Below, one piece after another: positions 1 through 64,000 of a stretch of DNA of 64,000 nt. The DNA is from Isoetes taiwanensis (taxonomy: Eukaryota > Streptophyta > Lycopodiopsida > Isoetales > Isoetaceae). The DNA is taken from NCBI GenBank assembly GCA_021234155.1, contig JAJEKV010000212.1, positions 248,001-312,000 of the forward strand, written 5' to 3'. The number at the start of each line of letters is the position of its first letter. The first letter of the stretch is position 1. The position numbers and the translations under genes are program-made. The notes beneath the pieces were generated by a model, which worked only from the letters and a program-made list of their open reading frames with translations, was not told the DNA's origin and searched no databases.

Positions 1-494
1 TGTCGTGAAATGGTTGCTAAATATATTTATCTTATATGGAATAATAGTTTATATGATATCTTCATGTTGCCTAATCACTTCTTCGGAGCTTTGTGTTTGA
101 TCTTCGGCGCATCTATTGTATTTTAACAGTATTTGCCTTTTCTATTTACATACACAATGGGGTATGCAACTCATGTTGCGACATATCTCTTGGGTGGGCT
201 AAAAGATTGATAAAACATCAAACTTTCATTTATATGGCATGTTGAAATTGTGCCCCTTACGGCTATTTGAAATGTGTAAGAAATCTCAATACAATATGTA
301 CCTACAATGATGTGATTATTACACCCATATTCCTCACAAGTGGAGACTATGTACCATTACCATTTGTGAATGAAAATACCAAAATGGAAAACACTTTGAA
401 GATAGAACTTTTGACACGTTTTGATGCTCAAGATACAATATAATATAGGATTTTATCGCGTGGCACGCGCGTAATCAGTCCCTCCACTCTGGGA
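1..494. other. No gene recognised (left edge)
   Basis: AT-rich sequence without a usable reading frame or a recognisable repeat. No tRNA, rRNA or splice-bounded coding block was seen on either strand. Confidence 0.5.
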
Positions 495-770
495 GGTTTG
501 TTTTGTCTTGTTGTTTTGTTGGTGATGTGCAGGTACAGGTTAGCGAGCGGCATCTGTTTCGACTTTTCCATTCGTGGGTTTTGGGAGCGATTTTTATGCC
601 TTCCGTTTGTCCAAGCCCCTTGCCGAAGGCTTATCACTAGGGTTTTTCCTCGAAAACCCGAAAGGGCGGGGTTTTTTAATCCCGATGATAAGCTTTCGGC
701 AGGTACACTAGCCCAGTCTCTATTAGCATTGTATTTTGTTGGGGTCCAAATGATATAATTGGATTTTCCC
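495..770 (+). repeat. Relic of a LINE 3' region
   Basis: The stretch around 600-710 aligns by eye with the reverse complement of 57,545-57,680, the 3' part of a LINE. Shared landmarks are a TTTTTCCTCGAAAACCC block, a run of GGGTTTTTTAATCC and a later TTGGGGTCC block. The short reading frames here are not thought to be genes. The copy lacks a clear microsatellite tail, so it is probably an old, truncated insertion in plus orientation. Confidence 0.5.
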
Positions 771-1187
771 TTTATTTTTTATGGGTAGTTCGCGATGTGT
801 GGCTACCCACTATCCACCATTGTAGAAAATCTGCTGAGATGAATGAGAAGCAAGTCTAAGTGGGCGGTTTGTTGGTTCATGCGAGTCCCATTCTAGAATA
901 GAAACAACAGATACTAACCTGAGCCTGGCTCCCGGATTTTGAGCGAAGATTGCGCCATTGTGTTTGTACTTCGTATAAAAGTACTGGCCCATATAAAAGT
1001 TACTCCACATTTTTTCAGAACGCTCCCGGATCAACAGGCGCTAGAGAGAGAAGATGTTTGAATAGGAGAGAGAGTGCAAGGCGGTCAAGGCTAAGGAAGG
1101 AGGGCTGAGGCGGGGAGGCGAGTATAAAAAAATAATGAAATGAAAATTGGAAAAAAAAAAAAAAGATAAGCTTAAAAAGAAAAAATT
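771..1187. other. No gene; short poly(A) run
   Basis: No coding signal. An A-rich run at about 1,148-1,164 could be a decayed retrotransposon tail, but nothing upstream of it is recognisable. Confidence 0.4.
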
Positions 1188-1440
1188 TTACCCCTCATCC
1201 GCTTTCAAAATTTTTAAAATTTGCCCACCCGTCCGTCTCTCCAAGTTTTAAAAAAAATTGAATTTTTTCCCGATCCGGCCCGGGCCACAAGGTCCAGGTC
1301 TCCAAATTTTAAAAATTTGAATTTTTCCCACCCGTGCCCCTGCCTTATCTTACATTTAAATTTTTTCCCACCGTATTTGAAATTTGAATTTGCCCGCCCG
1401 TATTTTGAACTTTGAATTTGCCCACCCGTCCACTTCATAA
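1188..1440. repeat. Degenerate AT/GC-alternating tandem repeat
   Basis: Several imperfect copies of a unit alternating an AAATTTGAATTT block with a GCCCACCCGTCC block. The unit length drifts between about 25 and 60 bp. Reading frames on both strands come from the repeat composition and are not called as genes. Confidence 0.55.
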
Positions 1441-1687
1441 TGGAGGCCTTTCATTGTCGGCTGTCAGGAGGCAGACATGGTCATTAGAAGGCGCTATCAT
1501 CGACTCCGTAGATTGCGATTTTATGCTCCTCGTCCTCGCTTCAATATTCGTAGGTACTTGCGCCTGAGATCACTTGGTGGAGAAAGCAGGGCGCTTCTCC
1601 GACGTCTATTCCGTCTTAGAAGTTGGTTCCTTAGACGATAGTAGCAGTCGCTTGCTTGGCCGCTTGTCTTTTTTTTGCAGGCCGCTT

Positions 1688-1757
1688 AACCCTTGTCTTC
1701 ATTTTTCAGGCGCTTGTCTTCATTCTTCAGGCGCGCGTCTTCATTCTTCAAACGCAT
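1688..1757 (+). repeat. Short tandem repeat, unit about 22 bp
   Basis: Three neighbouring copies of a unit containing CTTGTCTTCATTCTTCAGGCG, with small differences. It gives a repetitive short reading frame that I do not regard as a gene. Confidence 0.55.
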
Positions 1758-2113
1758 TCTCTGATGGCAAATCCGGAATCCTCAATGACCTCCAGGTTAG
1801 AGGTATTCAGTTCTAGTATGTTAAATGTTTTAATATGTTAAATGTAGGATGGAACTGGAGATGGTAGATTGTATGGGTTAATGTTGTGTGTTTAATGAGA
1901 ATTCTTTTCAGTGTGTTGCGACTTGACCATAATTCTAAACAGATTAAGTTTTTGAAGGGTAGATCTTCTCTATCTTGCCTCAGTAGATAAGTTCTCAACA
2001 ATTGATGTCTTGAAGTGTACATTTTCTTTGATTGCTGAATCTTGTAGTAATAAGAATCCATAACTCTAGTTATTAGATATAGCATTTACATTAAAGATGC
2101 CATGTACGTGTAG

Positions 2114-2369
2114 ATGGGCCATTTACCTTTAAATGCAGCTGCTCCATTTACTCAAAGCTGCACTGCTGCCATTTTTTTTTGAGATGTATAAATTGCTCCA
2201 TTTACCTTTAAATGGCGCAGCTGCTCCATTTAAAGGAAAATGGTGCAAATTTGCCCCATTTAAGGAAAATGGCAGGTACCGCTTTATTTGCTGTAAATTG
2301 TAATGCTGCCATTTAAAGGTAAATGGCGCGACAGTGCCATTTCGTAAATGGAGCAGCTGCACCATTTGT
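2114..2369. repeat. Cluster of CCATTTA / TAAATGG inverted motifs
   Basis: Some ten copies of CCATTTA or its complement are packed into 250 bp. Many are arranged as near-palindromes such as CCATTTACCTTTAAATGG, separated by GCAGCTGC-like spacers. The arrangement could form a chain of small hairpins. No protein is called here; the frames on both strands are by-products of the repeat. Confidence 0.65.
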
Positions 2370-2474
2370 TCTATGTCGTCTAATTTCTTTCAAATTTTCG
2401 CGCTATTTTTACTAAGTGTATGTCATCGAGGGTTGCATGTCCTTAACAAATATGTGTGTGTATTGAATCTTATA

Positions 2475-2805
2475 GGAAAAGGCCCCTGCGTAACCTTCTC
2501 CATGGGGATGTGGTAGTTGCCAGGGGACATGAATTGCATAGAGGCCATCTGCATGGCAGGAACATTGCATGGTGCAATGTGGTCGTGGAGGTCACTGAAG
2601 CCATAGTGCCCTCCCAATTGCTTCCCATTCTGTGTGCGGGCGCAGATAACATTGCTGAAGCCGTAGGGACATTTATCGAATGGCCTCGAAATCAAGTAAG
2701 AATCTGTGAAACTGCCTCACCTGTGTCATCGGGAACGTCTGATACTGAAACCCCCAACTTGCCTAGTAGTCCCTCTACAACATCATCAGACACTGTGGCA
2801 CCTTG
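2475..2805 (+). pseudogene. Transposase-associated exon, plant type (partial)
   Basis: An open block that may start after an acceptor-like TTATAG at about 2,475. It encodes a conserved stretch with VVVEV, then LLPILCAGADNIAEAVGTF and IEWP. This resembles a domain I recall from plant En/Spm-type and Ulp1-associated proteins, where a 'dAvGtfvaWP' motif follows a hydrophobic strand and a LP core. The remaining residues, to a stop near 2,805, are Ser/Thr/Pro-rich and not family-like. No partner exons were found upstream, and a gypsy fragment begins on the other strand at the 3' edge, so this is probably a stranded exon of a dead DNA transposon. Confidence 0.45.
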
Positions 2806-3020
2806 AAGTTGATCAAACAAATCATCCGCCCTTGGTATAGGAAACCGATTCTTTATGGTTATCTTATTCAAAGCGCGATAATCTATACACATGCGCTAGG
2901 AATTATCTTTTTTCTTAACCAACATAACAAGAGCACCAAAAGGTGAAGAACTATGGTGGATCAATCCAGCTTGAAGTAACTCATCAAGCTGGCACCTAAT
3001 CTCAACTTGTTGAAGGAGCT
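2806..3020 (-). pseudogene. Ty3/gypsy reverse transcriptase fragment
   Basis: Read on the minus strand, this encodes the start of a gypsy reverse transcriptase. It has a region ending in LQQVEIRCQLDELLQAG, a block SPFGALVMLVKKK, then [20 protein letters not shown] and LFDQLQGA. These match the conserved '[17 protein letters not shown].yPlPrid.l.d.L.ga' region. A stop codon at about 2,893-2,895 replaces the expected Trp/Arg between KKKDNS and RMCIDYR, and the similarity ends abruptly at 2,806. It continues the gypsy protein that breaks off at about 10,240, so both pieces come from one element split by later insertions. Confidence 0.8.
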
Positions 3021-3025
3021 TGATT

Positions 3026-3095
3026 AGGAAGGAAGGAAGGAAGGAAGGAAGGAAGGAAGGAAGGAAGGAAGGAAGGAAGGAAGTAAGTAAGTAAG
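3026..3095. repeat. (GGAA)n then (GTAA)n microsatellite: LINE tail
   Basis: About fourteen GGAA units pass into four GTAA units directly next to the LINE 3' signature TTTTAACGTCC at 3,097. It is interpreted as the element's 3' tail (reverse-complement view) and not as an independent microsatellite. Confidence 0.8.
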
Positions 3096-3424
3096 TATAT
3101 TTTAACGTCCATGGAGGCCAACTGGCCTATGAGACGGTTTTACAATATTGCGGAAAGTTTCCAAACACAAAATAAAACCACAGAAACCCTGTACAATGTG
3201 TCTCTACCACTGGGATGAAAAAACCCGTGTGGGAGGAAAAACACTTGTAGTAGGCGTTGAGAGGCCCTATTTGGGCGCTCAAATTCCCTGTGCTGTGAGG
3301 GACTCCCTGACGGTGGAGACTTGCAGAATGTAGGACGCAAGACGTGCCACCATTGGCAAAACTAGCAGTTGGTGAATTGCTATCTCAGAGCATCTGAGAT
3401 CGGCATGAGCTGCTCGGATGTGTG
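3096..3424 (-). pseudogene. LINE ORF2 C-terminus and 3' UTR
   Basis: Minus-strand 3' segment of the nested LINE. The first about 90 bases (3,424 down to about 3,300) continue the ORF2 C-terminal region from 8,695. The rest is 3' UTR that ends in the conserved hairpin-like GGCCAACTGGCC and the CCATGGACGTT signature. The 66-residue frame at 3,140-3,340 is not the LINE frame and is discounted. Confidence 0.6.
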
Positions 3425-3772
3425 TGTTGGAATATAAATATGCTGACTAAGCATAATGTGCTGAAACAACAGTGGTTCAACACTTAGCACATAGGTGTTG
3501 AGAAGGTGCTGAAATGTACAGAAGGCAGCACTTTGTCAGCACTGAGCACCGACCCTAAATCAGTGCCGTAATTAGTGGGCGGTGGTTAAACGGTAGACTA
3601 CTATTCTTAGTCTCACCGGTTGCATATATTGATTGTATGTTATGTACTATGCAATGCTCAGAAGTAGAGATTGTATTTCCTATTGCTTTTCTCAATAGAT
3701 TTGTTCTTGTCTTCTATTCTATCTCTTGAGTCGATCTTGCGGGTTTGTGCTGGTTTTGCACTAGTTCTATCA
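3425..3772 (+). repeat. Copia 5' LTR
   Basis: Begins TGTTGGAATATAAATAT and ends CACTAGTTCTATCA, so it has the usual TG...CA ends. It is immediately followed by the primer-binding site. It is nearly identical to 8,338-8,689. Flanked on the left by the target duplication GTGTG. Confidence 0.93.
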
Positions 3773-3785
3773 TGGTATCAGACGC
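3773..3785 (+). promoter_or_regulatory. Primer-binding site, initiator-Met tRNA type
   Basis: TGGTATCAGACGC directly abuts the 5' LTR. It matches the TGGTATCAGAGC consensus complementary to the 3' end of plant initiator methionine tRNA, apart from one small difference. Confidence 0.85.
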
Positions 3786-4087
3786 TTTCTTGAGGGAAGA
3801 ATAGAGCAAGCTATTGGAAAAGCATCCAAATTGGATTGGCCATTGTTTCCAGGAGTTCTTTGGCTTATCTCATTTGCAGCATTGGAGAAGATTCTTGCTT
3901 TTTGGCCTGGAGGAAGTGTTTTGGGAGAGCAATTCGGATTTTCCAGCAAGTTCTGGTGTGAGATTCGAGTTTTCCAAGACCTTTTTGGCGACAAAATTCA
4001 AGATTCAACTTTTCTGGTGGGTGCTTTGTTTGGTGGCGAATTTGTTTTCTCAACCATTTTTTTGGCTGCTGAAAGCAAGAGAAATTC

Positions 4088-4830
4088 ATGGATCCATTCA
4101 AGTTCTCACAGAATGCAAAGCTCACTAATAATAATTACCATGCTTGGAAGAAGTTTATGGTGAATTATTTGATATTTAGTGACATGGGAGCGGTGTTTGA
4201 TAAAGACTTTATCAGCACCAAGTCAGCAGATGCTGGCAGGATAAACCAGAAAGCTTGTGCTCTTGTCAAAATGTTGGCTGAAGAGACAATTGGTCATGAA
4301 ATCAACCATTTTACTGAGTTTAAAGAGATGTGGTCTCATTTGGAGAAGTCTCTTGATAGCAAGGGTATGGCTACCCAAATGCTGATCCAGAACAAAATAA
4401 GACATGCCCAACTAGGTGACTTCAAATCTGTCACGGCATACCTTACTCAGATGAAGCAATGGCGCTTGGATTACATGGTTACGGTGGAGGCAGTCTTTGA
4501 AAAAAACAGGTGATTCAAGATATCTTGGTTGGTCTTCCTCCTTCGCACGATATTATCTCTTCAAGATCGGGTACAAGGAGAAGATTGATATAGCCAAAGT
4601 AACCATTCCCTTCGCAACAAGAGGAGTTGGTGAGGAAGCAAAGGGATGGGAGAGTGGACCATGCTAATTTTGTGTCTACTTCTACCGGCAGGACACCAAG
4701 AAGAAGTTTGCTGATAGCAAAGACTCTAGGAAGTCAGAAAATGTGAAGTCTGAAGGTAAGAAATCCAAGGAGTTCAAGTCTTTGGAATTGTGGTGAAAAG
4801 GGTCACCACAGTTCGAATTGTAAGAAGGAG
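4088..4830 (+). pseudogene. Copia gag (capsid and broken zinc knuckle)
   Basis: The reading frame from the ATG at 4,088 (141 codons) starts MDPFKFSQNAKLTNNNYHAW and contains W...LE.SLDSKGMATQMLIQNKI, typical of the copia capsid (UBN2/retrotran_gag) region. A frameshift near 4,511 ends it, and the sequence goes on in another frame with a VGLPPSHDIISS-like block. A zinc knuckle is visible at about 4,783-4,824 as NCGEKGHHSSNC, but the first Cys of the CX2CX4HX4C pattern is replaced by Leu in that frame. Non-functional as read. Confidence 0.8.
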
Positions 4831-4959
4831 AAGAAAAGCTCAAAGGGCATCGACACGAAGCACAACTTGATCAACTCTAAAAGGAGAGACAAGTGTTGTT
4901 GCATGTGCCACTTTTGATGCTGAATATCTGAATCTTTGTAAATGCCAGCACCTTCTGAA

Positions 4960-5440
4960 AGGACTGGATTTTTGGACTCAGGGGCCACGGTTCATCTTAC
5001 TGGAGATTAGATGTGTTTTCTGAACTTGAACCTCGATCTGGAGGTGATGTGAAGATGGGTGATGGATATTCTCTTCCTATCACAGGAAAGGGGATTGTAG
5101 CTTTTCAATTGCATGGATGTGATGTAGCTAGTAAGGTGAGGAATGTCATGTTTGCTCTCGGATTACAGGTCTAATATCATGTCCGGCTGCCGAATTTGAT
5201 AAAGCGTGCCATTACATTGTTCTCGAAATGGAAAAGCCTATCTGCTGGGCAGGAATCCACTTGAAGGAATTGACTTGAAAAGTCTGCAGTTCATGGCATA
5301 GTGGACGCTGCAGAATGGCTTGTATGTCTTTGATGGTTCAGTTCATAAGACTGAACATGGTCTTGTATGTCTTGATTTGATTCGCCGAGCATCCGTGGCA
5401 TGCATGCTCGTTTTGGTCATGTTGGAGGCATCTGCTGTAC
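4960..5440 (+). pseudogene. Copia protease and GAG-pre-integrase region
   Basis: GFLDSGATVHLTGD at about 4,966-5,007 holds the aspartic protease active-site motif DSGAT, followed at once by a stop codon. About 400 bases later HARFGHVG marks the GAG-pre-integrase / integrase zinc region, in a different frame. The order agrees with copia, but the stretch between has no continuous frame, so protease is dead as written. Confidence 0.75.
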
Positions 5441-7330
5441 ATGCTTTTGTACAAGAACAAGATGGTTCTGGTATTCCCTCTCTCGAAATGTGTCAAGCTT
5501 GAGTGTCTTTGCGTGCCATCTCGGAAAGCAACCTGTGACCTTTTCCACGCGAAGCTCTTCATCCCAGCAACTCAACCTCTTGAGCTGCTGCATTCTGATT
5601 TGTGCTATATGCCTGATGTCTCGCTAGGTGGAAAGAGGTATTTCTTGACCCTCATTGATGATTTCAGTAGGTACACTTGGGTGTATACTTTGCACTGCAA
5701 ATCTGAGGTGCTTGGCAAGTTCAAGGCCTTCAAAGCAGCAATAAAAGGCATGAGGGTTAGTAATCAAAAGTTGAGAAGTGACAATGGAGGTGAATATGTT
5801 TCTAATGCCTTTGATGAGTTTCTCATGGAAGAAGGTATTGAAAGACAGTTAATCATTCCTTATGCTCATCCACAAAATGGTGTAGCTGAAAGGAGGAATA
5901 GATCTTTGCTTGATTTGGCAAGATCTATGATGAGTCACAAGCAATTGCCTGAATCTTTTTGGGGAGAGGCAGTAGTGACAGCAACATATTTGGCAAATAG
6001 ATCGCCTACTAAGGCAGTCCAGGATGTGACTCCTTATGAAGCATTTTGGAGAATGAAACCAGATGTGTCTCATTTGAGGGTGTTCGGATGCTTGGCTTAT
6101 GCTTCCATACCTGCTAAAAAGCTGAAAAAGTATGGGAAGTTGCATGACAATCGGCAGAAAGCCATCTTCATTGCGTATCCGTAAAATCGGAAAGGTTACA
6201 AGTTGTATGATCCTTCCAACAAAGCGTGTTTTATTATGGTGTCGGTTCGGTTCGTTGAAGATGCTGTGTATGATGGCATATCTTCCAGTGATACTCCTGC
6301 AGTTCACAATGACAGCAGCTTGGATGTTGGAGATCTGATAGCAGCTGCTGGTAAACCTTTCTCTCCCTCTCTAGTGGTTTCTCCAGTGAACTCACATTTG
6401 CCTGAAGTAGTGGCACGGGATGATCCCAATCCCGCTCGCCCTATGGTCCATGAGCAGGTTGGTTCCTTTCACGGGGAGTCCAGCACACATGAAGGTACTG
6501 TAGCACCTGATCCAGCACCTGTTACAGCACCTATTGTAGCACCTGCTATACCTCCTGTTGTAGAACCTAGGAGATCAGCACGTCTCAAGGAGAAACAAAT
6601 TGTTGCAGAACCGGTTGCAGCACCTGTTGTACCTGTTGTTGAACCTAGGAGATCAGCACGTCTGATGGAGAAACAGGAGAAGTCTAATGGATCATGTAAC
6701 CTTGCCTTAATGGCAAAGGTCCAGGATCATGTTGATCCACACACCTTTCATGAAGCAGCTAGTGATCCGCAGTGGCAGCATGCAATGGAAGAAGAATACT
6801 CTCAATTGCTGAAGCAAGGCACATGGGAATTGGTTGAACTCCCAGCTGATAAGCACGTTATTGGCTGTAAGTGGGTGTTTAGAACCAAATTTCATGCTGA
6901 TGGGACAGTGTCAAAGCACAAAGCTAGACTTGTAGCCAAGGGTTTTGCACAGAAAAAAGGCTTAGATTATGATGAAGTCTTTGCTCCCGTAGCCAGAATG
7001 TCCACTATTAGATCAGTTATAGCTGTTGCTGCGATGAAAGGTTGGTTAATGTTTCAAATGGACATTAAGTCTGCTTTTTTGAATGGTGATTTGGAGGAAG
7101 AGGTCTATATGACTCAACCTCCGTGGATTTGTTGTTCAAGGAAGGAGCGTTTGGTTTGTCATTTGAAGAAAAGCATTTATGGCTTGAAGCGAGGCTCCAA
7201 GATGTTGGCATCTAAAATTAATTTCTTTCTTGAGCAGGGGTTCAAGCAGGCGCACAGCGAGACCCCAATCTTTATTACAAATCACATGAAGGCCGAATGT
7301 GCATTGTGGTTTTGTATGTTGATGATTTGA
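5441..7330 (+). pseudogene. Copia integrase and reverse transcriptase
   Basis: One frame with a single internal stop (TAA, 6,182-6,184). Integrase: catalytic residues HSD (residue 53), RSDNGGEY (114) and NGVAERRNR (150), giving the D, D35E spacing. Linker: two copies of VEPRRSARL. Reverse transcriptase: GCKWVFRTK, KARLVAKGFAQ, DYDEVFAPVAR and QMDIKSAFLNGDL. The frame is lost shortly before the catalytic YVDD, which is present at about 7,314-7,325 in another frame (LYVDDLIITGD). Role in family: cDNA synthesis and integration. The few lesions in a long well-kept block suggest a young element or sequencing indels. Confidence 0.88.
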
Positions 7331-8330
7331 TCATCACAGGAGATGCTGATGTGCTGATTTCTACACTGAAGTTGAAGTTATCTTCGTCCTTCGAGATGAC
7401 TGACCTTGGCCTTATGCATTACTGTTTAGGGGTGTAGAAGTGTGGCAAGCTTTCAGATGGCATCTATCTTTTCTAGCCGGTAAATATATCAAAAGAAATG
7501 TTACAAGAGAAGATTATGCAAGATTGCAAGGTCTGTGGGCAAGTCCTTTTGATCAGGCACAAGGCTTGAGCTTGATTTCGATGGTGAGGAGTGTGATCCC
7601 ACACTTCATCGAAGCTTGGTAGGGGCGTTGATATATCTCACGGTCACTAGACCCGATATCTCTTTTGCCGTGGGAGTGCCGAAAGCAGATTCATGAGCAA
7701 TCAATCCAGCAATGACCGAAGGCCGCTAAAAAGACTGCTGGCATATCTCAAGGGGAGTTCTGGGGAAGGTCTCTTTTATCGAGGTCCTCGATTTCTAGCT
7801 GAAAGTCTTTGTTGATGCGCATCATGCTAATCGCCATGATAGCGGTGAGGTCCACAATGGGGATGGTCACGCTCATAGGGCCCTAACGTGGTGGCATGGT
7901 TGTCCAAAAGACAAGTCGGTGTCAATCAGCACCACGGAGGCGTAATTCAAGGCACCAAAGTGTTGGGATGCAGGAATTGTTGTGGCTTAAACATTTGTGG
8001 ACAGATCTGCGGTACCTCCATCCTCGGCTATTACATTGTGCGACAACACAAGTACCATCCATCTTGCCAAGGATGCTAAGTACCACCCAAAGACAAAAAC
8101 ATCTTGACACCCATTTGTGTTTTGTCCGTGAGCGATCCAAATGGGATCTTCTCAACTTGTTCATTGCTCCTCGCTGGGATCGGGTTTGTTGATGGCTTTA
8201 CCAAACCATTAGTTGGATCTAAGTTCGTCAATGTGAAGGAGAGCTTGGGCATGAAGAAATTGCAGCTGAAGGAGAGAAGGATTACCTTGGTTTGGTTGAT
8301 TTTCTTACGCTTAGTCAAAGAAACATTTAA
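7331..8330 (+). pseudogene. Copia reverse transcriptase end and RNase H remnant
   Basis: After YVDD the sequence encodes FEMTDLGLMHYCLG, the usual end of the copia polymerase domain, then pieces of the RNase H region (for example VSISTTEA at about 7,920, the counterpart of the family's 'vSlSstEAEy'). Frames change often, so I give no residue-level model. It ends at the polypurine tract. Confidence 0.65.
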
Positions 8331-8337
8331 GGGAGAG
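8329..8337 (+). promoter_or_regulatory. Polypurine tract
   Basis: AAGGGAGAG lies immediately before the TGTTGG start of the 3' LTR, the expected place for the plus-strand primer of an LTR retrotransposon. Confidence 0.8.
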
Positions 8338-8689
8338 TGTTGGAATATAAATATACGACTAAGCATAATGTCTTGAAACAACAAATGGTTCAAGCACTTA
8401 GCACATAGGTGTTGAGAAGGTGCTGAAAATATGCAGGCAAGACGCACTTTGTCAAAGATCGAAAGCAATCAACCCTAAATCGGCCGTGAATTAGTGGCGG
8501 TGGTTAAAGCCGTAGACTACTATTCTTAGTCTCACCGGTTGCATATATTGATTGTATGTTATGTACTATGCAATGCTCAAGTAGAGATTGTATTTCCTAT
8601 TGCTTTTCTCAATAGATTTGTTCTTGTCTTCTATTCTATCTCTTGAGTCGATCTTGCGGGTTTGTGCTGGTTTTGCACTAGTTCTATCA
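8338..8689 (+). repeat. Copia 3' LTR
   Basis: Same TGTTGGAATATAAATAT start and CTATCA end as the 5' LTR, followed by GTGTG, the target duplication. Small indels relative to the 5' LTR lie mostly in the first third (8,410-8,500). Confidence 0.93.
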
Positions 8690-8694
8690 GTGTG

Positions 8695-10238
8695 CATATG
8701 CTGGGCATTCCTGTAGAGAATGGTGTTCATCTTCCATTATCTGCATGTGACAGCACTGGCATAATCTCTCATGTCGGGGGACCGCCCCTCCATCCATTAC
8801 CCCGCTTTGTCTCAATTCACGAGATGGTGGGACCCCGCCCTTATTGCAGCTATAGCTCTTCGTTTCTTGGTGGAAATGTGTGCCTTGGATCTTTGGTGGG
8901 GGCCGTGTTCAAGCGACGGATTGACCTGTGTGTGGTAGTGCTCTATTTTGGGCTTTGCAAGAGTGGGCGCATCCCACAGAGAGGCAGCAAAGCGCGCATT
9001 CAAATGCAGCTCCTGCTCTGCGATATCCGACATATTCACAATGTGTTGATAGTCTATGGACCATCTTGCGAACCATCCCCTACAATGCTCTTGCCATACT
9101 CTCTTCAGACGTCGTGGCCCTTGTGCCAATAACAGAGCCGGGGGAGGAAGACGTTGTGCATCCATTTCGTCAACCTTATGGAAATACGCAAGGTGCTGCG
9201 CGCAGATAGCAGAATCTTTCTGCAGGGCCAAAAGCTTGATCTCATACAAACAAAATTGGATAAGGCACTGCGTGTCCTTGACGCCTAGGCTGTATGTCAT
9301 GAAAGCCTTCTGCACCCTCTCTAGCTTATCCCAAGTACCCTTGCTAATTGCAGGCCCCCAGACCTCTACCCCATACAGCAGTACTAGTTCCACGAGTGCC
9401 CGGAACAAGTGTGCTTTGTGCCAAATCGCCAGATCTATTATTCCAGGATGACTATTACGCATTGCATCTGCCTTTCCATCCCAGTTGACCCTTCTTTCTA
9501 CGGTCATCCCATAGCATGTGAGAAGAGAAATCAATCCCCAGATACTTAAAGGTCCTTACAACTTCCATCCTTTGTCCTCTGTAATAGAAGTGCGGGATAT
9601 CATCTGCCTTGGAGACAAGATTGGCAACAACTTGGTTTTCTGGTTGTTGTTGTCATTCCGCTATGCCCGAGAATGGTGAGAGCATCCAAATGTTCTGCAT
9701 ACTCCTGGTTGTATGGGATAATAAGCCCGGATCGTCCGCATAGAGCAAATCGTTTTTATCAGATATGCCTCTCGCAGCTGCGGGGCCACCACCTCCATGT
9801 TCTTGCATCCGTGTCTCCAACTTGTCAATATAGAGTCCAAAAGCATTGGAGATAGCGGGCATCCTGTTTAACACCTATGGTGCTATTCACCCCGATTGGT
9901 CCGCCCGCAGCAGCGTGGCATATATTTAGTCATCCGGTAGATGGCGATTCGCAAATCACATGGGACATGTAGCTCCGCAAGCGTTGCCACAACAGGTCCC
10001 AGGGACCGTATCATATGCCTTCTTAAAATCTTAAAAAACAAAGAATACAGTCACGTCGTGCATTGCGGCTAGCTTCCATAAGGATTCTGAGAGTAAAAAT
10101 ATGATCACTCGTGGAGTGGGCAGGGCGGAAACCTGCCTGGCCAACTGCACGCACTCCAGTTTCCTCCGCCCATTGCGTTAACTTCTTCTCCAGCACCCCT
10201 GCTAGAAGTTTTGCGAGTAACGGGCTCACCATGATCAT
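8695..10238 (-). pseudogene. LINE ORF2: reverse transcriptase to Cys/His knuckle
   Basis: Minus-strand LINE polymerase, read from 10,238. It has VSPLLAKLLAGVLEKKLTQW (a typical start of the RT fingers), GQAGFRPAHSTSDHIFTLRI, then LFGLYID-type and LLYADD (catalytic motif, near 9,745). Further on are a frame with VELVLLYGVEVWGPAISKGTW (9,534-8,812) and a C-terminal Cys/His knuckle with CHMQIMEDEHHSLQEC just before the copia target site. Several frameshifts separate these blocks. The 5' half of ORF2 (endonuclease) is absent, so the insertion was 5'-truncated, as is usual for LINEs. Confidence 0.82.
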
Positions 10239-10930
10239 ACGGTAGTTGGTGGAGGTGCTTTCCCAGGAAGATCAATCCTGTGGTCCTCCAAACGTTGGAG
10301 TGGCAAAGTTTGTGGAATTTCATTTGAAAAGACATCATCATAATAATGCAAAAAGATTGTTTGACGCTCATTTAATGGGGATATATCAGACTTAGGACGC
10401 AAAACCACCAAATATACAAAATGAGTTTTCATTGCCAAACGTTTAAACTGTACAACAGAAACTGTTGGAATGGGGGAAACAATATCATCCTTCACAAACT
10501 TGAAGGTCTTTTTACCCCCTTCCAAGGATAACATAACAATGCCCGCTTTCCAATCTATAAGAGGATTGATAGCCTTATGCCATGGCATGCGGAGAATAAT
10601 ATTCATACCTCCAAGGTTAGAAACCATGAAAGAACGTTTACAGAGATATCCCTGCAATTGAAATTCAACATCCTTGACCATAAATGAAGAAGGCGGAGGG
10701 GCAACATTCAAGAAAGCAAAAGACAATTCTACATCACTTGATAAAGGAATAGAAGTTAATTTTAGTTCTTTTACCAATCGAGCAGAAATAAAAATCAAAC
10801 TCATTGCCCGGATCGAATAAAATATGTACTTTTTGATCTTGAATAGTAGCCCAAAAGCGTAAGAGACTACTATTCTTAACAGAATCCATATCCGATTTTT
10901 CCCGGACCGTAGCCACCTTCTTCCGTGAGG
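10239..10930 (-). pseudogene. Gypsy protease and start of reverse transcriptase
   Basis: Minus strand. The aspartic protease core reads HILFDPGNEFDF at about 10,800-10,840, where the family has D-S-G-A. The second residue is Pro, and a frameshift follows directly. The next frame (10,804-10,235) has ISARLVKELKLTSIPL, then GMNIILRMPWHKAINPLIDW (family 'DvILGmdWL..h...idw'), and ends HRIDLPGKAPPPTTV, the linker into the polymerase. The protein stops where the LINE begins and resumes at 3,020. Confidence 0.78.
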
Positions 10931-11650
10931 GCTAAACCTTCCTCCTCTACTTTGTCTGCCATCTTACAGAGCTCACCAAAAGAAAGATTGGCAACTTGCA
11001 GGTCGAGCTTCGCCCGTACCCAACGATGAACCCCACCCATGAGTTTTTCAGACTTCTCAGTATCATTTTTACTAAGCTGAAGTCCTTTCTTTAAAACTCT
11101 GCGGCAAAGGCTCGAACAGTTTCCATGTTTTGTTGGGTCAACTTATTCCATTCAGCGATAAGATCTCGCTCCCAATTATGACCCAAAAAACAATTTTTGA
11201 TTTGCTTTTCAAATTCCGCAAAGGTAACAATAGATTGATCGACGGGTTGGTTCTTCTGGATATCCAGCCACCAGTCCTTTGCAACCCCATCCAGATGACG
11301 CTCAGCAAAATATAACTGAGTGTCTTCGTCATCCCTAGTCTTAGCAAAATATGAATTCAAATCCCATAGCCATGCGAAAAGTTCATCCGCATCACTAGTA
11401 GCAGCGGAATACATTTTGAATTCAATTTTGACATTGGCACCCATTTTGATGCCACTACGTGGACGCCTTGCAGCTTGCTGCAACTGCGCCACCTGCGCTC
11501 GCAGAGAATCCAACTCTTGCAGCTCAGCAATTCGAGCCTCGGCAGGTGCAAGCTTTTCTCTCATGAGCGAATTGTCATGCTCTAACTCAAAAACTTTTTC
11601 CTTGAGTTCCTCATCCTCAAAGTTAACATTGGCAGGAGAAGCGGCCATCG
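10931..11650 (-). pseudogene. Gypsy gag
   Basis: Minus strand. The likely start is the ATG at 11,650 (MAASPANVNFEDEEL), because the in-frame Met further up lies in the primer site. There is an N-terminal coiled coil of about 70 residues (ELKEKVFELEHDNSL...), then the retrotransposon capsid domain with YFAERHLDGVAKDWWLDI and FEKQIKNCFLGHNWERDLI. After a frameshift at about 11,091 it continues with KLMGGVHRWVRAKLDLQV and a KVEEEGLA stretch, as in other plant gypsy Gags. No zinc knuckle was found before the protease. Confidence 0.78.
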
Positions 11651-11658
11651 AAACTTGT

Positions 11659-11672
11659 TGCTCTGATACCAC
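11659..11672 (-). promoter_or_regulatory. Gypsy primer-binding site
   Basis: On the minus strand this reads TGGTATCAGAGC, the complement of the initiator-Met tRNA 3' end. A sequence ending in CA (GAGTCCA, 11,678-11,684) lies six bases upstream and may be the LTR edge. Confidence 0.75.
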
Positions 11673-11677
11673 TAAAA

Positions 11678-12115
11678 TGGACTCTTGACGTGGCACGCTA
11701 TCTCACCACCCAACCACGAGCCCTTAGCTAAGACACAGCTGCCCCAGAGCTCTCCCCCGAGCTACTATATAGCGTGCACGCCCCTTTGGTCCATCTTTGG
11801 ACCAAAGCCCTCTTTGGACCAAAGCCCAAAGAACCACATGGCCTAAAAAGGCCTAAAGCCTTTTTGCCCATCCACGTCCTTGGCATATAGCAATGTCAAG
11901 ACTAAATATTATTGGTGATGTATTCCAGCAGTCCTGATGAGATTCTGCTAGTCTGATTCTCAATGAGACTACATAACAACCAGGCAGTAGTTGGCAATCA
12001 AAAGTACCTCCCAGGCTAAACCACCAAAGACGATTCAAGTGTGCACTTTCTGGAAATCTGCATTTATTTAGACAACCACCAAACATGATTCAAATCTGCA
12101 CTTTTCCACCTTTAT
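11678..12115 (-). repeat. Probable remains of the gypsy 5' LTR
   Basis: Position next to the primer site makes this the expected 5' LTR. A TATA-like CTATATAG sits at about 11,763-11,770, and a TTTGGACCAAAGCCC motif is repeated at 11,800-11,830. No second LTR copy is present in the window, so the outer edge cannot be fixed. At 12,019-12,110 a 36-bp unit containing CCACCAAA.A.GATTCAA is present twice. Confidence 0.4.
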
Positions 12116-13470
12116 GAGCAGTGTGGAAGGTTTTTGGAGGAGATTTTAGCAGATCTGTAAATAGAGAGGCGAAAAGTACTCAACAAAGGTAATAACATTA
12201 TATCAGCTAATTGTGAAGTTCTTATAAGATTTCTTGCATCCTTTATGTGTAAGCACTTGATCTTTAGGCCTTATGTGTTTAAAATTCCAGAAAATTATGT
12301 TTTTCGGTTTTACTACAATCCTAGCATGATATTTCACATCCCACAGGCTGCCTGTAAAATACCAACTTACCTTAACCTTGTGTAGGAAAACAACCGTAGA
12401 AATACTTTCAACAGGAAATCTAAATCCACGATGTAGTGCTACCAACTGGAAGACAATCGAAAAAATAAAAGCTTTAAAAGCCTGAAATCAATATAGAGAG
12501 TTTAGTTGTCAGATGGAACACATTCGTTTTAGTATTTTTTGCTAGTTTGTAACATGTTATCTTTTTACCTCTAGTGGCTGAAGAAATCTCTTCAAGGTAG
12601 TGCACGACAAGTAGCAAGCTTTGAGTATATATACTCTCTTATGCACAGGCTGAAGCCAATAATGGAGGCTACAACATAGTTATCCACCTCGTGATAGTAT
12701 AAGGGATGTTCTGCTATGACCAAACTCAAACACAAATATCACAACTTTCCTATTTACGAGGATTTACCAAGTAGCTCTCCAATACGTACTCTCTGATGCT
12801 ACCACACCAACACAGCTTTTGCTTTTCTCGACATGTTTTTTTAGCAGAAGTAGTCAATTGCACAACATGCACAAATCCAAGGCATAAACCAATAGAGCAT
12901 AGAGTTTCAGCCTTTGGGGCATATTCGACCAAGAGGAAGCTTGCCATCAATATCTTTAGTATCCTGCTTTGCCAAGTTCTAGGCAATGCCAAAGCTGTGG
13001 TTGCTGCCATTATTGAATTTCTATTCTAATCTTCAGAAACCCTGTCACAGTGACTAGAATGGCAGGATTTGGCATTACAATTATTGGTGTTGTGGTCTAT
13101 AGTGAAGCTAAAAAGAGATCTAAGCAAATTGCATAGATCTAAAGCCATAACTGCCATGGCAGACAGTTGGATCTAAATTTAAGGTGATAACATTAGAGTT
13201 TCTGCTATGAAAAATTATTTGGAAGGATTGGTCATATTTTTCAGCAGGAATCAGATCCTTTTGCTGGCTCTGCAAGTGAAGAAGTTCTGCTTGGAAAACA
13301 AGGATGCTTTTGAGGTGACAGGCCATATCCAGATCACCACACAGCTTTGCCTTCCCTGCTGCCAGAATATGTATGTGTTCAACTTGTTATTAATCTTATC
13401 TCTCTTATTAATCTTTTGTTAATTTGCCATTCCCTTGTACTTTAATAAAGAAGCACCTTGCTAGCTAAAA
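12116..13470. other. No gene recognised
   Basis: AT-rich sequence with short frames on both strands and no family motif. It may hold the 5' part of the hAT element that follows, since small pieces of that element recur here: 13,477-13,505 matches 15,988-16,016. Confidence 0.4.
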
Positions 13471-13715
13471 GTAGGTGCATTCAAGACTTGTGAAGGTAAG
13501 AATTGGCTCATCTATATTCACTATTGAAGGGCGGATCATGTTTTCCAGGCTAGTATGAGGACATCAAATATGTTTGCAAACAAAGAGTACATTATGTGCG
13601 CTACTGTACATTTATTAGGTTTGTTAGCTTCTTGTTTTTATCAGTATCTTATTAAGAAGCTGCATCAAGAGTGTGAATAAGAATATGCTAGAGAGTAAAT
13701 AATGTTGGGTTGGGA

Positions 13716-13800
13716 GATATATAGATAGTAGATAGATAGTAGTTTTAACGTCATGCCACTAGGCAGCATCCAACTGGACCAAAAGAGTGTGTCTCTGAGC
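13716..13800 (-). repeat. LINE 3' end with (TAGA)n-like tail
   Basis: TAGATAGTAGATAGATAGTAG followed by TTTTAACGTCATGCCACTAGG. This is a diverged copy of the minus-strand LINE 3' signature next to a tetranucleotide tail. The insertion seems to be very short. Confidence 0.6.
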
Positions 13801-13987
13801 CAATATTATGTAAATGCAGATTTCCAGAAAGTGAACTTGCTGGTTGACTCTATTTGCAGATATGAAGAGCATTGATGCCTATTTTTCTTCCCAATGAAAA
13901 GACATTCCAAGTACAAGTTCACCTAATGCTTCATTTGATGATGTTAGCGGTTCTCAAGAGACATTTATCTCCCAGTTAAATTCTGGT

Positions 13988-16008
13988 ATGCATATGTCTG
14001 GTCCTATTTTAGTAAATAATGTTGGAGATGGAGAAAACGTTGTAGGAGTAGACAAGGATTTGGTTAACAGTACAGGCAATGGACAAGATGACACAACCAA
14101 TGATAAGGAAGAGAAAAAAGAAAGAAAGAGAAAGAGTGGAGATTGGGATGCAGGCCGAAGGTTTAAGATTAATTGGGCTGAGAAATACTTGTACATTGAA
14201 GAAGAACTTGATCCTAAGGGGGGACCAACAAAAAGGGCTCGATGTGCGCCTTGTTCTTAGAAGGATAGAAAACCTTGTTTGTTGCAATTAAAAGTGGACA
14301 CGATTGAGAAACACATGGGTAAGATGTATGTGAACAAAACTATTGATGGGAAGGAAGTTAGTGTGATTGAATGGAACGAGAATTGCAAACATAAGAGGTA
14401 TGTTAAGGAATACCAAGAGCATCTAAAGGCTGAAGAGATGAGAAGTAGAGCACCTTCAATTCCAAGCATGTGGCAAAAAATGTTGGATAGATATCTCAGG
14501 GAGAAACTTGTGCAGTTTCAAACAGTTTATCATATCTTGCAACTAGGCCATCCTATGACAGATTATGAAAAGCATAAACAGTTTGTGAAACTCCAAGGCA
14601 ATCCCAACTTTCCGCATTCCCATTGGTCAAGAACAAGTGCTTGGGAATTTGCAAAGGCAATGAATGAAGTGATCAAGCAAGATCTGAATGAGATTGTTAA
14701 AAATTGTGACTACTTTGCACTTTCTTTAGAAGAAGGTACTTCAAAAGATAATATTACATGGATTTGCATGACAATTTACCATGTGAAAGGCCACATCCGA
14801 CAAGCAGAGTTTGCTGGAATTATAGAACTGAAAAATGATGCAACAGCAGAGAATGTATTTGAAATTGTGAAGGAAACCTTACTTACAACATTCCAATTAA
14901 CTCCAAGTGAGATTGCAGCGAAACTTGTGTGTGTTGGAGTAGATGGGGCCTCAGTTATGCAAGGCAGTAGAACGAGATTGTGTGTACGGATCCAAACAGC
15001 TTTGGTACCATATATGATTGGTATTCATTGCATGGCGCATAGGGTTAATTTGGCATTTCAGATTGTTGATGACTTTCAATGCATTCAAAAGGTGGAAACT
15101 TTGGTGTCAGACGCGTATGCATTCTTTAGTCGCAGCCCAAAGAGGTACGTATTGTAATGCTTGCTTTAATTTATACATTTCTTATTTCTGATAATGTGTG
15201 TTAATTGTTAATTACTTAATTTCAGATTTCACATTCGCTTCACTTCACTGCCATACTTCAGTTGATTTTCAAATTTCAGATTTTCAAATTTTCAAATTTC
15301 AGATTTTCAAATTTCGGATTTCTAACTTAATTGTTCATGGAATTGAAATGTATGCTATGGAAAGATGTTCATGGAATGGAAATGTATGATGTGTTTGGTT
15401 TTGAGCTGTTATAACATTCGGCTCATTGTTTACAGACTTAAGAAGTTTAAGGAGATGGCCATGGGGCTGACCAAAGGAAACAAAATGCTAAAAAATGTGG
15501 CGACAAGGTGGATTTCACTAAGTTCTCCAGCAAAGCGGCTTTTCAATGAATATGAAGCTCTTATTGCTCTGGTAGACAAGTTAGCATCCACAAGAAAAGG
15601 GGGAGAGAAAGCGTTACAATTGCTCGAAGAACTCACCGACATCGAAACTTTATTGACATTAGCAGGTTAGTAAAGTGCCATTACATTGCTTTTGATTCCA
15701 TGCTGCTATTGTTGCTACTAATTACCATATCTAATAGGGTTGTTACCAATGTTGAAAGAAATGAGCATATTATCAAAGTTGGCACAATCTAGAACTTTAT
15801 ATATTTCTGAATATTCTAGGGTTCGAAAGTTGGTTTGCATAGCTCTAGATTGTTTGTACACATGTACTTCGAGTGTGTCATATAATAAGGATAAGTTTCC
15901 CGCTTGGCATAAGTTGATTCAAATAGAAGGGGAAAACAGTACAAGCTTTCTTATATACAACTGCAAGGGATTGCTTTGTATTAAGGCGCATTCAAGACTT
16001 GTGAAGGT
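13988..16008 (+). pseudogene. hAT-type transposase with introns
   Basis: Three exons fit one protein. Exon 1: 13,988-15,144, with one nonsense codon (TAG at 14,258). It has an acidic/basic N-terminus, a BED-like WAEKYLYIEEEL...C.PC block, then SLEEGTSKDNITWICMTIYH and CVGVDGASVMQGSRT. The block MIGIHCMAHRVNLAF is the family's catalytic-core 'ChaHrlnLa'. Exon 2: 15,436-15,665. Exon 3: from 15,738. Donor AG|GTACGT at 15,144 and acceptor TTTACAG at 15,435 restore an Arg codon; the second junction restores Ala-Gly. It resembles the DUF4371/ZBED hAT branch. The C-terminal dimerisation domain was not found, and a possible donor follows 16,005. Probably a nearly complete but dead transposase; terminal repeats were not located. 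Confidence 0.75.
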
Positions 16009-16016
16009 AAGAATTG

Positions 16017-16670
16017 CTATTGTAATTTTGAATTATTACTATGTCTTAATGTTTTTATTATTCAAAATCAGCAGATGTATATGACTAAACCTAGGAGAAG
16101 AGGGTGTCTTCCATGTAGAACGGGTGTGAAGAGATCTGATTTTGAAAATGAATTTATTAAGTTTGGATATTTACTTTGGACTAGGTCGAAAACATATGCA
16201 TGTTTCTGTTTCACATGCTGCATAAGAAATCCAGAATACTTTCTCTGAAGAAGCAATGAAATTAGTAGAGCTATCAGACTTCTATTGAACCTTGGATGGA
16301 CGTGGAGGCACTGCCGAAAACACTGTTCATGGGCTTTTTCGGCACTGTTCATGGGCTTTGCTACTATTTTATTTCAAATGATAGGTTAAAAACATTGTCT
16401 AGGTATTCTGATCAAATTAAATAGTTACATTTGTTTTGTGAAGACTTAATAAACCTTCTCGAAACCATTTCGATATACTTCAATGAGTTCACCTTAATTG
16501 CAAACCTTATGTAGATAGTCCACGTTATGTCTTCGAAATTTGCCTTTTAGTTTGGTACCACATTTAAAAAACCAAATAACGTTAATTTTGTTACATTTTG
16601 TGTGTTCGAAATAACACACCTTTTAAATTTGTATTCTATGGTACCTTTTAATTTGTATTTTATGGTACTT
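16017..16670. other. No gene recognised
   Basis: AT-rich sequence. The only structure seen is a direct repeat containing CACTGTTCATGGGCTTT at about 16,320-16,361. Confidence 0.45.
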
Positions 16671-16673
16671 CAA

Positions 16674-16990
16674 AGAATAGAATAGAATAGAATAGTTTTT
16701 TTAACGTCCACGGAGACCAATAGGCCATCTACATTATATAAACCTTGCAAAGTTAAAATGCCTTATATCTTCAAAGTTAAATGCCTTGATATAATAATAC
16801 TTGCCTTATAGAAATTTTGCCTTTGAGCATTATATAGAATAGAATAGAATAGAATATTTTAACGTCCACGGAGACCAATAGGCCATCTACATTATATAAA
16901 CCTTGCAATGGGTTAAACGTATCGCCTTGTAAAAATTTTTTAGTCCTAAAAAAATGCCAATTTAAATATAACCAGAAGGCTATACAAGGT
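16674..16990 (-). repeat. Two tandem LINE 3' ends with (AGAAT)n tails
   Basis: (AGAAT)n at 16,674-16,695 and again at 16,836-16,857, each followed by TTTTAACGTCCACGGAGACC and then AATAGGCCATCTACATTATA. The two copies are nearly identical for about 55 bp. This is either a local duplication of about 160 bp or two insertions at one place. Confidence 0.75.
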
Positions 16991-17968
16991 CACTAAAATC
17001 ATCACTGATATATTCTTACTAATAAGCTATATAATCTGCATGGAATAAATATAAATATTCTACAAAATATGTGTGAATGTTGTATGAAATGTGTACGAAA
17101 TAAAATTAAAAAAAAAAAAAAAAAAGATGGCCTAGGGATGTGCATGGGTGTATAGTGGCCTTGAGTGTATAATAGCAAAACTGCTGTTTGGATATGGTGA
17201 CTACCTACTCCCAATTAACTGACTCCTGAGGAATCTCCTTAACTGATGGTGGCTTTAGCTCATGAAGGTCGTGATTCCCATCGTGAAGGACTCATGCTCC
17301 AAGGTCGCGATGTCCTCACGCCGTGGGATCCCTTTGTCTCTTCATTGGCATGTTCTTGTCAGGATTCCTCCCATGGGACTTGCCCTTGTATAGAAGGAAT
17401 AATCTTGTGTCTTTGCATAACAATCTTCACATTGAACTCTTCTTTGGCCTTTTCTTGGACATGGGTGAGTTTGAAGAGGTTCCTGCCACATGCTTGTCAC
17501 ACTTTTGTGTCTCATATCTCAGAAATGGGTCTGTGTCCTTGGAACATGAGTATATTCATCCTAAGACATTATTAAATGTATAATAGCCTCAAACAAACAT
17601 CCCATGAATAAGATGAGCAATCAAAATATCTTGAATGAAGTCTATTCAATATCAAAGGGTCTATATTCTTGTGCTCGATTAAAATCAATGACGGAAACTC
17701 AGGCACTTCTATTCTAAACTACATGGCTATAGTTGCTATCTCCTGCAAATCTCTTAGAAAAATTTATACTTAATGCAGCCATTAATTGTGCTTTACCAAA
17801 TGAAATCATGATGAAAGTCACATATTCTTATTTTAAATTGTGTGGCATAGTTGCCATCTCAAGATTGTTGTCACTATGTGTCATTGTAAGAAAAAACTAA
17901 TGTTTCATTTTTAGTATTGTCCTCAATACTATGTTAGTCCCTTCAGTTAGTGTTCCAGAGAGTTTGGT
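16991..17968. other. No gene recognised; probable LINE 5' flank
   Basis: A poly(A) run lies at about 17,108-17,126. The rest has only short frames without family motifs. The part just before 17,969 may be the 5' UTR of the following LINE. Confidence 0.4.
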
Positions 17969-18654
17969 ATGCCTTTCAAGGCAAAGAAATCAGGATCAGG
18001 ATTAGGTGATCTGATCGAATATGAAGGAGATTCTACTCATTCGATAGTATTGATCCAGGCATTAAAAACAGAAGTCCTCAGCTTGAGGGGTGAGGTTTTG
18101 TCACTCCGGAAAAGCTTGGATGATGTGGTGCAGCAGAATTCAGCCCTGAAAAGCCAAAATGAAGAATCAAACAAGCATCCAGTGATTGACTATACAACAC
18201 AGATCAAAGCCTTACAACTAAGGAGCAAATGTTGCTTCACCAGAAGCACATTACAGCAGAGCAAGCAGATATGGAATCCTTAGCCAAGAACCTAAAGGTA
18301 TCCGGTCTACTGGAGGAAGAAAACGAAAATGTTCAAGAGGTAATTGGACGTTTTTTCTCTGATATTATGCATTTACCTGAACCCCAATTCATATCGGGGA
18401 AGAGATTGGAAAAACCCGATTTCGATGTTCGTCCAATTCTTGTCAGGTTTCGACCAAAAGAGGCCAGAGATAGGGTCCTTGAAAATAGAATTGCATTGAA
18501 GGGGCAGAAGACTTGGCTAGATTTAGATCTAACGCCAATGCAATTAGAAGTAAGGAAAACAGAGTGGGCAAAGGTTAAAAAAGCAAGGGATTCTGGTTTT
18601 GTAGCCTATTTGGATCAGAGTGGCAAGGCAATTGTCACAAAAAAGAAATGAAGC
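17969..18654 (+). pseudogene. LINE ORF1 (coiled coil plus RRM-like domain)
   Basis: ORF1p-type nucleic-acid-binding chaperone. It starts MPFKAKKSGSGLGDLIEYEG. There is a coiled coil at about residues 30-75 (LKTEVLSLRGEVLSLRKSL...). After a frameshift at about 18,225-18,235 comes the RRM/C-terminal part: DVRPILVRFRPKEARDRVLE, then LKGQKTWLDLDLTPMQLEVR, ending ...IVTKKK with a stop at 18,649-18,651. The domain order and the following endonuclease fit the L1-like LINE layout. One frameshift is the only lesion seen. Confidence 0.72.
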
Positions 18655-18675
18655 TAGGGAATTGGGACCTTGAGC

Positions 18676-20118
18676 ATGAGCATGTGGAATGCTCGTGGAT
18701 TGAGCCAAGTGAAAGTAGATGCAGGAATTGAGACATGGAAGCAACAAGATATCTTGCTTTTTGTTGAAACATGGGAGCATCAATCTCGTTCTTTGCTAGA
18801 CATACTAGGACATATTTTGATTGATCATTTATAGAATGAGAAAAGGAAAGGACCTGGGCATGGATATGGAGGTATAGCTATTTATTGTAAAACGCAGGTT
18901 GAGCATGCTTTCCAGATAATGAAAGAAGATAAGAATAAGCAATACTTGTGGCTTAAAATCAAGACCACAAATGTGAATCTTTTTGTAGCAGTTGGTTATT
19001 TTGCTCCACTCCATGCAAGCCTGTACAATAACAAAAACTTTGACATAGATGACCCACTTTGTAGTTTATGTGCAGATGCTTTGGAATACAGTGTGCATGG
19101 GTGATTTCAATGCCCGTACAGGCTGCCAACAAGCAAGAATGTTTGTAGATCTCATGGATGCGCACTTAGATGAGCAAGACGAACCATTCTTAAGATGATC
19201 AGAAGTCAAGCTTTCAAATACAATGGGAGATTTTTTGTTGGAGATGGGCACAATCTGTGGCTTGAAAATTGTAAATGGCATTGATAAGTTTCCAAAATCT
19301 AGAAGCTTTACTTGTTTCAGTCATACAGGATCAAATACAGTAGATTACTTCATGGCAAGTGATCTAGAATTGGTGCAAGCATGCTTTGTAGGGAGGAAGT
19401 TGCCAGAGACAAACCACTCCCCTTTGCATGTAGAGTTCAAATCAGCCACACATCCGATATGAAGAACGCTCCTACTACTTGGACAGGAAATATAGTTGAG
19501 GATGCAGAGAAATTTATCAATTTGATCTTCTATGTTGCAAGAGACTTTTGGTTCTCACCAAAAAGCTAGTGCATGGACCCAACAATTCATGGTGGGATGC
19601 TGAGTGTAGAGAAGCAAGAGCCACACTGCCACAAAACTGCATCAAGAAACCCAATTGGTATAAGAGACTTCTGAGAAGCAAAAAGCAAGCATTTTTAAGA
19701 GCAAGGCAACCTGATTTGAAAGAGCAAATAAAACAAGATCGGAAAATGTTTTGGAACAAATTAAACAAAAACTCAAGATAGCCAGATTTAGAGGTAGGCA
19801 CTTTGCTAAAGTTGATGCAAGATATTTATGAGGTGGGCAATCTAGAAGGCATGCCAATCTTGGCCATTGATGAAGATCTTTTCACTGAAATAGAGGTAAG
19901 AGATACGCTATCGGGGATGGAAAATAACAAAGCACATGATCTGGATGGTCTATGTATTGAGCTTTTTAAATGGGGAGGAGACAAAATGCTTTCTATTCTT
20001 ACAGATTTGCTAAATAAGAGTATCAGACAAGGCCTACCATATAGTTGGAAGTTAAATAAAGTACACCCAATTCATAAATCAGGGGATAAGAATGTAGTAC
20101 AGAATTACAGAACCACAG
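18676..20118 (+). pseudogene. LINE ORF2, first half: endonuclease and RT start
   Basis: Apurinic-type endonuclease blocks in order: MSMWNARGLSQ (18,676), LLFVETWEH (catalytic E), GHGYGGIAIYC, VGYFAP, MGDFNARTG (19,098 on), GSNTVDYFMAS, ETNHSPLHVEF. The linker NNSWWDAECREAR at about 19,580 leads to [20 protein letters not shown] and [16 protein letters not shown] with VQNYRT, the start of the reverse transcriptase. Lesions: TAG at about 18,832 and frameshifts near 19,100 and 19,460. The protein breaks off at 20,118. The rest of the same kind of polymerase begins at 35,622. Confidence 0.8.
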
Positions 20119-20232
20119 GTCACTCGCGGGCCCTGAAATTTTCCTTCAGAAATTTGAGGTCATTCAAATCACTCCTTCCGAAATTTGATGGTCATTCAAA
20201 TTCTCCGACGAAATTTTGTTCCAGCTTCAAAA

Positions 20233-20440
20233 TTTTTGCCCTTTGCACCGGTGAGTATGGAATAGGAAAGTCTAGCCACCCTCTGCACTACAAAGGATCA
20301 ATTTTCCATCGTATAATTCCAGAATTTATGCGCCAGGGAGGGGATTTTACAAGAGGGAATGGCAAAGGTGGGGAGTCCATATATGGGGTAAAATTTGAGG
20401 ATGAGAAATTTGTGATGACCCATGATGGCCCTGGTGTCTT
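20233..20440 (+). pseudogene. Cyclophilin (peptidyl-prolyl isomerase) fragment
   Basis: Encodes [20 protein letters not shown], then [20 protein letters not shown] and [19 protein letters not shown], ending [10 protein letters not shown]. These match the cyclophilin core, including the catalytic-site residues FHRIIP (Arg) and QGGD. The N-terminal strand and the last third of the usual about 165-residue fold are missing. There is no intron, and the frame is continuous with the LINE polymerase upstream (19,803-20,513). Most likely a host gene piece carried in by an insertion. Confidence 0.8.
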
Positions 20441-20469
20441 GGCCAGGGCCCTGGTGTCTTATCCTGGTG

Positions 20470-20530
20470 CAAACGCGCTTATAGTCTTGAGACTTAATGC
20501 CAACGCGCTTTAGTGCGAACGCGCTTATTG
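20470..20530. repeat. Three AACGCGCTT repeats
   Basis: AACGCGCTT occurs at about 20,473, 20,501 and 20,518, spaced by 17-28 bp, between the cyclophilin fragment and the kinase gene. Function unknown. Confidence 0.5.
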
Positions 20531-20561
20531 CTTATTGCAAACTGGAAGAAAATTTACATGA

Positions 20562-22235
20562 ATGGCGCAGAATCCAAGTGCTTGGGCTACTGAGATCCTT
20601 GCGATGTCTGAGTCTCTGAAAATCAATAGTAGCAGCAAATCGATTCATACAAACAAATGTTCTATTTTGAAACGCCTTGTAGATGTTACGGCAATTTGGA
20701 GAAGAAACAAAAACAGAGTCTGCAAACGCAGTGGGAGAAAAGCTGCTTGGGGTTTTGAAAAGGGGCCTAAGACTCATTCGGCAATGTGGAAAGAAAGAGT
20801 ATTTAAAATCACTTTCCACAATTGTTTGCGGTGCAGGTGAGTTTTGTGAGATTGTTGATCATGTAACAAGATATTTTAGAATGATAGACAAACTGATCGC
20901 GCCTATTGTGAGATTTCACCCAGATAAAAAGCAACTTATTAAGGAACTGCAAGAAAAAGTAGAATTAGATTGTAGGAAGCTTCATGATGACCTTATATCA
21001 GCTCATGAACAAGACAGAAATGCACTGATCAACAATCTAAAATCCAGTGTAAAGGATACTGAGAGTAATTTCTGGTCTAGTAGCAGGGGAAAGCGTAAAC
21101 GTTATATTCTAGAAGTCTTGATTGAAAGGTTGGAATTGGAGACAGACTTGCGTCCAATTGCAGTCAAGATTGGAGACATTGATTTATTAAAAGAGGCAAC
21201 ACCTTTGGGAACGGGCACTTTTGGAACTGTCAGCAAAGCAGTTTGGGGTGACGAAATGCCAGTTGCTGTCAAAAAATTCTTCTATAATGACGATTTTGAA
21301 AATGAATATAAGGTATTGATGAAGTTGATGTCCACGCTCGCACGTAGTACAAATATTAGGCCATTCAAGCAATGGCGATGGCACCAAGAAGACCCTCATT
21401 ATGGAGCTGATGGACATGGATCTAAAAAAACTTATAGAGAATAAGAGACAGCATCCACTTCCCTTGTATGAATCAACTGACCTCATATTCCAAATTGCCA
21501 AGGGAATGAGAGGCTTACATGAAGTTGATGTGATTCACAGAGACATAAAGCCCTCTACCATCTTAGTGAAGGAGAATACAGAGGATAAAAGCTTGACTGT
21601 GAAACTTACTGATTTTGGTGAATCTAAAGCAGAGTTTCAGACTACAGATTCTAACCTTCACACCACGAGAGGTACAAAGGTGTACATGGCGCCGGAGATG
21701 GCTGCAGATGAAGGCAAATACTCCAAGAAGGTAGACGTGTATAGCTTTGGTATTGTCTGCACAGAGATCCTTCTTTGGAAAACCCCCAACCAAAGTTATG
21801 CAGAAAGATCTAAGAGAGGGTCGAATGCCTTCTTTCCTGCCAAGCATCCCTATTCCAAAGGATCTCTACACTATGATATGTGATTGCCTTGAACCAGACA
21901 AGGATAAACGCCCTAACTTTGAGGAAATTTGTGACCATCTATGGGCTTTCATGGAAAAGGTGTTGATCAGGAAAGATGATATTCAATGGTTTTCTACTGA
22001 AAAGCAAATCCGAAGTTACATTAATAAGAGAATAAAGTTGAATTTCAAAATGTACACAAGAACTCTTGGAGAAGAGAGCATCTCTAAGATGCCTCGGGTC
22101 TTTACACCCACAGGGAAAACAGCATGTTGTTTTGTTCCATTGAACGGGCTTTCGAAGGTAGGACTTCAGCATCTCCCCGTAGATAATCTGGTGGACATTG
22201 CATTGTACTATCTGGGTATAATTGGATCCTTCTAA
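20562..22235 (+). pseudogene. Protein kinase (TKL-like) with N-terminal helical domain
   Basis: Starts MAQNPSAWATEILAMSESLK. The N-terminal about 200 residues are helical, with NKCSILKRLVDV and later VGEKLLGVLKRGLRLIRQCG, resembling the MCAfunc/MLKL-type four-helix region. Kinase landmarks: Gly loop GTGTFGTVSK (21,208 on), VAVKKF (catalytic Lys), VIHRDIKPSTILV, LTDFGESK, GTKVYMAPEM, VDVYSFGIV, and DKDKRPNFEEICDHL near the C-terminal end of the fold. The protein is in four frames, with shifts near 20,683, 21,340 and 21,790. At 21,340 the text around CTCGCACG fits a garbled CTG. No introns are seen, which for a plant kinase of this size suggests a captured or retro-copied gene. The stop lies inside the MULE target duplication. 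Confidence 0.75.
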
Positions 22236-22238
22236 GAT
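22230..22238. repeat. MULE target duplication, left copy
   Basis: TTCTAAGAT, repeated exactly at 32,365-32,373. Nine bases is the usual length for Mutator-like elements. Confidence 0.9.
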
Positions 22239-23010
22239 GGCTCAGGATAGTCTTACCACGGTTCGCGGGGATCGAGGAGGAAAAATACCGGCCTCGGGGT
22301 ATCACCACCAGGGCTCGGCGGAATCGTTTCGGGACCCCCGTTTCACCCGTACGACACCGTGTGGCGCCTGCAAAAAATCTGGGCGTCGCCCATACGGCGC
22401 ATCGGACCGTCCGTGGTGTTCCCCGCCTCGGGATCACCATCTTGTGATCGACCTCGGGGATCCCCAAAGCGTGGGCGATAGCGGTACGGAAATCAGCCAT
22501 GGAGATCCGGCCTCGGGATCATCCGTCGCGCGTGGCCCGATCAGGCGTGGAGATCCGACCTCGGGATCATCGATACCCGGTCGTGATTCCCTCCTCGGGA
22601 TCCACCCGCCGGCTGATGCTCGGTGGTCGATATCGGCAGCGTTATCGCCTCGGGATCACCACCGTGGGGCCGATATCGGCGATCCCGATCTCGTCCGGCG
22701 TTATCCCAGCCTCGGGGGATCACCCGTGAGTGGCGTGGGACCCATCTTTGCCCGCCGAGGTTCGATATTCTGGTGTGATTCCCTCCTAAAGGGATCACCA
22801 CCGCATATTTGTCCAGTGGCGGTCCGATGTCGGTAGCGTTATCGCCTCGGGATCACCACCGTGGGCCGATATCGGCGGTCCGGATATCGCCGCGTTATCC
22901 GCCTCGGGATCACCAAGTGGGCGTGGGACCATCTTTGTCCGCCCGGGTTCGATATGTGGTGTGATTCCCTCCTCCGGGATCACCCGTACTTTATGCATGA
23001 AAATCGGATT
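22239..23010 (+). repeat. MULE left terminal inverted repeat
   Basis: About 770 bp, GC-rich and unlike its AT-rich surroundings. After the unique end it consists of many CCTCGGGATCACC / GGTGATCCC-type blocks separated by pieces such as GATATCGGC. In reverse complement it matches 31,775-32,364 over long blocks, for example GTGGTGTTCC...GATCACCATCTTGTGATC and CCATGGAGATCCGGCC. Unit copies differ by many small indels. Confidence 0.85.
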
Positions 23011-23199
23011 GGGGGTGGGGCGCGTGGGCGGATCGTGCGGCGGTTTGAACATGTCGGCCCATGCGGACCAACCATTAAGATTTGGACACCTCGGATGCCG
23101 GAAACCACCCTCCGGGATCCCACATTTGTCTTCGAATTTCTACGTGTCTACGTATATCAAGCCGCAGACGGATGTTCGAAGCGCCCGGCGACTATGGAC

Positions 23200-26088
23200 G
23201 ATTGGGGCTGGAGGAGAAGATAGCACGTATCTATCGCTTAAGATTATTTTAGGAGTTAAGAAACGATATCCGAAAGCTCCTTTCTCGCCATTCCCAATGC
23301 GTGCGAAAATACATGTGGAGTCACCCCTAATGGCATTTTTACCACAAAGAACCTTACACTGGTTTCCGGAAGAGCACCAGGTTCCTTCCTCAGACAGGGG
23401 AGGTGGAGAAATGCTTGTGTGGACTGCTACTTCCCAACAAACCCGGGTTGAAGACTTCATTCTTGGAGAGCAAAGAAATTGTGTGGCACCGTGCGGCTTC
23501 TACTTAAGGAGTTCCAATCTCGAGAGGGTGCTAAAAGAGGCCAACCCAGGATTCTTATTTAACTATGAAAAGGTATGTATTTCTAAAAGGTATGTATGAA
23601 AAGGTTGTTTTTGTTTCTGTAGTAGAAAACAGAAAACATTGTAGCAGAAGTATATTTATTTCTTAGATGTACATGCACTACTTTCATGCACTAATTTTGA
23701 ACACTCAAACTAGGTATTGGTGCACATATGGTCCCCAGGACAAGACTTTGAACACTCACCTGGTTGCTAATGGACCACGTCAACCTGGCACACGCAGGAA
23801 AAGAATTGAGAGGGGTGAGAGTGTGCGTAGGGGCTGCCAATGCCATTTTACCATTAGGCAACTCTACCTTCTCCCAGAATGCTCGCAAGTTACTTATTAT
23901 GGGTTTGAGCATAGAAATCTCCAAGGTGAGCATGGTAAATTTGCTGACGTAGAGAAAGGGATCAGATTCAAGCTAGCACCGTAAATCTCTCAGGAATTGA
24001 GGGAATGGGTTAGAGAAAAGCTCGTGCATTGGCACACCCCACGAAGTGTTATGAACATGCACGAGGAGAGGTGGAGATTTAAACTAGATGTTCATGGCAA
24101 GGATAGTATGTGTAGGGATGACATGCTGAAGATCCGGGATGTTTACAACATTGAGAAGAGTGTTGTTAGAAACACTTGGAAGCTACATGAAGACCTTCCC
24201 ACTAGCATCAACATGTGGGTGCAACAACATCTAGAGTCCGTGTTCTTGTATGAACATGGTGACACGTTCCAATTGGGAGTGATGACTCCAATCCAAAGAG
24301 AGGCAATGCTGAAGTTTGGAAAGAATAGGGCCATTTGCATGGATGCAACCTTCAAAACTAATGACAAGAGGTACACTACTTTGTGTTCATTTCCATTCTA
24401 GATCTTTTCCATAGTCCATTTAAAATGGCTATAGCATTTCAAATCTAGATCCAATGTGAGCTATTGGTTTCTATTATCCAGGTACTATCTTTTTACACTC
24501 ATTGCCTTCGATGACCATTGCAATGGCTTGCCATTGGCATATGTCATAACCAATTCTCAAAAAACTAGGGCTATAACTAAGTGGTTGAAAGCACTGAAGG
24601 ATTCATTATGCCTGGATGATCCGGATTGGCACCCATCTTGCATCATTACTGACGATGCTGATGCTGAGATCAAGGCGGTAAAAAATGTAAGTATACTTTC
24701 TTGTATACTTTCTTGCCATACTTTCTTGCATACTTTCTAACACTAACACAATGGACTGACATTGTGCACTTGTAGGTCTTCCCAAACGTGCATGTGCAAA
24801 TATGTGAGGAGAGCCTGGATTAAGTGGCTAAGCAAAAATGTAAGGAGTAAGGTGCATAGAAATGAAATGTTCAAGGAGCTAGGGAATATAATGTACAAGA
24901 CAGAGGGTCCTGTAGGGGACAACGAGTATGGTCATGAGTACAGGGAAGCTGTTAGGAAAGAAGCTATCAAGAGATTGGAAGAGTTGGTGAGGAAGTATCC
25001 TCAATACCCTAAATTGTCGGCCTACATGAGTAAGGAGTGGACTAAGAACATCTGTGAATGGGTATTGGCTACAAGAATGTACATGCACTCAAATCAAGAG
25101 ACCAATGCTGCCATAGAGGCATGGCATGCTGCCCTTAAGTTGCGCCTAGGCATATGTAAACGATGCACTTTGAGGCGGGGAGAATTGACCTGGTTGCTCT
25201 ACATTCTCACTAACAATGTGGAGGCGACATGGCTTACATGAGGTAACATTTACATACCACTACCTAGTCTAATTTACCTTGCATATTTACCATATTTACC
25301 TTGCAAATGATTGATATATAGCTATGTTCTAGGTCTATGAAGGAACATGGATTTGTAGTAAACACCTCACAGGAACAAATAGTAGAGTGCGCAATTAGAG
25401 GCGCTCGGAATATTGCAGACGAACAAGTCACATTTACCAACTTCGAGGAGGGTGAGGCTGAAGTGCAAACCGAGCGCACTCTTGGACATGGCCCGTATTT
25501 TGTTGCTGGAGCACACAAGAATTGGGCATGTTGTGATTGCCCTTGGGGAGCCAAGGGTAATCTATGTAAGCATCAGGTGAAAGTTATGCAAATGCTTGGC
25601 AATTACAGGGATCAAGATCTCTTATAGGTCTTGGGTTCCCAATATGGGACAATAGGTGGGGGCATGGACCACCCGGAAGCAATGGGTTGTGCAAGAGAGT
25701 TGTGGAGACCAGGGATCCGAGGTGCTTGAGGTAGTACGCCTGGGGAAGAGTCTCCCTTGCAAACAAGTCAAGTGGACTTGAAGAAGACTCGAGGGCATCC
25801 TTGGAGGAGGTAATTGCTAGAGTGATGTCTAGGGCTCAAAAAAGATCCTAACATTTTAGTTGCAACCGATTCTCTCATGAGGCCGACGACTTTAGACTTG
25901 AGAAGATGGATCACATAGTCGGCACAAGCACTAATCTATCAAGTCTACCTGAGGTTACCTTGGAGGTCAATTGTGGTACTAGCTTGTCACGGCTGAAGCC
26001 AGTGATAGAACTTGGAAAACAAAGGGTGAAGAAAGCAAGGAAGAGTTGGAAGGAAGTTGAGATGGAGGCTTCCTGCAAGGCACCATGA
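23200..26088 (+). pseudogene. MULE transposase, multi-exon
   Basis: Exons to about 23,572; 23,714-24,370; 24,482-24,686; 24,776-25,242; 25,333-26,088. Domains in order: a FAR1/WRKY-GCM1-like block GCQCHFTIRQLYLL...EH; transposase core with DTFQLGVMTPIQREAMLKFG and CMDATFKTND (first Asp), CIITDDADAEIKAVKN (second Asp), and NQETNAAIEAWHAALK (third acidic residue); then a SWIM zinc finger CDCPWGAKGNLCKH. Splicing at 24,370/24,482 restores Arg-Tyr-Tyr. Lesions: nonsense TAA at 23,982, a short deletion at about 24,805 that removes the usual C-x-W-H, and a frameshift near 25,234. The basic tail ends at 26,088. Start and first exon are uncertain. Confidence 0.82.
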
Positions 26089-26107
26089 TTCCCAAATTTT
26101 AGGACTT

Positions 26108-26252
26108 GAAACATGACTGTAATGGTAAAGTGTAATGGTAGTGTAATGTTATGGTAGAGTGTAATGTAATGGAAAACTGTAATGGTAATGTAATGGTAAA
26201 GTGTAAAGTTATGTAATGGTAAATGTAATGGTAAAGTTATGTAAATGGTAAA
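26108..26252 (+). repeat. TAATGGTAA simple-sequence tract
   Basis: A degenerate chain of TGTAATGGTAAAG-like units directly after the transposase gene. A short echo (TGTAATGGTAAAGTGG) occurs at 27,904. Confidence 0.65.
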
Positions 26253-26258
26253 TGGGCT

Positions 26259-27012
26259 GGTGATCCCGGAGGATGGGATCACGTGTGGTGATCCCCACCT
26301 CCGGGATCACCAGCAGGCGGACGGGATTTATTTTTTAATTCTTTTTCGCCCCCTAAGGTACCATGGTTCTAAGGTTATCAATTTAATCCCGTCGGGCCGT
26401 TGGTGATCGGGAGGATGGGATCACGCGGTGGTGATCCCCACCTCGGGATCACCAAGAAAAGGACGGATTTATTTTTAATTCTTTTTAGCCCCCTAAGGTA
26501 CCATGGTTCTAAGGTTATCAATTTAATCCCGTAGCTTTGGTGATCCTGGGAGGATGGGATCACGTGGTGATCCCCACCTGGGATCACCAAGCAGTGGGAC
26601 GGATTTATTTTTAATTCTTTTTAGCCCCCTAAGGTGCGATGGTTCTAAGGTTATCAATTTAATCCGTCAGCTTTCTTGGTGATCCCCACCTCCCGGGATC
26701 ACCAAAGAAGATGTCGGATTTATTTTTTAATTCTTTTAAGCCCCTAAGGTACGATGGTTCTAAGGTTATCAATTTAATCCGTCCGCTGCTGGTGATCCGG
26801 GGGAGGATGGGATCACGTGTGGTGATCCCCACCTCTAGGAGGGATCACCAACAGCGGACGGATTTATTTTTAATTCTTTTTAGCCCCTAAGGTACCATGG
26901 TTCTAAGGTTATCAATTTAATCGTCGTCGCTTTGGTGATCCCGGGAGGATGGGATCACGTGTGGTGATCCCCACCTGGAGGGATCACCAAAACAGCGGAC
27001 GGGATTATTTTA
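26259..27012 (+). repeat. Internal array 1: about six 137-bp units
   Basis: Each unit has GGTGATCCCGGAGGATGGGA and TCACGTG, then GGTGATCCCCACCTCCGGGA with TCACC. An AT-rich spacer with CTAAGG, CCATGGTTCTAAGG and ATCAATTTAATCC follows. Units start at about 26,259, 26,401, 26,536, 26,660 (shortened), 26,790 and 26,932. The GGTGATCCC/GGGATCACC pairs can fold into stems, and the spacer is flanked by CGGACGG/CCGTCCG. The core block is shared with the terminal repeats. Confidence 0.85.
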
Positions 27013-27181
27013 ATTTTTTTCCCCCCAAGGTACAATGGTAATTTTAAATGGTCTATTTATTTCCTTTGCTTCAATGGTTTAATTCAATTCATTTGCATGT
27101 TTCAAATGGATCATAAGTTACAATGGGGCTTTACAATGGCCTAAAAATCGACATTCTAATTCGAATCATTACGAATCAACA

Positions 27182-27800
27182 TCAAAACCTTTGCCATGCC
27201 ATGCCTTCGCCCGGACGTCCTCGGCATTTACATCCGGCACACCACGGGGGTAGTGTCCACATGATGTGATCGAAGATGTCGCATAGGGATGGATCGAACC
27301 CCTCTAGGACTTGCCCAATTAGAACCTTCTTTCTGACCTCAAGGTAAAACATACATTTCCTCGAAGCTGGGCTTTTTAGGGTGTTGCCTTCCCGCATACA
27401 ATGTCCGTGAGCTAGCAAATTCTTCAAAGCCTTGCCCTGGATAATGCACTTCTTCAATTCCCAAAGCAATGCCCTGTGGCTTGGCCGACCGGGATCATTG
27501 TCCAGAGGCCTAGGGGTCTCTCTGTATTCCCCATTCTCCACGGTCTCTGCATGAGGGGATCATGAAAAGATGGCTGAAAAGATTAGTATGAAAGTAGAAC
27601 ATAAATGTGAAGGAAGACAACAACATGCTTACTTTGGAACGTTTTGATGCTGTCGGGTTGGGCGAGATCTAGCCCCACTTCCTCCTGAATTTCATTCAAG
27701 TGGACGAGAATATCCTCAAGGTCATGGGCATTGATGGCACCGGCCGTCAGAAGTTTGCTCCGTCCTCACCATCCTGTCACTTAGCTTTTTGAACTCAATT
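27182..27800 (-). CDS. Unknown MULE-borne gene, at least two exons
   Basis: Minus strand, between the two internal arrays. The last exon is 27,541-27,182 (119 codons open), with NDPGRPSHRALLWELKKCII, RKCMFYLEVRKKVLIGQVLE and a Cys pair WCAGCKCRGRPG near the end. Upstream, about 27,755-27,640 encodes AINAHDLEDILVHLNEIQEE and PDSIKTFQ, followed by a donor-like AG|TAAGC / acceptor ATGCAG pair that joins the frames. A frameshift sits near 27,757. I do not recognise the family. Its position inside the MULE suggests an accessory protein or a captured gene. Confidence 0.5.
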
Positions 27801-28009
27801 GAAACCAACTTACTTTCTAGCAAGAACCACTAAGGCAAGGATATATATAGACTCAAGAATCAACCGTTGTACTATCCGTTGTACAACGGTTAACCCTTGA
27901 TTTGTAATGGTAAAGTGGTGAAGTGGACTTTTTTTTTCAATGTCTAGGTACCTCTATTATTCCAAGGTTCAAAGGTCCCATGGTTTTAAATTTTTTCCCG
28001 TCCGCGAGC
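27801..28009. other. AT-rich spacer inside the MULE
   Basis: Contains an ACCGTTGTACTATCCGTTG-type direct repeat (GTTGTAC twice near 27,868-27,884) and one TAATGG unit. No coding signal. Confidence 0.4.
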
Positions 28010-28775
28010 TGGTGATCCCGGAGGACGGGATCACGTGCTGGTGATCTCTACCTCCGGGATCACCATCTGGCGGACGGGGTTTTTTTTAACTTTTTTTTAT
28101 TCCAAGGTTCTAAGGTCCCATGGTTTTAAATTTTTTCCGTCCCGAAAGCCGGGTGATCCCGGGAGGACGGGATCGGCCGGTGATCCCTACCTCCGGATCA
28201 CCATCCCGGGACGGTTTTTTTTTTTAACTTTTTTATTCCAAGGTTCTAAGGTCCCATGGTTTTAAATTTTTCCCGTCCATGAGATGGTGATCCCTTGGAG
28301 GGCGGAATCACGTCTTGGTGATCCCTACCTCCGGATCACCCATGGTGGGACGGGTTTTTTAACTTTTTTATTCCAAGGTTCTAAGGTCCCATGGTTTTAA
28401 TTTTTTTTCCGTCACAGTCGGTGATCCGAGGGGGCCGGGATCACGCGGCCGGTGATCCCTACCTCCCGCATCACCATCCGGGCGGACGGTTTTTTAACTT
28501 TTTTTATTCCAAGGTTCTAAGGTCCCATGGTTTTAAATTTTTCCCCGCGTCATGTAGATGGTGATCCCTGAGGACGGAATCACGTCTTCGGGTGATCCCT
28601 ACCTCCGGATCACCATCCGTGGACGGTTTTTTTAACTTTTTTTTTTATTCCAAGGTTCTAAGGTCCCATGGTATTAAATTTTTTTCCCATGAGATGGTGA
28701 TCCCGGAGGCGGGATGATCCGGTGATCCCTACCTCCGGGATCACGTGCTGATGATCCCCACCTCCGGGATCACCA
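28010..28775 (+). repeat. Internal array 2: about six 137-bp units
   Basis: Same orientation and architecture as array 1, with its own spacer version: TTATTCCAAGGTTCTAAGGT and CCCATGGTTTTAAATTTTT. Units begin near 28,010, 28,150, 28,286, 28,420, 28,556 and 28,694. Arrays 1 and 2 form direct repeats around the unknown gene. Confidence 0.85.
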
Positions 28776-28849
28776 TTATAATGGTTTGTCTTTTAATGGT
28801 CCCAAGGTCTTTTTTTAATGGTTGTTTTATTGTTTGGCTCCCTGGGGAT

Positions 28850-28950
28850 CCCGGAGGTGTTCAAATTTCGGGATCCCAGAGCTATTCAAGTTTCGGGATC
28901 CCAGAGGTGTTCAAATTCAGATCCCAGATGTGTTCAAATTCAGTCAAGGT
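28850..28950 (+). repeat. Four copies of a 25-30 bp GGATCCC/TTCAAAT unit
   Basis: GGTGTTCAAATTTCGGGATC CCAGA-type units at about 28,856, 28,885, 28,907 and 28,929, each ending in a BamHI-like GATCCC. No function can be read from it. Confidence 0.6.
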
Positions 28951-29088
28951 TGAACCCAGAATAGAGAAAAGGAAAGCAAGTTCCCAATTCAATTAACCAT
29001 CAAAAAACTGCCGTATTTAGAAACATAGTAGTGTATTTACATGTTTTACAAGGAACAACATCTTTTCCTGTTTTGGGGAGACTTCAGA

Positions 29089-30551
29089 TCATGGACCATT
29101 CAGCATCAACCGGGTCACGGGCCGTGCGAATTGGTTGCTACCCTCGGGCAAGTAGAAGGTTGATTTTCCGCGATTTACACACGGGCCACTTAACTTCGCA
29201 AAGATCACCAAGAAGCCTGTTCTCAAATTGTCCATGTCTTCTTTGGCAAACCAGTCCCGGTTGATCACCATCTGAAGAAAGTAGATTATAAGTGAACATT
29301 ACATAAATTTGCTAACCCAAAAAGACATAAGATAAGACAATGATAACTCACATTTGTCTCCTTGTTGTAGACTTCCCTGATGAATTTCTGCATACAACCA
29401 ATGACATAGATGCCACAATCCTGGTTGTTGTGCTGCTTTGGAGCTTCCATCAACATAACTGGTGCATTATGCAATGCTGATGCCTCATGCCTCCACGTCT
29501 TAAATACATCACTTAAAAACCTGCAAGTCAAGGCATTAGAAGATAGGCATGAATGTATAGTTAGCAAATGTTACACTCACAAAGTGATAAACCCGCGTAT
29601 TGGAGCATGGAGGGGATCGAAGGAATCGAAATGCAATATGCATGGGCAAGGCTTATTGAGTTTTTGGCATGCCAAAGGATCAGCCACCAAAATGAACAGG
29701 CTCCAATGGCCACTGCAAAGGACAAGCTGCAATCAATTCAAACCAGAACTAGAAATGCAACAAAAATTCCACTTTCCAAACCCAATTTACCTTGCATTAA
29801 CCGGTATGTAGTAGAATGCAAGATATTGGATTTTCCACACGGCCTTACCAAAAGGGGATCCGGGAATTAGCTTGACAAACCGCCAGAGGCACCACACAGC
29901 CCTGGTTTGGTACCATTTAGGAAACAGGCCAAAAGCAAATAGGGTGGAGGAGAACATGATGACATCGTTTATGGGCGGAATTGTGTGTGCAAGCACCCTG
30001 AAACGCTGAACTTAGATTACAAAGTGAAAAAATAGATCCTATATGAGGTACACACTTACCCTTAAATACGCCTAAACAATTCGGCATCGATCTCGTAATC
30101 CTCGGAACCGGGGCACCCGCAATAAATGGAGAATTTGACGACCGACTCGAGATATGGAATTCTACGTCGGTTGATTTGCTGCCCACCTTCAAAGAGGACT
30201 CTCGACCACAATTGGATAATTTAAAGACAAATTGGCGCCAAAGCTCCCCTTCGATCCCCTACGTCATAGGATAATACATTCTCAAAGAATAAGGGTTCGA
30301 GCGTATACAAATAAAACAATTTGATCTTGCCGGGGGGGAGCCAATTCATCTTTGGATGCATGCTCTTCTTCGTTTTCTTGCTCCTTGTCCTCTTCTTCGT
30401 GAATAATATGGTTCGGGGCCATCCGAGCAAAATCCTCTTCTGACCACCGACGGCTTCCTAGGGGGCACGCCACGGCCGGGTAATAGAACTCGGGTTTTGG
30501 GAGGAGGGAAGTAAATTCAAAGGTCCTTGCAGCCTCTAACTCTTTGCTCAC
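29089..30551 (-). CDS. Ulp1-type (C48) cysteine protease in the MULE
   Basis: Minus strand, spliced. Exons 29,997-29,791, 29,712-29,581, 29,520-29,352 and 29,271-29,089 join in frame with GT-AG borders. One domain results: INDVIMFSSTLFAFGL, FYYIPVNASGHWSLFILVAD (catalytic His), CILHFDSFDPLH (Asp), LMEAPKQHNNQDCGIYVIGC (Gln and Cys). All four catalytic-site residues are present and no lesion lies in these exons. Upstream coding (30,551-30,282) is acidic: HEEEDKEQENEEEH. Ulp1 enzymes process SUMO or related modifiers; in plant MULEs the role is unproven. The first exons are uncertain. Confidence 0.8.
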
Positions 30552-31774
30552 ATCGTCATCATCAATTTGGCGCTTTTCGAGCTCCGTTCACCAAACAATT
30601 CCTTGTCCGGTAAATTGCCATACCGCCCCCGATCCTTTCTTTTATCTCCGAATATGCTCTTCCCGCATTTCAAGTTCTTGGGCCTCCTTTTTCGCAGACC
30701 TGCAGATTAATGAACTCTGTCGCCCGTTTCATCGAGAAGGCCGAGCTCTCGATTTGGTCATCGCCATACGTTCATTTACCGCCCTTGCCCTTTGGAGTTT
30801 CTGGTGAGATTGTGGCTAAATTTGAAATCGGATCAAGAGACCTCTGGCGTCCCGATCTTCCCATAGTCTCTTACCCCCGACCTCGGCTTTATTTTTGGGA
30901 ATTCGCCCCTTGGTGCATCTGGAACCCCGAATTTTCATATATTGCATGCACGGAACTGTGATTCTCCAATTCAACCTTCTGCTAAATGTTTTGGGCGGCC
31001 GCCCACTTGGCAAAGCCATCTTCTCTCGAATCGATCATACCTGTAATCTTTTAATTCCTCTATTTTGGATTTACATTGAAGCATTCTACATTATTTTTGA
31101 AGGCCTCCTCTGCATCCCTCACGCCCTTTGTGGCACCAAGTTCTCCATTTTCTTGATCCCCGCCTCCTCCTCCCAGCGGCCAGATCCACCGAACCCTCTA
31201 GAACTGGGAAACCTTCTTTGGCGAAACCCTTTGGCTCGGCCTCGCCCTTAATTTCTTTACGTTGGGGATTGAACCTCTCGTGTCGGATCCAACCTCTTTC
31301 AAGCAATCCCAAGCATCTTCCAGCCGAAGTTTTCTTCTAATGCACCATTCGGTTCTCGTTATCAGACGCGTGAAGGCTTAAAATAAGCTTTGAATACAAA
31401 AAAGCGAGAGTTCCCGATGGCTGGCTCTCGTTTATTACCTTAAACTAATCGGTAGAGAGTCAAGCGCCAGCGACGACGCCTTAGCGTAGATTCGGCGAAA
31501 AATGGCCCTTTCCGTTCCGAGCCCGTCGGAAAGGGCAAAGGATCTTGGCGCACAAATGTCGGACTTAGCCATCGCTGAATGAATTCCCCTTCCTCCTCAG
31601 GAATCCCCACCCGTCCACGTGGCGTCTCCCTAGTCATCAACGTCACGGAAAGTTACGCGGTTTCCGCCCTCGGAATCACGTTCATTGACAAATGCATTTG
31701 TTTTAATCCGGTATTTAATCCGTCGTTCAAACGAGGGCCGATGTGTCCACGTGGGCCTCCGATATATCAGCGTA
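30552..31774 (-). other. Likely 5' part of the MULE Ulp1 gene
   Basis: Minus-strand frames here encode basic and helical pieces such as LERGWIRHERFNPQRKEIKG (31,312-31,091) and RTWCHKGREG without a family motif. Placement upstream of the protease exons and inside the right terminal repeat makes them candidate N-terminal exons or leader. I cannot define borders. Confidence 0.35.
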
Positions 31775-32364
31775 CGTGTGGTGATCCGGAGGAGGGAATC
31801 ACACCACATATCGAACCCGGCCCGGACAAAGATGGTCCCATGGCCCTTGGGTGGGTGATCCAGAGGCAGGGGATAACGCGTATCGAGACGGATCGCCGAT
31901 ATCAGCCATGCGTAAGGTGATCCCGGAGGGAATCACACCGAATATCGAACCCGGCGGCAAAGATGGTCCCACGGGCTCACCTGGTGATCCGGAAGCGGGG
32001 ATACTACCGACATATGGACCTTGACATAAACCCCCACTATTGGTGATCCCGAGGGGATACGGCCGATATGGACACCGATACTCGGCCCGTCGTGGGTGAT
32101 CCCCGAGGAGGAATCCACGACCTCGGTATCGATGATCCGAGGAGGTCGATCTCCCGGGCGATTCCGGTACCGTTATTGGCCTGCGGTGGCGGTGATCCGG
32201 GCCGGATCTCCATGGCGGTGATGCAGATTATCGAATCCACGGTTGGGATCCTGGAGGTCGGGATCACAAGATGGTGATCCGAGGCCCGAGGGGAACACCA
32301 CGGGCGGCCCGGATGCGTCAGCGTGGGGACATCCCGAAAACCGAGGGTAAGACTATCCCGAGCC
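31775..32364 (-). repeat. MULE right terminal inverted repeat
   Basis: Reverse-complement partner of 22,239-23,010. Good blocks include GGAGGGAATCACACC, ATATCGAACCCGG and the outer CTCGGGATAGTCTTACC end (as read on the minus strand). It is about 180 bp shorter than the left repeat, mainly through fewer or shorter inner units. Confidence 0.85.
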
Positions 32365-32373
32365 TTCTAAGAT
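32365..32373. repeat. MULE target duplication, right copy
   Basis: TTCTAAGAT, identical to 22,230-22,238. Confidence 0.9.
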
Positions 32374-32439
32374 CATTGTAGGCCGCTATTGATGAGGTTT
32401 GTGGGTTACGCAACATCGATGGCATTGGCAAGCCGACAA

Positions 32440-32720
32440 AGGTAGGGCTTCCAAATGATATATTGCGCCTTTGTCCGAAAGTGAACTTCGTTCATCATGG
32501 ATTTGAGGAAAGGTGGGACGATGAGGCAAAAGCACCGTATGCTTATAATCCACAGAGAAAGCTCTTTTGTACTTACGATAACACTAGGTCTATTAAAGAG
32601 AAAACAGAATATATCAAGGCCAATAACTTGGGAGGCATGCACTTCAATGTACCAAGGCCAATGTACTTGGGAGGCTCCCCCATGTTTAAAGTGGTGCATG
32701 ATCATCTCACCCATGGCTGA
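32440..32720 (+). pseudogene. GH18 chitinase C-terminal fragment
   Basis: Encodes HHGFEERWDDEAKAPYAYNP, KLFCTYDNTRSIKEKTEYIK and ANNLGGMHFNV. This resembles the last strands of family 18 glycosyl hydrolases ('yDd.akapylyn...fitYDd..Si..K..yik...LGG.m.W'). The usual Trp of the final strand is replaced (GGMHFNV), and the catalytic DxxDxDxE region is absent. No intron. The stop is at about 32,718. It is likely another captured host gene piece, continuing the insertion that also holds the cyclophilin and kinase parts. Confidence 0.5.
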
Positions 32721-33370
32721 TCTCTGAACTGTTCCTAATTTCATATACCTGTACATTGCAATGATGTTTCAGGCAGATTCAGTACACATTGCAGATTATG
32801 TTTCAAGCAGATTCATATATCTTGGGAATCCTCACTATCCATTTTCAAGTGAAATAGCTTTTGTTTATCGAGTGTTCACAAAAAATACAATAGATAAAAA
32901 ATCTTTACAGTAGATCCAATAATCAAAGAAAAGTCTAGAATTTCTACATCTAAGAAACAACTCCAAATATACACAATTGCTGACTTCAAATTGCAATAAA
33001 AGAATTTGTATCAATGTTATAAGTAATCAAGAGTCAAAAGTCTCCATCGATGAAGACCATTGAGATAAAATATTGACAGGACAAAACGCATACATCAGTA
33101 ATCATTCATCCGGACCACTCTGAGAAAGAAGAAATATCAGTGGCCATTCATCTGAACCACAGTGAGAAGAAATGTTGCAGGAGACAATTAAATAGCTTTA
33201 AAGCTCCCATGTTAGTAGCTTCAACGCTAGAAAATGACATGATGATAAAACTTGAGCCCAATAGAGTCCATTCCAACCATCACCGATGTGAATGGAAAAA
33301 ATAAAGTCATAATGTGAAGGTCTAAAATGATTATTACAAAAAAGACATCCACCTAGCTAGAAAAAGTATA
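32721..33370. other. No gene recognised
   Basis: AT-rich. A short direct repeat with CATTCATC.GGACCACT.TGAGAA occurs at about 33,103-33,127 and 33,145-33,168. No coding signal. Confidence 0.45.
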
Positions 33371-33541
33371 TTTGCAAACTAGAGCAAGCATCCATGATCA
33401 AGTATTGGGATGGGGAAGAAAACACGTCTATCCACGAAAGAACATCTGCGAACTAAAACGAGGAGCGTCCACCCATAAAATCTTACATCTAAGGGATACA
33501 AAGGATGATTTGGTCTCCGTGGACGTTAAAAATCTATCTAC

Positions 33542-33590
<49 letters not shown>

Positions 33591-33592
33591 AA
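33371..33592 (+). repeat. LINE 3' end with (ATCT)n tail
   Basis: GGTCTCCGTGGACGTTAAAA at 33,512-33,531 followed by about fifteen ATCT units. This is the plus-strand form of the shared LINE 3' signature. The upstream about 140 bp are probably LINE 3' UTR. Confidence 0.75.
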
Positions 33593-35560
33593 GAAAATAG
33601 AGAGAACACTCAATAGGAGAGGAATACATGGCTAGAGCCAAAAGATAGATAGGCAAATATATTTTTAACGTCTATACGAGAAACTCATGGAGCTTCACAA
33701 CATACCCAGATGGAAGTTACCCCCACCATTATACGCGGCTAAAGTGGCTCTCTTTACAATGATCATGGCATGGATTCCTGAACCTATGACCTCGGCCTTC
33801 CTAAGAGGTATAATTCTATGGTGCCACATAGTCATGCCATTTTTTATAGCTCTTGGTATGCAATTCTAATCAAGTGGCCGAAAAAAGAGAAACATTTTAA
33901 AAAATTCTTCAAAAAGAAGGGATAGAATTAAGAATATGAGAACTATGAAAGATAGTAAACATGGAACACCTAACAATTGGATTATGATGTATTATTATTA
34001 GCAAAGATGGTAAACGGGAGATCTACATTGTTAAAGAAAAATTTACAAATGGAAAGCCAACTAGCATATCCTTAAGAAGTAGTTACAAAAAAAGAGAGAT
34101 AGGTATATAGATAGATTGATAAATAGATAGATTATCACAAGGAAACTGCTAACGTTAGCTACATCCACCCTAGAATTCCCATTCCTCTATAATTATTGGT
34201 ATTGGTGACAATTTAAAAAATGAATGCAGTTCCTAAAGCATGGTGACAACTTAACAAATGAATGCAGTTCCTTAAGCATACATAGTGAAGAGGTCCTAGA
34301 TGTTTACCATAGCTAGGCAATATTCTTTTGAGTCTCATCAATAATCTCCCAATTGCTTCAATATTTCTATACGTTGCATCTATTAAAATTGTTTCTACAA
34401 GAGATTTATTGTGGCAGCCAAAGTCGTCGCGAACATTTCTCTTCATTTGTCTTATTTACTTGTTTCAAAAAATACAAGATTTGAGCCTGCACTTTCTCAC
34501 CTTATATCTAGAAAAAAAAATACGTGATTAGAAACATAATGTAAAATAATTGCCTTTCCAAACTTGGAAATTAACATGCAATGTCTATTAATGCAATGGT
34601 GTGAAACACACTTGGATTAGAGATATCTTTGTCTCCATGAGTACACTTCAGTTATAAATGATTCATAGATACTATCCATTATGACAAGTTTCTAACAAGT
34701 TCATGCATATACTATTTTTATTAATCTAGTAGCAAGGCGAATGTTGCAATAAATTTAGTCGGCATTTATTAATGGGCTAAAGCCTTTTTTATTTTTCGCA
34801 ATGGTTCCTTAATGTCCTCTAGAGCACTACATTAACACCATATAACTTACCTGTTCATGAAACTATGGAGTTTTTAAAAATAGCATATTTGCAATAAAGC
34901 ACTATCTAATCTATTATTATCCCTTTCCATTGGAGAAAAACATATTCCACACAATCTAACATAGCATTTGCATGCCGCGAAACATTCAATCGAAACACCC
35001 AGAGGAGACAAAAGGGAACACCAAAGAGCTATAAAATTTGGCACTGTGCCAACAATCAGTAATGATTTTATCATCCTCTGTCTACTTCTAAACCATAGAA
35101 ATTTCTATTTTTATTTTTTTCTATTTTCCCAACTTTTTTATAGAAACGAATTTAGTAGAATTAAGACTTCTTATCAAAAATTAAGTCTCCTACTATAAAA
35201 TATCCATTAATTTGGCAAATTAATATAATTCGGATGCGATATTATCAAATTTTGGTAATTTATAAAAAATTTCCAGCTAACGCATCCTACTAGACCATCG
35301 AATTTAGATTTATAAAATTGATGAAATTTGGCATTTTCATGATATATCACACCTGAAAGTCATCATTGTCAACAATATATCACTCTTATATAATGCATTC
35401 TCATTTTCTGTCCTGCATATTTTCTTTGCTGCATTTTCTTTGAAATTGGCTCTCTTGTTGAATCGTGTCGTCTTTCAGCTTTTTATTTGCACCTCCTTCG
35501 ATTTGAATAGGGATGACCCTTGAATAAGCACGTGTGTGGATAAACAATAACTATGACGTC
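33593..35560. other. AT-rich stretch with minor repeats, no gene
   Basis: Contains a second, minus-oriented LINE 3' end at 33,642-33,690 (GATAGATAGG...TTTTTAACGTC) and TAGATAGA-rich sequence at 34,100-34,135. It also contains a 38-bp tandem duplication with AAATGAATGCAGTTCCT at 34,206-34,281. The 60-77 codon frames show no family motif and are not called. Confidence 0.5.
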
Positions 35561-35621
35561 AGCTTTGCTACTTATTACACAATATTCCCTCAGCTTTGCT
35601 ACTTACTAAACAATATTCCCT
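35561..35621 (+). repeat. Tandem duplication of 31 bp
   Basis: CAGCTTTGCTACTTA followed by AACAATATTCCCT-type sequence is present twice with two mismatches, directly before the second half of the split LINE. Confidence 0.8.
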
Positions 35622-37280
35622 TCTGATAGTTAGCACTTTCGCCAAAATTTTGGGAAGCTTGCTGGGATACAAGTTGAGCACCTGGGCAGAAGAGAATGGC
35701 AAGTGCTCCAATTTTCAAGCGGGCTTTCAGAAAGATTTTCATATGTTAGCTCATGCATTAACACTTCGTGTGTTAGTAGAGAAAGCAAATGCACCATCTG
35801 TATCATTGTATATTGCGTTTATAGATTTTGCAAAAGCATTTGACACAGTGCAGAGGAAGGAGTTAGGTGACAGAATGGAGCAGCTCAGTATTCTAGAAAA
35901 TATAAGAGAAGTTGTCTCACAATTGTATGCGAAGGTATTAATCAAATTATCTCGGGAAGTAAATCCTGTGATAAGGAACACTATAGGGATGCGCCAAGGA
36001 TGTCCTTTATCTCCTACAGTATTCGGCTTCTTTATCGACGAGCTTGAAGAATGGCTACATGCATGCTCTTTGGCAGGGACTCAGCTTGGAGCTTACATAG
36101 TACAATTATTACTGTATGCTGACGATGTGGTGCCATTGGCATACAAGAAACATGTGCTACAAGAGCATTTGCATAATTTAGCGGCATTTTGTGCAGCAAG
36201 CAAAATGAAAGTAAATGTTGCAAAATCCAAAGTTATGGTGTTCGGAACAAGGGAGAGACTGAGGTTCATGTATCTAGAGCAGGAAATTGAAACGGTGGAG
36301 AGTTTTAAATACCTGGGGGTAGATTTCTCCTCAAGATACAACTGGAAAAACTGTGTCAAAAGGAGATCCATGGTATGCTTTCTAAATGTTCTAAAATTTC
36401 TCTGCATGATTGGGGGCTTAGAAGCTTTTGTTTAAGACATTCGTTCAAACCGTGCTATTGTATGGGTTCATATATGGGGACCTAGCATCTCTGCCAAGTT
36501 ATGGAATCAAATAGAAACAATTCAGAAGCTATTTTTGAGGAATGTGCTTGGCATAAAAGCTCAGATACCATATGCTATTATGCTTGCAGAGACAGGTATG
36601 TTTCCATTAGAATTGGAAGCATTATTTCAGACTGTAAATTTCATTAATAGGATTAGAGGTCAATCACCAGAATGCTTATCCCATCAAGCAATGATGGCTT
36701 CAGAGCAGCAAAGTTGGATGCATGATTTCAAAACTTGAGCAGGAAAATGGGGTCTGAATGATGAAAATTGGCCTGAATGTAAGATAGAAATGATGTTCTT
36801 CTTATGCATAGATGGGTGTTTGTGCCTATGGGTCAGCCTATCCACTAGGGTTTTATTTCTGTCTGTTCATTGGGTATTGCGCCTTTGTTCTTGTCAATAA
36901 AAAGAGTCTCGCGTCCTTCAAAAAAAGAAAAAAAAAAGATGCAAGAGCATTACTAGAAAGACTTGCAATTGAACGCTTATGGCAGCACCAAGGTAGTAGA
37001 ATGCTTCATTACAGAACTTAGATAAATTACATGGGCGAGTATAAAAGCCAAGAGTATTTGTGGTCAGAAATGCCGACGCATCTAAAGCATGTCATAGCTT
37101 GTTATAGAACGAGCTCGCATAAATTGGGAGTTGAGACGGGCAGATGATCAAATACTCCACTTGAAGACAGGGTATGCAAAGCTTGTGATTCTTATAGTGT
37201 AGAAGATGAGGCACATGTACTCCTGCATTGCATTACAACGAGATCAGGGAATAGTTTGAAATCCAAGTGTCAGATCTTCA
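35622..37280 (+). pseudogene. LINE ORF2, second half: RT to Cys/His knuckle
   Basis: Open for 35,596-36,435: LIVSTFAKILGSLLGYKLST, FIDFAKAFDTVQR, GMRQGCPLSPTVFGFFIDEL, LLLYADDVVPLAY (catalytic YADD), VESFKYLGVDFS. Further blocks follow after a frameshift: VLGIKAQIPYAIMLAETGMF at 36,535 and ARALLERLAIERLWQHQGSR at 36,943 on. The knuckle VCKACDSYSVEDEAHVLLHC lies at about 37,170-37,230. Lesions: frameshift near 36,430, a 127-bp insertion at 36,815, and a stop at 37,019. It continues the protein broken at 20,118. Confidence 0.82.
36815..36941 (+). mobile_element. Short retro-insertion with A-rich tail
   Basis: 127 bp between two GATG copies. It ends in an AATAAAAAG signal and about 19 A-rich bases. 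Removing the insert plus one GATG puts the flanking LINE codons back in frame (FFLC-ID-ARALLE). It looks like a 5'-truncated mRNA or SINE-type retrocopy. No pol III boxes were recognised. Confidence 0.6.
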
Positions 37281-37480
37281 ATCATTGTTTTCTATCTCTT
37301 GTTATGAGTTAGGATTATATTTCTATCTTTTTCTATGAGTTAGGATTATCTTGAAGGCCATAGATAGCCATCGTACTTTGATATTAAAAATACGATGTAC
37401 TTTGCTGGTTTTTTAGTGCTCCATGGCCTCTCAAGGCTCTAAGTGAGCAAGACCAAATTAATAAATAAATAAATAAATAC
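37281..37480 (+). repeat. LINE 3' UTR and (AATA)n tail
   Basis: The 3' end TGCTCCATGGCCTCTCAAGG then CTCTAAGTGAGCAAGACC precedes about five AATA units at 37,459-37,479. The same design (GCTCCATGGCCCTC.GGGTCTAAGTGGGC) ends the LINE at 61,658, which has an ATG-type tail instead. Confidence 0.75.
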
Positions 37481-37760
37481 TGTCATGTACAAAGTTACTG
37501 CTGGTGAAACAAACTCGAGCCCTTCCACGTGGATATAGGCTATGTAGGACAGTTAGACCTCGTGAAGAAGGATGTGTGTCTGTCTTGCAATCTAAAAAAT
37601 ACACACATAACCTAGAGAGTAACAGATAGAGAACTTACCTTTCGAGTGCACGTATGAGATGCCCTAGCCTACACATTAGATTCTGCATATAGAAGAGAGT
37701 TGGATACTGATGCTAGGGGCCTTTTGTAAATATAAGAGTGCTATTGACTGGGCTAGTAAG
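37481..37760. other. Spacer before the TTAA element
   Basis: No coding signal or repeat recognised. Confidence 0.45.
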
Positions 37761-37764
37761 TTAA

Positions 37765-37786
37765 GGGTAAAAGCACGCTGTGGTGT
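37765..37786 (+). repeat. TTAA element left terminal inverted repeat
   Basis: 22 bp, GGGTAAAAGCACGCTGTGGT plus GT, preceded by TTAA. Perfect complement of 60,569-60,590. Confidence 0.9.
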
Positions 37787-38039
37787 TCCAATTCGGCTGT
37801 CCCCCCTGTCCCCCCAAAATGTGGCGTTGCATCCACCACTTTTGTGGTATGAAAGTATAATTATGGCACCGCTCAGCTGTCGGTATTTAAGAATAGAGTC
37901 CCGCTCAGCTGTGGGGGAAATTCTAATTTCAAAAACTAAAATTCAAATTCAAATTCCTATTCTTTGGCCCCTTCCTGTTCTTTGCCTACGTCCTGTTCTT
38001 TGGCTCCCTCCCTACTGCGAGCTCCAATCCATTGTGGAT

Positions 38040-39673
38040 ATGGATGTCAATGAGGTAATCTGTACACAAATCGGCAAAACGAAGAAGAACCAAGGAACAA
38101 GAAATGTTGAAGAAAAAAAAGGAAAAGAAGAAAGAAGAAAAATGGAGCTTGCGGGAATGGCGGAAAGGATCCGGTTCATCAAGAAGTGCAAGCATTAAAT
38201 GCCGTATTGTCCTTAATTTGCTAACGTTTTTCCATAAACAGACCAAAAGAATGGAGGATAGCACGAAGAAAGAAATTTTTTGAGGGATAAAACATTGGAA
38301 AAATTCATAGGTGAAGAATTAAAGGATTTGGAAGCCAAGAGCATCGTTATAAGGAGCCTCTGGGACTCCATGCAGACTGTCAAACTCTCTACCGGCAATG
38401 ACGCCTAGCAGCCAAGAATAGCTGCCTTGCAATGTACGTACTGCGCCGTCGTGCGATTTCGAAACAAGTGACAAAATCAGCCAGCGAGATCTTGGAAACG
38501 TATTAGGTGTTCACCCAAGAAACCTGCAAAAGGCAAAGGTGGCAGATGAGATTATCAAGGAAACACATTACTATGTATCGGATGATAGGGAACCGCGATA
38601 CTTTGTTAGGTGCAACACTGCTTCATGAAGCACCACAAATATCTGGAGCAGAAAGGAAGGGTTCCAAACAGACATTATGTGTTTTCAGATGGTGCAGCAT
38701 ATCAATTCAAGGCTTCTAGACCATTTTACTTTGTGGCTAGGTACACAAACGACACTGATGTCTATATGATGTGGAATTTTTTTGGTTCTAACTACGGGAA
38801 AGGTGAACGATGGCAAAGGCTGCTGAGTTGAAGAGATGGTTAAGACAAGCGCAATTAAAATCTGGCGGCATAAAATTGGGTAATGCTCATGAAGTGGTAG
38901 AAGTTGCGAAGAGATGTTTACTTGTGGAACATCCGAGTGGATGAACACATCTAAAACCGATAAGAGGAAGAATATAAAAGGTTCTTTTGGGAAGTCAAGG
39001 TGGAGGATATAGATAGAAAGAAAGCATGGGGTGCGAGAAAGGATTTTGGACACTAGGCGGATCCATTGTGTACATGCATTCAATCCACGAATCTCCATTG
39101 CGATTTGCACGAGGAACTTTCATGCTTCCGCAGACTCTTTGCTTGGATGGCATGTGGGGCAGTTGTGTGAACAAGCACTACGTTGATGATTGGAAACTTC
39201 AAGTTATTGTACCATCCTCCAATGTGCATCGCGACATTGAGGACCGTAAATTGAAGGTCCTTGTTCTCCTCAATCCCACGATGTTAGCGAGAGGCACTTA
39301 GAGTTGGTGATAATTTTGCTGTCGTTGCTCCGAAAGGGAATGATGAGGGTTCTGAATTTTGGATTCTGATGTGCACAAAACCAAAATGGATAGTGGAGAA
39401 AGACTTCCAACTCAATGGAACATGGTACCTCGCCGGTGATAGTGTCATAGAAGGTATGTATTACAAGAAGGGCGCAAGATCAACCGTCAGCTATGATCTT
39501 TGCAGTAAAGACGCCTTAGGCATAGTATTCACAACACAGGTCCGTGCAATCGGACTTCACATGCCACCAACTAAGCGTCAAAAGCAGGATTTATATATAT
39601 TTTGGATCCTTTAGATGAGGAGAAAATTTTACAGAATTTACCCGAAGTTCTTTCTGATGATGATGAAATGTAA
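38040..39673 (+). pseudogene. Putative transposase, SDGxxxQFK family, copy 1
   Basis: The first exon begins MDVNEVICTQIGKTKKNQGT at 38,040, is Lys/Glu-rich and ends near 38,198. After an acceptor-like ATAAACAG, an HTH-like LGNVLGVHPRNLQKAK lies at about 38,490-38,540. The core follows: HYYVSDDREPRY (38,572), VFSDGAAYQFKASRPF (38,680), MMWNFFGSNYGKGE (38,768), CLDGMWGSCVNKHYVDDWK (39,141) and a C-terminal domain with GTWYLAGDSVIEGMYYKK, ending SDDDEM-stop at 39,673. Copy 2 shows that a central block (DFAxE...TFKEQEEVRS) is missing here. From memory, uncharacterised animal proteins share 'SDdl.HD ... sDGa..QFK ... W.Ff..shGKg..Dg', which I infer to be a transposase core. Frameshifts are frequent. 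Confidence 0.6.
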
Positions 39674-40100
39674 AACCATTATGTAGTTTTCAGAACTCAT
39701 GTGAAGTCTTGTGCTTCAGCTGTGAAAATGAGTTTGTCTTGATTTCTTTTGAAGATTTGAATTCTTCTGAAACACTTGATTCCTTTGTTTGTGAGATGAA
39801 TTGAATATGAATTTTCATTGAAATGAATCGAGGTTACAATAACAATTATGTACATAAGAAAGATATCTGATTGATTTAAGTGCGAGGTGACTCATGCACC
39901 TATATACTTCCCAATACATATGTTCCTCTCAGTTCTAGCTTTTTTGTTGCTTCTAATCTTAAAACTTCAAGCATGAACACTCTAACATCAACTAGATCAC
40001 GGTGCGAAATGTCCACAACTTGTAGTTAACCACACTTTGTCAATAATGTGAGTTTGGTTTTGTCTGTACATTTAAGTTGACTTACTAGATCAGGCAACAA
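39674..40100. other. Spacer between convergent genes, copy 1
   Basis: AT-rich 3' flanks of the two convergent genes; near-identical in the copies at 44,250-44,690 and 53,070-53,490. Probably holds both polyadenylation regions, but no site can be assigned. Confidence 0.45.
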
Positions 40101-43100
40101 TATATTCACTCCTTTTAAGTACCCCCTCACAAATTTGTCCATAAAGCGAACATACGGCAAATTGCACATGAATAACCATCGGTTTGAAGAGGCGTTCTGG
40201 AAATTTTCACAACATCTGAGGTTGTAAAGCTGAAATTATTGTGTCCAAGCAATTCCAGGAACCTGCACTCAAAGTTTGTTGTCATTGTGCCACAACAGCA
40301 AAATGCAATGAGCAAGCACTAACCTCTCAATATATGCTTCTGCCATGCAAGCCCGAGCTATCAAAGTGATATATCCCCTGGTTTTATATACGCATGCGAG
40401 ACACGCGTGGCTTACAATCAGAAAACAGGTCCAGTGATGTCCATCACAAGCAGGCAAAAACATGTACTGGCACTTATCCAGATTCACATGTTTCCTTATT
40501 GTTTTGTAACTATTTGTGTCCTTGGACAATGTCGAGTGAAAAAGAGGGTCAAAGAAATGAAAGGGATGGCTCATTCCTTGGAGAATCAAGTAGTATTCCA
40601 TGTATCTGCAAACATATGCATATCATCTGGCACAATCCTGATGATCACAAATCAGATGAAAGTATCACCTTGAGAAGAGGAGGATCAATTGATCATTGAA
40701 CCACTGCGTATCAGCTTCCAAAATTTTGATGTCGGTGGAGCTAATCACGACAGTTTGAGTTCCCTTTCGGCACCACTTCAGATGTGTATTTGGCTTTAGA
40801 TAGTCAGGGACTGCCGAAGCTCTATCATCTCTAGTTCTAAACACACACGAGAACATTTGCTCACAATCCATTCAAATATTTTAAATTGAAAAAGTACAAC
40901 ACATATCATAGAAATTTTTTTACTTATATTGACTTTCAAAGAGTTTTACAAGATTCGTTTTTATGAAAATACTTGTCGAGCATTTTCATGCGATTCTTGT
41001 GACTCTTGAGAATCCCACATGTTCCACATTTGATGTTCCTTCACATAATTTGGCACACTTTTTGCGGCGAAGTCCCTCGACCATGGTTTGAGTTGCTCCA
41101 AAAGGAAATTGGAATCCAACTTTGTGGGAGCAAAACTATTTGGACATATCATTGTGTTCGGCTGGTTGGCAGAACCCTTATATCTGCTGTCATCTATCAA
41201 CAATGTGTTTGTCACCTGGTATCTCCAAAATTTCTGGTACACTTTGGACAGATCCTTAAGGAAAATTGGCTTATTAACCACTTTTAATTTTGTGTTGGTG
41301 CAGTCATCCTGATTCCAAATAAAAAGAAATCGCCCTTATATTCTGCTAAACAACTTTCTCGTCAACAAGTCAACATTACTCTTTGCCATCTTTGGACCAC
41401 AATGCAATCTCAAATTTTGAAAAACACCATTCTAAGAACTCCACGAAATCCGGGCACGGAAGCTGCGAACTTTTGATGGTTCAATTTACGGATGGTCACT
41501 CCGGCTTACCGATCGGGGATCCTCTCTTTCAAGTCATAAAACTTGCCTAAAACCCCATTAAAATCCGAACAAGGAGAATTTCAGTTAACCTCTTGGTTTT
41601 GTTGGTTGAGGTTGTATTGGACTCGTTGAAGCGATCACGCATCTTGTCCGGATCCGGTTTCTTTGTCAACTTCATCACCTACATCGCATTTGGCTCATAT
41701 TGAAGACCAAAACTTTTTCGGTAAAGGACCCCGTCTGAGAATGAATCTCAAAGGAATTAATTTTCCCCTAAATCAGATGCACTAGGAATCTCTTAGTGAT
41801 GGCTTCCATTGCGGTAGCATTTATCTACGCAACATAATTGAAATGAGGAAGACTACGAGAAAAATACAAAAATAAATCATGTATGTGGCATCGGTACTTA
41901 CTTGATCTGACGCATTCGATTGACTATCCAAATTTCGTTTTGGAGTCTCCACGCCGTCGTATTTGGGATTGACTTAGGAGTATCAAATGGGGTGAATTCT
42001 AGGTATAATAGGAGGTATCTTGCGAGTTTCATAAGCGATCGAGGCGTGGATAAGCTGTTGGATATCCTTAGTCTCAAATTTACGCAGTGCGCAAACACTA
42101 AGTCGGTAGACACGTGACAACATCGATAAACATTAGTTAAGGCACTTGTTTGCAGTGAATGTATATTGTTTGCGTGAACAATATCAAGCCCTGGGTGAGT
42201 TGACAACCATTCAAGAGGGTCACGCACCGGGCTTTTACTCTCTTTCGATGTTCTGTTTATATATATCTAAAGTGCCCCCCTAAAATGAGCGGCGATCTCA
42301 TCGGGGGCACTTTAGATACAATAAATAGGACAAGCAAAAGAGACTAAGCAACCAGGATGGAAGAGACTAAGCGGGGATGAAAGAGACACGAGTACAAGCA
42401 TCGAGACTTCCCAAACCTTGCTTTCACCCCTCTTTGGACTTACTTGTGTCCATTGGTTCTTGTGGTACCACTCGAACACCAAAAGTCAAAAGCCATGTCT
42501 CGATCATAATGTGGCCCTGGCGGGGCTGCAGCCAGGTTCTAGAGTGTGCGCAAAACAAATTCAAAATCAATAGAGTCTTTAGACGAGGGTTAGAGATGAT
42601 AATATTTACCTCAAATGGTGTGATAGACATGGAATGTGATCTTGGTGACGCATTACGCTATATGGCAACCGACAACATTTTACCCTCCCATTTCGGACAA
42701 GCGTCCACAAAATGGACAACCTTCATTACCCTCTTCTTACGCCTCGGGAAGCATTGGAAGTGCGGGATCTAAAGGAGTGTCATGACCACTACATTTCGAA
42801 AAAAAATCTCAAATCTTTGCATTCGATGTAGCAGCTCCAGCCAGATAAGTCTTCACATGCCTTTAGCTCAATTTCGGTTTGTTAATTCCTTATTTAATTG
42901 TTTCAGCCCGGGCAACCTTTGTACCATTTAGCTCTTCATCCTTTAGTTAAACACAACCCGAACACCCTCGCTACTTCGGAGTTCTTTGTCATGATTGATT
43001 GCCATCCGTGCAAATCAGCTCTAATTTCGATGCTTTATGCTCCATCAACTCAATCTTTCTTTTTGATATCATTTTTCCTATCCTCGTTTGCTTGCAATCG

Positions 43101-43310
43101 TTGCTTGCATCTATCAAACCTAGCTGATGTTGCAGCCAACCATTCCTTCACAAAGTCCGCCCATAGTACGCAAAACAAAACACTACGTTATATGTCGACC
43201 TCCTAACATAGTAAGCCCGCGTCTTGATGGAAAACCACAATCACACACCACACAACACAAGGTAGTCTCTACACACCACCACATACCACCACCCACACAA
43301 CAACATTTTG
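40100..43310 (-). pseudogene. C48 (Ulp1-like) protease gene, copy 1
   Basis: Minus strand. Best-kept copy. The 5' part near 43,150-42,950 encodes a coiled coil (ARFDRCKQRLQANEDRKND, KKIELMEHKASK). An exon around 42,650-42,600 ends SITPFE at a donor GAG|GTAAATA. The catalytic part is 40,601-40,320 with VNLDKCQYMFLPACDGHHWT (catalytic His) and CFLIVSHACL, where other C48 proteins often have an Asp. The next exon, 40,315-40,127, has ISRTPLQTDGYSCAICRMFA (Gln and Cys). Fold: SUMO-protease type. The possible Asp-to-Val change and the broken N-terminal exons make activity doubtful. The gene's first exons seem to lie at 60,361-59,870. Confidence 0.6.
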
Positions 43311-43331
43311 CCACGGTACACACCACACAAC

Positions 43332-43740
43332 CGTGTGGTGGTGGTGGTGTGTGTGTGTGGTGGTGGTGGTGGGGGTGGTGGTGGTGGTGGTGGTGGTGGT
43401 GTGTGCGTGGTGGTGGTGGTGAGGTGTGGTGGTGGGGTTTGGTGGTGGTGGTGGTGGGGTGTGTGGTGGTGGTGGAGTGTGGTGGTGGTGGGTGTGGTGT
43501 GGGACATGGTGGAGTGTGGTGATGGGGGGTGTGGTGGTGGGGTGTGGTGGTGGTGGAGTGTGGGGGGTGTGGTGGTGGGGTGTGGTGTGGTTGTGGTGGA
43601 GTGTGGTGGTGGTGGATTGTGGTGTGGGACATGGTGGAGTCTGGTGGTGTGTGGTGGTGGTGGAGGAGTGGTGGTGGTGGTGGAGTGTGGTGATGGTGGA
43701 GGTGTGTGGTGTTGGTGGTGGAGTGTGGTGGTGGTGTGTG
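43332..43740 (+). repeat. (GTG)n-rich array, copy 1
   Basis: About 410 bp of GTG/GGTGGT sequence broken by GTGTGGTGTGGGACATGGTG and TGATGG. Long frames on both strands (poly Val/Gly/Trp or His/Thr/Pro) are products of the repeat and not genes. It follows the 5' part of the protease gene in both full copies. Confidence 0.85.
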
Positions 43741-44249
43741 CCGGTTGTGTGAACAAGCACTACGTTGATGATTGGAAACTTCAAGTTATTGTACCATCCT
43801 CCAATGTGCATGCCGACATTGAGGACCGTAAAAATCAGGGTCCTTGTTCTCCTCAATCCACGATGTTAGCAGAGGCACTTAGAGTTGGTGATAATTTTTT
43901 GTCGTTGCTCGAAAAGGGAATGATGAGGGTTTGAATTTTGGATTACGATGTGCACAAAACCAAAATGGATAGTGGAGAAAGACTTCCAACTCAATGGAAC
44001 ATGGTACCTCTTGGTGATAGTGTCATAGAAGGTATGTATTACAAGAAGGGCGCAGGATCAACCGTCAGCTATGATCTTTGCAGTAAAGACGCCTTAGGCA
44101 TAGTATTCACAACACAGATCTGTGCAATCAGACTTCACATGCCACCAACTAAACGTCAAAACAGGACTGTATATAGGCTGGATCCTTTAGATGAGGAGAA
44201 AATTTTACAGAATTTACCCGAAGTTCTTTCTGATGATGATGAAATGTAA
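43741..44249 (+). pseudogene. SDGxxxQFK protein, C-terminal part only
   Basis: Starts directly at the end of the (GTG)n array with CVNKHYVDDWKLQVIVPSSN, so the array replaces everything upstream. It continues through GDSVIEGMYYKKGAGSTVSY and YRLDPLDEEKILQNLPEV to the stop at 44,249. The final 100 codons (43,938-44,249) are open. A partial copy made by internal rearrangement; no promoter or start. Confidence 0.65.
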
Positions 44250-44689
44250 AACCATTCTGTAGTTTTCAAAACTCATGTGAAGTCTTGTGCTTCAGCTGTG
44301 AAAATGAGTTTGTCTTGATTTCTTTTGAAGATTTGAATTCTTCTGAAACACTTGATTCCTTTGTTTGTGAGATGAATTGAATATGAATTTCATTGAAATG
44401 AATCGAGGTTACAATAACAATTATGTACATAAGAAAGATATCAAATTGATTTAAGTCACGAGGTGACTCATGCACCTACATACTTCCCAATACATATGTT
44501 CCTCTCAGTTCCAGCTTTTGTTGCTTCTAATCTTAAAACTTCAAGCATGAACACTCTAACATCAACTAGATCCTGGTCTGAAATGTCCACAACTTGTAGT
44601 TAACCACACTTTGTTAATAACAGAGTTTGGTTTGTCTGCTGCATTTAAGTTGACTTACTAGATCAGGCAACAATATATTCACTCCTTTT

Positions 44690-46185
44690 AAGTACCCCCT
44701 CACAAATTTGTGCATAAGCGAACATACTGGCGATTGCCACATGAATGACCATCGGTTTGAAGGCGTTCTGGAAATTTTCACAACATCGAGGTTGTAAAGC
44801 TGAAATTATTGTGTCCAAGCAATTCCGGGGAACACGCACTCAAAGTTTGTTGTCATTGTGCCACAACAAAGCAAAATGCAATGAGCAAGCACTAACCTCT
44901 CAATATGTGCCTTACGCCATGCAAGCCCGAGCTATCAAAGTGATATATCCCCTGGTTTATATCTCAATGCGAGACAGCGTGGCTTACAATCGAAAAGCAG
45001 GTCGATTGATGTCCATCACAAGCGAGGCAAAAACATGTCTTGGCACTTATCCGATTCACATGTTTCCTTATTGTTTTGTAACTATTTGTGTCCTTGGACA
45101 ATGTCGAGTGAAAAAGAGGGTCAAAGAAATGAAAGGGATGGCTCATTCCTTGGAGAATCAAGTAGTATTCCATGTATGCGCAAACATATGCATATCATCC
45201 GGCACAATCGATGATCACAAATCGAATGAAAGTATCACCTTGAGAAGAGGAGGATCAATTGATCATTGAACCCTTTGCGTATCGGCTTCCAAAATTTTGA
45301 TGTCGGTGGAGCTAATCCACGGCGGTTTCAGTTCCACTTCGGCACCACTTCGGATGTGTATTTGGCTTTAGATAGTCGGGGGGGTTTGCGAAGCTCTATC
45401 ATCTCTAGTTCTAAACACACACGAGAACATTTGCTCACAATCCATTCAAATATTTTAAATTGAAAAAGTACAACACATATCATAGAAATTTTTTTACTTA
45501 TATTGACTTTCAAAGAGTTTTACAAGATTAGTTTATGAAAATACTTGTCGAGCATTTTCATGCGGATTCTTGTGACTCTTGAGAATCCCACATGTTCCAC
45601 ATTTGATGTTCCTTCACATAAAGGCACACTTTACGCGGCCCGAAGTCCCTCCGACCATGGTTTGAGTTGCTCCAAAAGGAAATTGGAATCCAACTTTGCC
45701 GGGAGCAAAACTATTTAGACATATCATTGTGTTAAATTTGGTTGGCGGAACCCTTATATATCTTTGTCATCTATCAACAATGTGTTTGTCACCTGGTATC
45801 TCCAAAATTTCTGGTACACTTTGGACAGATCCTTAAGGAAAATTGGCTTGTTAACCACTTTTAATTTTGTGTTGGTGCAGTCAACCTGATTCCAAATAAA
45901 AAGAAATCTGCCCTTATATTCATGCAGCAACTTTCTCGTCAACAAGTCAACATTACTCTACAAACATCGCAGGTGCAAGTGGAATTCTTCGGATGTTTGG
46001 TTCTCATCCCATTGAGTCCATCCACTAGCATTTGCATCCTCACGTGCTCAATGCAACAGCAACTATTGAAGTCCTTCAATTTCACAACAAACCAGGGTTT
46101 TAGCTTCTCAAAAGCTCGAAGACGAATCTTAATTTCTGGATGTTGGTCCAGAAACCTCTTGAACAATAGCATCTGCATGAAATGA
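44690..46185 (-). pseudogene. C48 protease gene, partial copy
   Basis: Minus-strand copy of 40,100-41,400 or so. The His block is visible as CFCLACDGHQSTCF (44,964-45,173), with the HHW of copy 1 changed to HQS and frames shifted. The region 45,945-46,180 has KIRLRAFEKLKPWFVVKLKD and encodes a segment that is less clear in copy 1. It stops at the CAC/GTG junction at 46,186. Confidence 0.5.
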
Positions 46186-46670
46186 ACACTAAACTGTTAG
46201 GATGTGTATACCACACCAAACCATGCACCAAACCATGCCCCACACTCATCATATTCACCAGAGCGAGCACCTTAGTGCTGTGTACATTACCACACACCAA
46301 ACCACACCCCACCACACACCATACCATTCACCACACACCATACACCAAATGGTGGAGTGTGGAGTGGTGGTGCTGAATATGAGCCAAATGCGGATGTAGG
46401 TGATGAAGTTGACAAAGAAACCCGGATCCTGGACAAGATGCAGACTGCTCAACGAGTCCAATACAACCTCAACTAACAAAAACCAAGAGGTTAACTGAAA
46501 TTCTCCTTGTTCTGGATTTAATGGGGTTTTAGGCAAGTTTTATGACTTGAAAGAGAGGATCCCTGCATGACCATCCAGAAATTGAACCATCAAAAGTTCG
46601 CAGTTTCCAGGCCTGGATTTCAGGAGTTCTTAGAATGGTGTTTTTCAAAATTTGAGATTTATCACATGAA
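46186..46670 (-). repeat. CAC-rich junction and inverted segment
   Basis: 46,186-46,370 is rich in CACACCA, turning into GGTGGAGTGTGG at its right end. 46,372-46,665 is the reverse complement of about 41,395-41,700 (and of 54,760-55,060), so part of the protease gene is inverted here. It marks a rearrangement point inside the TTAA element. Confidence 0.75.
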
Positions 46671-48297
46671 CTTGGTCAATGCAGGGCACACCAGCATAAA
46701 ATTGCAAGTACAGGAAGCTTGTGGAGATCTATATTGTGTCCAAAGAGTGAATTAGATGAGTTTCACAAGAAGGCGTGCATCCTTGGAAATTGTGGAGTGT
46801 GGAATCAAGAAGTTTTCAGACTGTCCCATGGAAGGAAGTGGCGTTAGGAAAATGAAATGGGAGTACATTGACTATGAAAAAGACAACGTCTCGAAGTTAC
46901 AGTAGAAGACCGACTCATCAAGACAATGAGACGAGAACCCAAGGAGCTCGGATAAACCGAAGAAGCGTCTAAAAAATCTTTCCTTGCATAATTTGGTACC
47001 AATGGCGGGCAAAAGCAGTTTAAGGAGCTTACGGAGAATCTCCCGCCGGATGCATGTCTCGGTAGTGGATTTTGCGAGAGAACTATACATTCAAGGAACA
47101 AGAGGAGGTGCGGTCGATCATTTGGGTCAATAACCCAGATTACCATTTTGGTTCAAATAACATATCGGTATGAGTCGATTGGCGGATGAGATTATCAAGG
47201 AAATACATTACTATGTATCGGATGATAGGGAACACGATACTTTGTTAGGTGCAACAACGCTTCATGAAGCACCACAAATATCGGAGCGAGAAAGGAAGGG
47301 TTCCAAACGGACATTATATGTTTTCGGATGGTGCAAACATATCAATTCAAGGCTTCTAGACCATTTTACTTTGTGGCTAGGTACACAAACGATTAATCGA
47401 TGTCTATATGATGTGGAATTTTTTGGTTCTAACCACGGGAAAGGTGAACACGATGGCAAAGTCTGGCGAGTTGAAGAGATGGTTAAGACAACTGCAATTA
47501 AAATCTGGTGACATAAAATTGGGTAATGCTCATGAAGTGGTAGAAGTTAGAAGAGATGTTTACTTGTGGAACATCCGAGTGGATGAACACATCTAAAACC
47601 GATAAGATGAAGAATATAAAAAGGTTCTTTTGGGAAGTCAAGGTGGAGGATATAGATAGAAAGAAAGCATGGGGTGCGAGAAAGGATTTTTGGACACTAG
47701 GCGGATCCATTGTGTACATGCATTCAATCCACGAATCTCCATTGCGGTTGCACACGAGGGAACTTTCATGCTGCGGACTCTTGCTTGGATGGCATGTGGG
47801 ACGTTTGTGTGAACAAGCACTACGTTGATGATTGGAAACTTCAAGTTATTGTACCATCCTCCAATGTTCATCTCGACATTGAGGGACCGTAAATCAGCCA
47901 GGTCCTTGTTCTCCTCCAATCCACGATGTTAGCGAGAGAGGCACTTAGAGTTGGTGATAATTTTTCTTTTGTCGTTGCTCAGAAAGGGAATGATGAGGGT
48001 TGAATTTTGGATTCGATGTGCACAAAACCAAAATGGATAGTGGAGAAAAGACTTCCAACTCAATGGAACATGGTACCTCGCCGGTGATAGTGTCATAGAA
48101 GGTATGTATTACAAGAAGGGCGCAAGATCAACCGTCGGCTATGATCTTTTTGCGATAAAGCGCCTTAGGCATAGTATTCACAACACGATCTGTGCAATCG
48201 GACTTCACATGCCACCAACTAAACGTCAAAGCAGGATTTGTATATAAATTTGGATCCTTTAGATGAGGAGAAAATTTTACAGAATTTACCCGAAGTT
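46671..48297 (+). pseudogene. SDGxxxQFK protein, copy 2, cut by CACTA
   Basis: Contains the central part missing from copy 1: a Cys-rich ACILGNCGVCG..KFSDCP block (about 46,770), SVVDFARE / YTFKEQEEVRSIIWVN in neighbouring frames (about 47,050-47,140), then YYVSDDREHD (47,210), a garbled DGxxxQFK, VEFFGSNHGKGEHDG (47,412), CVNKHYVDDWKLQVIVPS (47,808) and GDSVIEGMYYKKGARSTV. The order D(FAE), SDDxxHD, SDGxxxQFK fits the animal family recalled under copy 1. The last codons are separated by the CACTA element and resume at 53,043, with the stop at 53,069. Confidence 0.6.
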
Positions 48298-48960
48298 CAC
48301 TACAAGAGATGGGGTCAATTAGTGTCATTGATTGTGTCAATTTCTGGCCTAGAATTGCAACTCAAATTTTTTTAATAGCTGACGCTATCGGTGTCAAAGC
48401 CCGCTGACACAAATGCAGCAGCGAGAATGTCACCTATAATGTCAGCACGTTTGTCACCTATAGTGTAAGTCACCATGTCACATGTAATGCCACACATAGT
48501 GTCACATGTAAAGTCACATATAGTGGCACCTATAAAGTCAAGTATAGCGTAAAATATTTCGTCAACTAGTACGTCACCAATAACATCAACTGCGATGTCA
48601 CCAGTAATGTCAGTGGTAGGGTCAACTATAGAATCACATATAGCATCATCTATAGTTTCACATGTAACCTCATGTGTAAGGTCACTGGTAACAGCATTGG
48701 TAATGTTAGCCACCCAAAATGTCGTAAATAATGCCATCTATTTCCTGAATATCAATGTCATCTATTTTGCCAGTATCAATGTCATTTATTGATCCACTGT
48801 TATGGGCATTTCTTGATCAGACTGTAATAGTAGATTGTCCCATATAGTGGCACTACTTATGTCACTCAAGTTTAATATCACATAGTGTCACTTATATCAT
48901 AGGATGTTGTGTCACTTGTAAGACATCTAATCAATTGTATTACATAAAATAGCAATTCCA
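48298..48960 (+). repeat. CACTA left end with subterminal repeats
   Basis: About 25 TGTCA / GTCAC motifs, often as GTCACCTATAGTGTCA-like pairs at 10-15 bp spacing (48,420-48,720). Such subterminal arrays are typical of CACTA elements and are thought to bind the transposition proteins. Confidence 0.85.
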
Positions 48961-51899
48961 CTTATTTCAATACAAATAATGAATTCATAAAGCTATTACA
49001 TAATATACATTAAAAATCTCCAAGAAAATAGCCAATATATTAAAACATCGTCTTATAAATCAACTACAAAATTGGAACAAATAGTAAACAATACAATTGA
49101 AGTCAATATTCTCAAATTTTCTAAATTATTCAAGTACTGAAGATTCTGGCTCCCCTTGCTTAATATGTTGGAGCATGCACAATCTTGTTCACATGTACTT
49201 GCTGGCGCTTGCAGAAAGCATGATGTTCCATGATGAAGAACCTAGGCTCCATAAGGCACGGCAAATGAGCGAAGTGATTGTGATTTTAATAAACGCAAAC
49301 CTGCATGATAAATAACACTTGTCGCTTCTATGCTTCCACCATAAGATAATACTTGAGCTCTTGATACAATTCAACTTAGTTATAATTACATGGAGCTGGC
49401 ATGCTTTCTACTGAGGCCTTGCATGAAGCATTGCAGAAGAATATCTCCTCATAAAATGCATTTTCTCCATCAATGCAATTATTGCTATCGTTCTCGAGTA
49501 AAAAAATGCCAAGATACACTCAAAAGAGCTAGGCTGGAACATCATGCAGATCTGGCACCTGCTAAAAGACAATCATCTTGTGTCCTCTGAAGATCGTTAT
49601 GGTTATGAAAATGATTCGTTAGTCTGATATGGTACTTACATCGTATTTCTATAATACATTGTATTCCTATAATGCAGAAATTGGCAAGCACAACAACAAT
49701 CATGATGGCCAAACCTGCAAATATGATTAGTGCTATATAATCTTGGGCTGACAATAACTAGAAGTTGTTGCATGAAATTTGATGGCTCTTGAGCATCTAC
49801 TAATATATAATTTATAATTTGTTCAACTCTATAGAATACTAGCTCAGCTCGTTTTTTTTGAATCTAAATCTGCCAAGTTCTGTCAGGTTTGCTGTCTGCA
49901 TATCCAATTCGTCTGCATCTAATCAACCCTTCTTTGCACCTACATTTTCTTCCTAAAATGATCTAAGAAATATGAATGCTATTTGTTACCTGAATTATCC
50001 GTAAAAACAGAGATTTGCAGCCGCCTAGATCTGTGAAGAATAGAGCAAACCTAGAAGGGAAAATCTGGTCTGTACTGCAAAGAATCATCTGTAGAAGGCA
50101 AGCAAACTGCTAAGTATCCCAGATCAAATCCAGCATACCAATCGTGGCATCAAGCCTTTGAAACTATCATCTGGAATCTCTTACAGCAGTTCGACCAACA
50201 GGTAGTAGCCGCGCGAACTTTGCTGTGGTCGCTTGCCCTAACGTTCCAGTTTTTGCCCTATCAAAACTAAGAGAAAGAATCGGCCTCACAATAAAACAAA
50301 AAAATTTGTGAACAAATTTAAAAGCATAAACAATGGCAATGAGCATTTGTGTAAATTAATAATAATCTATGAGAAATTTATGCCGCCGCGAACATTTTTT
50401 AAGTTCCAAATCCAAATGGACTCTATCGCTCCAAAACATTGGAGAAGCACCAATGTCGGTTACCGATTTTTTTTTTTTTAATTGTATACAGGCAAATGCA
50501 ATTGGCTCCAGAGCCTGGTAGCTCTAGATAAGTTGCAACAGAGAAAAACTAATAAATATTTCAAACCTTTCTTATGCCTCAAGCAACCAACCATTAGATT
50601 TGTCATATCCTTGGCTTAATGTCACTAAGATAAAATGTGAATTCAACTTCTAAGCGTTGTGTCTTTCTTCAAAAATCTTGTAATGAGGATTCAAAAGTGG
50701 GAATGCATTGTCTAACTTGCTCTTGCAGGATGCTATTGGGAATGCAGGCTCACTTTTGAACACAATAATATTGAACCAATAATTTGTATAATTTGTTTGT
50801 ACAAACACATCCTAAGAGATCCCTCTCTTGTTCATCCAAGAGGATCATCATTTTCTTCTAGTTATGTTGAAGATGCCAGTCTTCTTATGAGGAGAATTGG
50901 TCTCAAAAGTAGTTGTGCCAATTTTTTCTAATGCAATTCTAAAGGAATAAAAACTGAAGTAATTTGTTGATTTGAACAGTTTAATTCTGGTGCTTCGCCC
51001 CTTTACCTCATCATCTGCTTTTCCTTTAGCATTTGTGGCTTCATCAATATTGACTTCATTTAAAATATTCATGTCTACTTTACTTGGAAGGCAATTTGTG
51101 TCTTGGAACCATGTTTATAGGTGCATACTAACACCCCATATTTGCAATGCAGCAACCTTAGTTTGCCGCCATGTTTGCTATTGCGACTCAAGCCTAAAAA
51201 TTCCAATGCTAGGAGGAAAATATGTTTGGAATATCTCCAGTAAGCCCACAGTTAGGAAGGTAATGTGAGTGCTAGGATGGTTTCAATTGCGAAATGCACG
51301 GTAAATCTCCATTCCCTTATACAAAAAAGATTAGATGCAAAAAAAGCAAAGTTTAGGTAATTAAATCCATTTTATGAGGCTGAGACTATAACTTACCTAA
51401 TAAATCCTCTTCGTTGTAGTGCCAAATCCCCGAATCCAATTAAGACGGCCATAGCTAGACGCAATGTAGTGTAGCAGACATTAATATAGTAGACTCCAAA
51501 TGCAAATTCAAACTCCTGAAGCCAAATTAATTTCCAAATTTTGTTGCGCATAAGTTAGAGCAAAGTAGAAGGGCAAGAGAACAAAACAAATACAGAGCAG
51601 CCGCATTTCTTGCATCCCGCTATGGGAGATGAGGAAGAGAAGGGGAAGGTCTACCATGGCCACGAAATATGCATTAGCAAGACTGCCAAGCTCTTGTAGC
51701 ATGAAGCGGATTAAGCATTATCTCAATCTCGCGAAGGAGAATGGCAATATATGGAACTTAGATCACTGCCCGGAGGCCAAAGAAATGTTCATGTGGATGG
51801 ATGGTCACGAGATTTATTTAGACATAGCTCCTAATAATACCATCATCCATTTTAAAGCTTTGGCTGGAATAACTTAATCAATTTCTTCCCTTGCACTCT
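48961..51899. other. CACTA interior, no recognised transposase
   Basis: AT-rich with scattered frames of 60-80 codons. Two are mildly interesting: minus 51,072-50,848 (NILNEVNIDEATNAKGKADD ...) and plus 51,629-51,877 (RIKHYLNLAKENGNIWNLDH ...). I recognise neither. They could be captured host exons or chance. Confidence 0.45.
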
Positions 51900-52449
51900 C
51901 ATTAGGGATTTTTTGAGATCATAAAAGGGCCTTCTAAGAATTGCTGATTAAGCTACATGAACTACCAATCAGAAAACAGAACTGGTAATCCAGTCAGCAA
52001 AACAGTTATAACTAACTCACTGGATCACATTTTCTAGCATAAGTGTTGATAGAAAAGTCCAAATGAGCTCTTGTTTGGTGCAATAGATAGATCTCATTGA
52101 GATCTTTCCAACCTTGAGTGGTTTGCATATCTTTTAGCCCCCTAGGATAGTAAAAAATGGTAAAAATCATATTTTTTGGAGTTTTGACAATCATAAGTGG
52201 TTAAAATATATGTGAAGCATCTAAGGTTAGAAACATCTCAATGAGATCTATCTATTGCACTAAACGAGAGCTCATTTGGACTTTCCTATCAACAGTTATG
52301 CTAGAAAATGTGATCCAGTAAGTTAGTTATAACAGCTTTACTGACTGGACCCGTCAGGCTCTGATTTCTGATTGGTAGTTCATTTATCTTCATTTGGCTT
52401 AGTTGGCATGTTTTGAAGGCCCTTTTTTAATCTAAAAAAAACCCTAATG
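51900..52449. repeat. 550-bp foldback (long inverted repeat)
   Basis: Arms of about 210-220 bp (51,900-52,115 and 52,222-52,449) pair with roughly 85-90% identity by eye, around a loop of about 105 bp. Shared blocks: CATTAGGG at the tips, GAACTACCAATCAGAAA, GGATCACATTTTCTAGCATA, GCAATAGATAGATCTCATTG. No clear target duplication was seen. Confidence 0.85.
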
Positions 52450-52589
52450 TGTATCGCTTTCTTCTCAGCAAATCAGAAACACAAAGGCAAGATCAAGTAA
52501 CATCCCTTGTGATGTTAATACCTACTATGGATGGCATAAAGTGATAAAGGAGTTGTCAAAAATGGTGCATCCTCAGTCAAATGTATAAT

Positions 52590-53042
52590 ATTAACACTCA
52601 TAGTATCACTACATGAACTTGACACAAAGTTTGACACAATTGATGGGACAACATTTGACAATATTGGTGATATTAATAGCAACGTTTATTGTAGCATATA
52701 CTATGGCCACACAAACATTGACAATGTTTGTGACACTAAAGGTGCTATTATATTTGATGCTATTAACAACATCTATAATGTCACTAGAGAGCACTAACAC
52801 TAATGCTGATATTATATATGCCACAACTGGTAACGCTATAACCGATGCTAATAGCAACACATATAGTGTCATTACAAATTAATGACAATGTCGATGACAC
52901 AAAAAGTGAGGATATAGGTGGCACAAATTGTGGCACCTATAGCATCACCTATGGATAAATGTCACCAATAATGTCATAGTGTATACTTTCCAATATTTTG
53001 GTGACATTTTGATGACATAAATTGACCCATTCTCTTGTAGTG
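52590..53042 (-). repeat. CACTA right end with subterminal repeats
   Basis: Many TGACA and GACAAT motifs in complementary orientation to the left end, finishing ATTGACCCATTCTCTTGTAG plus TG. Long frames here (52,609-52,882) are by-products of the repeat. Confidence 0.85.
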
Positions 53043-53489
53043 GTTCTTTCTGATGATGATGAAATGTAAAACCATTCTGTAGTTTTCAGAACTCATGTGA
53101 AGTCTTGTGCTTCAGCTGTGAAAATGAGTTTGTCTTGATTTCTTTTGAAGATTTGAATTCTTCTGAAACACTTGATTCCTTTGTTTGTGAGATGAATTGA
53201 ATATGAATTTTCATTGAAATGAATCGAGGTTACAATAACAATTATGTACATAAGAAAGATATACAGTGATTTAAGTACGAGGTGACTCATGCACCTACAG
53301 ACTTCCCAATACATATGTTCCTCTCAGTTCTAGCTTTTGTTGCTTCTAATCTTAAAACTTCAAGCATGAACACTCTAATATCAACTAGATCACGGTGCGA
53401 AATGTCCACAACTGCAGTTAACCACACTTTGTCAATAATGAGTTTGGTTTGTCTGCTTTACATTTAAGATTGACTTACTAGATCGGGGC

Positions 53490-56400
53490 AACAATATATT
53501 CACTCCTTTTAAGTACCCCCTCACAAATTTGTCCATAAACGAACATACGGCGATTGCCACATGAATGACCATCGGTTTGAAGAGGCGTTACGGAAATTTT
53601 CACAACATCGAGGTTGTAAAGCTGAAATTATTGTGTCCAAGCAATTCCGGGAACACGCACTCAAAGTTTGTTGTCATTGTGCCACAACAAACAAAATGCA
53701 ATGAGCAAGCACTAACCTCTCAATATGTCTACTTACGCCATGCAAGCCGGAGCTATCAAAGTGATATATCCACGGGTTTATATCTAAATGCGAGACACGC
53801 GTGGGTTTACAATCGAAAACAGGTCCGATTGATGTCCATCACAAGCGAGGCAAAAACATGTAATCGGCACTTATCTAGATTCACATGTTTCCTTATTGTT
53901 TTGTAACTATTTGTGTCCTTGGACAATGTCGAGTGAAAAAGAGGGTCAAAGAAATGAAAGGGATGGCTCATTCCTTGGAGAATCAAGTAGTATTCCATGT
54001 ATCACGCAAACATATGCATATCATCCGGCACAATCGATGATCACAAATCGAGATGAAAGTATCACCTTGAGAAGAGGAGGATCAATTGATCATTGAACCA
54101 CTGCGTGTATCGGCTTCCAAAATTTTGATGTCGGTGGAGCTAATCACGGCGGTTTTGGTTCCACTCGGCACCACTTCGGATGTGTATTTGGCTTTTAGAT
54201 AGTCGGGGACCGGAAGCTCTATCATCTCTAGTTCTAAACACACACGAGAACATTTGCTCACAATCCATTTAAATATTTTAAATTGAAAAAGTACAACACA
54301 TATCATAGAATTTTTTTTTTACTTATATTGACTTTCAAAGAGTTTTACAAGATTCATTTATGAAAATACTTGTCGAGCATTTTCATGCGATTCTTGCCGA
54401 CTCTTGAGAATCCCACATGTTCCACATTTGATGTTCCTTCACATAAGGCACACTACGCAGCCGAAGTCCCTCAAGCCATGGTTTGAGTTGCTCCAAAAGG
54501 AAATTGGAATCCAACACCTCGGGAGCAAAACTATTTGGACATATCATTGTGTTCTATTTGGTTGGCGAGAACCCTTATATCTCTTGTCATCTATCAACAA
54601 TGTGTTTGTCACCTGGTATCTCCAAAATTTCTGGTACACTTTGGACAGATCTTGGTGCGATCATCATCGATTCCAAATAAAAGAAATCGCCCTTATATTC
54701 TGCAAACAACTTTCTCGTCCAACAAGTCAACATTACTCTTAGCCATCTTTGGACCACAATGCAATCTCAAATTTTGAAAAACACCATTCTAAGAACTCCT
54801 GAAATCCAGGCACGGAAGCTGCGAACTTTTGATGGTTCAATTTACGGATGGTCACTGCTCTACCGATCACGGGGATCCTCTCTTTCAAGTCATAAAACTT
54901 GCCTAAAACCCCATTAAAATCCGAACAAGGAGAATTTCAGTTAACCTCTTGGTTTTGTTGGTTGAGGTTGTATTGGACTCGTTGGAGCGATCCGCATCTT
55001 GTCCGGGATCCGGGTTTCTTTGTCAACTTCATCACCTACATCCGCATTTGGCTCATATTCGGCACCAAAACTTTTTTTTCCGGTGAAGGACCCCGTCTGG
55101 AATGAATCTCAAAGGGAATTAATTTTCCCCCTAAATCGGATGCACTAGGAATCTCTTCGTGATGGCTTCCGATTAGGTAGCATTTATCTACGCAACATAA
55201 TTGAAATGAGGAAGACTACTGAGAAAAATACAAAAATAAATCATGTATGTGGCATCGGTACTTACTTGATCTGATCGCATTGATTGACTATCAAATTTCG
55301 TTTTGGAGTCTCCACGTCGTCGGTGGGATTGACTTAGGAGTATCAAATGGGGTGAATTCTAGGTACAACGGGAGGTATCTTGCGGTTTCATAACTGGGAT
55401 CGAGGCGTGGATAACTGTTGGATATCCTTAGTCTCAAATTTACGCAATTCTGCAAACACTAAGTCATGGACCACGTGACAACATCGATAAACATTAGTTA
55501 AGGCACTTGTTTGCGGCGAATGTATATTGTTTGCAGTGAACAATATCAAGCCTGGTGAGTTGACAACCATTCAAGAGGGTCACGCGACCGGGCTTTTACT
55601 CTCTTTTCGATGTTCTGTTTATATATATCTAAAGTGCCCCTAAAATGAGCGAGCCATCTCATCCCGGGGGCACTTTAGATACAATAAATAGGACAAGCAA
55701 AAGAGACTAAGCCGACAGGGATGGAAGAGACTAAGCCAGGATGAAGGGGCACTTTAGATACAATAAGCGGGACAAGCAAAAGAGACTAAGCCGGCCCGAG
55801 GATGGAAGAGACTAAGCCGGGATGAAAGAGACACGAGTACAAGCATCGAAACTTCCCAAACCTTGCTTTCACCCTTTTTGGACTTACTTGTGTCTATTGG
55901 TTCTTGTGGTACCACTCGAACACCAAAAGTCAAAAGCCATGTCTCAGTCATAATGTGGCCTGGCGGGGGGCTGCAGGAGGTTCTAGAGTGTCGCAAAACA
56001 AATTCCAAATCAATAGAGTCTTTAGGCGAGGGTTAGAGATGATAATATTTACCTCAAATGGTGTGATAGACATGGAATGTGATCTGGTGGATCGTACGCT
56101 CGCTAGCAATAACCGGCAACATTTTACCCTCCCATTTCGGATAACGTCCACAAAATGGACAACCTTCATTACCCTCTTCTTACGCCTCGGGAAGCATTGG
56201 AAGTGCACGGGGATCTAAAGGAGTGTCATGACCACTACGCCGAGAAAAAATCTCAAATCTTTGCATTCGATGTAGCAGCTCCAAAGATGAAGTCTTCACA
56301 TGCCTTTAGCTCAATTTCAGTTTCTGTTAATTCCTTATTTAATTGTTTCAGCCCGGGCAACTTTGTACCATTTAGCTCTTCATCCTTTAGTTAAACACAA

Positions 56401-56760
56401 CCCGAACACCCTCTCGCTACTTTCGGATTTCTTTGTCATGATTGATTGCCATCTGTGCAAATCAGCTCTAATTTCTGATGCTTTATGCTCCATCAACTCA
56501 ATCTTTCTTTTGATATCATTTTTCCTATCCTCGTTTGCTTGCAATCGTTGCTTGCATCTATCAAACCTAGCTGATGTTGCAACCATTCCTTCACAAGTCT
56601 GCCATAGTCTGCAAAACAAAACACTACGTATATGTCAGCCTCCTAACATAGTAAGCCCCGTCTTCGATGGAAAACCACAATCACACACCACACAACACAA
56701 GGTAGTCTCTACACACCACCACATACCACACACCACACAACATCGCATTTTGATAATTAC
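53490..56760 (-). pseudogene. C48 protease gene, copy 3
   Basis: Minus strand, parallel to 40,100-43,310. The 5' part is clearest here: 56,619-56,380 encodes GMVATSARFDRCKQRLQANE, then DRKNDIKRKIELMEHKASEI, a coiled coil. The catalytic exon (53,998-53,807) begins MEYYLILQGMSHPFHFFDPL, but the His block is frameshifted (VMDINRTC), so this copy is dead as read. Confidence 0.55.
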
Positions 56761-56776
56761 ACACCACACACAACAC

Positions 56777-57192
56777 TGTGGTGGTGGTGGTGGTGTGTGG
56801 TGGTGGTGGTGGTGGTGGTGGTGGTGGTGCGTGGTGGTGGTGGTGGTGGTGTGTGGGGGTGGTGGTGAGGTGTGGTGGTGGGGTTTGGTGGTGGTGGTGG
56901 TGGGGTGTGTGGTGGTGGTGGAGTGTGGTGGTGGTGGAGTGTGGTGTGGGACATGGTGGAGTGTGGTGATGGGGTGTGGTGGTGGGGTGTGGTGTGGTGG
57001 TGGTGGAGTGTGGGGTGTGGTGGTGGGGTGTGGTGTGGTTGTGGTGGAGTGTGGTGGTGGTGGATTGTGGTGTGGGACATGGTGGAGTCGGTGGTGTGTG
57101 GTGGTGGTGGAGGAGTGTGGTGGTGGTGGTGGAGTGTGGTGATGGTGGAGGTGTGTGTGGTGGTGGTGGTGGAGTGTGGTGGTGGTGTGTGG
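56777..57192 (+). repeat. (GTG)n-rich array, copy 2
   Basis: Same architecture as copy 1, about 415 bp, interrupted at its end by the hAT element. It resumes at 58,917-59,000. GTGTGTGG at 57,185-57,192 is the left target duplication of the hAT element. Confidence 0.85.
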
Positions 57193-58916
57193 CAGGGTTG
57201 CCCTTAAGGCCATATCTGCATAGGCGTGATTTAGAAGGTGAGGCGAATCATAAGCTTTCTATATTAATTTTGTAGGCGATTACTTTTTGCAACTTGAACT
57301 GTTTCATAGAAACTCTGGCAAACCTTGCCAACGTTAATGTGGTAATTGAAATAAATAAATAAGATGTCAATTCATATACAACTTACAGGATTAATGAAAC
57401 CTATTATGTTTAGCAAAATTTGAGTAGTTGTTGATTTTTTTAGTATTCTACTATGGTCCACTAGAATTAGCAAACAATTACTTGATCTACAATGTTGTTA
57501 AGGAAGGAAGGAAGGAAGGAAGGTACTTTTATCGTCCACGGAGACCAATCGGTCTATGGGACCCAATACAAAAAGCAAAGACAAGCGGATTATTGCCCGG
57601 ATTAAAAACCCTCCCCGAAGGGTTTTCGAGGGAAAAACCGTGGCGACAAAGAACCTGGGCCGACAAACCGTGCTAATCATATAAAAATGCGAAACATCCC
57701 AATATATACAAGTCATGCACCACCCCGTAGTGCCTAGTCAGCGGACACCCGGTGAGGGGCAAATGTGACCTCGCAGGTCCGGTACCTCTGGATGTATGAC
57801 CCGTGGCACGCATCGACGGTGTGTTCATCAGCAAATGCAAGGGCACGTCCGGTAGGTACTAAGGGAGCGTCTCCGCCCGGACCGACGGGGGAACACTAGG
57901 CAACTCTGGAAAGTGTGAGACTCATCCTCAATGGCACCCGTTTGACAAAGACCGACAGAGTTCGCCCCCGGGGCTCCCAATCCACACGCCCATCTCGACG
58001 CGAAGATGGTGGGCACCGTGCGAATGGAGGCAATGAGTCCGCGCTTTTCGTGGGCGGCCGGGAACGCAGTAGATTTGTGGGCCCGGGCTAACACGGGGTT
58101 GATGTGCTCCTTGTAATGGGCCATTTTGACCTGCTCTAGAGCAATGGGGTCCCGTGAGCTTGCCAAGGAAACAAGCATCTAGGTACTCCCGATTTTATCC
58201 CGCCACGACATTTGCGCCGCTACCAACAGACGATCTCAGGTGCTCGCGACGTTCCATCCGGGCGAACCAGTCGATCTCTCTTACCCCTCCAACAAAGCCC
58301 TAAGCGCGCGGACTCATGGCCACAAGTAAGCCCAGTGCTGAGGAGCGAGCATCACCCATAGTAACCACTTTTAGAAAATAGACGATGTGTCTATCAAGGG
58401 CTGCCCATCACTGCTGCAAGAATCCATTTTCGCAGAGAATCCGATAGGGGATCAAGGTTTCACCCCAAGTGCCCGTGCCAAAATGCCTACACTTTTGCTC
58501 CAAGTCATTCCAGGTCGCCCAAAGAGACGGCCGCCCCAAACCTCGACCCGCATTGCGGAAGGACAGCTCGACCGGTGCGGAGCGGATGTGACCGATGGCC
58601 CCAATCATATAGCTCTACACAGGTGGTTGTTGATCACGCATGGCATAAAGCGCTTTCCAGCCTGCTGTCACCCGCAAGCGGATAGACGCCTCTATGATCC
58701 TAAACACTTAGATCCATGGAACTGGAGGCGAAACTCTAGATCTGAGCTTAAGAATGCACGGCTAATTTAAGAAAGGCGGGCGGACGAAATGGTAAAACTT
58801 TGGCGAAAGAATATAATTTATTTTCAATGGTAACCTATTCAGCTTTAGTATCTCATTTTCGAAAATATTCAAAATATAGCCATTTGGCTATAAATAGCCC
58901 TTTAAGGGCAACCCTG
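57193..58916. mobile_element. hAT element, non-autonomous, with LINE inside
   Basis: 1,724 bp. Termini are CAGGGTTGCCCTTAA on the left and its complement on the right (TTAAGGGCAACCCTG), with 8-bp duplication GTGTGTGG at 57,185-57,192 and 58,917-58,924. No hAT transposase frame is present. Without the LINE insertion the hAT element would be only about 450 bp, a MITE-like size. Confidence 0.88.
57501..58765 (-). pseudogene. 5'-truncated LINE inside the hAT element
   Basis: Minus strand. The tail (GGAA)n is at 57,501-57,523, next to the signature TTATCGTCCACGGAGACC. Coding blocks: LWATWNDLEQKCRHFGTGTW (58,608-58,408), corresponding to the GTWDKLERVQKAFMTYSLG region of the LINE at 8,812-9,534. 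Then AAHEKRGLIASIRTVPTIFA and a Cys/His knuckle LCQTGAIEDESHTFQSC at about 57,900. Same LINE family as the one at 3,021-10,250. Only the ORF2 C-terminal third is left. The 5' border is approximate. Confidence 0.78.
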
Positions 58917-59000
58917 GTGTGTGGTGTGGGAGTGTGGCGGTGGGAGATGGTAGAGTGTAGTGGTGGGAGATCGTGGGGTGTGGTGTGGGACATGGTGGAT
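58917..59000 (+). repeat. Rest of (GTG)n array, copy 2
   Basis: GTGTGTGGTGTGGGAGTGTGG and related sequence up to GTGGGACATGGTGG. It continues 56,777-57,192 after removal of the hAT insert. Confidence 0.8.
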
Positions 59001-59159
59001 GCCAACAACTCACCACCACCACACATACCTCATCTATCATTCTGGCCATTAGAGGAAATTTGTGATCTCATTTCATCCCCATAAGAATCCTCCAATGGAA
59101 TGGCTACCCTCTATTAACTGCAATTAATGCAGCACCAACAACTTCATTGCTATTGTTTT

Positions 59160-59445
59160 TCCCCCATAACTTTTGATCCACTTGTCAAAATGTTGTGGCG
59201 TTTGTTGCATTAGATGCGGAATGAAAAGATCTTTCCAATGATATATGGTTATGATGTATTTCAATATGGTCATATGCTTTAACCTTAAAAAAATATGATT
59301 TTTTGCTTATTTCTTATATATTTATATCGTAAAAGATGTATGAATGGGTTATCACTAGATAGATCTTGTGAAGACGAACCCATTGCTACAAAAAGTTTTT
59401 GAATCAGAGTTCTGGATCAAAAGTTATAATGAAAAAATGATACTT
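59160..59445. repeat. Weak foldback structure
   Basis: ATAACTTTTGATCCA near 59,165 is complementary to TGGATCAAAAGTTATAATG at about 59,412-59,432. Between, GATCTTTCCAATGATAT faces a GATCTATCTAGTGATAA-like complement. Arms of about 110 bp at moderate identity, located in the 5' part of the protease gene region. Confidence 0.4.
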
Positions 59446-59869
59446 GAAGTTAGTTGCAATTTGCATTAATTCTGTTTGCCACATATCTTTGGAATGAGAT
59501 ATACCGGAGCTCTTCTCTTATTGGGCCGGTTTAAAAAGTTGACATGGCATTTTAAGCATCCCTTAATGGCACAAAATGTGATCTTATTTTTCCTCTAATG
59601 ATCCATTGCACGAAATGCCCCACAGATGGCATCATAGAGACACAACATGACAATACAGCCAACATGATGCAAAATGGTAGTAGACATACCTGATTCTTGA
59701 AGTGGATTTGATGTTACCTTTTTACGTGTTGATAGAAACAACTAGATCAAGCTTGAGATTTTTTCAATTTGTAACACAACTAATAATTGAACATACCTGC
59801 AATGGCATGTTTTGGTCTCGAACATTGCTCGCTTTTTTTTTTTGATTGTGAGTTCGTGATTGAATGTGT

Positions 59870-60361
59870 GGTCTAGAGGAACCTGATTTGGTTTTTTCCC
59901 TATCATCTTCATCATCCCCTGTCACTTTTACTATTTTCCTCCTCGTCGGGTTGGATTTGCCTATGCTTTCTCTTGGGTCTAGAAGAACTGGCCCTCTGCT
60001 TTCTCATCGGGAGTTTTATAATAATCAGAAGCTCTTCCAATTAATGACCTCCCCTTTATATGCGGATAATAAGCCTTTGCCTGGGTTCCAGGAGCCATTC
60101 GCCCCATGTATGTGGCTTCCTGTAATTCTTTTGTAAATTTGCATGAACTCTTTGTATTGTTCATTGCTCGATTCTTCAACCTGTACAAGAAAACATATGC
60201 CTTAATTTTTGCGGTTTGAACAAAACATTTGGGAAAATACACGTAGCCGATTTATTTGGAACTCTGTCACCCCAAAGCTTCTTTAGATCTTCGTGGGGCA
60301 CAATCTCTTCTTTGAGGAGAGATTTCATCGTGTAACCAATGGCGTTCAATTCTGACTCCAT
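59870..60361 (-). CDS. 5' exons of the TTAA element's right-end gene
   Basis: Minus strand. An ATG at 60,361 starts MESELNAIGYTMKSLLKEEI, then VPHEDLKKLWGDRVPNKSAT. A second block follows an acceptor-like TTGTACAG at about 60,180: EEQSSNEQ-type sequence with YKEFMQIYKRITGSHIHGAN, and later GDDEDDREKTKSGSS, an acidic linker. These lie directly inside the right terminal repeat, as the first MDVNEV exon does on the left. They are presumably the N-terminus of the protein that ends in the C48 protease, but the link across the (GTG)n array is inferred. Function of this N-terminal part is unknown. Confidence 0.5.
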
Positions 60362-60568
60362 TAGGGTTCAATCGGCAAGAAGCGGCAAAAAAGCAGAGGA
60401 AGAGGTGATTCTTTCTTAATTCAAAAAGGTGGACAATGACGTGGCATACAATTCAAAATAACCGACGCTCATTAATTCAAGACTCCATAATCTCCGCTTC
60501 GGTATGCACCACCCGATTCTACCACAAAGGTGGTGCCAAAATGTGGCGTCAAAATGCACGTTTTTGAT

Positions 60569-60590
60569 ACACCACAGCGTGCTTTTACCC
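60569..60590 (-). repeat. TTAA element right terminal inverted repeat
   Basis: ACACCACAGCGTGCTTTTAC plus CC, perfect complement of 37,765-37,786, followed by TTAA. Confidence 0.9.
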
Positions 60591-60594
60591 TTAA

Positions 60595-61175
60595 ATGCAA
60601 TATTCTAATGTTCCACTTCTGTCTGCCCCTCTCCCAAGCTTTATGAGGAGAGGATCAATCATGAACAGTGGAGGCAGAACCTTGGGCTTGGAGACCACAA
60701 GTTAAGAAAAATAACTCTCACCAATTTCACTCCTTTTCCCATCTCTCGCCTTATATCAAAGCTATCATGTGGTCAAGGCATCTCATGTAGTCAAGTTATT
60801 GAATATGAGAATTGCACTCATCAACACTGCCTAGCATTTGCATCCAGCCAACCGCTACAATGTAGTGATACACATGCCTTCGATAGGAGCACTGGCATCT
60901 TACATTCCGAAGATACTGGATATACATGCTCAATTGTGCCCTTGACATTACATTGACATGTACAAATGTGTAGTTCATTAATAAGCCTACTATTGCTAAG
61001 TCTTTTTCCATGAAAACCCTTCTGGAGGAAGGAGGGAGGGAGGAGGGCGGGATCCTGGATAGTAATAGTCCAATTGTTCTTTGATTGTTTCCTTGTTTGG
61101 ATTCCATAGGCCATCAGGGTCTCTGTGGATGGAAACCTAAATTCAATTCAATTCGATTCAATTCAATTCAATTGT
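60595..61175 (+). repeat. Non-coding stretch ending in a LINE 3' end, (AATTC)n tail
   Basis: 61,106-61,139 reads CATAGGCCATCAGGGTCTCT then GTGGATGGAAACCTAAA, a diverged version of the LINE 3' signature, followed by AATTC units at 61,140-61,174. Upstream of it only short frames exist. A minus-strand frame at 60,821-61,114 with a Cys cluster (CTCQCNVKGTIEHVY) is in the wrong orientation for this tail and remains unexplained. Confidence 0.5.
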
Positions 61176-61314
61176 CTCTCCAATATCACGGGTTCAATAC
61201 CTCGTTGTGAAAGTGACCATGTATTGTTGTAAAGTTGGTAGGGGAGGACACACTTTAGCTATGTACAATGGTGAGGGTAGGACCCATCTGGATATGTGTA
61301 AAGTGTTCCATAAG

Positions 61315-61345
61315 CTACAGCTTCCCGTGGACGTTAAAATTCCAT
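61315..61345 (+). repeat. Very short LINE 3' end
   Basis: CTTCCCGTGGACGTTAAAAT, the plus form of the shared signature, without an obvious tandem tail. Confidence 0.5.
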
Positions 61346-61367
61346 AAATTAGGCCGGTGAGTCATCC

Positions 61368-61495
<128 letters not shown>

Positions 61496-61538
61496 CAATG
61501 TGGCAAAAGCACCATATGCCCGTGATGCCCATTTTATA

Positions 61539-62700
<1,162 letters not shown>

Positions 62701-64000
62701 TGGGGGGGAGGGGGTATACCTATTGTGTATGTGGTACGTCATGTTCATGTAGGGCCAACAAATCTACCTCTATTGCCATATATTTTACGAGAATCATATT
62801 AAAAAAAGCAAGGTAAGAGTATACATATAAAACAAGGTAATCATAACTATTTGTTTTTGTGTGTTATGGGAGATGTCATTTTTTTGGTTTGAAAAAGAAA
62901 TAAACATTCAAAAAACATTGGTAAGTTCATGTAACATATAAACCATCAAATATAGCGCAAATTCCATAACACACCAAAACAGAAAGTTTCAATTTTTTTT
63001 TTTTTTTCGATACAAAATATAACCATGATAACATCATCTCTTCAATATCTTCATAAAAGCTTACTGTATTACAATGATACAAGATAAAAGGCATGATCAA
63101 AATGATCAGCTGGACAGAGAGTATGATTTGCTGATGTGCAAATCATGTTTTAATTAGGTGTGAAACCCTATCAAATCTGCCAAACAATTTGTTTTTGACC
63201 TAAAAAACTTAATTAAATATGAGTGTATTATACGTCACCTGAAAGATCCTAAAGAGAGCTTACGGAGTTATGATAAATAGCATATTACCATCAAATCTGC
63301 ACTTTGCAAAAAGGTATCCGGATTGAAAAGTACAAAAAGAGTATCTATCTTGATAGATCTGGGTTAAATCATATGCCAATGGAAAGCTCTCTATATAAGC
63401 TTCCCAATGAGCCCAAGATCATCTGAATCTGACCTATGTAGCTCAAGTTATGAGCACGGAAACAATTTTGACAATCTCTCTCTAGTGCTTCTCTTCTTTA
63501 TCTATTTTTAGTGACTTAGATATTATATACAATGGTTTGTAAAAAAAAAACCTCTCATAAAAATCTTATTTTTGATTAGAACTTTTTTTTCCCAACCAAA
63601 AATTTGTAAAAAGCATTTGCAAATGTAATGGTTCAAGCAAAAAGAAAGAAAGAAAGAAAGGAAAAAAAAAAAACAATTTCAGATCATTCACCTACTTCTT
63701 ACGGTTAAGACTATGTGGACCCCGTTGTTCTGGCCATGAATGCGCACTTTGCCCTTGAATCATGCATGCGAGTGATTGTCTTCAATGCAAAACCACTTGC
63801 ATGTAAAGTAGATTAGAGTGATTGTCTTCAATGCAAAACCACTTGCATGTAAAGTAGATCAGAATTGGGGCAAAAGACTACGGTTTACGGTGCTTGAAAA
63901 ACAATAGGTTTGTTGACCATTGCTTGACCATTTTTGTGCACCTAAATTTTGGACGGCTAGAAAGGTTACCTTTCTTGTTCAATGAATCCTCATTCGTCAA
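62701..64000. other. No gene recognised (right edge)
   Basis: AT-rich. Contains a G-run at about 62,700-62,715, a (GAAA)n stretch at 63,640-63,662 and the tandem duplication at 63,771. No protein or RNA gene seen. Confidence 0.5.
63771..63862 (+). repeat. Tandem duplication of 46 bp
   Basis: The unit begins AGTGATTGTCTTCAATGCAA and ends GTAAAGTAGAT; two copies, differing at one base. Confidence 0.9.

Follow-up and report, generated by a model that had tools for sequence, protein, structure and literature searches.

A rearranged copy of a lycophyte class II transposon family in Isoetes taiwanensis, with a predicted DDD transposase and a candidate NIF-Ulp1-like partner

The window, which is the whole 64-kb stretch of DNA analysed here, comes from the lycophyte Isoetes taiwanensis and contains a large mobile element at positions 37765 to 60590. 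Each end carries a 22-bp terminal inverted repeat (TIR) beginning with GGGTA, and TTAA lies on both sides. A plus-strand gene starts close to the left end (ATG at 38040) and a minus-strand gene starts close to the right end (ATG at 60361). These features agree with the original prediction, which had described perfect TIRs inside TTAA and inward-facing genes in a streptophyte host. Within the 64-kb window, a 25-mer made of TTAA plus the opening 21 bases of the TIR occurs nowhere but at these two ends at up to six mismatches. Elsewhere, the window contains two related blocks of tandem arrays at 26118-28744 (units of 47-271 bp, GGTGATCC/GGATCACC motifs), repeat copies in inverted orientation at 22398-22857 and 31854-32317 (71% alike over 495 columns), and an open frame at 32382-32720 that is chitinase-like by eye. 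The features of the element are given below, and the reference for its layout is L031, a complete copy of 9,826 bases (9.83 kb) including both TIRs.

37761..37764, no strand: left copy of the target-site duplication, TTAA at the window copy and varied 4 bp at other copies
37765..37786, plus: left TIR, 22 bp, GGGTAAAAGCACGCTGTGGTGT, exact match
37765..38537, plus: left end of the element, 91% identical to L031 bases 1-801, containing the transposase ATG at 38040
38539..43740, plus: first internal piece, L031 bases 3567-8729
38610..39673, plus: transposase 3' region within the first piece, with SDG...QFK, a broken GKG motif and a Cys-containing C-terminus, stop at 39671
40029..40871, minus: Ulp1/SENP-like stretch, HW...FDS...QTDG.SC
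40964..41678, minus: NIF/FCP1-like phosphatase domain, DFNGVL...LLIDD, limits approximate
43735..45959, plus: second internal piece, L031 bases 4186-6409
45957..46659, minus: two inverted internal pieces, L031 bases 3046-2629 and 6736-6433
46661..48297, plus: first half of the third internal piece, L031 bases 3046-4691, with the transposase core
48298..53042, no strand: nested CACTA element, CACTACAAGA...TCTTGTAGTG, 3-bp duplication GTT
53043..57192, plus: second half of the third internal piece, L031 bases 4688-8730
57193..58916, no strand: nested element with CAGGGTTGCCC ends and the 8-bp duplication GTGTGTGG, hAT-like by the hallmarks of that superfamily
58916..60590, plus: right end of the element, L031 bases 8722-9826, plus an extra 59042-59600
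59800..60361, minus: probable 5' exons for the partner, starting with the ATG at 60361, MESELNA..., splice sites inferred
60569..60590, minus: right TIR, 22 bp, inverted GGGTAAAAGCACGCTGTGGTGT, exact match
60591..60594, no strand: right copy of the target-site duplication, TTAA

The Isoetes taiwanensis assembly (1,658,258,908 bases) contains 308 forward and 303 reverse matches to the TIR with at most one mismatch, 611 in all, and a reversed-pattern control gave 0 matches in the same genome. Among 100 exact-end places listed of the 611, 21 inward-facing end pairs lie within 30 kb, the window being one, so the expectation that other genomic copies would share both ends was borne out. These listed pairs span 9.5-26.6 kb with a median of 10.6 kb, and 11 of the 21 span 9.5-10.6 kb; all are at least 9.5 kb long, and no miniature forms were seen among them. 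The usual size of the element is thus about 10 kb and 22.8 kb is an unusual length, and from the end counts the family comprises roughly 300 copies. Searches with the terminal 500 bp gave 546 candidate places for the left end and 817 for the right. The 40 scored per end, including the window's own ends, were 91-100% identical on the left and 95-100% on the right. At 30 left-end loci, the TIR was exact in 18, had one mismatch in 10 and two in one, and was absent in one (L021). When CHG sites are set aside, left ends have a median substitution distance of 2.6% and right ends one of 1.9%. At L013 (G000:C907:40535761, 40537559), one copy of the element has apparently inserted into the left portion of a second copy, at 1.8 kb from the end of the latter.

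Exact 4-bp target duplications flank 11 of 12 paired insertions (TTAA, GCCT, TGTG, GTAC, TGTA, AACT, ATTA, ATTA, ATGC, ATCT, and GTAG). The remaining pair, TGAC/TGAT at L031, has one mismatch, and none of the 12 pairs matches over 5-10 bases. Across 52 independent insertions, a survey that left out L021 for its missing TIR, there are 46 different flanking 4-mers and TTAA occurs once. The target site of the family is therefore any 4 bp without sequence choice, TTAA at the window copy is a matter of chance, and the proposed TTAA targeting in the manner of piggyBac or Kolobok does not hold. When the window flanks were joined in silico, older repeats elsewhere in the genome ran through the junction; the three inspected are 70-75% alike to the joined flanks and show small gaps near the join. 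Since these older repeats are uninterrupted, both ends belong to one insertion. In the majority end sequences, CCACYTTTGTGGTA, which has inverted CCAC/GTGG, begins 72 bases in from the left end and 58 bases in from the right end, and may be a transposase binding site.

The 22.8-kb element had been read as a single transposon. It is indeed one insertion, though its length is not that of the usual unit, and two nested elements, one CACTA and one hAT-like, had been overlooked. The CACTA element contains a near-palindrome at 51989-52349 with arms of 179 nt, and the hAT-like element is inserted in a GTG microsatellite. The join at 38537/38539 omits L031 bases 802-3566, where the first catalytic Asp is located, and this 801/3567 join occurs in the window copy only among 30 left ends. 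Adjacent blocks share 3-6 bases at three joins, overlaps that would fit microhomology and a faulty repair of gaps. Internal deletion and duplication, most likely through such repair, would have combined with later CACTA and hAT-like insertions to bring the window copy to 22.8 kb. Another reading is that the arrangement is partly an artefact in which the assembler merged several similar copies. The assembly is based on nanopore v9.4.1 reads with Illumina polishing, according to the accessible part of its report (PMC8566536); the repeated internal pieces are about 92% alike, and the unique 801/3567 join also fits a merger. On the other hand, the duplication and the empty-site evidence assign both ends to one insertion, the two nested elements each have a clean duplication of their own, and other end pairs have comparable spans of 19.2, 22.3, and 26.6 kb. 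We regard a partial artefact as a distinct minority possibility.

No intact frame spans either the plus or the minus gene in the window copy; the errors at CAG/CTG had been overlooked. The ratio of observed to expected CAG/CTG is 0.59/0.62 in the element, 0.78/0.74 in the left flank, and 0.56/0.56 in the short right flank. Disagreement with the majority near CAG/CTG is 0.138 in 29 left ends and 0.163 in 30 right ends, compared with 0.047 and 0.030, respectively, elsewhere in these ends. Among the controls, six trinucleotide pairs gave 0.019-0.059, and CCG/CGG, which is also CHG, gave 0.08. The CAG/CTG disagreement thus likely reflects nanopore miscalls at methylated CHG sites, and so many of the frame breaks may be false. 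Because the depletion extends to the flanks, other genes of the assembly may carry false frameshifts as well. For methylated plant transposons in nanopore assemblies, pseudogene calls can be sequencing artefacts. Frames are broken in the copies inspected, and at face value the sequence makes the window copy non-autonomous.

The plus-strand protein, named here QFK after its SDG...QFK motif, had been credited with a motif set resembling a transposase core. Just one frame, 47161-47511 in the third internal piece, shows both SDDxxHD and GKGxxDG; in the first piece both are broken (SDDREPRY and GKGERWQ). In the first half of the third piece, VVDFA, SDDREHD, and GKGEHDG fall in different frames. Three Asp residues (in DFAEN, SDG, and GKGxxDG) are invariant in 28 of 28 family members and occupy RNase H positions in two predicted models, the second of which is weak overall (pLDDT 68). 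The core is predicted to adopt an RNase H/integrase fold, as the proposed transposase-type core would imply. This assignment comes from a second look with VIA-align comparing models across the families in the VIA lists; with Foldseek by itself no match reached E 1e-3, the best being NurA at 1.4e-3. The 28 members match no Pfam transposase or integrase model at E 1e-3, and no piggyBac or MULE matches occur in QFK family members. The Cys cluster is conserved, and members closely related to the window protein also have a C-terminal Cys domain. Only 4 of 78 matches bear names (two from Clytia, one each from Thrips palmi and Rotaria), all of them uninformative. Pattern scans gave 52 matches in prokaryotic contigs and 56 in viruses, and no relative was confirmed in either. 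On these models, the QFK protein is a predicted DDD transposase whose core resembles that of integrases.

The minus-strand gene was expected to encode an Ulp1-like partner. An Ulp1-like stretch does lie on the minus strand, matching SENP5 at E 6e-5 as a hand-read sequence, with motifs like the His-Asp-Gln-Cys catalytic set of C48 (Ulp1/SENP) peptidases in different frames and no match in Pfam; a NIF/FCP1-like domain had been overlooked. That domain matches Pfam NIF (PF03031) at E 2.7e-13, with 50.4 bits against a cut-off of 21.8, also from hand-read sequence. The usual catalytic motif of NIF/FCP1 phosphatases is DxDx(T/V). In the window the motif is DFNG, in which Asn replaces the second Asp, and two database relatives, P0038 (Gb_27773, E 3.2e-20) and P0039 (E 5.0e-8), likewise have DxN. 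The partner protein need not be catalytic. P0038 is probably from Ginkgo, by its name prefix. P0039 combines NIF with a plant mobile domain (PF10536), a hint that plant mobile families have taken up NIF domains more than once. The Ulp1-like stretch lies downstream of the NIF-like domain on the same strand, an order that suggests a single protein, to which the 5' exons at 59800..60361 presumably belong. The partner database search gave two proteins, each with NIF and without Pfam C48. In the majority sequence of the partner region the frames are still broken. Among the papers listed from the open-licence PMC literature, no relevant report of a transposon with a NIF/FCP1 gene or a NIF-Ulp1 pairing appeared.

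Among the seven copies with at least 10 kb of sequence, five contain transposase-core sequence (the window, L031, L033, L034, and L035). Within the stretches fetched, L032 matches only the first 569 bases of the element and L036 the first 2439, and neither shows the core. The NIF/Ulp1 partner region is present in L031, and wholly or partly in L034 and L035.

We consider it probable that the window element is a rearranged member of a class II transposon family, about 10 kb long and present in about 300 copies, with a DDD transposase and a minus-strand partner, the family belonging to Sola or standing near it. The transposase would bring the two ends together, cut them and attach their 3' ends to staggered target positions 4 bp apart; repair by the host would then turn the stagger into the duplication. 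The minus-strand NIF/FCP1-like and Ulp1-like protein may assist via SUMO or RNA-polymerase phosphorylation pathways. A widespread uncharacterised protein family thereby gains defined ends, a defined duplication, and a predicted catalytic triad, so that its role as a transposase can be put to the test. The partner, if its role is true, would connect a transposon with two kinds of host pathway at once, phosphatase and SUMO.

The family may instead be an undescribed DDD superfamily that happens to make 4-bp duplications. The 28 members without a Pfam transposase match, the prokaryotic and viral scans without confirmed relatives, and the Cys features all speak for it. However, the family is broad, as the named matches indicate, so repeat databases probably already contain it under some name; Pfam is also not known to have models for some other established superfamilies. 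We rate a superfamily outside Sola as unlikely, at a level that still deserves attention. A bolder version holds that the QFK/HGKG proteins are a broad unnamed eukaryotic DDD superfamily, whose lycophyte branch took up a CTD-phosphatase-like and SUMO-protease-like gene that steers host transcription or SUMO control during transposition; we put this forward as an unlikely possibility. That some other enzyme mobilises the element, QFK being a host gene or a passenger, is very improbable: named family members bear only uninformative names and two of the seven long copies do not show QFK in the stretch fetched, but it lies inside the other five and has a predicted integrase-like DDD core. A TTAA-specific piggyBac or Kolobok-type element is barely tenable, the TTAA-specific forms being refuted by the duplication survey: the window copy has TTAA at either end and 5'-RR ends like those of Kolobok (PMC9587614, in part), but TTAA flanks 1 of 52 insertions, Pfam gave no piggyBac match, and 0 of 23 aligned members (alignment A1) have C/DxxH after the second Asp and before the third.

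In comparison with known systems, the Sola-like reading fares best. Typical Kolobok lineages are TTAA-specific with C/DxxH between the second and third catalytic residues, and KolobokP makes 3-5-bp duplications without strong target choice and has long terminal direct repeats, according to the available sections of PMC9587614; such repeats are not seen in the window element. MULEs include plant transposons carrying an Ulp1-type protease (PMC2836005, as excerpted), a likeness to the present element. However, MULE duplications are 7-12 bp in the portion of PMC10741241 available, compared with 4 bp here. Ginger1, in the accessible text of PMC2836005, has CCGG or CCGT/ACGG targets, TGTNR starts, a Gypsy-type integrase, and Ulp1 or OTU protease domains. 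The 4-bp duplication, the predicted integrase-like core, the Ulp1-like stretch and the OTU domain of one QFK relative, P0036, resemble it, whereas the varied targets, the GGGTA ends, and the lack of a Pfam integrase match among 28 members at E 1e-3 differ, and Ginger1 was rejected.

Sola is described in part of PMC10741241 as having a DDD transposase, 4-bp duplications, TIRs of 11-1124 bp, and sizes of mostly 2-9 kb with some above 15 kb, and as occurring in bacteria. Excerpts from other reports place it in Ceratopteris (PMC6890710), Physcomitrella (PMC9033089), and Azolla (PMC6786969). The present element is slightly larger than usual at about 9.5-10.6 kb, its NIF-Ulp1 partner is not mentioned for Sola in the available parts of these four papers, and no prokaryotic relative of QFK was confirmed in contrast to the bacterial Sola members. 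A link from the name 'Cc8L18.2' (0 occurrences among the literature matches listed) to Cotesia, which is rich in Sola2 in the accessible part of PMC7822920, is no more than suggestive. By description, Sola shares with this family the 4-bp duplication, the predicted DDD triad, a short TIR (22 bp here), and a seed-free plant host. Judged by duplication length, triad, and host range, the family most likely falls within Sola or near it, and the element is best filed as a Sola-like DDD transposon.
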